NCBI GenBank assembly: GCA_022425325.1
Contig: JAKMFW010000004.1
Span: 1-38,599 of the forward strand
Direction of reading: 5' to 3'
Source: Acidimicrobiales bacterium
GTDB taxonomy: Bacteria; Actinomycetota; Acidimicrobiia; Acidimicrobiales; Aldehydirespiratoraceae
DNA length: 38,599 nucleotides
Shown: one piece after another, positions 1 through 38,599 of the stretch
How the letters are laid out: every line of letters begins with the position of its first letter
Position numbering within the stretch: the first letter of the stretch is position 1
Notes under the pieces: generated by a model
What the model was told of the DNA's origin: nothing
Databases searched by the model: none
What the model saw: the letters and a program-made list of their open reading frames with translations, nothing else
Program-made: the position numbers and the translations under genes

Positions 1-8
1 CTACCGGC

Positions 9-1445
9 GTGGCTGATCGCCGTCGGCGGAGCCGGGCGCTGCTGCTCGCGGTTGCCCTCACCGCCGTTGCGTGCTCGTCCGACGAGGCAGCGGAACCGGC
101 CGACGAAGCGCCTGCAGCATCCGCAGCCGATGCCGAACCGGTCGTCGTCCCACCCGAGGTCGACGACGAGCCGACACCGTCGGCGTCGCCGTTCACTGAT
201 CGCAGCACCGACGAACTGTTCGACCCTGCGTCGCTCCACACGTTCGAGTTCACCGTCGCCGAGCGTGACCTGCAGTTCCTCGACAGCGACCCGACGGCAG
301 AGGAGTACGTCCCCGCCACGATGACCTTCGAGGGCGAGACGATCGAGGTCGGCCTCCGCTACAAGGGATCGATCGGCGCATTCGTGGGATGCGTCGATGG
401 CCCCAACCTGTTCGACCCAAGTGGCGCCAAGAGCTGCACGAAGCTGTCGATGAAGGTGAAGATCAACTGGAACGACGGCGACGACGAGTTCTTTGGGGTG
501 CGCAAACTCCAACTCCACTCGATGAATCTCGATCCGTCACAGCTCCGTGAGCGGGTCGGCTACCACCTGCTGCGAGAGATGGGTGTCGCTGCTCCTCGAT
601 CGACCCACGCCCGAGTGGTCGTCAACGGCGAGTTCGTCGGGTTGTTCGCGCTCACCGAGAACATCGATGGCCGCTTCACTCGAGCCAACTTCAACGACGG
701 CACCGGCAACCTTTATAAGGAGGTCTGGCCCTTCACCGCGTCGGGAACCCTGACCGGTGAGGCCGTCTACCTCGACAGCCTGCGGACCAACGAGGGAGAC
801 GAGGGGGTCAATGCGTCACTGATCCGATCGTTCGCCGAGAAGCTGTTGGCCTCGGACGATCCTGCGTCGGTCGTGCGCCGGTACATGGACGTCGAGCAAC
901 TGATGAGCCAGCTTGCCGTCGACCGCACCATCCGTCACGACGACGGCCCCTTCCACTGGTACTGCGACGACGGCACCGTTGCCCGCTGCGGCAACCACAA
1001 CTTCTTCTTCTACGAGGACCCGACAGCGGGATCGATCACCATGATTCCGTGGGATCTCGACAACGCCTTCTCGAACATCCTCGGCGATGGCAACCCGGTT
1101 ACCCCGATCCCGGACGGGCTTGGCGACATCACGGCCAGCTGTGAGGTTTTCACCTACGGCGGATTCGAGCTGACCCAGCGGTCGGCGTCGTGTGACCCGC
1201 TGTTCGCCGCCTGGGCGTCGATGGAGGACGACTATCTCGCCGCCGTTCAGCGGCTCCACGAAGGGCCGCTGCGCGCCGACCGTCTCGACCCGTTGATCGA
1301 CACGTGGATTGCGCAGATCACCGCCGCCACCGTGGAGGCAGCGGAGACCCACGACGATGCCCTCGACCCACGAGACTGGGAAATGGCGCAGACCGAGTTC
1401 AGAAGGGCATTGGACTACGCCCGGTACTACCCGATCAGCGACTGA
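9..1445 (+). CDS. CotH-like kinase family lipoprotein
   Basis: A GTG-started 478-aa protein. Residues 1-22 are an Arg-rich n-region, a hydrophobic core and a Cys in AVAC, as in a lipoprotein signal peptide; an acidic Ala/Glu/Pro-rich linker follows to about residue 60. The body carries CotH features: the YKG segment, KLSMKVKIN, a stretch of the FFGVRKLQLHSMN type, and PWDLDNAF near residue 350. CotH proteins of spore formers are atypical kinases that phosphorylate coat proteins; in actinobacteria homologues are widespread and mostly of unknown role, so kinase activity is inference. The gene begins 8 bases into the window, so a longer upstream start cannot be excluded. It converges on the next gene with a 52-bp gap. 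Confidence 0.82.
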   Translation: MADRRRRSRALLLAVALTAVACSSDEAAEPADEAPAASAADAEPVVVPPEVDDEPTPSASPFTDRSTDELFDPASLHTFEFTVAERDLQFLDSDPTAEEYVPATMTFEGETIEVGLRYKGSIGAFVGCVDGPNLFDPSGAKSCTKLSMKVKINWNDGDDEFFGVRKLQLHSMNLDPSQLRERVGYHLLREMGVAAPRSTHARVVVNGEFVGLFALTENIDGRFTRANFNDGTGNLYKEVWPFTASGTLTGEAVYLDSLRTNEGDEGVNASLIRSFAEKLLASDDPASVVRRYMDVEQLMSQLAVDRTIRHDDGPFHWYCDDGTVARCGNHNFFFYEDPTAGSITMIPWDLDNAFSNILGDGNPVTPIPDGLGDITASCEVFTYGGFELTQRSASCDPLFAAWASMEDDYLAAVQRLHEGPLRADRLDPLIDTWIAQITAATVEAAETHDDALDPRDWEMAQTEFRRALDYARYYPISD

Positions 1446-1497
1446 GCCCGACCAAAGCCAAGGGCATACGAGTCCCCCAACGTGACGGTTCGCCGGT

Positions 1498-2292
1498 TCA
1501 GCGTTTGCGCAGGGCGTCGAGCACGGGGCGGCAAAGGAGGGTGTAGGTGTCGGCCATCGCCGGATCACGATGGTCTTCGTGCCCCTTCCGGCGGCGGGGG
1601 TCGGCAACGACCTTCATGAACTGGCGGCTGCTCGGGAACTCGTTGAAACGGACCTGATCCCAGGTTCGGCCATCACCAACGATCGTCCCCTCAGCCTCGA
1701 ACCACCCGGCGATTCGCGCGCCGTGTTCCTGTGCGACGTCGAAGGCCGCATCGTGGTAGCCCTCCATCCGCTCGCGGCCGCCCTCGTTCCACTTGATGAC
1801 GTGGAGGACGTGCAGGACGCCATCTTCGTCGTCGGGAGGATGCTCGACGTCGTCCCAGGAGCTGCTCTCCTTCTCCAGCCTGCTCGTGTCGATCTCTATC
1901 GGCTGACAGCCGATCACGAAGGTCATCTCCATGCCGGCTTCCTTGTGGACGTGCTTGTCCTTGAAATCCGAGCGCTGCTGCATCTCGATGAACGAGCGGC
2001 GAGTCGGGTACTTCACGATCGCGACGCGGTCCCACTGTGTTCCGTCGCCGAGCGGCGTGGCGTCGACCTCGGCGACATAGACGATCTCGGCGCCGATTGC
2101 CTTGAGTGGACCGGTCGGGGTGTACTCGTCATCGGCGTCGCGTCCGGATCGTCCGCTGTCGGCGCCATCGCCGTAGTCGGCGACCTCCTTGTACTTCATG
2201 AGGTTGACCATCCAGACCGGGCCATCGTCAGCTGGGTCGGTGGTGGCGAGCTTGTGCCCGTATTCGTGATCGATCGTGCCGTAGCTGGGCAT
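1498..2292 (-). CDS. Tandem DUF1330-like (dimeric alpha-beta barrel) protein
   Basis: A 264-aa protein built from two ferredoxin-like repeats. The first (about residues 25-135) has the DUF1330 signature: VWMVNLMKYKE, then GDGTQWDRVAIVKYPTRRSF and a HVHKEAG segment. The second (about residues 155-255) has LHVLHVIKWNE, GDGRTWDQVRFNEFPSSRQF and a degenerate tail. Family members are small dimeric barrel proteins, often of unknown function and sometimes monooxygenase-like; no cofactor is evident. The start is supported by a GAGGAG Shine-Dalgarno sequence just upstream on the minus strand. It lies 61 bp downstream of the DmdA-like gene, at the distal end of the mycofactocin locus, so the two may be co-transcribed. 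Confidence 0.75.
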   Translation of the reverse strand: MPSYGTIDHEYGHKLATTDPADDGPVWMVNLMKYKEVADYGDGADSGRSGRDADDEYTPTGPLKAIGAEIVYVAEVDATPLGDGTQWDRVAIVKYPTRRSFIEMQQRSDFKDKHVHKEAGMEMTFVIGCQPIEIDTSRLEKESSSWDDVEHPPDDEDGVLHVLHVIKWNEGGRERMEGYHDAAFDVAQEHGARIAGWFEAEGTIVGDGRTWDQVRFNEFPSSRQFMKVVADPRRRKGHEDHRDPAMADTYTLLCRPVLDALRKR

Positions 2293-2353
2293 GGCTGCTC
2301 CTCAACAAAGGTTTTGTCAGTGCGACTGCCACATCTTGCCAAGGGCTCGTCGA

Positions 2354-3487
2354 TCAGCGCAACTTCTTGGTCTTCTCCGGTGGCGATGCGATGAACGGCA
2401 GCGTCGTGCGTGCGGCGCTGCGTGCTCCCTCGACCGTCTCGACAGTGAGCACGGTGTCGTTGGCGTCGAAGGGAACATCGATCATGGCGAAGGCGATGTT
2501 GCGATCAAGGCGGGGGGAATGCACGGCGTTCGTGACAAAACCGACCTTCGTGCTGGCGCTCGTCACGGGCCAGCGATGCTCGTTGTTCTTCTGCAAGGCA
2601 GGGCCGTCGAGGAAGAGGCCGACCAGGCGCCGACGAACACCTTCGTCGCGCACCTTCTCGAGCGCGGCCTTGCCGAGGAAATCGGTGTCCCACGCGATGA
2701 GTCGATCGAGACCAAGTTCGAGTGGGTTCTCGTCAGGGGTGATGTCGGACGCATAGTCGAGTACGCCGCCTTCGATGCGGCGGATGCGGTTGGGTGAGCC
2801 GGGCGAGATGCCATACGGCTGGCCGGCCGTCATCAGGATCTCCCAGAGTTCGCCACCGCGCGCTTCGCCGAGGAGATACACCTCGTAGCCGAGTTCGGAG
2901 CTGTAGCCGGTACGCGAGATGACGACATCGATGCCGTCGACCGAGCTGCGCATCCACCAGTAGTAACGAAGGTCGAGGATCTCCTCACCGAAGACGTCGA
3001 CCATGATCTCGGCCGACCTCGGCCCCTGCAGCTGCATCGGGTACACGTGCGGGGTGGCGATCTCGACCTCGTGGCCGGAGAACGCCGAGACACCCTTGGC
3101 CCAGAGGTACATGTCCGAGTCAGCGGTCGACAGCCAGAACCGGTCTTCAGCGATTCGCAGCATGACCGGGTCGTTGAGCACACCGCCGTCCTGGTTGGTG
3201 AGGAAGACGTACGCGCAGCGACCGGGCTCGATCGTGGTGATGTCGCGCGGCGTGAGCAGCTGCATGAACGCCTCGGCGTCAGGGCCGGCGATCTCCACGC
3301 ATTTCTGCACACCGACGTCCCACAGCGATGCCCGCTCCAGCACGTTCCAGTATTCGTTAACCGGCGAGTCGTAGCCGACCGGCATCCACATCCCGTTGTA
3401 CGGATGGAACTCGGTGGCGCCGTACTCGACCGCCTTTTCGAAGAACGGCGACTTCTTGATGCGCGGGTTGAGACCGTGAGCCTTCAT
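2354..3487 (-). CDS. GcvT/DmdA-like tetrahydrofolate-dependent methyltransferase
   Basis: A 377-aa protein, close to the usual length of the DMSP demethylase DmdA and the glycine-cleavage T protein. Recognisable segments include LWDVGVQKCVEIAGPDA, QLLTPRDI, NQDGGVLNDPVMLRI, STADSDMYLWAKG, LQGPRSAEIM, SRTGYSSELGYEVY and RRIEGGVLDY, in the order seen in DmdA. Family enzymes move a methyl or aminomethyl group from substrate to tetrahydrofolate in the cytosol. Which substrate is used here cannot be read from the sequence; DMSP is one candidate, and other DmdA-like paralogues are uncharacterised. A TAGGCT element sits 6 nt before the ATG, suggesting its own leaderless promoter although it follows mftC by 60 bp. 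Confidence 0.82.
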   Translation of the reverse strand: MKAHGLNPRIKKSPFFEKAVEYGATEFHPYNGMWMPVGYDSPVNEYWNVLERASLWDVGVQKCVEIAGPDAEAFMQLLTPRDITTIEPGRCAYVFLTNQDGGVLNDPVMLRIAEDRFWLSTADSDMYLWAKGVSAFSGHEVEIATPHVYPMQLQGPRSAEIMVDVFGEEILDLRYYWWMRSSVDGIDVVISRTGYSSELGYEVYLLGEARGGELWEILMTAGQPYGISPGSPNRIRRIEGGVLDYASDITPDENPLELGLDRLIAWDTDFLGKAALEKVRDEGVRRRLVGLFLDGPALQKNNEHRWPVTSASTKVGFVTNAVHSPRLDRNIAFAMIDVPFDANDTVLTVETVEGARSAARTTLPFIASPPEKTKKLR

Positions 3488-3499
3488 GACGTGAGCCTA
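3488..3499 (-). promoter_or_regulatory. Leaderless -10 element for the DmdA-like gene
   Basis: On the minus strand TAGGCT (3494-3499) is followed by 6 nt and then the ATG at 3487. The spacing places the start codon at the expected transcription start, as in leaderless actinobacterial mRNAs. No convincing -35 is visible. Confidence 0.5.
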
Positions 3500-3500
3500 C

Positions 3501-3532
3501 GGCTGGGGTCGAACCGGCGTCGGTGGTCAGCC
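3501..3532 (-). terminator. Possible hairpin after mftC
   Basis: Between mftC and the DmdA-like gene, ggctg (3501-3505) can pair with cagcc (3528-3532), enclosing a nested accg/cggt stem (3513-3524). There is no T-run, so a role as terminator is uncertain; it also lies just upstream of the predicted promoter of the next gene. Confidence 0.25.
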
Positions 3533-3547
3533 TTCAGCGGTGGCGCT

Positions 3548-4708
3548 TCAGCTGACGGGCTTGCGGCCGAGAACGACGGTGGTGCGGCTGTGATCCTTGC
3601 TCACGGCGGCACGGGCGACGGAATCCATGGCCTCCTCGCCATGACCGAGCACACATTCCGGGTCGGGACCGTCGAGCGGGATGCCCGTGAAGAACTTGGC
3701 CGCCATACAGCCGCCCTGGCACGCATCGAAGTGGCCACAGCTCGCGCATGCGCCTGCCGACTGCGGTTCGCGTAGTTCGGTGAACAGGTCGCTCTCCTGC
3801 CACACCTTCTGGAAGCCGCCGTCGTCGCGCACGGAACCAGCGAGGAACTCGTCGTGCAGCACGAACGGACAGGCGTAGACGTCGCCCACCGGATCGATCA
3901 GGCACACGACACGGCCGGCGCCGCACAGGTTGAGTCCGGGCAGCGCCTCGCCAAGCGCCGACAGATGGAAGAACGAATCGCCGGTGAGCACGTCGGGGTG
4001 ATCCATCAGCCAGTGGTAGAGCTCACGTTGCTGTTGGTCGGTGGGATGGAGCGCTTCCCACGAGTCGGCGCCACGGCCCGACGGGCGAAAGCGGGTCAGT
4101 CGAAGCTGGGCACCGTAGTGGTCGGCCATCGCCTTGAACTCGTCGACCTGCGGGATGTTGTGGCGGGTCATCACCACCGAGATCTTGAAACCCTCGAACC
4201 CGGCCGCCTGGAGGTGCTCCATCGCCTGCACGGCCGTGGCGAACGAACCCTCACCGCGGACATGGTCGTTGGTCTCGGCGTCGGCGCCGTCGATCGAGAT
4301 CTGCACATCGACGTAGTCCGATTCGGCGAGTTGCTCCGCCACCTCGGCATCGATGCCAGAACCGTTGGTGGAGAACTTCACACCAACGCCGTGGTCGACG
4401 GCGTAGCGGACGAGATGCCAGAAGTCCTTGCGAATCGTGGGTTCGCCGCCACCGATGTTGATGTAGAAGACCTGCATCCGTTGCAGTTCGTCGATGACGG
4501 CCTCGCACTCCTCGGTCGTGAGTTCGCGAGGGTCACGGCGACCCGACGACGAAAGGCAGTGCACGCACTGCAGGTTGCAGGCGTAGGTGAGTTCCCACGT
4601 GAGACAGATCGGAGCATCGAGCCCCCGCTTCATCTGTTCGGCAAGACCGGACTGCTTCACCGGCGACAAGACAAGGTTGTCGGGGCGGGGCTCTTCGATC
4701 AGGGTCAT
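3548..4708 (-). CDS. mftC: Mycofactocin radical SAM maturase MftC
   Basis: A 386-aa radical SAM/SPASM enzyme. The CNLQCVHC motif (Cys44, Cys48, Cys51) binds the SAM-cleaving [4Fe-4S] cluster; GGGEPT follows about 45 residues later. The C-terminal SPASM region has the Cys-rich pattern CGAGRVVC, ACPF, CASCGHFDACQGGC and a final DPEC, for auxiliary clusters. MftC oxidatively decarboxylates the C-terminal Tyr of MftA and then crosslinks Val and Tyr, using MftB as chaperone. Identity rests on overall match plus the mftA and mftB genes directly upstream. The ATG overlaps the mftB stop by 4 nt, so translation is probably coupled, with an AAGGGG-type ribosome site inside mftB. Confidence 0.96.
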   Translation of the reverse strand: MTLIEEPRPDNLVLSPVKQSGLAEQMKRGLDAPICLTWELTYACNLQCVHCLSSSGRRDPRELTTEECEAVIDELQRMQVFYINIGGGEPTIRKDFWHLVRYAVDHGVGVKFSTNGSGIDAEVAEQLAESDYVDVQISIDGADAETNDHVRGEGSFATAVQAMEHLQAAGFEGFKISVVMTRHNIPQVDEFKAMADHYGAQLRLTRFRPSGRGADSWEALHPTDQQQRELYHWLMDHPDVLTGDSFFHLSALGEALPGLNLCGAGRVVCLIDPVGDVYACPFVLHDEFLAGSVRDDGGFQKVWQESDLFTELREPQSAGACASCGHFDACQGGCMAAKFFTGIPLDGPDPECVLGHGEEAMDSVARAAVSKDHSRTTVVLGRKPVS

Positions 4709-5010
4709 GCGGCAGCCCCTTCGTGCGCATCATGCGCGTCGGGGACGAGGAAGTCAGAGGCGGCGAGCGAGGCAAGGGCTCGTTCGAAGCTGGGCCAGCG
4801 ACGAGGATCGATCCTGGCGGCGTCGAAGGCGGCCTGCACGGAGTCGTGGTCGGCGAGCGACTCGACGAGCGTGACGAGTTCCTTGGCGCGCAGGAAGTTC
4901 AGACGTCGATTGCCGTAGTGGTACGCGAGTGCCCCGAAGGGTTCGGGGCGCAGCGCCACCTGCTCGTGCAGGCGGTACGCCCGATCGGCGTCGAAAGCAG
5001 CAGCGGTCAC
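4705..5010 (-). CDS. mftB: Mycofactocin precursor-binding chaperone MftB
   Basis: A 101-aa protein starting at GTG (5008-5010), 10 nt after the mftA stop. The same frame stays open further upstream, but that extension runs antiphase through mftA and is low-complexity Arg/Ser, so it is not coding. The conserved MftB core is visible: YRLHEQVALRPEPFGALAY, then YGNRRLNFLRAKELV. MftB is a RiPP recognition element protein that binds the MftA leader and delivers it to MftC. Length fits the family (about 90-110 aa). It ends in an Ala-rich tail overlapping mftC. Confidence 0.93.
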   Translation of the reverse strand: MTAAAFDADRAYRLHEQVALRPEPFGALAYHYGNRRLNFLRAKELVTLVESLADHDSVQAAFDAARIDPRRWPSFERALASLAASDFLVPDAHDAHEGAAA

Positions 5011-5020
5011 GAACGCCGGA

Positions 5021-5155
5021 TCAGTAGACGCCGCACATGCCGTCGATGGAGATCTCCTCGACGAGCAGTTCTTCCTCGACGAGTTCCGTATCGTCGCCCG
5101 CCGGGGCCTCGACGGCGTCGGTGTCGGTTGCGTCGATGAGCTCGGTCGGCTCCAT
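5021..5155 (-). CDS. mftA: Mycofactocin precursor peptide MftA
   Basis: A 44-aa peptide found by translating the minus strand upstream of mftB. It has an acidic leader (Glu/Asp-rich, with ELVEEELLVEE) and ends in ISIDGMCGVY, the diagnostic C-terminus of MftA. The last two residues, Val43-Tyr44, are the ones MftC modifies and that become the redox-active core of mycofactocin. A strong AGGAGG ribosome site lies 4 nt before the ATG. It is below normal ORF-length cut-offs and easily missed. The order mftA-mftB-mftC matches mycobacteria. Confidence 0.97.
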   Translation of the reverse strand: MEPTELIDATDTDAVEAPAGDDTELVEEELLVEEISIDGMCGVY

Positions 5156-5189
5156 AGGTCCTCCTCAAGGTGGTGCGTCGCCCACTGTA
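5156..5189 (-). promoter_or_regulatory. mftA leader: Shine-Dalgarno and candidate -10
   Basis: On the minus strand a TACAGT hexamer (5184-5189) precedes mftA by 28 nt, and AGGAGG (5160-5165) sits 4 nt before the ATG. Unlike most promoters here this would give a short SD-bearing leader. The SDR gene ends only 63 bp upstream on the same strand, so read-through is also possible. Confidence 0.45.
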
Positions 5190-5218
5190 GGCGGCGAACC
5201 TGGCGAGCGGCGATTCGC

Positions 5219-6004
5219 CTACGCGGTCGGGACGCCTTTCTGGACAAGCTCAGCAAAGCGGCGCGGGGCGTTGGCGATCATCGACATCGCGATGCTGCGT
5301 TTCGGAAGTCGGACGTGGCTGCGTTCCTTCTCGATTGCGGTGGCGATCGCCAACGCGACCTCGTCGGCCGCCATGATGCGGGCGAGGCCAAGGCGCTTGT
5401 AGCGATCGAAACTGGCCTTCACGAAGTCGTTGCTGCGCAGATCATCGAGCATGTCGGTCTGCACGAACCCGATCTCCACCACCGTCACTCCCACACCGGT
5501 TCCGGCGAGTTCGGTCTTGAGAGAGCGAGAGAACGACGAGAGCCCGGCCTTCGAGGCCGAGTAGGTCGCCCAGCCCGGCGAACTCACGACCGACGCCATG
5601 GAGGAGATGTTGACGATACGCCCGCTCCCCCGTTCGAGCATGTGGGGCAGGACATGGTGGGCGAGCGTGATCGGCACCTCGAGGTTGACGCCGATGACGG
5701 CGCGGAGATCGTCAGGATCCTGCTCGGCGACCTGACCGACGATCTCGATGCCGGCGTTGTTGATGAGGACGTCGATCGGTCCGTGGGTCAACGCCTCGCC
5801 GATGACACGATCGGCCACGGCAGGGTCGTTGAGATCACCGACGACCGGAATCATGTCGAGCTCCTCGACAGCGGCGGCTATCGATTCCTCACTGCGGGCC
5901 GTCCCGATGATCGTCGCACCCTGCGCGTGGAGCGTACGGGCGATCTCCAGGCCGATACCTCGAGACGCGCCAGTGATCAGAACACGAGCCGACGACAGAT
6001 CCAT
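5219..6004 (-). CDS. Classical short-chain dehydrogenase/reductase
   Basis: A 261-aa SDR when started at the ATG at 6004; the 12 extra residues of the longer frame are Arg-rich and cross the divergent promoter. The Rossmann motif TGASRGIG is at residues 11-18, NNAG at 82-85, and the catalytic set Ser135, Tyr148 and Lys152 in YSASK. The glycine pattern with an Arg indicates NADP(H) as likely cofactor. Substrate unknown. It lacks an obvious insertion of the kind seen in mycofactocin-dependent SDRs, so its position upstream of mftA does not by itself make it mycofactocin-linked. TACCGT lies 6 nt before the ATG. Confidence 0.9.
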   Translation of the reverse strand: MDLSSARVLITGASRGIGLEIARTLHAQGATIIGTARSEESIAAAVEELDMIPVVGDLNDPAVADRVIGEALTHGPIDVLINNAGIEIVGQVAEQDPDDLRAVIGVNLEVPITLAHHVLPHMLERGSGRIVNISSMASVVSSPGWATYSASKAGLSSFSRSLKTELAGTGVGVTVVEIGFVQTDMLDDLRSNDFVKASFDRYKRLGLARIMAADEVALAIATAIEKERSHVRLPKRSIAMSMIANAPRRFAELVQKGVPTA

Positions 6005-6029
6005 CCGCCGACGGTAGCGTTCGCGGCAA
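6005..6029. promoter_or_regulatory. 25-bp bidirectional promoter with overlapping -10 elements
   Basis: The gap between the SDR and the hydroxylase contains ACGGTAGCGT (6011-6020). Minus strand: TACCGT (6011-6016), 6 nt from the SDR ATG. Plus strand: TAGCGT (6015-6020), 9 nt from the ATG at 6030. The two hexamers share the central TA, so one near-symmetric site could serve both directions. Confidence 0.5.
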
Positions 6030-7016
6030 ATGGGGGACACCGCAACAACCCGTTGGCAGGCAACGCCCGATCTTCCGCTGCGACCGGCTGCCTTCTACCG
6101 CACGCTGAATCCGGTCGAGATCGGCATGCATCTGATGCGCACCTGGTCGCCTCTGGGCACACGGGCGTTCATGTTGATCGCCGCGTGGGGGATCTGGGAG
6201 TTCGCCGCACCCGATCTCACCAGAGCCCAGTCGTTCGCCGTTGGCTGGATGGCACAGATCTGGATTCGCAACATCGTTCTCGTCGCCGTCGTCGCCAGCG
6301 CACTGCACTGGTGGCTGTGGATGCGGATGGCGCAGCAGGACCTCCGCTACGACACCCGGCCGATGGGCAAGAACAAGCGCCTCTTCCTCTTCGACGACCA
6401 GGTGAAGGACAACCTCACCTTGACCCTCGGGTCGGCGATGCTCATCGGCACGCTGTGGGAGTCGGTCGGCTGGTGGGCCTACGCCAACGACATCGCCCCG
6501 ATGATCACCTGGGACGAAAACCCCATCTGGTTCGTCGCGCTCTTCCTGCTCGTGCCGGCGTGGTCGATCGCGTACTTCTCGGTGACGCACTGGCTGCTTC
6601 ACCGCGGCCCCGCCTACACCCACGTGCACTCGTGGCACCACAAGAACGTCAACGTCGGGCCGTGGTCAGGCCTTGCGATGCACCCGCTCGAACACGTCGC
6701 CCTGTATGCGGATGTGCTGCTCTTCCTCGTGTTGCCGGCACATCCGGTGCACTTCCTGTTCGCGATGATGCACCACTCCCTCGGCGCGCCGATGAGCCAC
6801 ACCGGTCACGATGCGTTACGGCTTCCTGGTGGCTTCCGCTTCGAGTTGGGTGACTTCTTCCACCAACTTCACCACCGCTTCATCGAGTGCAACTACGGCG
6901 GGCCGGAGTCGCCACTCGATACGGCGATCAACGCCTGGCACGACGGCACCGAAGAGGGCGAACAGGCCACGGCCGCCCGGCGGCGGCAACTGTCGGCGGC
7001 GAAGCGGGCTCGCTGA
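6030..7016 (+). CDS. Membrane fatty acid hydroxylase / sterol desaturase superfamily
   Basis: A 328-aa integral membrane di-iron protein. The three His clusters of the superfamily are present: HWLLH (187-191), HSWHH (200-204) and HQLHH (278-282), with further His in HTGHD. Hydrophobic segments lie around residues 45-60, 80-97, 130-150, 165-185 and 225-248. Family enzymes hydroxylate or desaturate lipid substrates with O2, needing an electron donor; the lipid here is unknown. An Arg-rich cytoplasmic tail ends the protein. It is transcribed divergently from the SDR, which could act on the same lipid (inference). Confidence 0.88.
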   Translation: MGDTATTRWQATPDLPLRPAAFYRTLNPVEIGMHLMRTWSPLGTRAFMLIAAWGIWEFAAPDLTRAQSFAVGWMAQIWIRNIVLVAVVASALHWWLWMRMAQQDLRYDTRPMGKNKRLFLFDDQVKDNLTLTLGSAMLIGTLWESVGWWAYANDIAPMITWDENPIWFVALFLLVPAWSIAYFSVTHWLLHRGPAYTHVHSWHHKNVNVGPWSGLAMHPLEHVALYADVLLFLVLPAHPVHFLFAMMHHSLGAPMSHTGHDALRLPGGFRFELGDFFHQLHHRFIECNYGGPESPLDTAINAWHDGTEEGEQATAARRRQLSAAKRAR

Positions 7017-7091
7017 GCCTGCGCTACTTGGCGTCGAAAATGACGTCGTCGACGAGAGAGAACCTGCGCGTCAGGCTCCTCGCCCCTGCAC

Positions 7092-7113
7092 CGCTCCGCA
7101 TTCACCCGGAGCG
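7092..7113. promoter_or_regulatory. Inverted repeat upstream of the first Mo-hydroxylase operon
   Basis: cgctcc (7092-7097) and ggagcg (7108-7113) form a perfect 6-bp inverted repeat with a 10-nt centre. It overlaps the expected -35 position of the promoter whose -10 is at 7125-7130, so it could be an operator; a terminator hairpin for the upstream gene is the alternative. Confidence 0.3.
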
Positions 7114-7124
7114 CAAGCCGGGTT

Positions 7125-7136
7125 TACACTCTCCCG
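7125..7136 (+). promoter_or_regulatory. Leaderless -10 element for the FAD-FeS subunit gene
   Basis: TACACT (7125-7130), 6 nt, then the ATG at 7137. The spacing fits transcription starting on the start codon. Confidence 0.5.
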
Positions 7137-8609
7137 ATGGCGGCCGAGTCTCTCCATCCCGTGCAACGTCCGGGACGCCACATCGAACTCGTTCTGCGCT
7201 TTCCGAGCCTGCCGGAAGCGCTCGTCGCGCTCGCCAACGACCCGTCGATCATCCCGGTCGCCGGCGGCACAGACCTCCTGCTCGACTTGCACCGTGGCGG
7301 CCCTGGCGAGCCGGTGACCCTCCTTGATCTGACCCCGATCCGTGAGCTGCAGGGGATCACCATCGCCAACGGCATCGTCCGACTCGGTGCACTCACGACC
7401 CACAACGACGTCGCCGGGCACCCGGAGCTTCCGGTGGTTGCGCTCCCACTTGCCCAGGCCTGCCTGGAGATCGGGTCGCCGCAGCTTCGCAACCGGGCCA
7501 CGATCGCCGGCAACATCGCCACCGCAAGCCCGGCCAACGACACGATTTCGGCGCTGCTCGCGCTCGACGCGATGGTCATCATCGCAAGCAACGGCGCCGA
7601 ACGGACGGTGCGTCTCGACGACTTCTTCACCGGCTTCCGTTCGACCGTCCTGCAACCGGGAGAGCTCATCACGGCGATCGAGTTCCCGACACTCGGTGAC
7701 TCCGAGTCGGGAATCTGGGCCAAGCTCGGCAACCGCGCCGCCCAGGCCATCTCGGTCGTTCATCTCGGGATCGTCGTCGACCGCGCCGACGACGGCGTCG
7801 TGCGTGACGCTCGCATCGCGATCGGTTCGGTCGCCGCTCGCGTCGAGGTGCTCCACGACGCCGCAGCGGCGCTCATCGGTCGAGCGCTCGACGAAACGTC
7901 GATCGCTGCGTGCGCCGAGGTCGCGGCCGCAGCCGTGGCTCCGCTCGACGATGTACGCGCGACCGCCGCCTACCGCTCTGCACTCATCCCGACCCTTGTC
8001 CGTCGTTCGCTCGACGCCATTCGCACCGGTACCACCGACCATCAGTGGCCGGGCCGGGTGCCGTGCCTGGTCGGCGATATGCCGCCCGGCACCAGCGAGC
8101 GGCGGGCAGTCGACGACAACTCCGAGATCCAGGTGATGCTCAACGGCGCACCGGTGAGTGGCCGAAACGCCGCCTCGGCGACCCTGCTCGACTGGTTGCG
8201 CGACGAGGCCGGGCTGACAGGAACCAAGGAGGGATGCGCCGAGGGCGAGTGCGGTGCCTGCACCGTGCAGCTCGATGGTGATGCCGTCATGGCGTGCCTC
8301 GTACCGGCCGCTCAGGTCGACGGCCACAGCGTCGCAACGGTCGAGAGCATGGCCGACCCCGATGGCACGCCACACGCGATCCAGCAGGCGTTCGTCGACG
8401 AATTCGCGGTGCAGTGCGGTTTCTGTATCCCCGGCTTCATCGTGGCGTCGGCCAGCCTCCTGGGCGAGATCCACGACCCGACCGACGACGACATCCGGCT
8501 CGGACTCTCCGGCAACCTGTGCCGTTGCACCGGCTATTACCCGATCATGCAGGCGGTCCGCCGAGCCAGTGTCGTGCCGGTCGAACTCAACGAGAGCGTG
8601 TTCGGATGA
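7137..8609 (+). CDS. Xanthine dehydrogenase-family FAD/[2Fe-2S] fusion subunit
   Basis: A 490-aa fusion. Residues about 18-295 are the FAD domain, with VAGGTDLLLD (41-50) and TIAGNIATASPANDT (122-136). A linker follows. Residues about 328-480 are a two-cluster [2Fe-2S] domain: Cys367, Cys372, Cys375 and Cys387 for the plant-type cluster and Cys427, Cys430, Cys462 and Cys464 for the helical cluster. The order FAD then FeS is reversed relative to canonical XdhA, where FeS comes first. It would carry electrons from the Mo chain encoded immediately downstream (4-nt overlap) to its acceptor. A purine substrate is inferred from the neighbours. Confidence 0.92.
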   Translation: MAAESLHPVQRPGRHIELVLRFPSLPEALVALANDPSIIPVAGGTDLLLDLHRGGPGEPVTLLDLTPIRELQGITIANGIVRLGALTTHNDVAGHPELPVVALPLAQACLEIGSPQLRNRATIAGNIATASPANDTISALLALDAMVIIASNGAERTVRLDDFFTGFRSTVLQPGELITAIEFPTLGDSESGIWAKLGNRAAQAISVVHLGIVVDRADDGVVRDARIAIGSVAARVEVLHDAAAALIGRALDETSIAACAEVAAAAVAPLDDVRATAAYRSALIPTLVRRSLDAIRTGTTDHQWPGRVPCLVGDMPPGTSERRAVDDNSEIQVMLNGAPVSGRNAASATLLDWLRDEAGLTGTKEGCAEGECGACTVQLDGDAVMACLVPAAQVDGHSVATVESMADPDGTPHAIQQAFVDEFAVQCGFCIPGFIVASASLLGEIHDPTDDDIRLGLSGNLCRCTGYYPIMQAVRRASVVPVELNESVFG

Positions 8610-10852
8610 GCGTCGGTCAGTCCCCGCTCCGCCACGACGCCGCCGCCAAGACCGACGGGTCGATCGAATACGCAGGCGATGCCGTGCCGGCCGGAGCACT
8701 GCACGCCGTTGTCGTCTTCTCGGGCCGGGCTCACGCCCGGATGCTGTCGATGTCGACCGATGCGGCACGTGCGGTGCCCGGCGTCGTCGACATCATCACC
8801 GCCACCGACGCGCCCGTGAACGAGTACGGCCTCACGATGCGCGACCAGCCTGCGCTCGTGGGGGTCGACCACACGGGTACAGCCGCCGTCGACGCTGCGG
8901 TCAGCCGCTGGGAAGCGGATCAGATCGCCGTTGTGATCGCCGAGACGCGCACCGCCGCCACCGCCGGCGCCGCCGCGATCGAGGTCGAGTGGGAGGACCT
9001 TCCGCTCGTCGACAACATCGACGCCGCGCTCGCTCCCGGGGCCCCGCTGGTCCACCCCGAGAACGGGCTCGACACCAACGCCTACCACCACCTTCGAATC
9101 CGCAAGGGCGATCCCGACTTCGGCTTCGCCTTGGCCTACGCCGTCGTCGACGAGGTGTACGAGGTCCCGCATCAGGAACACGCCTACCTTCAACCTGAGG
9201 CCGGCACCGCCTACATCGACGAGGAGGGCCGGGTCACGATCGAAATCGGTGGCCAGTGGACATCGGAGGATCGCGAACAGGTCGCTCACGTACTCGGGCT
9301 GCCCGAGGATCGGGTCCGGATCATCTACAAGGCGATCGGCGGCGCGTTCGGCGGCAAAGAGGACATGTCGATCCAGATCGCCCTTGGCTTGGCCGCGATG
9401 CGCCTCGCCGAACGTGGTGAGCACCGCCCGATCCACTGCCGGTGGTCACGGGAGGAGTCAATCGTCGGTCACCACAAGCGGCACCGGGGCCGCATCCGCA
9501 TCCGCCTGGGAGCGACCCACGACGGCACGATCACGGCACTCGAAGCCGACGTCGACCTCGACGCCGGTGCCTACAACTACACGTCCAACAAGGTGCTCGG
9601 GAACGCCCATCTGTCGGTCGCCGGCGCGTACCGCATCCCGCATGCCCGCATCGACAGCCGGGCGATCTACACCACCACCGTGCCGGGCGGTGCCTTCCGT
9701 GGCTTCGGTGGGCCGCAGGGCCACTTTGCGATCGAGTCGGCGGTCAACCGGCTTGCCGCCGAACTCGGGATCGATCCGGTCGAGATGCGCCTTCGCAACG
9801 CCCTCGTCGACGGCGACGACGGCATCACCCAGACCGTCATGCCCGAGGGGGTGAGCATGCGCGAAGTCATCACGGCGTGCTCCCTGCAGGCCGAACTCGA
9901 CGAGGCCCTCCCCGACCCTGCGCCCTTCTCCCCGATCGCATCGCTGCCCTCCGCCACGACCTCGCTGCGCAAGGGACGAGGGTTCGCCGCCGGGTTCAAG
10001 AACATCGGCTTCTCGTTCGGTTTCCCCGAGCGCTGCGAGGCCGAAATCGTCCTGCACGGCGACCCCGACGACGAGGCCCCGACGAGTGCCGAACTCTTCC
10101 ACGGTGGCGCCGAGGTCGGGCAGGGCGCTCATCTCGCCATGCGTCAGATGGCGTCCGAAGCCACGGGCGTCGCGCTCGATGACATCCACGGGCACTTCTC
10201 GGACACCGCCACCTCAGGCGACCCCGGCTCGGCGTCTGCGAGCCGTCTGACGTTCATGGCCGGCAATTCGATCCTCGGTGCCGCCGAGGAGGCCGAGAAG
10301 GCCTGGCGCGAGGGCGATCGGCCCGCTCGTGGCTTCTTCCGGTACACGCCGCCACCCACCGAGGCGCTCGATCCCGAGACCGGCGCCGGTGCGCCGAACT
10401 TCTGCTACGGCTACATGGCGCAGTGCATCGAGGTCACCGTCGATGTCGATACCGGCCACATCCGTGTCGACCGGGTCACGTCGACCCACGACGTCGGCAA
10501 GGCGATCAACCCTGCGCTTGTGCGCGGCCAGATCGAGGGGGCTGTCGTTCAGGCGCACGGCTACGCAATGAGCGAGGACCTCCAGCTCGCCGACGGCTTC
10601 ATCACGAACCCTCGGTTCTCGGGGTATCTGATTCCCGGCATCGGCGACATTCCGGTGCAGGTCGACAGCCAGATCCTCGAGCTCGCTGATCCGCTCGGCC
10701 CGTTCGGTGCCCGCGGCGTCGCCGAGATGCCGTTCATCACGTATGCGCCGGCGCTCACTGCGGCGGTATACGACGCCACCGGCGTGTGGTTCGACACGTT
10801 CCCGCTCACCCCGAGCCGGGTGCTCGCCGGGCTCCAGGCCGCGGAGGAGTAA
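8606..10852 (+). CDS. Xanthine dehydrogenase-family molybdopterin catalytic subunit
   Basis: Started at the ATG overlapping the upstream TGA (ATGA), giving 748 aa, normal for the Mo chain of this family. Motifs: GGAFGGKED (Mo-cofactor Gln/Gly loop region), AFRGFGGPQ, and GARGVAE at 701-707 with Glu707 as the catalytic base. It lacks the AYRCSFR loop of form I CO dehydrogenases, so CO oxidation is unlikely. It hydroxylates a purine, aldehyde or N-heterocycle using water as oxygen source; the specific substrate is not readable. The longer in-frame extension from 8294 lies inside the preceding gene and is rejected. Confidence 0.93.
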   Translation: MSVGQSPLRHDAAAKTDGSIEYAGDAVPAGALHAVVVFSGRAHARMLSMSTDAARAVPGVVDIITATDAPVNEYGLTMRDQPALVGVDHTGTAAVDAAVSRWEADQIAVVIAETRTAATAGAAAIEVEWEDLPLVDNIDAALAPGAPLVHPENGLDTNAYHHLRIRKGDPDFGFALAYAVVDEVYEVPHQEHAYLQPEAGTAYIDEEGRVTIEIGGQWTSEDREQVAHVLGLPEDRVRIIYKAIGGAFGGKEDMSIQIALGLAAMRLAERGEHRPIHCRWSREESIVGHHKRHRGRIRIRLGATHDGTITALEADVDLDAGAYNYTSNKVLGNAHLSVAGAYRIPHARIDSRAIYTTTVPGGAFRGFGGPQGHFAIESAVNRLAAELGIDPVEMRLRNALVDGDDGITQTVMPEGVSMREVITACSLQAELDEALPDPAPFSPIASLPSATTSLRKGRGFAAGFKNIGFSFGFPERCEAEIVLHGDPDDEAPTSAELFHGGAEVGQGAHLAMRQMASEATGVALDDIHGHFSDTATSGDPGSASASRLTFMAGNSILGAAEEAEKAWREGDRPARGFFRYTPPPTEALDPETGAGAPNFCYGYMAQCIEVTVDVDTGHIRVDRVTSTHDVGKAINPALVRGQIEGAVVQAHGYAMSEDLQLADGFITNPRFSGYLIPGIGDIPVQVDSQILELADPLGPFGARGVAEMPFITYAPALTAAVYDATGVWFDTFPLTPSRVLAGLQAAEE

Positions 10853-10868
10853 GGCGGGGGTAACGCCT
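10852..10868 (+). terminator. Weak hairpin after the Mo-subunit gene
   Basis: aggcg (10852-10856) pairs with cgcct (10864-10868) directly after the stop codon. The stem is only 5 bp and there is no T-run. Confidence 0.2.
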
Positions 10869-10884
10869 CTCTGGCGTCGACGCG

Positions 10885-10896
10885 TACTGTCGGCTC
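10885..10896 (+). promoter_or_regulatory. Leaderless -10 element for the DUF1214 gene
   Basis: TACTGT (10885-10890), 6 nt, then the ATG at 10897. Confidence 0.5.
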
Positions 10897-11985
10897 ATGA
10901 GGGACGAACAGCACCGAGACGACGTGGTCACCGGCAGGGCGTGGGCGGACTTTTGCGATGCCTTGAAATCGGCCGGCGATCTCATCACGGCGAACAGCAC
11001 GGACGACCTCGATCGCATCGAGGGTTTCCGCTATCTGAGCCGGCTGGCCCGTGGTGGGCTCACGGCGTTCATCGAGAACGGCGATCGAGTTCGCCCCTTC
11101 ATCCTGCCGATCCCGTTCAACCTGAAGATCGGTTGTGACAATCCCGACGCCGACTATCGCAATGTCGGGGTCGACCCTCGATTCGACTACCGCATTACGG
11201 GCACGCGCGGCACGGTCAACTTCCTCAGTATCGGCGCCTATTCGGGCGGCTACGGAACGAACTCGGCGACACCGGGTGCACAGGGGAACATCACCGACAA
11301 CGACCCGGACCAGGACCGGCCGATCGACATCATCGCCAGCGTCGAACCGCCAGAACTCGCACCCGGCCAGCAGTGGCTGGAGATGTCTCCGGCGACGACG
11401 GTGATCATCGTCCGGAACTTTTTCCTCGACCGGGAGCACGAACGATCGTCGGAACTCGAGATCGAGTGCCTGAATCCGCCGACCGAGCACCCCGATGCGC
11501 TGTCGGCCGACGAGTTCGCCACCGGACTCGCGATGAGCGGCTTCTACGTCCACGGCATCGTGCAGCGCTTCCTCGACTGGCTGGCGATGTTCCGTGAGAA
11601 CCCCAACACGCTCGAGTTTCTGCCCCAAGACGACGGCCCGGGCGGCTGGGGCGACCCGAATCAACTTTTCCGCCACGGCTGCTGGGATCTTCCGGAGGAC
11701 AAGGCGTTCCTCATCACCGTGCCGGCGATCGATGCCTTCTACTGGAACTTCCAGCTCAACAACATGTGGGAAGAGTCACTCGACTACCGACGCTTCCCCG
11801 TCACGGTCAACAAGCACACCGCCCGCTACGAGGACGACGGCACAGTCCGAATCGTCGTGAGCCGCACCGATCCGGGCTGGGGCAACTGGATCTCGACTGC
11901 CCACCACGATCACGGCACCTGGGGCCTGCGTTACAACCAGGTCGTCGAGGACATCCCGCCGACGATCGAACTCATCGACGTCTGA
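10897..11985 (+). CDS. DUF1214 domain-containing protein
   Basis: A 362-aa protein. The C-terminal half resembles DUF1214, with YWNFQLNNMWEESLDYR, VNKHTARYEDDGTVRIVVS and NWISTAHHDHGTWGLRY. The N-terminal DUF1254 partner domain found in many relatives is not apparent. Function unknown. No signal peptide is seen, unlike many DUF1254/1214 proteins. It sits between a Mo-hydroxylase operon and a convergent enoyl-CoA hydratase gene (3-bp gap), with its own predicted promoter, so a link to purine use is not established. Confidence 0.75.
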   Translation: MRDEQHRDDVVTGRAWADFCDALKSAGDLITANSTDDLDRIEGFRYLSRLARGGLTAFIENGDRVRPFILPIPFNLKIGCDNPDADYRNVGVDPRFDYRITGTRGTVNFLSIGAYSGGYGTNSATPGAQGNITDNDPDQDRPIDIIASVEPPELAPGQQWLEMSPATTVIIVRNFFLDREHERSSELEIECLNPPTEHPDALSADEFATGLAMSGFYVHGIVQRFLDWLAMFRENPNTLEFLPQDDGPGGWGDPNQLFRHGCWDLPEDKAFLITVPAIDAFYWNFQLNNMWEESLDYRRFPVTVNKHTARYEDDGTVRIVVSRTDPGWGNWISTAHHDHGTWGLRYNQVVEDIPPTIELIDV

Positions 11986-11988
11986 GCG

Positions 11989-12738
11989 TCATCGCCCCGG
12001 CCACTCGGGCGGTCGGCGCTCGAAAAACGCAGCGAGGCCTTCCTCGCGATCTTCGCTCGTGAGGATCGTGTTCATCGCTGCTTCCGTGGCGGCCCAGCCG
12101 GCCGCATCGTCGTCCTCGGAGATCGCGTCGAGTGCCGTGAGCGTGGCGCGGATCGATGTCGGCGCATTGAGTTCGATCCGTTCAGCGAGCGCGATGGCCT
12201 CGGCGACGGCCATGCCCGGCTCGACGACCCGGTTGACGACACCCAGGTCGGCCAGGCGCTGTGCCGAGACCGGATCCCCGGTCAGCAACATCTCCCTCGC
12301 CACGTTCAGGGGCAACGCCCGAGGCACCCGGAACAGACCTGCACTCGTTGCGACGAGACCACGCCGTACCTCGGGCAGTCCAAAGGTGGCCGACGAGGAC
12401 GCCACGATCAGGTGGCAGGCGAGCGCTATCTCGAAGCCGCCTCCGAAGGCGGAACCTTCGACTGCGGCGATGATCGGGGTGTTCGAGCGCCGACGGATGA
12501 TGCCGTACTCCCCGCCCCGGTCGGTCGGCGTGCCGGACCCTTCCGCAATGTCGGTGCCTGCGCAGAAGACCGTCGGTCCGCCGGCGATCACGATCGCTCG
12601 GACGGCGGGGTCATCCTCGCCGGCGTCGAGCGCAGCGCTGATCGATTCGGTCATTTCGCCGTTGATGGCGTTGCGCTTCTCGTCGCGGTCGAGCTGGACG
12701 ACGAGCACGCCACCGTGGCGTTCGGTCTTGACGGGCAT
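11989..12738 (-). CDS. Enoyl-CoA hydratase/isomerase family protein
   Basis: A 249-aa crotonase-fold protein starting at the ATG at 12738; the Arg/Ser-rich upstream extension overlaps the neighbouring amidohydrolase antiphase and is not coding. RDEKRNAIN, FCAGTDI (oxyanion-hole region), GGGFEIALACHL and FGLPEVRRG are present; the Glu in GGGFE and the Glu in LPEV correspond to the two catalytic acids of true hydratases. It probably hydrates an enoyl-CoA in beta-oxidation or a side pathway. TACCGT sits 6 nt before the ATG. Confidence 0.88.
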   Translation of the reverse strand: MPVKTERHGGVLVVQLDRDEKRNAINGEMTESISAALDAGEDDPAVRAIVIAGGPTVFCAGTDIAEGSGTPTDRGGEYGIIRRRSNTPIIAAVEGSAFGGGFEIALACHLIVASSSATFGLPEVRRGLVATSAGLFRVPRALPLNVAREMLLTGDPVSAQRLADLGVVNRVVEPGMAVAEAIALAERIELNAPTSIRATLTALDAISEDDDAAGWAATEAAMNTILTSEDREEGLAAFFERRPPEWPGR

Positions 12739-12750
12739 GCGCCGACGGTA
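12739..12750 (-). promoter_or_regulatory. Leaderless -10 element for the enoyl-CoA hydratase gene
   Basis: On the minus strand TACCGT (12745-12750) is 6 nt from the ATG at 12738, identical in sequence and spacing to the element before the SDR gene. Confidence 0.5.
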
Positions 12751-12832
12751 GTCCTCCCGTGGGGAACCCGAGCGCCTCACGATCTCGTAGCGCAGCGCCG
12801 TGCGTGAGAAAACGAGGGGGAGACCCGACGAC

Positions 12833-14218
12833 TCAGTCGGTCGGTTGGAAGCGACGAGCAGCCGCGGCGTGCGCTGCGAGCTTTTCGTCGAGATCCGGTG
12901 CGACGAGCAGGCCCGACTCGACGACCAGACGACCGGCGACGACCGTGTGCCAGGCCGAGTGGGGGCCGGTTCGCAGCCAGCCCTCGATGAGGTCGTCGAG
13001 CACGCCCGCGAAGATCGGGCCGTCGAGTTTCCAGACGGCAATGTCGCCGACCGCCCCGACCGACAGCTCGCCGATCTCGCCGATGCGGCCGAGGCAACCA
13101 GCACCGCCGCGGGTGGAGATCTCCAGGGCGGTTCGGGCATCCATTGCGTCGGCGCCGCTCTTCAGCTTGCCCTGCAGCATGGCGAGGCGGGCTTCCTGCC
13201 ACAGCGAGGCGGAGTCGGCCGACGAGGATCCGTCGCAGCCGAGGCCGACGTGACAGCCGGCGTGGCGGAGATCGACGACTGGGGCGATGCCCGACGACAG
13301 GATCATGTTCGAGCTCGGGCAGTGGGCGATCCCGACGCCGGCAGCGCCGAGCCGGGCGACTTCGTCCGGGTTCGGCATGACGACGTGAGCACCCCAACTG
13401 CGATCCGACATCCAGCCACAGTGCTCGTAGTAGTCGACGGGCCGCATGCCGAAGGTGGCGATGGCGTACTCGTCGTCCTCGCTGTTCTCGGCAAGGTGGG
13501 TGTGCAGACGGACGTCGAGGCGTTCGGCGAGTTCGGCGCTGCGGATCATGAGGTCCTCACTCACCGAGAACGGCGAGCAGGGGGCGAGCGCAACCCGAAC
13601 CATCGCGCCGTGGCTGCGGTCGTGATGGCGTTCCACCGCCCGTTGGGATTCGGCGAGGATGTCGTCTTCGTCTCGCACGGCATCGTCGGGTGGGAGGCCG
13701 CCGTCGCTCTCCCCCACCGACATCGACGCATAGGTCGGGTGGAAGCGCATGCCGAGATCGACTGCGGCCTGGATCTCCGCGCCGAGCAGGTCGCCCGCCC
13801 GAACCGGGTGGAGATAGTGGTGATCCGAGGAGGTGGTGCAGCCGGAGAGCGCGAGTTCGGCGAGCCCGACCCAGGCGGCGAGGTACTCGGCCTCCTCGTC
13901 GATCGCTGCGGTCCACAGCGGGTAGAGCGATTGCAGCCATCCGAAGAGCGGGGCGCTCGTCATCGGCGGGTAGGCGCGGGTGAGGTTCTGGAACAGGTGA
14001 TGGTGGGTGTTGACCAGGCCCGGGGTGACGAGGCAACCGCCGGCATCGACGATGCGCTCGGCATCAGGCATCGGGTCGGTCGAGCCCCCGACGCCGGAGA
14101 TCAACCCGTCGGTGATTGCCACCCAGCCTCCGGCGAGCTCGCGACGGTCATCGTCGACCGTGGCCACGAGGGCAGCCCCATGAATCAGGAGGTCGGCGCG
14201 AATCGGCAGGTCAGTCAT
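12833..14218 (-). CDS. 8-oxoguanine deaminase-like amidohydrolase
   Basis: A 461-aa metal-dependent amidohydrolase (TIM barrel flanked by a small beta domain). Metal and active-site segments: TPGLVNTHHHLFQNLTRA near residue 70, LAPCSPFSVSEDLM, LHTHLAENSEDDEY, AHCPSSNMILSSGIAPV and GLGCDGSSSADS. This set matches 8-oxoguanine deaminase rather than simple guanine or cytosine deaminases; the family also includes triazine hydrolases. It would convert 8-oxoguanine to uric acid plus ammonia in the cytosol. Its start overlaps the regulator gene upstream by 8 nt, so the two form an operon. Confidence 0.85.
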   Translation of the reverse strand: MTDLPIRADLLIHGAALVATVDDDRRELAGGWVAITDGLISGVGGSTDPMPDAERIVDAGGCLVTPGLVNTHHHLFQNLTRAYPPMTSAPLFGWLQSLYPLWTAAIDEEAEYLAAWVGLAELALSGCTTSSDHHYLHPVRAGDLLGAEIQAAVDLGMRFHPTYASMSVGESDGGLPPDDAVRDEDDILAESQRAVERHHDRSHGAMVRVALAPCSPFSVSEDLMIRSAELAERLDVRLHTHLAENSEDDEYAIATFGMRPVDYYEHCGWMSDRSWGAHVVMPNPDEVARLGAAGVGIAHCPSSNMILSSGIAPVVDLRHAGCHVGLGCDGSSSADSASLWQEARLAMLQGKLKSGADAMDARTALEISTRGGAGCLGRIGEIGELSVGAVGDIAVWKLDGPIFAGVLDDLIEGWLRTGPHSAWHTVVAGRLVVESGLLVAPDLDEKLAAHAAAARRFQPTD

Positions 14219-14705
14219 CGTCGTTGTGGATGGCGTTCAGGTAGTTGTAGATCGTGATGCGGCTGACCCCCATCATCTCGCCGACCGATTCGACCGCCTT
14301 GCGGAGCAGGAAGGCCCCCCGCTGATCGAGGATCCGGACGGCGGCCTGCTTCTGCTCACGACTGAGTTCGGCCAGCGGCGCGCCGAGTTGCTCCTCGACT
14401 GCGGCGACCATCTGGGCAAGAACATCGTGGAGGTCACCGAAGCGGGTGGTGGCCGGGCTCTCCCCTAATCGCACCTGCACGGCGGTCGCCCCGTGCTGAA
14501 GGGCAGCCTGGCTCATCGACTCGACCGCGGCCGTGACCGTGTCGGTCGGGCCGACGATCACCGTGGCGAACGGGCCCATCTCCGGCTCGAGACCGTGCTG
14601 GCGGCAGGCCTCCAACGCCATCGTGACGTGGTGGCCGGGCGCGCCTTCGACGAACGGCTCGACCAGGAACTCGGCCCGGATGTCGGCGGTTGCACTGGTA
14701 GCCAT
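14211..14705 (-). CDS. Transcriptional regulator with YkoF/MTH1187-like domain and HTH
   Basis: A 164-aa two-domain protein. Residues about 10-90 (EFLVEPFVEGAPGHHV, then EMGPFATVIVG and VQVRLGE) resemble the thiamine/hydroxymethylpyrimidine-binding MTH1187/YkoF fold. Residues about 113-158 (LSREQKQAAVRILDQRGAF to GVSRITIYNYL) match the DauR/YheO-type HTH. The arrangement suggests a ligand-sensing DNA-binding protein; the ligand may be a purine or pyrimidine-like molecule (inference). It is transcribed divergently from the M20 hydrolase across 31 bp and leads an operon with the deaminase, so it is the natural candidate regulator of this region. Confidence 0.8.
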   Translation of the reverse strand: MATSATADIRAEFLVEPFVEGAPGHHVTMALEACRQHGLEPEMGPFATVIVGPTDTVTAAVESMSQAALQHGATAVQVRLGESPATTRFGDLHDVLAQMVAAVEEQLGAPLAELSREQKQAAVRILDQRGAFLLRKAVESVGEMMGVSRITIYNYLNAIHNDDD

Positions 14706-14736
14706 GGCTTTGACAGTTTGTTAACTTCGCCCCGTT
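14706..14736. promoter_or_regulatory. Divergent promoter region with short inverted repeat
   Basis: The 31-bp gap is AT-rich compared with its surroundings. On the plus strand TAACTT (14722-14727) is 9 nt before the ATG at 14737. On the minus strand AACTGT lies 7 nt before the ATG at 14705. AGTT-N4-AACT (14715-14726) is an inverted repeat covering both, a possible autoregulatory operator. A TTGACA (14710-14715) is present, but its spacing to a plausible -10 is poor. Confidence 0.35.
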
Positions 14737-15981
14737 ATGGCAACCCTCTCGAGCGACCTGCGCATCGATATCGACCGGCTCAGCGATCGGCTGGCGGCGT
14801 TGGCCGAGATCGGCGCCATCGAGGGCACCGAGGGGTGCGCTCGCCTTGCCCTGACCGATGAGGACAAAGTGGGCCGCGATCTGGTCGTGTCATGGATGCG
14901 TGATCTTGACCTCACGATCACCGTCGACAGCATCGGCAACGTCGTCGGCGTCATGGGTGGCGAACACGACGGTCAACCCGTCATGACGGGCTCCCACATC
15001 GACACCGTGCGCACCGGTGGGCGCTACGACGGCAACCTGGGCGTGCTGGCCGGGCTCGAGGTGATCGAAACGCTTCGGGCCGCCGGCATCACCCCGCCGC
15101 GAGGTCTTGCTGTTGCGTTCTTCACCGACGAGGAGGGGGCCCGCTTCCCGCCCGACATGCTCGGCAGCCTCGTCTACGTCGGCGGCATGGGCGTCGAGGA
15201 GGCCCACGCGATCGAGGGCATCGACGGCGCCACCGTCGGGGGCGAACTCGACCGCATCGGATATCTCGGGCCTGCCCCGCTCCCCGCCCCGGCGCCGCAC
15301 GCCTTCGTTGAACTCCATGTCGAGCAGGGCCCGGTGCTGGAGGCCGAGGAACTGACCATCGGAGCGGTCACCGGCGTCCAGGGCATCAGCTGGACCGAAG
15401 TAAGCGTGACCGGCCAGTCCAACCACGCCGGCACCACCCCGATGGCGTTGCGCAAGGATCCCGCCGTCGTTGCGTTCCGGACGGCGGCATTTGTCCGCGA
15501 ACTGGCCGATGAACTCGGGGCCCCGCAGGTCGCAACCGTCGGCCGCATGCATCTGCATCCCAACCTGGTCAACGTCGTGCCCGCCACTGCCGAGTTCACG
15601 ATCGATCTGCGCCACACCGACAACGATGTGCTCCTCGATGCCGAACGCCGAACCCTCGAGTTCCTGCTCGAGGCGGCAGCTGCGGAGGGCTGCACGGTCA
15701 CGACGAAGAGCCTGGCCCGCTTCGATCCCGTCGAGTTCGACGACGCAGTCGTCGCCTGCGTGGAGCAAACGGCCCTCACCCAGGGCCACACCGTACGCCG
15801 CATGCCATCCGGCGCCGGCCACGACGCCCAGATGCTGGCCCGTGTCTGCCCGACCGGGATGATCTTCGTGCCATCGGTGAACGGGCTGAGTCACAACCCG
15901 GCCGAGTACACCAGCCCGGCCGATCTCGAGGCAGGCGCCAACGTCCTGCTCCAGGTCATGCTCGAATTGGCGGCGACATGA
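14737..15981 (+). CDS. Allantoate/N-carbamoyl-L-amino acid amidohydrolase (M20)
   Basis: A 414-aa Zn-dependent hydrolase of the allantoate amidohydrolase / ureidopropionase / L-carbamoylase group. Metal-site segments: GSHIDTVRTGGRYDG (His87, Asp98) and TDEEGARF (Glu132-Glu133); GQSNHAGTTPM marks the dimerisation domain; SGAGHDAQML and SHNPAEYT complete the site. These enzymes hydrolyse ureido or carbamoyl groups, releasing CO2 and ammonia in purine, pyrimidine or hydantoin breakdown. Its stop overlaps the nitrilase start by 4 nt, and the regulator lies divergently upstream, placing it first in a catabolic operon. Confidence 0.88.
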   Translation: MATLSSDLRIDIDRLSDRLAALAEIGAIEGTEGCARLALTDEDKVGRDLVVSWMRDLDLTITVDSIGNVVGVMGGEHDGQPVMTGSHIDTVRTGGRYDGNLGVLAGLEVIETLRAAGITPPRGLAVAFFTDEEGARFPPDMLGSLVYVGGMGVEEAHAIEGIDGATVGGELDRIGYLGPAPLPAPAPHAFVELHVEQGPVLEAEELTIGAVTGVQGISWTEVSVTGQSNHAGTTPMALRKDPAVVAFRTAAFVRELADELGAPQVATVGRMHLHPNLVNVVPATAEFTIDLRHTDNDVLLDAERRTLEFLLEAAAAEGCTVTTKSLARFDPVEFDDAVVACVEQTALTQGHTVRRMPSGAGHDAQMLARVCPTGMIFVPSVNGLSHNPAEYTSPADLEAGANVLLQVMLELAAT

Positions 15982-16985
15982 GCGCAACCCCGATGGATCC
16001 CGACGCTGCGGCGGGTGGCGCTCACGAGCCGCCGCCACCTCGGCGCCTCGTCGTCTCCGCCGGGCAGCTCGGCCCGATCCACCGCAACGAATCGCGAGCA
16101 TCGGTCGTCGACCGCCTGATCCGTCTTCTCGAGCAGGCCCACAGCGAGGGCGCCGAACTGATCGCCTTTCCAGAATTGGCGCTCACCACCTTCTTCCCGC
16201 GCTGGTACGTCGAGGGTGATCCGGAGCTCGATCTCGACTCGTTCTACGAGACCGAGATGCCCGGTCCCGAGACCAAACGCCTCTTCGCGCGTGCCGCCGA
16301 ACTCGAGGTGGGGTTCTGTCTCGGGTACGCCGAGCTCACCCCCAATGGACGTCGCTTCAACACCCAGATCCTTGTTGAGCGCGACGGTTCGATCGTCGGC
16401 ACGTACCACAAGGTCCACCTGCCCGGTCATCGTGAACATGAGCCATGGCGGGAGTTTCAGCACCTCGAACGCCGCTACTTCGAACCCGGTGATTCGTTCG
16501 ATACGTGGAACGCGTTCGGCGGTGTCGTCGGGATGGCCACCTGCAACGACCGCCGATGGCCGGAGACCTACCGGGTGCTCGCATTGAACGGTGCCGAGCT
16601 GATCCTGATCGGTTACAACACGCCGAAGCACTACGCGCCCGACCCGAGCCAGGACCCGCTCCAGGGCTTCCACAATCGGCTCGTGATGCAGGCCGGGGCG
16701 TACCAGAACGGCTGCTACGTGATCGGCACCGCAAAGGGCGGGGACGAAGAGGGCGTGCCATCGCTCGCTGAGAGTTGCATCATCGCCCCGAGCGGCGAGA
16801 TCCTCGTCGGCTGCCATACCGAAGCCGACGAGGTCGTCACCGCCGAGATCGATCTCAGCCTCACCGCCAAGTACCGGGAGACGCTGTTCGACTTCGAGCG
16901 ATATCGGCGTCCCGACGCGTACGGCCCGATCACTGCCCAGAAGGGCGCCACGCCCCCATTCTCACCGGAGGTCAGTCATGGCTGA
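15978..16985 (+). CDS. N-carbamoyl-D-amino acid hydrolase-like nitrilase family protein
   Basis: A 335-aa carbon-nitrogen hydrolase. The catalytic triad is Glu66 (AFPEL), Lys145 (YHKVHLPG) and Cys189 (MATCNDRRWPE). LALTTFFPRW, DSFYETEMPGP, FQHLERRYFEPGD and LIGYNTPKH closely follow D-carbamoylases (DCase, HyuC type), more than beta-ureidopropionases. It would hydrolyse an N-carbamoyl compound to amine, CO2 and ammonia. An N-terminal Pro/Ala-rich extension of about 20 residues is unusual; a later start is possible. It overlaps its neighbours on both sides (4 and 8 nt). Confidence 0.88.
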   Translation: MSATPMDPDAAAGGAHEPPPPRRLVVSAGQLGPIHRNESRASVVDRLIRLLEQAHSEGAELIAFPELALTTFFPRWYVEGDPELDLDSFYETEMPGPETKRLFARAAELEVGFCLGYAELTPNGRRFNTQILVERDGSIVGTYHKVHLPGHREHEPWREFQHLERRYFEPGDSFDTWNAFGGVVGMATCNDRRWPETYRVLALNGAELILIGYNTPKHYAPDPSQDPLQGFHNRLVMQAGAYQNGCYVIGTAKGGDEEGVPSLAESCIIAPSGEILVGCHTEADEVVTAEIDLSLTAKYRETLFDFERYRRPDAYGPITAQKGATPPFSPEVSHG

Positions 16986-19566
16986 GTTCACCGTCAACGG
17001 CCAGACCGTCTCGGTCGGCGATCACCACGACCATCTGCTTGCAGCACTGCGTGACGAGTTGCGGATCACCTCGCCGAAGGACGGCTGTTCACCGTCGGGC
17101 CAGTGCGGGTGCTGCACGGTGTTGATCGACGGCAAAGCGCGCATCTCGTGCCAGACCTCGCTGGAGAAGGCGGCCGGCGCCGAGATCACCACGCTCGAGG
17201 GTGTCGACGAAGCCGAGCGGCAGCGAATGGCTGACACATTCGCCGCCCACGGTGCACTGCAGTGCGGCTTCTGCACACCTGGCATCGTGATGCGCACCGT
17301 CGCGTTGCTCGGCCGCGATAAGGAAACCACCCGCGACGACGCCGCCCGCCATCTCGGTGCCCATCTGTGCCGTTGCACCGGCTACGTGAAGATCCTCGAC
17401 GCCGTCGAATCGCTTGCCGCCGGCGAGACCCCGGTTGCCATCACGGAGGGTGGGGTCGGCGGACGCGGCGTGAAGTACGAGGGTCAGGAGCTCTCGCTCG
17501 GCGACCGCGGCTTCATCGACGACATGGAGCCCGAGGGCTGTCTGCACGGGGCGGTCGTCCTCAGCGAACACGCTCGCGCCGACATCATGGCCATCGAGCC
17601 AGCCGATGCGCTCGCCATGCCCGGCGTGGTTGCGGTGCTCACCGCCGATGATGTCCCCGGCGAGCTGCGCAGCGGGCTGATTCACAAGGATTGGCCGGCC
17701 TTCATCCCGGTCGGCGGCCGTACCTCTTATCTCGGCGATGTGGTGGCGCTTGTCGTGGCCGAAACCCGTGCCCAGGCTCGGGCTGCCACGTCGGCGGTCT
17801 CCGTGACCTACGACGTGCATGAGCCACTCACCGATCCGGCGGCGGCACTTGCCTCCGACGAAGATGCCGTCTGGACCCTCTCGGGCAATGAGCTCAGCCG
17901 GTCCACGTACGTCCGCGGCGACGTCGACGAGGCGCTCGCCCGATCGGCCCACGTGGCCCGGCAAACCTTCCAGACGCAGCGCATCGACCATGCCTTCCTC
18001 GAGCCCGAATCGACACTTGCGGTTCCGTCCATCGGCGCCGACGGCTCGACGGAATCGCTGTACGTGTATTCCGGCGGCCAGGGCGTATGGGACGACCGCA
18101 ACGACATCGCCCGGATGCTCGACGTCAGCACCGACAAGGTCACCGTCGAACTCGTGTCGAACGGCGGCGCATTCGGCGGCAAAGAGGACATGTCGAACCA
18201 GGGTCAGACCGCCCTCGCCGCCTGGCTGCTCGGTCGTCCGGTGAAGACCACCTTCTCGCGCGAAGAGTCGTTCCTCGTGCACACGAAACGCCACCCGATC
18301 CGCATGGAGTACGAGGTCGGCTGCAACACCGACGGCAAACTCCTCGCCGTCAAGGCCCGCATGATCGGCGACTCCGGTCCGTATGCCTCGGTGGGCATGA
18401 AGGTGCTGGAGCGGGCCGCTGGTCACGCAAGCGGGCCGTACGTCACCGAGACGATCGACATCGACGCCGTCGCGGTCCGCACCAACAACTCGGTGTGCGG
18501 CGCGTTTCGCGGTTTCGGCGCCAACCAGGCCCAGTTCGCGATGGAGGGCATGATGGATCGGCTCGCCGAGATGGCCGGCATCTCGGGGTGGGAGATCCGC
18601 AGCCGCAATGTCGTCGAGCCCGGCGTTGTGTGGGGCCCCGGCCAGATCATGGACGACGGCTGCCTCGGTGCCCGCGCCTGTCTCGACGCCGTGAAACCGG
18701 CATGGGATGCGGCGGTCGCTGCCGGGAATCCCGTCGGCATGGGGCTCGGCCTGAAGAACTCCGGTCTCGGAAACGGCGCCAACGAGGTCAGCCGTTCGAC
18801 CGTGCGGTTCGATCCCGACGGCACGATCGAGGTCCGACACTGCTGGACCGAGATGGGTCAGGGCATCCACACCGTCGCTCGCCAGGTTGCAGTCGAGGAA
18901 CTCGGTGTCGAACCCGATCGCATCACGGTCGTCGTCGACACCACCCGCGAGCTCGGCGCCGGTCAGACCACCGGCAGCCGCGGCACGGTCATGGGCGCCG
19001 GGTCGGTCGCCGATGCCTGCCGAAACGCGATGGCGGGCGGCTGCGAGGAGGGCGTCGAGTACGAGGGTGTCTATGTCGTCGACTGGACCAACTCGATCAA
19101 CGACGGCCTCGAGAATCCGGTGATCCACTCGACCTTCGGCTACGCCGCCCAGCTCGTCGAACTCGACCAGGAGACCGGCGAGATCGCCAAGGTCGTGGCG
19201 GCCCATGATGTCGGCCGAGCGGTCAACCCGTTGCTCTGCGAAGGCCAGATCGAGGGCGCCGTGCACATGGGGCTCGGCTACGCGCTCTCCGAGGGCTTCC
19301 CCTGCGACGAGCACGGCAAGCCACGCAACGAGACGCTGCGCTCACTCGACATCATCCGCCCGAAGGACATGCCGCCGACCGAGGTGATCCTCGTCGAGTC
19401 GCCCGACCCCAACTCGCCGTACGGCATCAAGGGTGTCGGCGAGATCGGACTTGTTCCCACCGCTGGCGCGGTTGCGGCGGCCCTGCACGCCCACGACGGC
19501 GAATGGCGTCACGAACTGCCGATGCGCACCGAGCGCAACCGAGAGCGGGCGAGCGCTTGGTCCTGA
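16978..19566 (+). CDS. FeS-Mo fused purine/xanthine hydroxylase
   Basis: An 862-aa fusion with a two-cluster [2Fe-2S] domain (residues 1-150) and a full Mo domain (about 160-862), but no FAD domain. FeS ligands: Cys37, Cys43, Cys45 or Cys46, and Cys58, then Cys96, Cys99, Cys131 and Cys133. Mo motifs: GGAFGGKED, AFRGFGANQ and GIKGVGE with Glu822 as catalytic base. This FeS-Mo layout and length match selenium-dependent-type xanthine dehydrogenases of purine-degrading bacteria. Electrons must go to a separate flavoprotein or ferredoxin. A GGAGG ribosome site lies 6 nt before the ATG. Confidence 0.9.
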   Translation: MAEFTVNGQTVSVGDHHDHLLAALRDELRITSPKDGCSPSGQCGCCTVLIDGKARISCQTSLEKAAGAEITTLEGVDEAERQRMADTFAAHGALQCGFCTPGIVMRTVALLGRDKETTRDDAARHLGAHLCRCTGYVKILDAVESLAAGETPVAITEGGVGGRGVKYEGQELSLGDRGFIDDMEPEGCLHGAVVLSEHARADIMAIEPADALAMPGVVAVLTADDVPGELRSGLIHKDWPAFIPVGGRTSYLGDVVALVVAETRAQARAATSAVSVTYDVHEPLTDPAAALASDEDAVWTLSGNELSRSTYVRGDVDEALARSAHVARQTFQTQRIDHAFLEPESTLAVPSIGADGSTESLYVYSGGQGVWDDRNDIARMLDVSTDKVTVELVSNGGAFGGKEDMSNQGQTALAAWLLGRPVKTTFSREESFLVHTKRHPIRMEYEVGCNTDGKLLAVKARMIGDSGPYASVGMKVLERAAGHASGPYVTETIDIDAVAVRTNNSVCGAFRGFGANQAQFAMEGMMDRLAEMAGISGWEIRSRNVVEPGVVWGPGQIMDDGCLGARACLDAVKPAWDAAVAAGNPVGMGLGLKNSGLGNGANEVSRSTVRFDPDGTIEVRHCWTEMGQGIHTVARQVAVEELGVEPDRITVVVDTTRELGAGQTTGSRGTVMGAGSVADACRNAMAGGCEEGVEYEGVYVVDWTNSINDGLENPVIHSTFGYAAQLVELDQETGEIAKVVAAHDVGRAVNPLLCEGQIEGAVHMGLGYALSEGFPCDEHGKPRNETLRSLDIIRPKDMPPTEVILVESPDPNSPYGIKGVGEIGLVPTAGAVAAALHAHDGEWRHELPMRTERNRERASAWS

Positions 19567-19571
19567 GCGAC

Positions 19572-19608
19572 CCACGCGTCTGCGCCGAGCGTGGTCGTGC
19601 GAGCACGA
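19572..19608. repeat. Two adjacent inverted repeats upstream of ssnA-like gene
   Basis: ccacgc/gcgtgg (19572-19577 and 19589-19594) is followed at once by the palindrome tcgtgcgagcacga (19595-19608). They fill the gap after the Mo hydroxylase. A termination/attenuation structure or an operator for the next gene are both possible; no T-run follows. Confidence 0.35.
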
Positions 19609-19636
19609 TCCACCTGCGAAGTGCGATGATCCGTTC

Positions 19637-20665
19637 ATGACGGTCTCGACACCGGGTCTGGTGTGTGCGCATCACCACCTGTACAGCGCACTCGCTCGCG
19701 GGATGCCGGCGCCGCCGCGAACACCCGGCGGCTTTCAGGAGATTCTTGAGCTCGTCTGGTGGCGACTCGACCTTGCGCTCGATCTGGAGGCGATCGAATG
19801 GTCGGCGAAGCTCGGCGCACTCGAGGCGCTCGAGCGGGGCACGACGGCGATCATCGACCATCACGAATCACCAAATGCGATCGAGGGCTCCCTCTCGGTC
19901 ATCGCCGACGCCTGTCAGGAGGTCGGCGTTCGGATCTCGTGCGCGTACGGCGTCACCGACCGTCACGGCCCCGAGGGGGCTGCTGCCGGTCTGGCCGAGA
20001 ATGATCGGTTCCTGGGCGACGGTGAACGCGAGGGGTATGTCGGCCTGCATGCCGCCTTCACGTGCTCCGACGACACGATCGCGGCGGCGGCGGAGCTGGC
20101 GAGGAAGCACGACGTCGGGGTGCATGTGCACGTCGCGGAAGGCGATTCCGACACCTGGCAACGGCTCGTCGATCACAGCGATGACGACTGGTTGATCGTC
20201 CACGGCGTCCACCTGCCTGACGATCACGGTCTTCGCGGCACCCTCGTACATAACCCTCGGTCGAACATGAACAACTCGGTCGGCTATGCCCGTCCAGCCC
20301 GGTTCGATGTGCCGATTGCGCTGGGCACCGACGGCATCGGCGCCGACATGCTCGAGGAGTTCCGGCTCGCCTATGTCGCCGCCCGCGCCGACGACGTCAC
20401 CGCCACTCCCGATCAGGCGTGGGGCTGGCTCCAGACCGGGTGGGATCTCATGCCGGCGGCGCTCGACGATCGGGTGTACTGGGCGGTCGAGTCCACCGAC
20501 CCCTGGCACCTTGCGTTCACGCCGGGTACCTCGCCGCTCGAGGTCGAGGTCGACGGGGAGGTCGTCTGGGACGGCGAGCCCACGCTCGTCGACGGCGACG
20601 AGATCCACGCCAAGGCAGCCGAGGCAGCGACGAAGCTGCACGCCCGTCTGGCTGCGCTCGACTAG
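19637..20665 (+). CDS. ssnA: SsnA-like aminohydrolase
   Basis: A 342-aa amidohydrolase matching SsnA of purine-degradation clusters: TPGLVCAHHHLYSALARGM, LVWWRLDLALD, IIDHHESPNAIEGSLS, VHVHVAEGDSD, HNPRSNMNNSVGYARP and ALGTDGIGADMLEEF. Metal His and Asp residues are intact. It starts at ATG 19637, directly before the first metal motif. The roughly 55-residue N-terminal beta-strand segment of SsnA is absent and there is no room for it before the upstream stop at 19566. The C-terminal beta strands (EVEVDGEVVWDG) remain. The likely role is hydrolytic deamination in purine breakdown; the exact reaction is unproven. Confidence 0.82.
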   Translation: MTVSTPGLVCAHHHLYSALARGMPAPPRTPGGFQEILELVWWRLDLALDLEAIEWSAKLGALEALERGTTAIIDHHESPNAIEGSLSVIADACQEVGVRISCAYGVTDRHGPEGAAAGLAENDRFLGDGEREGYVGLHAAFTCSDDTIAAAAELARKHDVGVHVHVAEGDSDTWQRLVDHSDDDWLIVHGVHLPDDHGLRGTLVHNPRSNMNNSVGYARPARFDVPIALGTDGIGADMLEEFRLAYVAARADDVTATPDQAWGWLQTGWDLMPAALDDRVYWAVESTDPWHLAFTPGTSPLEVEVDGEVVWDGEPTLVDGDEIHAKAAEAATKLHARLAALD

Positions 20666-20668
20666 GCG

Positions 20669-21406
20669 ATGATCGTCTACGACGACGAGCTGCGGGAGCG
20701 TCTGCGCACGAACCTGGCCTCGTTCGAACCGCGCCACCAGCCCCTCGACGGGCGGCGGCACGCTGCGGTGAGCGTGATCGTGCTCGACTCCGATGCCCAG
20801 CTCCACGGTGTCGACACGGCGTGGAGGTCACTCCCGGAACACGAGCGCACGAACCGACTCGACATGGTGCCTGGGCTTCCGTCCGGCCATGGGCTCAGCG
20901 GCTCGGTCGACGGTACGGCCGGTGGCGCGGCCTTCATCCTGACCCGTCGCGCGCAGCGGATGAGCGCCCACCCTGGCCAGTGGGCGTTCCCTGGCGGCCG
21001 CGTCGACGAGGGCGAGACGGCGGAGGAGGCTGCTCGGCGCGAGATCGAGGAGGAGGTCGGGCTGTGTGACCTCGACCTCCTCGGCCGACTCGACGACTAT
21101 CCGACCCGGTCGGGTTATGTGATCACGCCGTTCGTCTTCTGGGCCGGCGCCGAGGCCGAGCCGACCGCCAACCCCGATGAGGTGGCGTCGATTCATCGGA
21201 TTGCGATCACCGAACTGCTGCGACCGAACTCGCCGCGTTTCGTCGACATCCCCGAGAGCGATCGGCCTGTCATCCAGGTGCCGGTCGGTGAGGACCTCAT
21301 CCATGCCCCCACCGGGGCGGTGATGTACCAGTTCCGGGCGGTCGCCTACGAGGGTCGCGACGAACGGGTCGACGAGTACGACCAGCCGGTCTTTGCCTGG
21401 CAGTGA
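20669..21406 (+). CDS. NUDIX hydrolase, CoA pyrophosphatase-like
   Basis: A 245-aa NUDIX protein. The complete box runs from FPGGRVDEGET to REIEEEVGL (about residues 108-131), with the Glu pair for Mg2+ binding. RRAQRMSAHPGQWAFPGG before the box resembles the NudL/CoA-pyrophosphatase group, which cleaves CoA to 4'-phosphopantetheine and 3',5'-ADP. It starts 3 nt after the SsnA-like stop with no clear ribosome site, so translation may be coupled. It converges on the next gene with a 3-bp gap. Confidence 0.85.
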   Translation: MIVYDDELRERLRTNLASFEPRHQPLDGRRHAAVSVIVLDSDAQLHGVDTAWRSLPEHERTNRLDMVPGLPSGHGLSGSVDGTAGGAAFILTRRAQRMSAHPGQWAFPGGRVDEGETAEEAARREIEEEVGLCDLDLLGRLDDYPTRSGYVITPFVFWAGAEAEPTANPDEVASIHRIAITELLRPNSPRFVDIPESDRPVIQVPVGEDLIHAPTGAVMYQFRAVAYEGRDERVDEYDQPVFAWQ

Positions 21407-21409
21407 CCG

Positions 21410-22423
21410 CTACAGCGAATACACCCGGCGGGCGGTGCCGCTGAACATGGCCGTCTGTTCGTCGTCGCTGAAGTCGGCGACCAGCTTCTGGAAGACGTTC
21501 CACACCACGGTGTACGACGCCGACATCTTGTCGACCGGGAAGTTGCTCTCGAACATGCAACGATCGGGGCCGAAGCACTCGATCATGTGCTCGTACCAGC
21601 GGCGCTGATCGGCGAGGATCTGGTCGCTCGACGGGGGTTGAGCCATCCGCTCGTATCCGAAGCCGTTGTCGGGCATGGCGAGGCCGCCGAGTTTCGCAAC
21701 GACGTTCTCGCAGGCGGCGATCTCGCGCATGTCCTCACACCAGGTCGGGAAGATCTCGTCGTGTTTTCCGGCGAAACGGCCGACGCCGAGGGGTGTGCCG
21801 AAGTGGTCGAGCACCATGGTGGTCTCGGGTGCAGCACGGGCGACGGTGAGGAACTCACGGTTCTGATGGTGGTAGTGCCACGAGTCGTAGGTGAGATTGC
21901 GTTCGCCGAGCCGGCGCACACCGGCCTGGAATGCGGGGTCATCGGCGAGGCCCGCCGGTGAGCGGCCGGCGATCGTCAGCTCCTCGGGGGCGATCGGCGC
22001 CGACAGGGCGTGGCGGATGCCGCGAAAGAGACCGGCACCAGCGTCGATGTGGGCGTCGAGCACGTCGTCGACTGATACCGATCGCAGGTCGGCGGTGGCG
22101 ACGATGCCAGCGATCGGTGCCCGGTCGGGGTAGCGGTCGAGCAGTTCGGCGGCCGCGGCGGCGACGAAGCGGGTTTCGCCGACCGGGGCCATCGGGTCAT
22201 GGTCTCGGTGCGAGTAGCCGGCGCCGCACTCGACGAACACGGTCTTCACGATGTTGTGGCCCGAGCCGGTATCGGCCACGAGGTCGTCGACGCCATAGGT
22301 GAGCGGCAGTCCTGGCGGCCAGAGGTGGTGGTGGGGATCGACGATCGGGCGGGTCGGGTCGACCGGTTGTTCCGTGTAGGAGTCGAGCCAGTCCGGGGAC
22401 ATCGAAATCGCCATGGCGGTCAT
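21410..22423 (-). CDS. Amidohydrolase_2 family metal-dependent hydrolase
   Basis: A 337-aa TIM-barrel hydrolase from the ATG at 22423; the longer frame adds 33 Arg-rich residues running into the ribH promoter and is rejected. VDPHHHLWPP near the N-terminus is the metal-binding HxH, VLDHFGTPLG and the final FESNFPVDK are further family motifs. Members hydrolyse lactones or decarboxylate aromatic acids; the substrate here is unknown. A second in-frame ATG 9 nt downstream is also possible. It is divergent from ribH across 101 bp. Confidence 0.85.
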   Translation of the reverse strand: MTAMAISMSPDWLDSYTEQPVDPTRPIVDPHHHLWPPGLPLTYGVDDLVADTGSGHNIVKTVFVECGAGYSHRDHDPMAPVGETRFVAAAAAELLDRYPDRAPIAGIVATADLRSVSVDDVLDAHIDAGAGLFRGIRHALSAPIAPEELTIAGRSPAGLADDPAFQAGVRRLGERNLTYDSWHYHHQNREFLTVARAAPETTMVLDHFGTPLGVGRFAGKHDEIFPTWCEDMREIAACENVVAKLGGLAMPDNGFGYERMAQPPSSDQILADQRRWYEHMIECFGPDRCMFESNFPVDKMSASYTVVWNVFQKLVADFSDDEQTAMFSGTARRVYSL

Positions 22424-22511
22424 GGTCGCACGCCGACGAACGACGCGCCGAGGAAGCGCGACGTGTCGCACATCACGCACGTTCGACCTCTCTCCCCTCG
22501 TGAGGCGCCGA

Positions 22512-22524
22512 TAGGGTGCCACGT
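22512..22524 (+). promoter_or_regulatory. Leaderless -10 element for ribH
   Basis: TAGGGT (22512-22517), 7 nt, then the ATG at 22525. The element argues for that ATG rather than the upstream in-frame GTG at 22516, which it overlaps. Confidence 0.5.
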
Positions 22525-22968
22525 ATGAGTGACATCCGTGTGGCCTTCGTGATGGCGACCTGGCACGACGATCTGGTCGACCGCACCAAGCTGGGATTCT
22601 TCGAGCGCATGGCCGAGCTCGGTCACGGCGAGGATGCCATCGATGTGCACAAGCTGCCGGGCGCGCTCGAGTTCCCGCTTCACTGCAAGAAGCTGGCCCA
22701 GACCGGAAAGTACGACGTAATCGTCACGGCGGGCCTCGTGGTCGACGGCGGCATTTACGAGCACCGCTTCGTGGCCCACGCCGTCCTGCAGGGGATGATG
22801 AACGTCATGCTCGAGACCGATGTCCCGATCATGTCGGCCGTGCTCACCCCCCAGCAGTTCCACGAACACGACGTTCACCACGCGTTCTTCTATGACCATC
22901 TGGTCAAGAAGGGTCGTGAGGCTGCCGACGCTGCGGTTGCGACGGTCGCCAACCTGCGAAGCATCTGA
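22525..22968 (+). CDS. ribH: 6,7-dimethyl-8-ribityllumazine synthase, RibH2-like
   Basis: A 147-aa lumazine synthase. VAFVMATWHDDLVD, KLPGALEFPLHCKKLA, VVDGGIYEHRFVAHAV and the segment PIMSAVLTPQQFHEHDVHH follow the type II (RibH2, decameric Brucella-type) pattern, including the Trp after the first beta strand. It condenses 5-amino-6-ribitylamino-uracil with dihydroxybutanone phosphate in riboflavin synthesis. No other rib gene or FMN riboswitch is seen nearby, so it stands apart from any riboflavin operon. Confidence 0.93.
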   Translation: MSDIRVAFVMATWHDDLVDRTKLGFFERMAELGHGEDAIDVHKLPGALEFPLHCKKLAQTGKYDVIVTAGLVVDGGIYEHRFVAHAVLQGMMNVMLETDVPIMSAVLTPQQFHEHDVHHAFFYDHLVKKGREAADAAVATVANLRSI

Positions 22969-22982
22969 TCGCTTCGGCTCCC

Positions 22983-24050
22983 ATGCGCGTCACCCCGTTG
23001 GTGATCACCGCAGCCCTGGTGTTCGCGTCTGCCTGTGGCGATTCTGAGTCATCCGTGGTCGCCACCGCCACGACGACCACACCGACCACGACCGCTGCCC
23101 CGCCCGGCACGGCACCGGTAGAGACCACCACGACCGCACCGGCGAGCACCACGACGACCACGGACGTCGGGTGCGCCGACCCCCCGGTGTGTTTCTACGC
23201 CGTTGGAGAGAACGTCTGCAGTGTCGACGGCAACGCTCCCTGCGCCGACGACCCTCGCAACATCTATGTCAACGAGACGACCGGCTTCTCGTTCGCCTTT
23301 GACGAGAACTGGCGCCGACTCGGCACCGATACCGACGGTCGTATCCAACTGGTGCACGAGTACTTCGTGCCCGGAGACCCCTTCATTGTCGTGTCGTGGG
23401 AACCGACGATGGGCCGCACCCTCGACATGTTCGCCGACGAGTTGATCGCGTCGTCCGATCCCGACGCGATCGGGGCCTGGGACTGGGCGACCGACGAGCT
23501 GGGCGGTTTCGAGTGGGAGTCGGCTGACGGGTCTGTTCCTCAACGCAGTATCCGTGCCGTTCACCCCGACCCGTACTCGGGGCAGGCGATTCTCATCGAG
23601 TCCATCGGCTCGTGCATGGCGTTCTGCGAGGAAGTCGACAGAGACGACGCTGCAGATTCGCAGTGGAACCAGTCCGTCGGGATGATCCGCGACACCTGGG
23701 CATGGTGGGAGCCGGCGGAGCGCGAGGTCGACGAGTGCAACGTGCTCGGCGGAGGGCGGTACCGCGTCCGGTTCCCTGCGGGAGCCTTCGGAACCCGGAT
23801 CGAATGCGCCCTGGTTCGAGGTGAGACCTACCTCTTCCGAGTCGAGGTCGCCGAGGGCCAGACCCTCACCGCCGGCGTGTCCTCCGTGGAGGACAACGCC
23901 GTCTTCGCGATCTCGTCGCCGTCCGGTGCGTTGCTCGCCGAAGAGCAGACCGAGCTGGTCGTGTCCGGCACCGACGCCGGCAGCTACGAGATCGTCGTGG
24001 GGTCGATCCGGGGCAACGCCCCGTTCACGCTCGAGATCGACGTTCGCTGA
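22983..24050 (+). CDS. Lipoprotein with Thr-rich linker
   Basis: A 355-aa secreted protein. Residues 1-18 are a lipoprotein signal peptide with lipobox ASAC; residues about 28-61 are a Thr/Pro/Ala-rich linker with long Thr runs. The globular part starts with a Cys-containing segment (CADPPVCFYAVGENVC) and then NIYVNETTGFSFAFDENW, reminiscent of PsbP/MOG1-like secreted domains. The last 90 residues (ETYLFRVEVAEGQTL, GSYEIVVGS) look like a pre-peptidase C-terminal beta domain. Function unknown. It follows ribH by 14 bp and overlaps the serB start (TGATG). Confidence 0.75.
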   Translation: MRVTPLVITAALVFASACGDSESSVVATATTTTPTTTAAPPGTAPVETTTTAPASTTTTTDVGCADPPVCFYAVGENVCSVDGNAPCADDPRNIYVNETTGFSFAFDENWRRLGTDTDGRIQLVHEYFVPGDPFIVVSWEPTMGRTLDMFADELIASSDPDAIGAWDWATDELGGFEWESADGSVPQRSIRAVHPDPYSGQAILIESIGSCMAFCEEVDRDDAADSQWNQSVGMIRDTWAWWEPAEREVDECNVLGGGRYRVRFPAGAFGTRIECALVRGETYLFRVEVAEGQTLTAGVSSVEDNAVFAISSPSGALLAEEQTELVVSGTDAGSYEIVVGSIRGNAPFTLEIDVR

Positions 24051-25249
24051 TGAACGCGCCGCTCCACGGTTCGGGAGTGGGCGACCCGCAGACCGTGCTG
24101 ATCCGGGTCAGCGGTCCGGACCGGACCGGCATCAACGCCGGGCTCATGGCCGTACTCGACACGTGCGATGCCAGCGTGCAGGACATCGAGCAGATCGTGA
24201 TTCGCGGACAGATCTCGCTCGGGGTCGTCGTCAACGTTCCGGCGGGCCGGGATCTCCTCCGCAATGTGCTGCTGTGGGGTTGGGAAGAACGCATCGAGGT
24301 CGATGTGGAGGTCGTGCCGCCGACCCCGACCCCCGCAACGCCTGGGCTCGTCGTCACAGTGCTCGGCCCCAACGTGACACCGGGCGAGTTCGGTGCCGTC
24401 ACCCGAGCGATCGCCGACATCGGGGCGAACATCGACCGCATCGTGCGGCTCTCTCGCTACCCCGTGATGTCCTATGAGCTTCTGGTGCGGACCGCCGAGG
24501 AGCAAAAGCTGCGTCGTGCGCTTCTGACGGCAGCGGCCACCGAGCCCGATCTCGACGTCGCTATTCAGCGCGAGGGGCTCGGTCGACGGGCCAAACGCCT
24601 CGTCGTACTCGACGTCGACTCCACGCTCATCCAGGACGAAGTGATCGAGCTTCTCGCCGCCGAGGCGGGCTGTCTTGCCGAGGTGAAGGCGATGACCGAC
24701 GCTGCGATGGCCGGCGAGCTCGATTTCGAAGCGTCGCTGCGCGACCGGGTGCGCCTGCTCGCCGGGCTCGATGTCGAGGCCGTCGACCGGGCGTGGGCGA
24801 AGCTTCGCTACACCCCGGGAGCGGCGACGTTCCTTCGAACCCTGCGCCGCCTCGGCTATGTGGTCGCCGTTGTCTCGGGGGGCTTCACCGTCTTCACCGA
24901 TCGGCTCCGAGAGGACCTCGGCCTCGACGCGGCCTATGCCAACGAGCTCGAAATCGTCGATGGCGCCTTCACCGGTGATGTCATCGGCGACATCGTCGAT
25001 CGCGACCGCAAGGCCGAGCTGTTGCGCGAGATCGCTGCCGAAGCTGGCGTCCCGATCGAACAGACCGTCGCAGTCGGCGACGGCGCCAACGATCTCGCGA
25101 TGCTCGAGGCCGCCGGGCTCGGTGTTGCCTTCAACGCCAAACCGGTCGTCACCGCTGCTGCCGACACCAGCGTCACGGTTCCGTACCTCGACGCCGTACT
25201 CTTCATGCTCGGCATCCGTCGTGAAGACATCGAAGCCGCCGACGCCTGA
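24050..25249 (+). CDS. serB: Phosphoserine phosphatase with ACT domains
   Basis: A 399-aa protein. Residues about 14-90 and 98-175 are two ACT-like regulatory domains; the HAD phosphatase follows, with DVDST at 188-192 (Asp188 nucleophile), a VVSGGF motif II and GDGANDLAML as motif IV. It dephosphorylates phosphoserine in the last step of serine synthesis, and the ACT domains probably sense serine. Length and order match mycobacterial SerB2-type enzymes. The ATG overlaps the stop of the lipoprotein gene by 1 nt, so the two are probably co-transcribed. Confidence 0.95.
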   Translation: MNAPLHGSGVGDPQTVLIRVSGPDRTGINAGLMAVLDTCDASVQDIEQIVIRGQISLGVVVNVPAGRDLLRNVLLWGWEERIEVDVEVVPPTPTPATPGLVVTVLGPNVTPGEFGAVTRAIADIGANIDRIVRLSRYPVMSYELLVRTAEEQKLRRALLTAAATEPDLDVAIQREGLGRRAKRLVVLDVDSTLIQDEVIELLAAEAGCLAEVKAMTDAAMAGELDFEASLRDRVRLLAGLDVEAVDRAWAKLRYTPGAATFLRTLRRLGYVVAVVSGGFTVFTDRLREDLGLDAAYANELEIVDGAFTGDVIGDIVDRDRKAELLREIAAEAGVPIEQTVAVGDGANDLAMLEAAGLGVAFNAKPVVTAAADTSVTVPYLDAVLFMLGIRREDIEAADA

Positions 25250-25267
25250 TTGAGGATCTCTCGAGTC

Positions 25268-26077
25268 ATGAGCCACTTCGACGACGAAACCCGAATCGCG
25301 CCGACCGGCGAGGGGACGTGGACTGCCGAGATCTCCGATGAGTGGAGTATCGGGCCCAACGCCAACGGTGGCTATCTCCTCACTCCCCTGCTGCGTGCGG
25401 CTCGTGAGGTCGCCGGCCAACCCGATCCGTTCACCGTCACCACGCACTTCCTGCGACCAGGGATCGGTAACGAGACCGCAGAGATCTCCGCCGATGTGAT
25501 CAAGCCGGGTCGCACGATGAGCACGGTGTCGGCGAGCCTCAGTCAGCAGGGCAAGACCCGAATTCATACGGTCGCCGGCTTCGGTGATCTCGAAGCCACC
25601 ACAGAGCACGACGCCGAATGGACGATCCCCATGCCGGATCTTCCCGATCCGGACGAGTGCATCGATCGACGGGATCTGAACCAGGGCGTGCAGATCAACC
25701 TCATGAACCGCTGCGAGATTCGCGTCGACCCGAGGATCCAGCGAGATCCCAGCGAGGTCGAGACGGCTGAGGTTTTGGGGTGGACCCGTTTCCGCGACGA
25801 GACCGATCCTGATGTCATGGCCCTGCCGTTCTTCGCCGATGCCTTTCCGCCGACCGTATTCACCCGACTCGGGCCGATCGGCTGGGTGCCGACGCTCGAG
25901 TTGACCGTGCACGTCCGGCGACGCCCCGCTCCCGGCTGGCTCGCCTGTCAGGTGTGGACTGACGACGTTCACAACGGCAAGTTGATCGAATCGGTCCGCT
26001 TGTGGGATTCGAACGGCGACCTGGTCGCCCAGGGCCGGCAACTTGGTTACCTCATCACGGGCAACGTCGGCGGCTGA
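25268..26077 (+). CDS. TesB-like acyl-CoA thioesterase family protein
   Basis: A 269-aa double-hotdog protein from the ATG at 25268, with GAGG about 11 nt upstream; the six codons before it begin at a TTG. WSIGPNANGGYLLTPLLRAA and a THFLRP segment are typical of the acyl-CoA thioesterase 4HBT_3 group, and the second hotdog has ELTVHVRRRPAPGWLACQ. It probably hydrolyses acyl-CoA; chain length is unknown. It follows serB by 18 bp on the same strand. Confidence 0.82.
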   Translation: MSHFDDETRIAPTGEGTWTAEISDEWSIGPNANGGYLLTPLLRAAREVAGQPDPFTVTTHFLRPGIGNETAEISADVIKPGRTMSTVSASLSQQGKTRIHTVAGFGDLEATTEHDAEWTIPMPDLPDPDECIDRRDLNQGVQINLMNRCEIRVDPRIQRDPSEVETAEVLGWTRFRDETDPDVMALPFFADAFPPTVFTRLGPIGWVPTLELTVHVRRRPAPGWLACQVWTDDVHNGKLIESVRLWDSNGDLVAQGRQLGYLITGNVGG

Positions 26078-26133
26078 CTGCGAGACTGCGGGTGCGCCTG
26101 GGGCCGCCTGACGCACCCACCACCGCACCGCCC

Positions 26134-26146
26134 TAGGGTGCTGGAC
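26134..26146 (+). promoter_or_regulatory. Leaderless -10 element for xseA
   Basis: TAGGGT (26134-26139), 7 nt, then GTG at 26147. This supports 26147 as the xseA start over the GTG at 26138, which lies within the element. Confidence 0.5.
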
Positions 26147-27457
26147 GTGAGTGAACAGACCCTCACCGTGTCCGAACTGGGTGTCGTTGTCCGAGCCGCG
26201 CTCGAGCAGGCGATGCCCTACGGCGTCTGGGTCGAGGGCGAGATTCAGGGCATCAGCCGAAGCCGCAGCGGTCACGTCTACTTCGATCTGATCGAGTCGG
26301 CCGAAACCTTGGGCGCTCCACCGGTCGCGTCCATGCCGGTCGTGCTGTTCCGAGATGCCCGTGAGCGGGTCAACCGACTGCTCAAGCGTCACGGCGACCC
26401 CATCCGGATGACCGACGGGGTGAAGATCCGGATCCAGGGAACCGTCGACTTCTATCCGCCGAATGGGCAGCTCCAGCTCCGCATGTCGGCTATCGATCCG
26501 ACCTACACGCTCGGCGTGTTGGCGGCCGAGCGGGAAGCGCTGCTGCGCCGGCTTTCCGAGTCGGGGATGCTGCGAGCCAACGCTCGTCATGCCGTTCCCG
26601 CCGTGCCTTTGCGGGTCGGTGTCGTCACCTCGATCGGGTCGGCCGCTCACGCCGACATCACCACCGTGTTCGAGCGCAGCGAGCGAGCGTTCACCTTGGT
26701 TGAGGTCGACACTGCCGTGCAGGGTGCGGGCGCGGAGCGGTCGATTGCAGCGGCGATCCGAGCCACCGGTGAGGTGGGCGTCGATGTCGTTCTTGTCGTT
26801 CGCGGTGGTGGTTCGAAGACCGATCTCGCGGTCTTCGATCACGCCGATGTGGCCGACGCGATCGTGCACGCACCGACCCCGGTCTTCACCGGGATCGGGC
26901 ACGACATCGACCACTCGGTGGCTGATGAGGTGGCACACACGGCCCACACCACGCCGACGGCGGCTGCGCAGGCGATCGTCGCGGTCGTCGACGACTGGCT
27001 GGCGCGTCTTTCGAGCCGAGAGACCGACATTGCCCACCACACCCGTCGGGCGCTCGCCAGTGCCGACGACCGACTTGAGCGCCTCCAGCGCGACGTCGTG
27101 GGGACCACCGGCCGCGCGCTCGAACGCGCTGATACCCGTCTGGCCGACGCGTCTGCCCGCCTTCGTCGGTCGGCGGTCCGGACAGAGACGAGTGCGCTCG
27201 CCCTCCTGGACCGGGCGGTCGTCCGCATCGGACTCGCCACCCGCCACCGGCTTCGTACCGCCGAGCTCACGCTCGAGACGGCAGCGGCTCGCACCAATGC
27301 GCTCGACCCGTCGGTCGCCTTGGCTCGCGGCTGGTCGATCACCCGAGGCCCCGACGGTGGTGTTGTGCGATCGGTTGCCGATGTCAGTGCCGGCGCCGAG
27401 CTGACCACCCAGGTCGCCGACGGGACGATCACCAGTACCATCGCTTCCGATGAGTGA
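26147..27457 (+). CDS. xseA: Exodeoxyribonuclease VII large subunit
   Basis: A 436-aa protein. The N-terminal OB-fold (LTVSELGVVVRAALEQ, VWVEGEIQGISRS, GHVYFDL) is followed by the catalytic region with VGVVTSIGSAAHADI, VVRGGGSKTDL and FTGIGHDIDHSVADEVAH, and a C-terminal coiled-coil rich in Arg/Ala/Leu. With XseB it degrades single-stranded DNA to short oligonucleotides. The start is taken at GTG 26147 because of the TAGGGT element 7 nt upstream. It overlaps xseB by 8 nt. Confidence 0.96.
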   Translation: MSEQTLTVSELGVVVRAALEQAMPYGVWVEGEIQGISRSRSGHVYFDLIESAETLGAPPVASMPVVLFRDARERVNRLLKRHGDPIRMTDGVKIRIQGTVDFYPPNGQLQLRMSAIDPTYTLGVLAAEREALLRRLSESGMLRANARHAVPAVPLRVGVVTSIGSAAHADITTVFERSERAFTLVEVDTAVQGAGAERSIAAAIRATGEVGVDVVLVVRGGGSKTDLAVFDHADVADAIVHAPTPVFTGIGHDIDHSVADEVAHTAHTTPTAAAQAIVAVVDDWLARLSSRETDIAHHTRRALASADDRLERLQRDVVGTTGRALERADTRLADASARLRRSAVRTETSALALLDRAVVRIGLATRHRLRTAELTLETAAARTNALDPSVALARGWSITRGPDGGVVRSVADVSAGAELTTQVADGTITSTIASDE

Positions 27458-27695
27458 CGAGGAACAGATCGGCTACGCCGAGGCGATGCGGGAACTCGAG
27501 GAAATTCTCGATGCCCTCGAGGACGACGATCTCGATGTTGATGTTCTCGCTGCGAAGGTCGAGCGTGCTTCGGCCCTGATCCAGCTCTGCCGCGACCGCA
27601 TCGGGAACGCTCGCATCCAGGTCGAGAAGGTGGTCGCCTCGCTCGATGAGCCGACCGAGGGAGTCGACACGCTCTTCGACGACGGCGACGAATGA
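27450..27695 (+). CDS. xseB: Exodeoxyribonuclease VII small subunit
   Basis: An 81-aa helical acidic protein. YAEAMRELEEILDALEDDDL is the XseB signature, followed by CRDRIGNARIQVEKVV. Small subunits bind the XseA coiled coil and are needed for activity. The C-terminus is Asp/Glu-rich. It overlaps xseA by 8 nt and the polyprenyl synthase gene by 4 nt, as in many actinobacterial xseAB operons. Confidence 0.95.
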   Translation: MSDEEQIGYAEAMRELEEILDALEDDDLDVDVLAAKVERASALIQLCRDRIGNARIQVEKVVASLDEPTEGVDTLFDDGDE

Positions 27696-28738
27696 GCAAC
27701 GTCCCTCGCCAACTCACTGAGGTTGCCGACCGCACCACGGCGGCGCTCGAGGCGATCTTCGCGGCGGAGATTGCGACATGGCGCGATCTCGATCCCATGA
27801 TCGAGCGCCCACTCACCGATCTCGCCGAGTTCGTCGGCGGAGGCGGCAAGCGGATCCGTCCCGCCTACTGCCACTGGGGTTTCGTCACCGGTGGCGGTGA
27901 CCCGACCAGCGACGGCGCGCTGGCCGGCTGCTGCGCGGTCGAACTCCTCCAGGCCTTCGCACTGGTTCACGACGATGTGATGGACGGATCACCGACCCGT
28001 CGCGGCACGCCCACCGTCTGGGCCCGCTACATCGAGCGGCATCAAGCTGGCGGCTGGAATGGCGAGGACCGACGCTTCGGTGAGGCCGCCGCGATCCTGG
28101 TCGGCGATATCGCCATGGTGATGGCCGACCGTCAGATGGGCGGTGTCGATGAAGCGACCCGATCGGTCTGGGACCGGCTGCGCACCGAACTCAACTTCGG
28201 CCAGTACCTCGACGTCGTCGGCACGGCGAAGGGCGACGTGACTGCCGACATGGCCCGCACGATCGTGGCCAACAAGACCGCTGGCTACACGATCGTGCGG
28301 CCGCTGCAACTCGGCGCCGCGATGGCAGGTTCGCCCGAGCTCGGTGACGCGCTCGCCGCCCACGGCATGCCGCTCGGCATCGCCTTCCAATTGCGTGACG
28401 ACATGCTCGGCGCATTCGGCGACAGCGCGAAGACGGGGAAGCCCGTCGGTGACGATCTTCGCGAGGGAAAGCCCACGGTGATGCTCGCCCTTGCGCGCGA
28501 GGCGGCATCGGCATCGCAATGTTCGGTGCTTGATCGTGTGGGTCCGTCGGCCACCGACACCGACGTCGATGCCATCCAGCAGGTCATGATCGACACCGGT
28601 GCCGTCGGCAAGATCGGGGACGAGATCGAACGACTCCTGGAGGAGGCGCTCCAGGCGATCGACGCCCTTCCCGATGTCAACGGGAGCCGGGCGGCACTCC
28701 GGGCCCTGGCCGACTTCGTCGTCGATCGCGACACCTGA
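27692..28738 (+). CDS. Polyprenyl diphosphate synthase (GGPP synthase-like)
   Basis: A 348-aa all-helical prenyltransferase. GGGKRIRP is at 50-57, the first Asp-rich motif DDVMD at 94-98 with the RRGTPTVW segment following, and the second motif appears as QLRDDMLGAFGD (about 233-244), where the spacing is that of actinobacterial family members. It condenses IPP with allylic diphosphates; chain length cannot be judged reliably. It overlaps xseB by 4 nt, indicating co-transcription. Confidence 0.9.
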   Translation: MSNVPRQLTEVADRTTAALEAIFAAEIATWRDLDPMIERPLTDLAEFVGGGGKRIRPAYCHWGFVTGGGDPTSDGALAGCCAVELLQAFALVHDDVMDGSPTRRGTPTVWARYIERHQAGGWNGEDRRFGEAAAILVGDIAMVMADRQMGGVDEATRSVWDRLRTELNFGQYLDVVGTAKGDVTADMARTIVANKTAGYTIVRPLQLGAAMAGSPELGDALAAHGMPLGIAFQLRDDMLGAFGDSAKTGKPVGDDLREGKPTVMLALAREAASASQCSVLDRVGPSATDTDVDAIQQVMIDTGAVGKIGDEIERLLEEALQAIDALPDVNGSRAALRALADFVVDRDT

Positions 28739-28776
28739 ACGATCAGCGGTTAGCGCTGCTCGCGAGCGGGTCGCCG

Positions 28777-28788
28777 TAGCCTCAGGGC
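28777..28788 (+). promoter_or_regulatory. Leaderless -10 element for prfC
   Basis: TAGCCT (28777-28782), 6 nt, then the ATG at 28789. Confidence 0.45.
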
Positions 28789-30369
28789 ATGCCCATCCCG
28801 TCGGCTGAGGCCGCCCGACGTCGAACGTTCGCGATCATCTCGCATCCCGACGCGGGCAAGACCACGCTCACCGAGAAGTTCCTGCTCTACGGCGGTGTCC
28901 TCACCAGCGGTGCCGGGTCGGTGAAGGCGAAGGGCGATCGTCGATCCGCCACCTCAGACTGGATGGAGCTCGAACAGCAGCGCGGCATCTCGATCACCTC
29001 GACCGTGCTCCAGTTCCCCTATCGCGAGAAGGTCCTCAACCTGCTCGACACGCCGGGCCACCGCGACTTCTCCGAGGACACCTATCGCGTGCTCGCGGCA
29101 ACCGACGCCGCCATCATGGTGCTCGACGGTTCGAAGGGCATCGAATCCCAGACCCGCAAACTGTTCGAGGTCTGTCGCGATCGGGAAATTCCGATCGTCA
29201 CCTTCATCAACAAGTGGGATCGCCCGGGTCGTGACCCACTCGAACTGCTTGACGAGATCGAGGAGCAGCTCATCCTCGAGCCGGTGCCGATGAACTGGCC
29301 GGTCGGCGAGGCCGATCGGTTCCGCGGTCTCATCGATCGCACCAACGGCGACTTCGTTCGCTACACCCGCACCGCCCGCGGCGCCGATGAGGCGCCCGAG
29401 GAGATCGTCGACCCGGCTCGCGCCGAGGAAGAGGAAGGCGATCTTTGGCTCGAGGCGCAGGAGGGCATCGAGCTGCTCGACGTGATGGATCGCAGCTTCG
29501 ACAGGAAACGGTTCGAGGCCGGCGAACTGTCACCGGTGTTCTTCGGCTCGGCGCTCACGAACTTCGGCGTTCGCATGATTCTCAACGCGATGGTCGATCT
29601 GGTGCCGTCGCCTTCGCCCCGCATCGACCGCGAGGGCGATCCACGTGCGCTCGACGCACCGTTCTCCGGCATCGTGTTCAAGGTCCAAGCGAATATGGAC
29701 AAGGCCCATCGTGATCGCGTCGCCTTCCTGCGGGTCTGCTCGGGCCAGTTCGATCGCGGCATGGTCGTGACCCACGAGCCCACCGGCAAGCCGTTCGCGA
29801 CCAAGTACGCACACTCGGTCTCCGGTCAGGATCGCGAGACGGTCGAGCAGGCGTTCCCTGGTGATGTCGTCGGTCTCGTGAACGCCAACGACTTCCGGGT
29901 CGGCGACTCGGTCTATGTCGACGAGAAGGTCCAGTGGCCGCTCGTGCCGTCGTTTGCGCCGGCGCACTTCCGGATCGCTCGCACGCTCGACACATCGAAG
30001 GCGAAACAGTTTCGTTCCGGTATCGGTCAGCTCGACGAGGAGGGTGTGGTGCAGGTGCTGCGCGAGCCCGACATCGGCGACCAGGCACCGATTCTTGCTG
30101 CGGTCGGGCCACTGCAGTTCGAGGTCGTCCAGCATCGTCTCGAGAACGAGTTCGGCGCACCGGTGGAACTCGTGCCCTGTGCCTGGAGTACCGCCCGGAT
30201 CACCGATCAGAAGTCGGCCGAGGCGCTGCGCGGCATGAGTGGTGTCACCGTCGCTGCTCGTTCCGACGGTGAACTGCTCGCCTTGTTCGAGTCGCCGTAC
30301 TGGCTGCAGCGGCTCGAGATGGATCAACCTGAACTCACCCTCACCAAACTCATTGCCGAAGGTTCCTGA
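28789..30369 (+). CDS. prfC: Peptide chain release factor 3
   Basis: A 526-aa translational GTPase of normal RF3 length. SHPDAGKTT is the P-loop (about 18-26), RGISITSTV is switch I, DTPGH is at 87-91 and NKWD at 141-144, where many GTPases have NKxD. The later region (KVQANMDKAHRDRVAFLR) is the RF3-type domain II. RF3 recycles RF1/RF2 from the ribosome after termination. The stop overlaps the start of a 51-aa membrane peptide. Confidence 0.95.
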   Translation: MPIPSAEAARRRTFAIISHPDAGKTTLTEKFLLYGGVLTSGAGSVKAKGDRRSATSDWMELEQQRGISITSTVLQFPYREKVLNLLDTPGHRDFSEDTYRVLAATDAAIMVLDGSKGIESQTRKLFEVCRDREIPIVTFINKWDRPGRDPLELLDEIEEQLILEPVPMNWPVGEADRFRGLIDRTNGDFVRYTRTARGADEAPEEIVDPARAEEEEGDLWLEAQEGIELLDVMDRSFDRKRFEAGELSPVFFGSALTNFGVRMILNAMVDLVPSPSPRIDREGDPRALDAPFSGIVFKVQANMDKAHRDRVAFLRVCSGQFDRGMVVTHEPTGKPFATKYAHSVSGQDRETVEQAFPGDVVGLVNANDFRVGDSVYVDEKVQWPLVPSFAPAHFRIARTLDTSKAKQFRSGIGQLDEEGVVQVLREPDIGDQAPILAAVGPLQFEVVQHRLENEFGAPVELVPCAWSTARITDQKSAEALRGMSGVTVAARSDGELLALFESPYWLQRLEMDQPELTLTKLIAEGS

Positions 30370-30524
30370 TGCTCGCCACATTGTTCACCGCCCTCGCCCA
30401 ATCCACCTCGGACCTGGGCGACGATGTCGCCTCGGACTCGGGTGTGGTCGCCGTCGTCGGTTTCATCATCGCCGGCTTCGCAGCCGTCGTCTTCGCCTAC
30501 GTCTATCGGCGTCGCAACGGCTGA
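30369..30524 (+). CDS. Small single-pass membrane protein
   Basis: A 51-aa ORF overlapping the prfC stop (TGATG), so translation may be coupled. It has a short hydrophobic N-terminus, a polar acidic stretch (STSDLGDDVASDSG), a hydrophobic span at about 26-46 and a C-terminal RRRNG, consistent with an outside-N, inside-C membrane anchor. No family is recognised. It is below the usual length cut-off, and the clean topology is the main support. Confidence 0.55.
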   Translation: MLATLFTALAQSTSDLGDDVASDSGVVAVVGFIIAGFAAVVFAYVYRRRNG

Positions 30525-30581
30525 CTCGGAGACGCGTGCCGGCGGGCATCGTCAGCTTCCGCTTCGTTTGCCTGACTGACC

Positions 30582-30594
30582 TAAGGTTCTCGGT
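30582..30594 (+). promoter_or_regulatory. Leaderless -10 element for the ferredoxin gene
   Basis: TAAGGT (30582-30587), 7 nt, then GTG at 30595. Confidence 0.5.
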
Positions 30595-30789
30595 GTGAAG
30601 ATCACGTACGACCGCGAAGCCTGTCAGGGCCACAACCGTTGCTACATGCTCGCTCCGGAGCTGTTCGACACCGACGACGAGGGCTACGCAATCCTGCTCG
30701 TCGAGGGCGAGGTTCCCGCCGAACTCGAGGAGAAGGCGCGGCTTGCCGCCGACAACTGTCCCGAGTTCGCGATCGAGATCGAGGAGTAA
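30595..30789 (+). CDS. [3Fe-4S]-type ferredoxin
   Basis: A 64-aa acidic ferredoxin. Ligands follow CxxHxxC...CP: Cys10, His13, Cys16 and Cys55, the pattern of actinobacterial single-cluster ferredoxins that usually reduce cytochromes P450. YREACQGHNRCYMLAPELF-type start and DDEGY are typical; Glu replaces the usual small residue after CP. No P450 is in the window. The next gene follows by 11 bp. A possible electron carrier for the Mo enzymes is speculation. Confidence 0.88.
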   Translation: MKITYDREACQGHNRCYMLAPELFDTDDEGYAILLVEGEVPAELEEKARLAADNCPEFAIEIEE

Positions 30790-30800
30790 AGGCCGCACCG

Positions 30801-31823
30801 ATGCGGATCCACAAGTTCGAGACCACCGAGGCGTTCATCGCGATCGATCTCGAGGGCGCCGAGGCGTCGTCGGGGCCGGCCCGGTGGGCCAAGAAGATCT
30901 TGCAGGGCGGGGCGAAAGATCTCGCCCGGTCGCAGACCTACACCTATGCCGCCCTCGGCATGAAGCGCAGTGGCGCCGCGGCGGGCATCTCTGCGGCACC
31001 GGAGGATCGGGCCACAGCGATCGACGCGTTTCTCACCGAAGCCGAACCGCTCGTTGCCGACGGCACCTACCTGCCCGATGCTGCGAAGGGCATCGGGCTC
31101 AACGAGCTCGCCCCGCTCCGCGCCACTGATCCGCGCGACACTGCCCGCCTGGGTGACTTCGCTGATCGCTGCGACGGCCTGTCCGCTGTGGTCGCTGCTC
31201 ACCATGCGGTCGGACTCGATGCCAAGACCGTTGCGATCGAGGGATTCGAGAACCTCGGTCCGTGGGTCGCCGACGGGGTGATCGGCCATGGCGCTCGCCT
31301 CACGGCGATCTCCACCGCCACCGGAACCGTCACCAACGAATCCGGTTTCTCGTTGGCTGAGCTCAACGAGGCGTTCGCGGCCCACGGTGCCGACTGTGTG
31401 AACGAACTCGGCGAGGTCGGTCATCCGATGGCCGTTTTCGGTGCGGGTGCCGACGTCGTGTTCGCTGGTTCAAAGGTCGGCATCATCGATCACAAGGTCG
31501 CCGAGAGCCTTGAGGGTTGTGCTGCGGTCGTCCCGAACGGCCGACTTCCGCTCACTGCCCGCAGCCTCGCCGTGCTGCGGAAGGCCGGCGTGCAGACTCC
31601 GGCCGACTTTGTGGCCCTCGCCGGCTCGACGCTTGCGGTGTGGGGCGATGTCAGCCGCTCTGATGACGAGATCGTTGCTGGTGTCCGCGAGGACATCGGC
31701 GCCCTCTGCGCCGAACTCCAGGGTCACGACGATGGCCTGCTTCTCGCGGCGTGCTACTTCGCCGAGGCATTCCTGATGGAGTGGCAGGACGAGCTCCCGT
31801 GGGGCCGTCCGCTCGCCCCCTGA
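30801..31823 (+). CDS. Glu/Leu/Phe/Val dehydrogenase-like protein
   Basis: A 340-aa protein from ATG 30801. The C-terminal half shows the layout of amino-acid dehydrogenases: GFENLGPWVADGVIGHG as a Rossmann nucleotide motif (about 150-166), a second strand LTAISTATGTV, and a later segment resembling the GDH C-terminal domain. The N-terminal part (residues 1-120) lacks a clear KGG-type catalytic Lys motif, so enzymatic activity is uncertain. It is shorter than true GDH (about 400+ aa). It follows the ferredoxin gene by 11 bp with a GAGGAG-like ribosome site nearby. Confidence 0.55.
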   Translation: MRIHKFETTEAFIAIDLEGAEASSGPARWAKKILQGGAKDLARSQTYTYAALGMKRSGAAAGISAAPEDRATAIDAFLTEAEPLVADGTYLPDAAKGIGLNELAPLRATDPRDTARLGDFADRCDGLSAVVAAHHAVGLDAKTVAIEGFENLGPWVADGVIGHGARLTAISTATGTVTNESGFSLAELNEAFAAHGADCVNELGEVGHPMAVFGAGADVVFAGSKVGIIDHKVAESLEGCAAVVPNGRLPLTARSLAVLRKAGVQTPADFVALAGSTLAVWGDVSRSDDEIVAGVREDIGALCAELQGHDDGLLLAACYFAEAFLMEWQDELPWGRPLAP

Positions 31824-31833
31824 TGAAGTCAGC

Positions 31834-32652
31834 TCAGGCCGAAGCCTCCGCGATTCCTCGCCCGACGAGGACGCGAGCGAGGTGCCTGCGGTATTCGGCA
31901 TCGGCGTTGAGATCCTCAGGTGGGTCAACGTCGTCGCCCGCAACCGAAGCCGCGGCAGCCCCTGCGCCACCGGCAAGCCCCGATTCGACACCTCGGTGGC
32001 GCATCGGAACCGACCCCATGTTCACGAGGGCGACCTTCGGGTCCGGGCCGAGCATCACGGCTGCACCGACGATCGCCCAGTCCTGCGCTCGACGGTTGAA
32101 CTTCTGGTAGCTCCAGCCGACACCACCGGCCTTCGGGACGCGGATCTCCGTGACCATCTCATCGTCGGCCAGCGCCGTCTCGAGGAAGCCGGTGAAGAAG
32201 TCTGGTGCTTCGACAACTCGTTCTCCGTTCGGTCCCGTGATGACGAGCGATCCACCGGAGGCCAGCAGCGCAGCGGGAAGATCTGACGCTGGATCGCCGT
32301 GGGCGAGCGAGCCCCCGAGCGTGCCGCGGTGGCGCACCGACGGATCACCCACCTCGCCGGCAACGTGCCGGAGCAGAGGGGCCTCGGCGGCCAGCAGGTC
32401 GCTCATCTCGAGGGTTCGGTGCTTGGTCAGCGCACCGATGGCGATGTGATCACCGGCGTCATCGATGTAGGACAGGTCATCGAGACGACCGATGTCGACC
32501 AGCATCGCCGGGGCGGCGAGCCGGAACCGCATGAGTGGGATCAGGCTGTGGCCACCAGCGAGGAGTTTCGCCTCGTCGCCGTATTCGGCGAGTGCCGCAA
32601 TGGCGGCTTCAGCCGCGTCGGCGACCATGTAGTCGAATGCGGCGGGGATCAC
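31834..32652 (-). CDS. CoxM-like FAD-binding medium subunit
   Basis: A 272-aa FAD domain of the molybdenum hydroxylase family, from GTG 32652 overlapping the CoxS-like stop by 4 nt. [17 protein letters not shown] (FAD pyrophosphate loop), DIGRL and [17 protein letters not shown] are the diagnostic FAD motifs. It would pass electrons from the FeS subunit to quinone or another acceptor. It ends 10 bp from the convergent GDH-like gene, so no CoxL follows it. The substrate is unknown. Confidence 0.9.
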
Positions 32653-33113
32653 GCCGTTCCCCCGACCGACAGCACCGCCTTGACGATGTTGTGGTAACCG
32701 GTGCAGCGGCAGAGGTTGCCTTCGAGTCCTTGACGTACGGCGGTTTCGTCGAGCCCGTCCGGGTTTTCCGCAACAAGCGACGTGGCAGCCATCACCATGC
32801 CGGGCGTGCAGTAGCCGCACTGGAGGCCATGGCACTCCATGAACGCCGCCTGCATCGGGTGGAGCTCTCCGTCGTCGCCGGCGAGTCCCTCGATGGTGGT
32901 GATTTCGGTGCCGTCGGCCTGGACGGCGAGCATGGTGCAACTCTTCACCGACTCACCGTTCACGTGGATCGTGCAGGCACCGCACGAAGAGGTGTCGCAG
33001 CCGATGTTGGTGCCGGTGAGTCCGAGCGCGTCCCGGATGTGGTGGACCAGCAGGGTTCTCGGTTCGACGTCGGAGGTTCGCGTCTCTCCGTTGACGGACA
33101 TGGACACTTCCAC
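32649..33113 (-). CDS. CoxS-like [2Fe-2S] small subunit
   Basis: A 154-aa two-cluster FeS protein from GTG 33113, which has GAGGAG exactly 6 nt upstream and gives the family-typical N-terminus [10 protein letters not shown]; an ATG at 33158 would add 15 residues with no ribosome site. Cluster ligands: the [12 protein letters not shown] block with a later SC, then LQCGYCTPG and LCRCTGY. It relays electrons from a Mo chain to the CoxM-like protein encoded next (4-nt overlap). Confidence 0.92.
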
Positions 33114-33225
33114 GACGGTCTCCTCACCCCTCGATAGTGGGAATCCGGAGTCTGTCATCTGTCCGACGCCGCTGCCCGTTGAGTACGCCGATTTCGAGGA
33201 AATCGTTCGTCCACAGCGGCCGGGT

Positions 33226-33885
33226 TCAGTTCCGCACGATCAGGTAGACGATGACGGCGGCAACCACGCCACCCACGGCGGGGATGAGTCGCTTTGCGAG
33301 TGCGCCGCCGGCAACGCCCATCAGGTCGAGGACGTCGTCATCATCATCGATGGACACCTCGGGTTCGGGAGCTGATGCTTCGGCCTCATTGTTCGGAGCC
33401 TCGATCGTTTCGGGCTCGGTCTCGGCCTCGTCAACGACATCTGCCTGCTGCAGTTTGGCCTCGATGCACTCGGCGAACTGCCCCAGCAGTTTCTTGGAGA
33501 TGTCGGCCATTGCGCCGCGACCGAATTGGGCGACCTTGCCGGCGACCTTGAGATCGGTGGCGATCGAAACGGTCGTGCCGCCGTTGGCCTCGACCATCGC
33601 GGCGAAGATGTCGGCCGATGCGTTCCCGGCACCGCGCTTGTCGCGACCGGAGGCAGTGAGCTTCACCGTGCGGTCGGTCTCGTTCATCTCGACCACAGTC
33701 GCCGTTCCGGAATATTCGGCGACGATCGGGCCGACCTTGACCTTCATCGTTCCTTCGTAGGTATCACCGTCTTGGCCGATGAGCTTGGCGCCGGGAAGAC
33801 ATGGAGCGATCGCCGGGATGTCGGTGAGAAGCGCCCAGGCTTCCTCCATGGAGGCGGAAACGTGCATGTCGTTCTCGATGCGCAT
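33226..33885 (-). CDS. CoxG-like SRPBCC protein with membrane anchor
   Basis: A 219-aa protein. Residues about 1-145 form an SRPBCC domain ([35 protein letters not shown]), the CoxG pattern. An acidic Glu/Asp/Pro linker (about 150-190) follows, then a C-terminal hydrophobic segment ([17 protein letters not shown]). CoxG tethers CO-dehydrogenase-type enzymes to the membrane. It precedes the CoxS/CoxM-like genes by 112 bp on the same strand. Confidence 0.9.
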
Positions 33886-33942
33886 CGCCGGAGCGTACCC
33901 GACCGGTTCAGTGTCGCTCCGGGGCGCCTAGGGTGCATGGCC
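33886..33942. promoter_or_regulatory. Divergent leaderless promoters of coxG-like and moxR-like genes
   Basis: Minus strand: TACGCT (33892-33897) is 6 nt from the ATG at 33885. Plus strand: TAGGGT (33929-33934) is 8 nt from the ATG at 33943. The MoxR and CoxG genes are therefore probably expressed from one 57-bp gap. Confidence 0.5.
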
Positions 33943-34854
33943 ATGAGTGCCCACCCGTCGCTGTCGTCGGTCGATGCGGTCACCGCCGCGCTTGCGGACC
34001 ACGACTATCTCGCCGATCGCGGGTTGGCCACGACGATCTTCCTCGCTGCCTCGCTCCACCGCCCATTGCTGCTCGAAGGCGAAGCGGGCGTGGGCAAAAC
34101 CGAGGTCGCCAAGGTGCTGGCGGCGATGACCGGTGCCGAGCTGATCCGCCTCCAGTGCTACGAGGGCATCGATGCAAACCAGGCGCTGTACGAGTGGAAC
34201 TACACAGCGCAGCTGTTGCACCTTCGGACTGCCGAAGCCACCGGCACGGCAACCGCTGCCGGCGCCGACGAACTCGAAGAAGAGCTCTTCAGTGAGCGTT
34301 TCCTCGTGCGCCGTCCGCTGCTGCGGGCAATCGACCACAGTGGAGACATCCCGCCCGTGCTCTTGATCGACGAGGTCGATCGCGCCGACGACGAGTTCGA
34401 GGCCTTCCTGCTCGAGGCACTGTCGGACTTCTCGATCACGATTCCCGAGCTGGGGACCTTCACCGCCGAGGTGCCGCCGATCGTGATCATCACGTCGAAC
34501 CGCACGCGTGACGTGCACGACGCACTCAAGCGGCGGGCGTTGCATCACTGGGTTGACCATCCCAACTTTGAGCGTGAGGTCGCCATCGTTCGTGCGAAGG
34601 CACCGGCGGTTCCTGAACGACTCGCTCGCCAAACGGCGATGGCGACCGGCGTGGTCCGGGAGCTCGGGATGTACAAGCCGCCCGGCGTAGCCGAGACCCT
34701 TGACTGGGCCAACGCCATGCATCTGCTCGGTGCGGCCGAACTCACGGAGGAGACGGTCGACGCGACATTGGGCACCCTGCTCAAGTACCGCGAAGATCAG
34801 GAGAAGGTCCGCCGTGAGGGCCTTCAGCACCTGCTCACCGCCGCCGGCGCGTGA
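33943..34854 (+). CDS. MoxR-family AAA ATPase (CoxD-like)
   Basis: A 303-aa AAA+ ATPase from ATG 33943; the upstream ATG at 33937 lies only 2 nt after the -10 element and the longer frame overlaps the divergent gene. Walker A is GEAGVGKTE near residue 45; Walker B is LLIDEVDRA; a SNRTRD sensor-like segment follows. MoxR proteins pair with VWA proteins; CoxD-type members help insert the active-site metal/sulfur of Mo hydroxylases. The stop overlaps the VWA start by 4 nt. Confidence 0.93.
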   Translation: MSAHPSLSSVDAVTAALADHDYLADRGLATTIFLAASLHRPLLLEGEAGVGKTEVAKVLAAMTGAELIRLQCYEGIDANQALYEWNYTAQLLHLRTAEATGTATAAGADELEEELFSERFLVRRPLLRAIDHSGDIPPVLLIDEVDRADDEFEAFLLEALSDFSITIPELGTFTAEVPPIVIITSNRTRDVHDALKRRALHHWVDHPNFEREVAIVRAKAPAVPERLARQTAMATGVVRELGMYKPPGVAETLDWANAMHLLGAAELTEETVDATLGTLLKYREDQEKVRREGLQHLLTAAGA

Positions 34855-36002
34855 CCGACTCATCGATGACCGCGGCCACTCCGGCTGATCTCGACGTTGA
34901 CCGCGTGGTCACCGGCTTCGTTCACGTCCTCCGCAGGGGCGGCATATCGATCACGATCAGCCAGTCGACGCTCTTTCGGGCCGCGCTCGACGTCGTCGGG
35001 CTTCGCGAGGGGCTTGACGTGTACTGGGCCGGCCGGTCCACCCTCGTGCTCAAGCAGGAACACGTTGCGATGTACGACGCCATGTTCCTTGCCTTCTTTC
35101 ACCACGACGCGTCGGGTCTTTCGATGCGATTCGACGACGTTGGGGAGTTGATGGATCAGCTCGCGTCCGATGACGGCGACGATTCCGGAGGCGATGGTGC
35201 AGGCGACGAGGAGACCGAGGTCCTTCGGTTCAGCCGTACGGAACGTCTTCACGACAAGGACTTCGGCGACTTCGATGATGCCGAGCTGCGCGAAGCCGAA
35301 CGGGCGATGGCGGAGCTCCGGGTTCGGCCGGCGACGCGCCGATCCCGACGGCGGCGCCGTTCCAGCCACGGCGACGCTCATGACCTTCGCCGCACGGTGC
35401 GGGCGGCGATGCGGCGCGGTGGCGAGCCGATCGATCTCCTCACCACCGAGACCGGCGATCGCAACCGTCGTCTGGTGCTGCTGCTCGACGTCAGCGGTTC
35501 GATGGAGAGCTACGCCAAGGTGTTGATCCGCTTCGCTCACGCTGCGGTGGTTGGTCGTGGCGACGTCGAAGTGTTCGCGCTCGGTACGCGGCTCACCCGC
35601 ATCACCCGCCAACTCGCCACCCGCGACCCTGAGATCGCCGTCACCGCTGCAGCAGGGCAGGTGGAGGATTGGTCAGGTGGTACTCGCCTCGGTGACTCAC
35701 TTGACGCGTTCGTGCGCGAATGGGGTCTGCGGGGCATGGCCCGTGGCGCGATCGTTGTCGTGCTCTCCGACGGATGGGATCGGGGCGAGCCGACGGTCAT
35801 GCGCGAGGCGATGGAACGGCTCCAGCGACTCTCGCACAAGCTCATTTGGGTCAACCCGCTGAAGGCCGGGCCCGGCTACGAACCAACGGCGCAGGGTATG
35901 GCAGCTGCCCTCCCCTTCTGCGATGCGTTCCTCGAGGGCCACTGTCTGCGGTCAGTTACCGAGTTGGCCGCCGTCATCTCGGCGGCCGATCGCACCGGCT
36001 AG
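34851..36002 (+). CDS. VWA domain protein, CoxE-like
   Basis: A 383-aa protein starting at GTG overlapping the MoxR stop. The N-terminal half is a CoxE-type helical region with an acidic insert (about 105-125) and an Arg-rich stretch (RRSRRRRR). The C-terminal VWA domain has the MIDAS motif LLLDVSGSMESYAK, SGGTRLGDSL and VVLSDGWDRGE. Such proteins act with MoxR ATPases in maturation of Mo hydroxylases. Its stop codon overlaps, antiparallel, the stop of the acyl-CoA dehydrogenase gene. Confidence 0.93.
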   Translation: MTDSSMTAATPADLDVDRVVTGFVHVLRRGGISITISQSTLFRAALDVVGLREGLDVYWAGRSTLVLKQEHVAMYDAMFLAFFHHDASGLSMRFDDVGELMDQLASDDGDDSGGDGAGDEETEVLRFSRTERLHDKDFGDFDDAELREAERAMAELRVRPATRRSRRRRRSSHGDAHDLRRTVRAAMRRGGEPIDLLTTETGDRNRRLVLLLDVSGSMESYAKVLIRFAHAAVVGRGDVEVFALGTRLTRITRQLATRDPEIAVTAAAGQVEDWSGGTRLGDSLDAFVREWGLRGMARGAIVVVLSDGWDRGEPTVMREAMERLQRLSHKLIWVNPLKAGPGYEPTAQGMAAALPFCDAFLEGHCLRSVTELAAVISAADRTG

Positions 36003-37342
36003 GCCGGGCCGCTGAACATGAAGCTGTTGTCTTTGTCTTCGGCCCACGCCGCCGTCAGTTCCGGGTCGGCGTACGAGGTCTGCTCGAGAGGAACCTCGAG
36101 GCCGTCGTACGCAGCGACCTCGGCACGACCGACGACCATCCAGTGGACTTCGTCGGGGCCGTCGGCGAGACGCAGGGTGCGCTGACCGGCGTACATGCTG
36201 GCGAGTGGGGTCCATTGCGAGACACCGGTGGCGCCGTGCATCTGAATCGCCTGATCAATGATCTGGCAGACGCGCTCGGGGACCATCGCCTTGACGGCCG
36301 AGATCCAGACGCGGGCCTCGGCGTTGCCGAGCGTGTCCATTGCCTTGGCCGCGCGCAGCACCATCATCCGCATCGCTTCGATCTCGGTGCGGGCTCGGGC
36401 AACGATCTCCATATTGCCGCCGAGGCGGACCAACGGCTTGCCGAAGCCCTCGCGGGTAGCACCGCGTCGCACCATCAGGTCGAGCGCCTTTTCGGCCGCA
36501 CCGATCGAGCGCATGCAGTGGTGAATGCGGCCCGGGCCGAGACGCAGCTGGCTGATCTCGAAACCTCGCCCTTCGCCAAGGAGCATGTTGCTGGCCGGGA
36601 CGCGCACGTCGTCGAAACGGATGTGCATGTGGCCATGCGGGGCATCGTCTTGGCCGAAGACGTGCATTGGGCCGAGGATCTTCACGCCCGGCGTGTCGAT
36701 CGGGACGAGGATCTGTGACTGCTTGCGGTGCGGCGGGCCATCGGGGCTCGTCTGGCACATCACGATCATGATCTTGCAGCGGGGGTCGCCGGCGCCCGAG
36801 ATGTAGTACTTCTCGCCATTAATGACGTACTCGTCGCCGTCCTTCACCGCTTGGGTGCGGATGTTCTTGGCATCCGAGCTGGGTAGGCCAGGCTCGGTCA
36901 TCGCGTACGCGGACCGGATCTCGCCACGCAGCAACGGCTCGAGCCACTCGGCCTTCTGCTCAGGGGTGCCGACGCGCTCGAGCACCTCCATGTTGCCGGT
37001 GTCGGGGGCAGAGCAGTTGAGCGACTCCGACCCGAGCGGGTACTTGCCCAGTTCGACGGCGAGGTAGGCGTAGTCGAGATTCGACAGGCCCTGACCGGTA
37101 TCGGGGAGGAAGAAGTTCCAGAGGCCTTCGGCCTTGGCCTGATCCTTGGCTCCTTCGAGGAGTTCGAGTTGACGCTCGGTGTAGCCCCACCGATTCATCG
37201 GATCGGCTTCCTTGAAGAACTGCTTCTGCATCGGGTCGACGACCCGCTCCAAGAAATCGACGACCTGCTCGTAGAAGGGCCGAGCCTCCTCGGACATACG
37301 CAGATCGAAATCGTCAGGTGAGCTCTTCAGGCCGGTGGGCAC
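35999..37342 (-). CDS. Acyl-CoA dehydrogenase (ACAD10/11-like)
   Basis: A 447-aa-class flavoprotein. The start is taken at GTG 37342 because GGAGG lies 7 nt upstream; an ATG at 37372 would add 10 residues without a ribosome site. SAYAMTEPGLPSSDAKNI (FAD-contacting loop), NGEKYYISGAGDPRC and HGATGVSQWTPLASMYA are family motifs; DGPDEVHW is typical of the ACAD10/11-like group acting on longer or branched acyl-CoAs. It probably introduces a trans-2 double bond in beta-oxidation with ETF as acceptor. Substrate unknown. Confidence 0.92.
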   Translation of the reverse strand: MPTGLKSSPDDFDLRMSEEARPFYEQVVDFLERVVDPMQKQFFKEADPMNRWGYTERQLELLEGAKDQAKAEGLWNFFLPDTGQGLSNLDYAYLAVELGKYPLGSESLNCSAPDTGNMEVLERVGTPEQKAEWLEPLLRGEIRSAYAMTEPGLPSSDAKNIRTQAVKDGDEYVINGEKYYISGAGDPRCKIMIVMCQTSPDGPPHRKQSQILVPIDTPGVKILGPMHVFGQDDAPHGHMHIRFDDVRVPASNMLLGEGRGFEISQLRLGPGRIHHCMRSIGAAEKALDLMVRRGATREGFGKPLVRLGGNMEIVARARTEIEAMRMMVLRAAKAMDTLGNAEARVWISAVKAMVPERVCQIIDQAIQMHGATGVSQWTPLASMYAGQRTLRLADGPDEVHWMVVGRAEVAAYDGLEVPLEQTSYADPELTAAWAEDKDNSFMFSGPA

Positions 37343-37430
37343 AGGGAAACCTCCGTTGGCGAACGGCCTCATCGTGCCACGACTTCACCCTTGCGGCCCA
37401 ACCGCTGGCGTGTCAGGTCGATCGATCTGG

Positions 37431-37442
37431 CAGACTCGGCGC
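37431..37442 (+). promoter_or_regulatory. Weak leaderless-type element before a 28-aa ORF
   Basis: CAGACT (37431-37436), 6 nt, then the ATG at 37443. The spacing matches the others but the first base differs from the TANNNT consensus. Confidence 0.25.
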
Positions 37443-37529
37443 ATGTCCACCGTGGTCTTCCTCGTCGCATCCGCTGGGGCACTTGCGATCATCGTGTCGC
37501 TGATGATCCGGGGTTCTCGCCAGAACTGA
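37443..37529 (+). CDS. Possible 28-aa membrane peptide
   Basis: A 28-codon ORF that is mostly one hydrophobic span (about residues 3-21) ending in IRGSRQN, a single-pass peptide with a basic tail. A longer in-frame start at 37335 crosses the antisense acyl-CoA dehydrogenase start and is not favoured. No family is recognised. Support is the spacing to a -10-like element plus topology. Confidence 0.35.
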   Translation: MSTVVFLVASAGALAIIVSLMIRGSRQN

Positions 37530-37596
37530 TCCGGCTTGCTCCGACGACCACAATCCGACAGGGCACTGGCCCTGACCGGACCGCCGTTGACGCCGC

Positions 37597-37602
37597 TACT
37601 AT
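37597..37602 (+). promoter_or_regulatory. -10 element of the tRNA-Ala gene
   Basis: TACTAT lies 10 nt before the mature tRNA 5' end. A clear -35 at 16-18 bp spacing is not visible; TTGACG at 37587-37592 is too close to pair with it. Confidence 0.45.
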
Positions 37603-37612
37603 TGGGCGCTCC

Positions 37613-37686
37613 GGGGCTGTAGCTCAGTTGGCTAGAGCACCTGCTTTGCAAGCAGGGGGTCAGGGGTTCGATTCCCCTCAGCTCCA
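37613..37686 (+). tRNA. tRNA-Ala (anticodon TGC)
   Basis: A 74-nt cloverleaf. The acceptor GGGGCTG pairs with CAGCTCC, including the G3-U70 wobble that defines tRNA-Ala. The D-arm starts at AGCTCAGTTGGCTAGAGC; the anticodon stem CCTGC/GCAGG encloses TTTGCAA, giving anticodon TGC; the T-arm is CAGGGGTTCGATTCCCCTC-like. The discriminator is A and the CCA end is not encoded. Base composition changes downstream, and tRNA 3' ends are common integration sites, but no integrase is in the window. Confidence 0.98.
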
Positions 37687-37908
37687 CTCGCAAAACCCCA
37701 GGTCAGACGTATTTTTTCGAACTCAGCGAACGAAACCATTTCGGTGTTGTCGCCATGAACAGACTCAGGGGTCGAATGACTCCCAAAAAGGCAGCCTGAC
37801 AGGAACTGTCCAATCTCACACTTGATTGCGGCTCTGCTGTCCATGCAGGGTTCCAGGAGTCGCAGAACCAACGTTCTTCGGCTGCAACCAGGAATCCGGA
37901 GTGTTGTG
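37687..37908. other. Non-coding stretch after tRNA-Ala
   Basis: No gene of convincing size is seen. It is more AT-rich than the rest, contains a T6 run (37712-37717) and a sequence (TCAGGGGTCGAATGACTCC, about 37765-37785) that partly resembles the tRNA T-arm. A GGAG about 8 nt before the next ATG is probably its ribosome site. Confidence 0.5.
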
Positions 37909-38599
37909 ATGAGCCGTCGTCAGATTAGATCTGCCCTTGGAAGTGTCGTTGTTGCGTTTGCCGCTGTCGCCGTTGGCTGCTCCGAAAGCGACGACGCTCT
38001 CATTCCGGATGAGCCGGTAACCACAACGACAACCTCAACAACGACCTCGACGACGGTCGCTTCGACAACGACCGAACCCGCAACAACAACCTCAACAACG
38101 GTCGCTTCGACAACGACCTCAACGACAACGACGTCGACGACAACGACGGTTGCCCCGCCCACAACAACGGTTCCGCCGAGTCTGGGCCTCGCAACATCAG
38201 AACTTTGGATTGACCAGACGGCCACGTTCACGGCCCGAGGCTTCGCTCCCGGATCTCGGGCGGTAGCAACGCTGTTCTCGGACCCCGTGCAGATCGGAAC
38301 AGCAACGGTTCGTCAAGACGGAACCGCCCGGTTCAGCGTGCGTATCCCACAAATTGAACCAGGCGATCACAGTCTGGTCATCTCAGGAACAAACCAAGAA
38401 GGCAACGAGGCCACCGTCTCTGAGCCCGTCGTCATTGGTGTCGATGTGACGCCGCCGGTGCTAGTTGACGTGACAGCTTCAGTGAGTTCGGTCGACATCA
38501 CCGCAGGGTCGACAACGTTCAACGTCGACATTTCCGGCACCGACGAAGGCACAGGGATCATCGCCGGAGGCGTCACCTTCAGCGGGTGCGGGCTGGGCA
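37909..38599 (+). CDS. Thr-rich lipoprotein, truncated by window end
   Basis: Open to the window end (230 codons visible). Residues 1-22 form a lipoprotein signal peptide with lipobox AVGC; then a Thr/Ser-rich linker with repeats of TSTTVASTTT type (about 35-80); then beta-rich sequence (ELWIDQTATFTARGFAPGSRA, later SGTDEGTG) resembling an Ig-like or invasion-type adhesin domain. Codon use favours aca and tca, unlike upstream genes. Surface or cell-wall association is inferred. Function unknown. Confidence 0.7.
   Translation, partial: MSRRQIRSALGSVVVAFAAVAVGCSESDDALIPDEPVTTTTTSTTTSTTVASTTTEPATTTSTTVASTTTSTTTTSTTTTVAPPTTTVPPSLGLATSELWIDQTATFTARGFAPGSRAVATLFSDPVQIGTATVRQDGTARFSVRIPQIEPGDHSLVISGTNQEGNEATVSEPVVIGVDVTPPVLVDVTASVSSVDITAGSTTFNVDISGTDEGTGIIAGGVTFSGCGLG
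38053..38118 (+). repeat. 21-bp direct repeat inside the Thr-rich linker
   Basis: acggtcgcttcgacaacgacc occurs at 38053-38073 and again at 38098-38118, spaced by 45 nt (15 codons), in the same reading frame. This is an in-phase tandem duplication within the linker coding region. Confidence 0.85.

Follow-up and report, generated by a model that had tools for sequence, protein, structure and literature searches.

A Likely Core of a Reductive Urate Degradation Pathway, with Substitute Enzymes, in an Acidimicrobiales Bacterium

Results and Discussion

Within the 38,599-nucleotide stretch of Acidimicrobiales DNA analyzed here (hereafter, the window), the gene cluster at positions 7137 to 20665 is likely to encode the core of a reductive uric-acid (yanthine) degradation pathway equipped with substitute enzymes. 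Purine degradation, as proposed in the original prediction, is the best reading of gene content and co-occurrence, and the anticipated kinship to gene sets combining ssnA, an M20 hydrolase and a selenium-dependent-type xdh is borne out. The system is, however, not of an undescribed kind, because its genes agree with a variant of the published reductive urate pathway, reconstituted in 2025 for Escherichia coli and Clostridium (PMC12507026, in the portion of that paper available to us). What appears new in this variant is the swap to a D-carbamoylase and an M20 hydrolase, a pair of PLP enzyme candidates (c5/c8) and the spread within Acidimicrobiia, none of which was found in the open-access literature, covered largely through listings.

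Locus Architecture

An ORF check of the window showed that 7137 and 20665 are exact ORF ends enclosing ten genes, and ORFs and profile searches together place in this interval every gene originally named: two Mo hydroxylases, an 8-oxoguanine deaminase, an SsnA-like protein, an M20 hydrolase, a D-carbamoylase-like nitrilase and a regulator. A DUF1214 protein and an enoyl-CoA hydratase, absent from the original prediction, are encoded there as well. The features, including one gene downstream, are as follows:

7137..8609, + strand: XBC, fused FAD and 2Fe-2S subunit of a xanthine-dehydrogenase-type Mo hydroxylase (PF00941, PF03450, PF01799, PF00111)
8606..10852, + strand: XA, Mo-binding subunit and partner of XBC (PF02738, PF20256, PF01315)
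10897..11985, + strand: DUF1214 protein (PF06742, 31 bits)
11989..12738, - strand: enoyl-CoA hydratase family protein (PF00378)
12833..14218, - strand: OGD, 8-oxoguanine deaminase (NF006055, 570.4 bits, above the cut-off of 532)
14211..14705, - strand: REG, Thiamine_BP domain plus HTH_22 (domain search)
14737..15981, + strand: M20, hydrolase of the carbamoylase/beta-ureidopropionase/allantoate-amidohydrolase type (TIGR01879, NF006771)
15978..16985, + strand: NIT, nitrilase-type homolog of N-carbamoyl-D-amino-acid hydrolase (1fo6, 346 bits)
16978..19566, + strand: XF, fused 2Fe-2S and Mo enzyme of the XdhAC ("Se-dependent") type (TIGR03311, 795.7 bits)
19637..20665, + strand: SsnA, short form (PRK07203/TIGR03314, 249/231 bits)
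21410..22462, - strand: Amidohydro_2 protein (PF04909, 99 bits)

XBC stays below the NCBIfam cut-off in each of the 17 families listed, and XA, whose best NCBIfam match is pucD at 474 bits against a cut-off of 783.65, is placed by our tree outside the XF group; the pair probably makes urate from hypoxanthine or xanthine. OGD has solved relatives in 3hpa and 7ww2. REG is a probable regulator and shares its HTH_22 domain with a Collinsella PAS_6-HTH_22 protein encoded near ssnA, ygfK and xdh. The M20, NIT and XF genes overlap successively by 4 and 8 bases, and parts of the gene set recur near XF orthologs across 40 fetched neighborhoods of the same order, which points to more than a chance grouping. 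The DUF1214 gene is lineage-specific, being found in 1 of these 40 neighborhoods (locus L045 of genome G084), and the enoyl-CoA hydratase gene is probably a bystander. Named relatives carrying an XF locus are, among the matches listed, metagenome-assembled genomes, some of them with titles suggestive of ocean or bog.

Proposed Pathway

The analysis shows which genes are present, what they resemble, and how they co-occur and replace one another; from this we infer every reaction, direction, cofactor and step order in the following scheme, the reactions themselves being taken from PMC12507026. XBC-XA would produce urate, to which OGD would add by feeding in 8-oxoguanine, and XF would reductively remove the 6-oxo group to yield 2,8-dioxopurine (yanthine). 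A luciferase-like reductase (LLM) encoded on contig C94, probably F420-dependent, would then dearomatize yanthine, and SsnA would open the ring of the dihydro product to give ureidomethyl-hydantoin. A hydantoinase, for which no gene was found in the genome, would convert the latter to 2,3-diureidopropionate, from which NIT would remove the 2-ureido group and M20 the 3-ureido group, leaving diaminopropionate to be broken down to pyruvate and ammonia by the c5/c8 PLP enzymes of contig C30. That the cluster alone encodes the whole pathway is rejected, with the LLM and PLP genes residing on other contigs; of the two explanations originally offered, an alternative ring-opening route is likely, and the pathway is also split across loci. 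The more ambitious proposition that environmental, oxygen-respiring Acidimicrobiia possess the full reductive urate pathway, in which yanthine is reduced by an F420-dependent enzyme, D-2,3-diureidopropionate is the substrate of NIT and M20, and diaminopropionate is handled by c5/c8 as a new PLP enzyme, we regard as evenly balanced.

The Proposed Dearomatizing Reductase

XF is found in 122 of the 298 genomes of the order. Among these, 88 encode LLM, 30 encode YgfK, none encodes both and four encode neither, while the 176 genomes lacking XF include two with LLM and none with YgfK (LLM counts after removal of G016, G166, G191 and G214, which hold only ~50% identical LLM paralogs). Both states are present inside families f1, f7, f28 and f52 and genera g1 and g65, and the swap is therefore not a single clade split. 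The host's own LLM is 77% identical to the query, and YgfK, one of the homologs proposed for follow-up searches together with uricase and HyuA, has no match in the genome at E ≤ 1e-60.

LLM matches PF00296 at 230 bits and the Mer structure 1z69 at 138.8 bits, and all six of its solved relatives at E ≤ 1e-15 are methylenetetrahydromethanopterin reductases, and the names of three specify F420 dependence. With CofH above cut-off in the host genome, this homology suggests that LLM is probably F420-dependent. The assignment is not secure, because a CofH match is missing in 12 of the 88 genomes with XF and LLM (including the three of g3 and the five of g58) and CofH, present in 76 of 88 LLM carriers vs. 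28 of 30 YgfK carriers, does not discriminate between the two. Since the superfamily also includes FMN enzymes, those 12 genomes lend an appreciable, if lesser, likelihood to the use of reduced FMN instead, an alternative that touches the cofactor only and is compatible with the reductive pathway, but against which stand the identities of the solved relatives and the host's CofH.

The Molybdenum Enzyme and SsnA

The TIGR03311 match of XF extends over positions 2–842 of 848 and falls below the cut-off of 830.45. In a quick tree without bootstrap, XF belongs to a group of 32 of the 49 rows that also holds the Xdh proteins of Enterococcus faecalis and Collinsella aerofaciens (SH-aLRT 100; 41% and 38% identity to XF, respectively), whose clusters contain ssnA, ygfK, ygeW, ygeY and dpaL; SsnA lies nearby in 26 of the 32, by labels partly assigned by hand, and long branches such as that of E. 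coli XdhD are placed unsurely. The 49 rows comprise 38 of the 82 loci L119–L200, 7 of the 40 neighborhoods and 4 references, the other 44 loci having been left out for want of a one-piece XF match over more than 70% of the query, for an internal stop, or as near-identical copies (L123, L124, L140). An XdhD-type identity for XF is unsupported: E. coli XdhD is only 24% identical, and E606, the residue proposed for that enzyme (PMC12507026, accessible portion), sits in an insertion absent from XF. The XdhAC type was compared next, and tree grouping marks XF as the XdhD/XdhAC-type Mo enzyme expected in the reductive pathway, with a subthreshold family score and no E606.

For SsnA the best family is SsnA itself, with scores below the cut-offs of 444 and 455.5 for a shorter protein; it is 34% identical to E. 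coli SsnA and lacks ~50 residues at the N terminus. Residues H12, H14, H163, H165, H189 and D232, which we take to be metal ligands, are invariant in 15 proteins, and family and residues together mark it as the SsnA expected in the reductive urate pathway.

Ordinary Mo hydroxylases usually oxidize, and XF might likewise work oxidatively, converting a different purine to yanthine or a similar 8-oxopurine, so that only the later part of the pathway would be reductive and urate would not be the entry point. The host's COX1-type haem-copper oxidase gene, from which we conclude that it can probably respire oxygen, is in line with such a reading, as is the match to an XBC-like FAD subunit in only 13 of 40 neighborhoods. 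We nevertheless consider it unlikely, as XF groups with the Xdh of ssnA/ygfK clusters and co-occurs with YgfK or its substitute LLM, and as the XdhAC of Clostridium sporogenes is reported to reduce urate with an artificial donor (commentary PMC12990295).

The Proposed Ureido-Group Hydrolases

The downstream steps of the proposed scheme call for two ureido-cleaving activities. M20 exceeds the cut-off of TIGR01879 (399 vs. 204 bits), has solved relatives including the N-carbamoyl-beta-alanine amidohydrolase 8c46, and represents a subfamily other than YgeY. It also passes NF006771 (420.6 vs. 399 bits), a subfamily named allantoate amidohydrolase, an observation that counts against the reductive pathway. 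NIT keeps the CNDRRWPET and PELALTTFFPRW stretches, and its alignment to 1fo6 retains PEL, the HK/RK lysine ahead of HLPGH, and CNDRR, presumably a Cys-Glu-Lys site with carboxylate-binding arginines, by which it qualifies as an N-carbamoyl-D-amino-acid hydrolase.

Replacement patterns were read from 65 XF loci, deduplicated by removal of L123, L124 and L140 and scored with author-set presence cut-offs; the underlying contig scan, with at least 80 loci, is a sample, and a gene missing from a neighborhood may be present elsewhere in its genome. NIT is found in 32 of the 65 and YgeW/UacY in 11, M20 in 32 and YgeY in 10, and neither substitute ever accompanies its counterpart; NIT and M20 occur together in 28 loci, and all but one of the 11 loci that carry YgeW/UacY also have YgeY. 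Because of this mutual exclusion, NIT and M20 probably replace the known ureido-cleaving pair, with NIT standing in for YgeW/UacY at the 2-ureido group (D form) and M20 for YgeY at the 3-ureido group. One locus, L061, combines NIT with a weak (31%) UacY relative beneath the cut-off used, which counts against strict exclusion. Neither YgeW nor UacY was found within the cluster. Outside it, the genome encodes three relatives of D-aminoacylase that share 27–34% identity with UacY and are too distant to be taken for it, whereas the UacY proteins of relatives' clusters share 63–71%.

Remaining Steps and the Oxidative Route

One pathway step is unfilled, because a hydantoinase was found neither in the host genome nor in G084, HyuA having no match at E ≤ 1e-50 in either. 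HyuA-like genes are present in 110 of the 122 XF genomes vs. 28 of the 176 others, some possibly serving pyrimidine breakdown. Nine Amidohydro_1 proteins were detected in the genome, two of them in the window, and among the nine no allantoinase or hydantoinase was recognized, three having been assessed only by inspection or from how far they stand from UacY. A scan of four others returned one guanine deaminase type, one protein without a family at E ≤ 1e-30 and two dihydroorotases; the latter, the nearest own matches to HyuA, were rejected as hydantoinases on their pyrimidine-gene surroundings, by reading between PyrB- and CarA-like genes in one case and after a phosphoribosyltransferase-like gene in the other. 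A weak candidate for the hydantoin-opening step is the Amidohydro_2 protein, found in 1 of the 40 neighborhoods, that of G084, which also lacks HyuA, and absent from that of the HyuA-bearing congener G281.

The genome has 12 PALP matches, none to a YgeX query at E ≤ 1e-10, and c5/c8 orthologs, the candidate PLP lyases, at two places (64% and 43% identity). In a Rubrivivax and an Acidobacteria metagenome-assembled genome, c5 and c8 adjoin YgeW, YgeY, YgfK, SsnA and XF. A strict replacement of YgeX by c5/c8 is unsupported, with both in 3 of the 65 XF loci (p = 0.51, p-values here being too small owing to the relatedness of genomes and loci).

The missing HyuA-like gene, together with the scattering of pathway genes over three contigs and the interspersed DUF1214 and enoyl-CoA hydratase genes, could indicate that the pathway is partly decayed in this genus or serves merely as a nitrogen-scavenging branch. 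We deem this improbable, since the ORFs of the cluster are intact and XA, OGD, REG, M20, NIT, XF and SsnA are 94–98% identical in G084.

The predicted absence of uricase holds for PF01014, the one family searched, with no match in the genome (2 of 14 control genomes were positive); among XF genomes uricase is found in 0 of 122 vs. 5 of 176 others, a difference that is not significant (p = 0.08). With the absence of a recognized allantoinase likewise upheld, the oxidative route was rejected as the main reading on the strength of the PF01014 search and the Amidohydro_1 proteins. Some relatives' clusters contain genes that by reading encode ABC importers for nucleosides as well as deaminases for adenosine and for adenine. 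A locus without a link to urate that serves the use of N-heterocycles or hydantoins (similar to those for nicotinate, caffeine or creatinine), with D-carbamoylase and M20 releasing amino acids, would suit the missing hydantoinase and the common plan of Mo hydroxylase, amidohydrolase and carbamoylase in such routes, but is very unlikely: the clusters of relatives carry SsnA, 8-oxoguanine deaminase, YgfK, HyuA, YgeY, YgeX and adenine/adenosine deaminase, which point to purines, and the swap patterns across the 65 loci fit the urate pathway step by step.

If the more ambitious proposition above is correct, the reductive urate pathway, elucidated to date in bacteria growing anaerobically, would be an old environmental trait rather than a gut adaptation, and its ureido intermediates would be D-configured. 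In the loci examined, a D-carbamoylase occupies the expected place of the 2-ureido enzyme. The two ureido hydrolases are separately assayable, and the locus would offer simple hydrolases instead of a carbamoyltransferase, along with a testable luciferase-family candidate for yanthine reductase.

Comparison with Known Systems

The E. coli pathway, encoded by xdhD-ygfM, ygfK, ssnA, hyuA, ygeW, yqeA, ygeY and ygeX (PMC12507026, accessible portion), shares with the present system the core of Mo enzyme and SsnA and the chemistry proposed; it differs in XdhD, and in that the genome described here has no YgfK or HyuA match and the cluster no YgeW, with LLM, NIT and M20, or a gap, in their place. The clusters of E. 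faecalis (plasmid pCF3A-343-2) and C. aerofaciens resemble the present one in their Xdh, which groups with XF, in ssnA and, for Collinsella, in the HTH_22 regulator, but possess YgfK, YgeW, YgeY and DpaL; that of E. faecalis further includes selenium-cofactor genes, and none of the remaining loci in the comparison has a match to its SelD, YqeB or YqeC at E ≤ 1e-10. The oxidative purine pathway (uricase, HIU hydrolase, OHCU decarboxylase, allantoinase) likewise begins with an Xdh, and M20 passes an allantoate amidohydrolase subfamily, but the genome has no PF01014 uricase, and no allantoinase was recognized among the nine Amidohydro_1 proteins.

Two further variants, compared by their description in PMC12507026, parallel some of the substitutions proposed here. 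In that of Clostridioides difficile (UacX, UacY), a hydrolase rather than a carbamoyltransferase also takes the 2-ureido group, UacY being a D-aminoacylase-family amidohydrolase and its counterpart in the window a nitrilase-family D-carbamoylase. In that of Chloroflexota, a luciferase-family reductase likewise replaces YgfK/UacX, and the same source already notes SsnA in Actinomycetota and describes the Chloroflexota reductase as putatively F420-dependent; the variant described here differs in occurring in Acidimicrobiia and in that its reductase gene can lie far from ssnA.

Gene Organization of the Cluster

As judged by sequence, the cluster and its relatives probably encode a variant of the recently described kind of urate pathway, a reading for which the comparative evidence is good. 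Ten genes lie between 7137 and 20665 and are assigned to families, the reported ones being confirmed; the original prediction of an undescribed purine-degradation cluster is partly supported, the claim of novelty giving way to that recent description. The host assembly comprises 2.6 Mb in 102 contigs at 95% completeness (the window being contig C73), and its COX1-type oxidase gene (524.6 bits) suggests that the host can probably respire oxygen. Within the cluster, two divergent units meet at 14705/14737. In the left unit the regulator and the 8-oxoguanine deaminase overlap by 8 bases, and to the left of the deaminase lie the two-gene molybdenum hydroxylase XBC-XA, a DUF1214 protein and an enoyl-CoA hydratase. 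The right unit joins, with 4- and 8-base overlaps, M20 (a putative ureido hydrolase), NIT (a nitrilase-family D-carbamoylase homologue) and XF (a fused 2Fe-2S and molybdenum enzyme of the XdhAC type, the proposed reductase of urate to yanthine); SsnA, the proposed ring opener, begins 70 bases beyond.

Two cluster proteins score above a curated NCBIfam cut-off, namely the 8-oxoguanine deaminase (570.4 vs. 532) and M20 (TIGR01879, 399 vs. 204). M20 also exceeds the cut-off of NF006771, a subfamily named allantoate amidohydrolase (420.6 vs. 399), which counts against the pathway reading. XF scores 795.7 bits against TIGR03311, below the cut-off of 830.45, with positions 2-842 of 848 covered. The SsnA-like protein, starting at 19637, lacks about 50 N-terminal residues of the 442-residue E. 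coli SsnA; across 40 neighborhoods its lengths are 338-376 residues with one of 433 (n = 32 after filtering), and an alignment of 15 proteins shows no variation at the catalytic His/Asp positions. The regulator (14211-14705), matches to which adjoin the cluster in several relatives, has an unusual architecture: it shares HTH_22 with a PAS_6 protein near the Collinsella cluster, but here that domain is fused to a Thiamine_BP (MTH1187-like) rather than a PAS domain.

Other genes seen in the window are:

2354-3487, GcvT-fold protein whose nearest family is dimethylsulfoniopropionate demethylase (NF009133, 338 bits against a cut-off of 410)
3548-4708, mycofactocin radical SAM maturase (TIGR03962, 635 bits against a cut-off of 265)
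5219-6040, short-chain dehydrogenase, near the maturase gene
31834-36002, CO-dehydrogenase-like set of FAD subunit, 2Fe-2S subunit (tblastn match 33110-32673, same strand as the FAD subunit), CoxG, MadB-like AAA ATPase and CoxE-type VWA protein, its molybdenum large subunit being absent within the window

Elsewhere the host encodes two more molybdenum hydroxylase large subunits, separated by about 10 kb on contig C42 (L098) and 28-31% identical to those of the window. It also has two dihydroorotases of different classes (contigs C87 and C88; L009, L011), one in what we read as a PyrB-PyrC-CarA-like arrangement and the other belonging to the PyrC dimer type.

XF Relatives and Their Neighbors

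XF is present in 122 of 298 genomes of the same order (E<=1e-100). Gene-by-gene comparison of 40 fetched neighborhoods reveals as recurring neighbors M20, NIT, SsnA, LLM (a luciferase-like, possibly F420-type reductase), a YgfK-like protein and the PLP enzymes c5 and c8, together with XBC-XA, the 8-oxoguanine deaminase, the regulator and nucleoside ABC importers. HyuA, YgeY and YgeX homologues near XF each exceed a family cut-off; a UacY-like D-aminoacylase-type protein reaches none, adenosine and adenine deaminases were named by reading, and the 608-residue YgfK-like protein matches TIGR03315 best over 5-398 of 1012 (441 bits, below cut-off 835). Among the matches listed, the named Acidimicrobiia carrying the cluster are MAGs; in Candidatus Microthrix UBA814 (L178), a single locus of 22.6 kb brings together LLM, M20, NIT, XF, SsnA, c8, c5 and the deaminase.

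A quick maximum-likelihood tree of 49 proteins, assessed by SH-aLRT without bootstrap, contains one group of 32 (support 100) that unites XF with the cluster-encoded Xdh of E. faecalis and Collinsella and with relatives from Acidimicrobiia, Acidobacteriota, Pseudomonadota, Bacteroidota, Chloroflexota and Elusimicrobiota; SsnA is nearby in 26 of the 32. The placement rests on the E. faecalis and Collinsella enzymes; urate reduction is reported for the XdhAC of C. sporogenes (PMC12990295). Window XA, E. coli XdhA and E. coli XdhD fall outside the group.

Probable Replacement of Pathway Enzymes

We compared 65 deduplicated XF loci (window, 40 neighborhoods and named loci; XF match >450 bits; three near-copies removed), 51 of which have SsnA within reach. 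NIT is found in 32 of them and YgeW or UacY in 11, and no locus has both; the same holds for M20 (32 loci) and YgeY (10 loci). The loci span at most about 10 kb on each side of XF, so a gene missing from a locus may still be present in the genome. NIT and M20 co-occur in 28 loci, and of the 11 loci with YgeW/UacY, 10 also have YgeY. Locus L061 counts against the replacement reading, with NIT beside a weak 31% UacY relative below the cut-off used. NIT and the solved D-carbamoylase 1fo6 can be aligned across 297 residues, and NIT keeps the catalytic and CNDRR motifs. Solved M20 relatives include N-carbamoyl-beta-alanine hydrolase, L-carbamoylases and allantoate amidohydrolases. In the simplest reading, NIT would remove the 2-ureido group (D form) and M20 the 3-ureido group, a putative assignment resting on PMC12507026, where YgeW/UacY act on the 2-ureido and YgeY on the 3-ureido group; it is tentative because a second group gives the reverse order (commentary, PMC12990295).

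For the dearomatizing step, LLM and YgfK queries were searched over the same 298 genomes. Among the 122 with XF, 88 carry LLM, 30 YgfK, none both and four neither (three 74-78% complete, one 90%); of the 176 without XF, two carry LLM and none YgfK. A roughly 50% identical LLM paralogue, alone in four genomes, was not scored. Both states occur within families f1, f7, f28 and f52 and genera g1 and g65, and the exclusion is therefore not a single clade split. LLM lies on contig C94 of the host; in congener G281, YgfK and XF are on different contigs. CofH, a marker of F420 synthesis, matches in 266 of 298 genomes (E<=1e-60) and does not discriminate the two groups (76 of 88 XF+LLM vs. 28 of 30 XF+YgfK genomes, counted from the CofH list). 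At that threshold it is missing from the LLM carriers G200, G243 and G262 (all three of genus g3) and G056, G098, G130, G183 and G208 (the five of g58), which questions F420 as the cofactor there and, with the lack of discrimination between the two groups, leaves it a candidate cofactor.

Candidates for the Hydantoinase and Last Steps

Genome searches found no hydantoinase in the host or the relative G084; a HyuA-like gene is present in 110 of the 122 XF genomes and missing from 12. An Amidohydro_2 gene, which adjoins the cluster only in the host and G084 of 41 places compared, encodes a weak candidate for this step.

The PALP-family proteins c5 and c8, which reach no named family's cut-off, are candidates for diaminopropionate lyase. 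Both adjoin YgeW, YgeY, YgfK, SsnA and XF in two MAGs, one of Rubrivivax (L133) and one of Acidobacteria (L147); MAGs of Bacteroidales and Elusimicrobia (L138, L139) have c5 next to XF and SsnA, without c8. Host orthologues (64% and 43% identity) are adjacent at about 107-110 kb of contig C30, which also holds a guanine-deaminase-type gene at about 142 kb (TIGR02967, 354 bits, below cut-off 375). The pair is not exclusive with YgeX: three of the 65 XF loci hold both (p = 0.51, p-values over these loci being too small because the loci are related).

Comparison with Known Systems

E. coli XdhD catalyzes the reaction proposed for XF, yet is of a more distant type (24% identity). The gene inventory around XF is largely that of the reductive urate pathway described in PMC12507026. 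That paper notes a putative F420 reductase replacing YgfK in Chloroflexota, and the Acidimicrobiia present the same kind of substitution, now with genome-wide counts.
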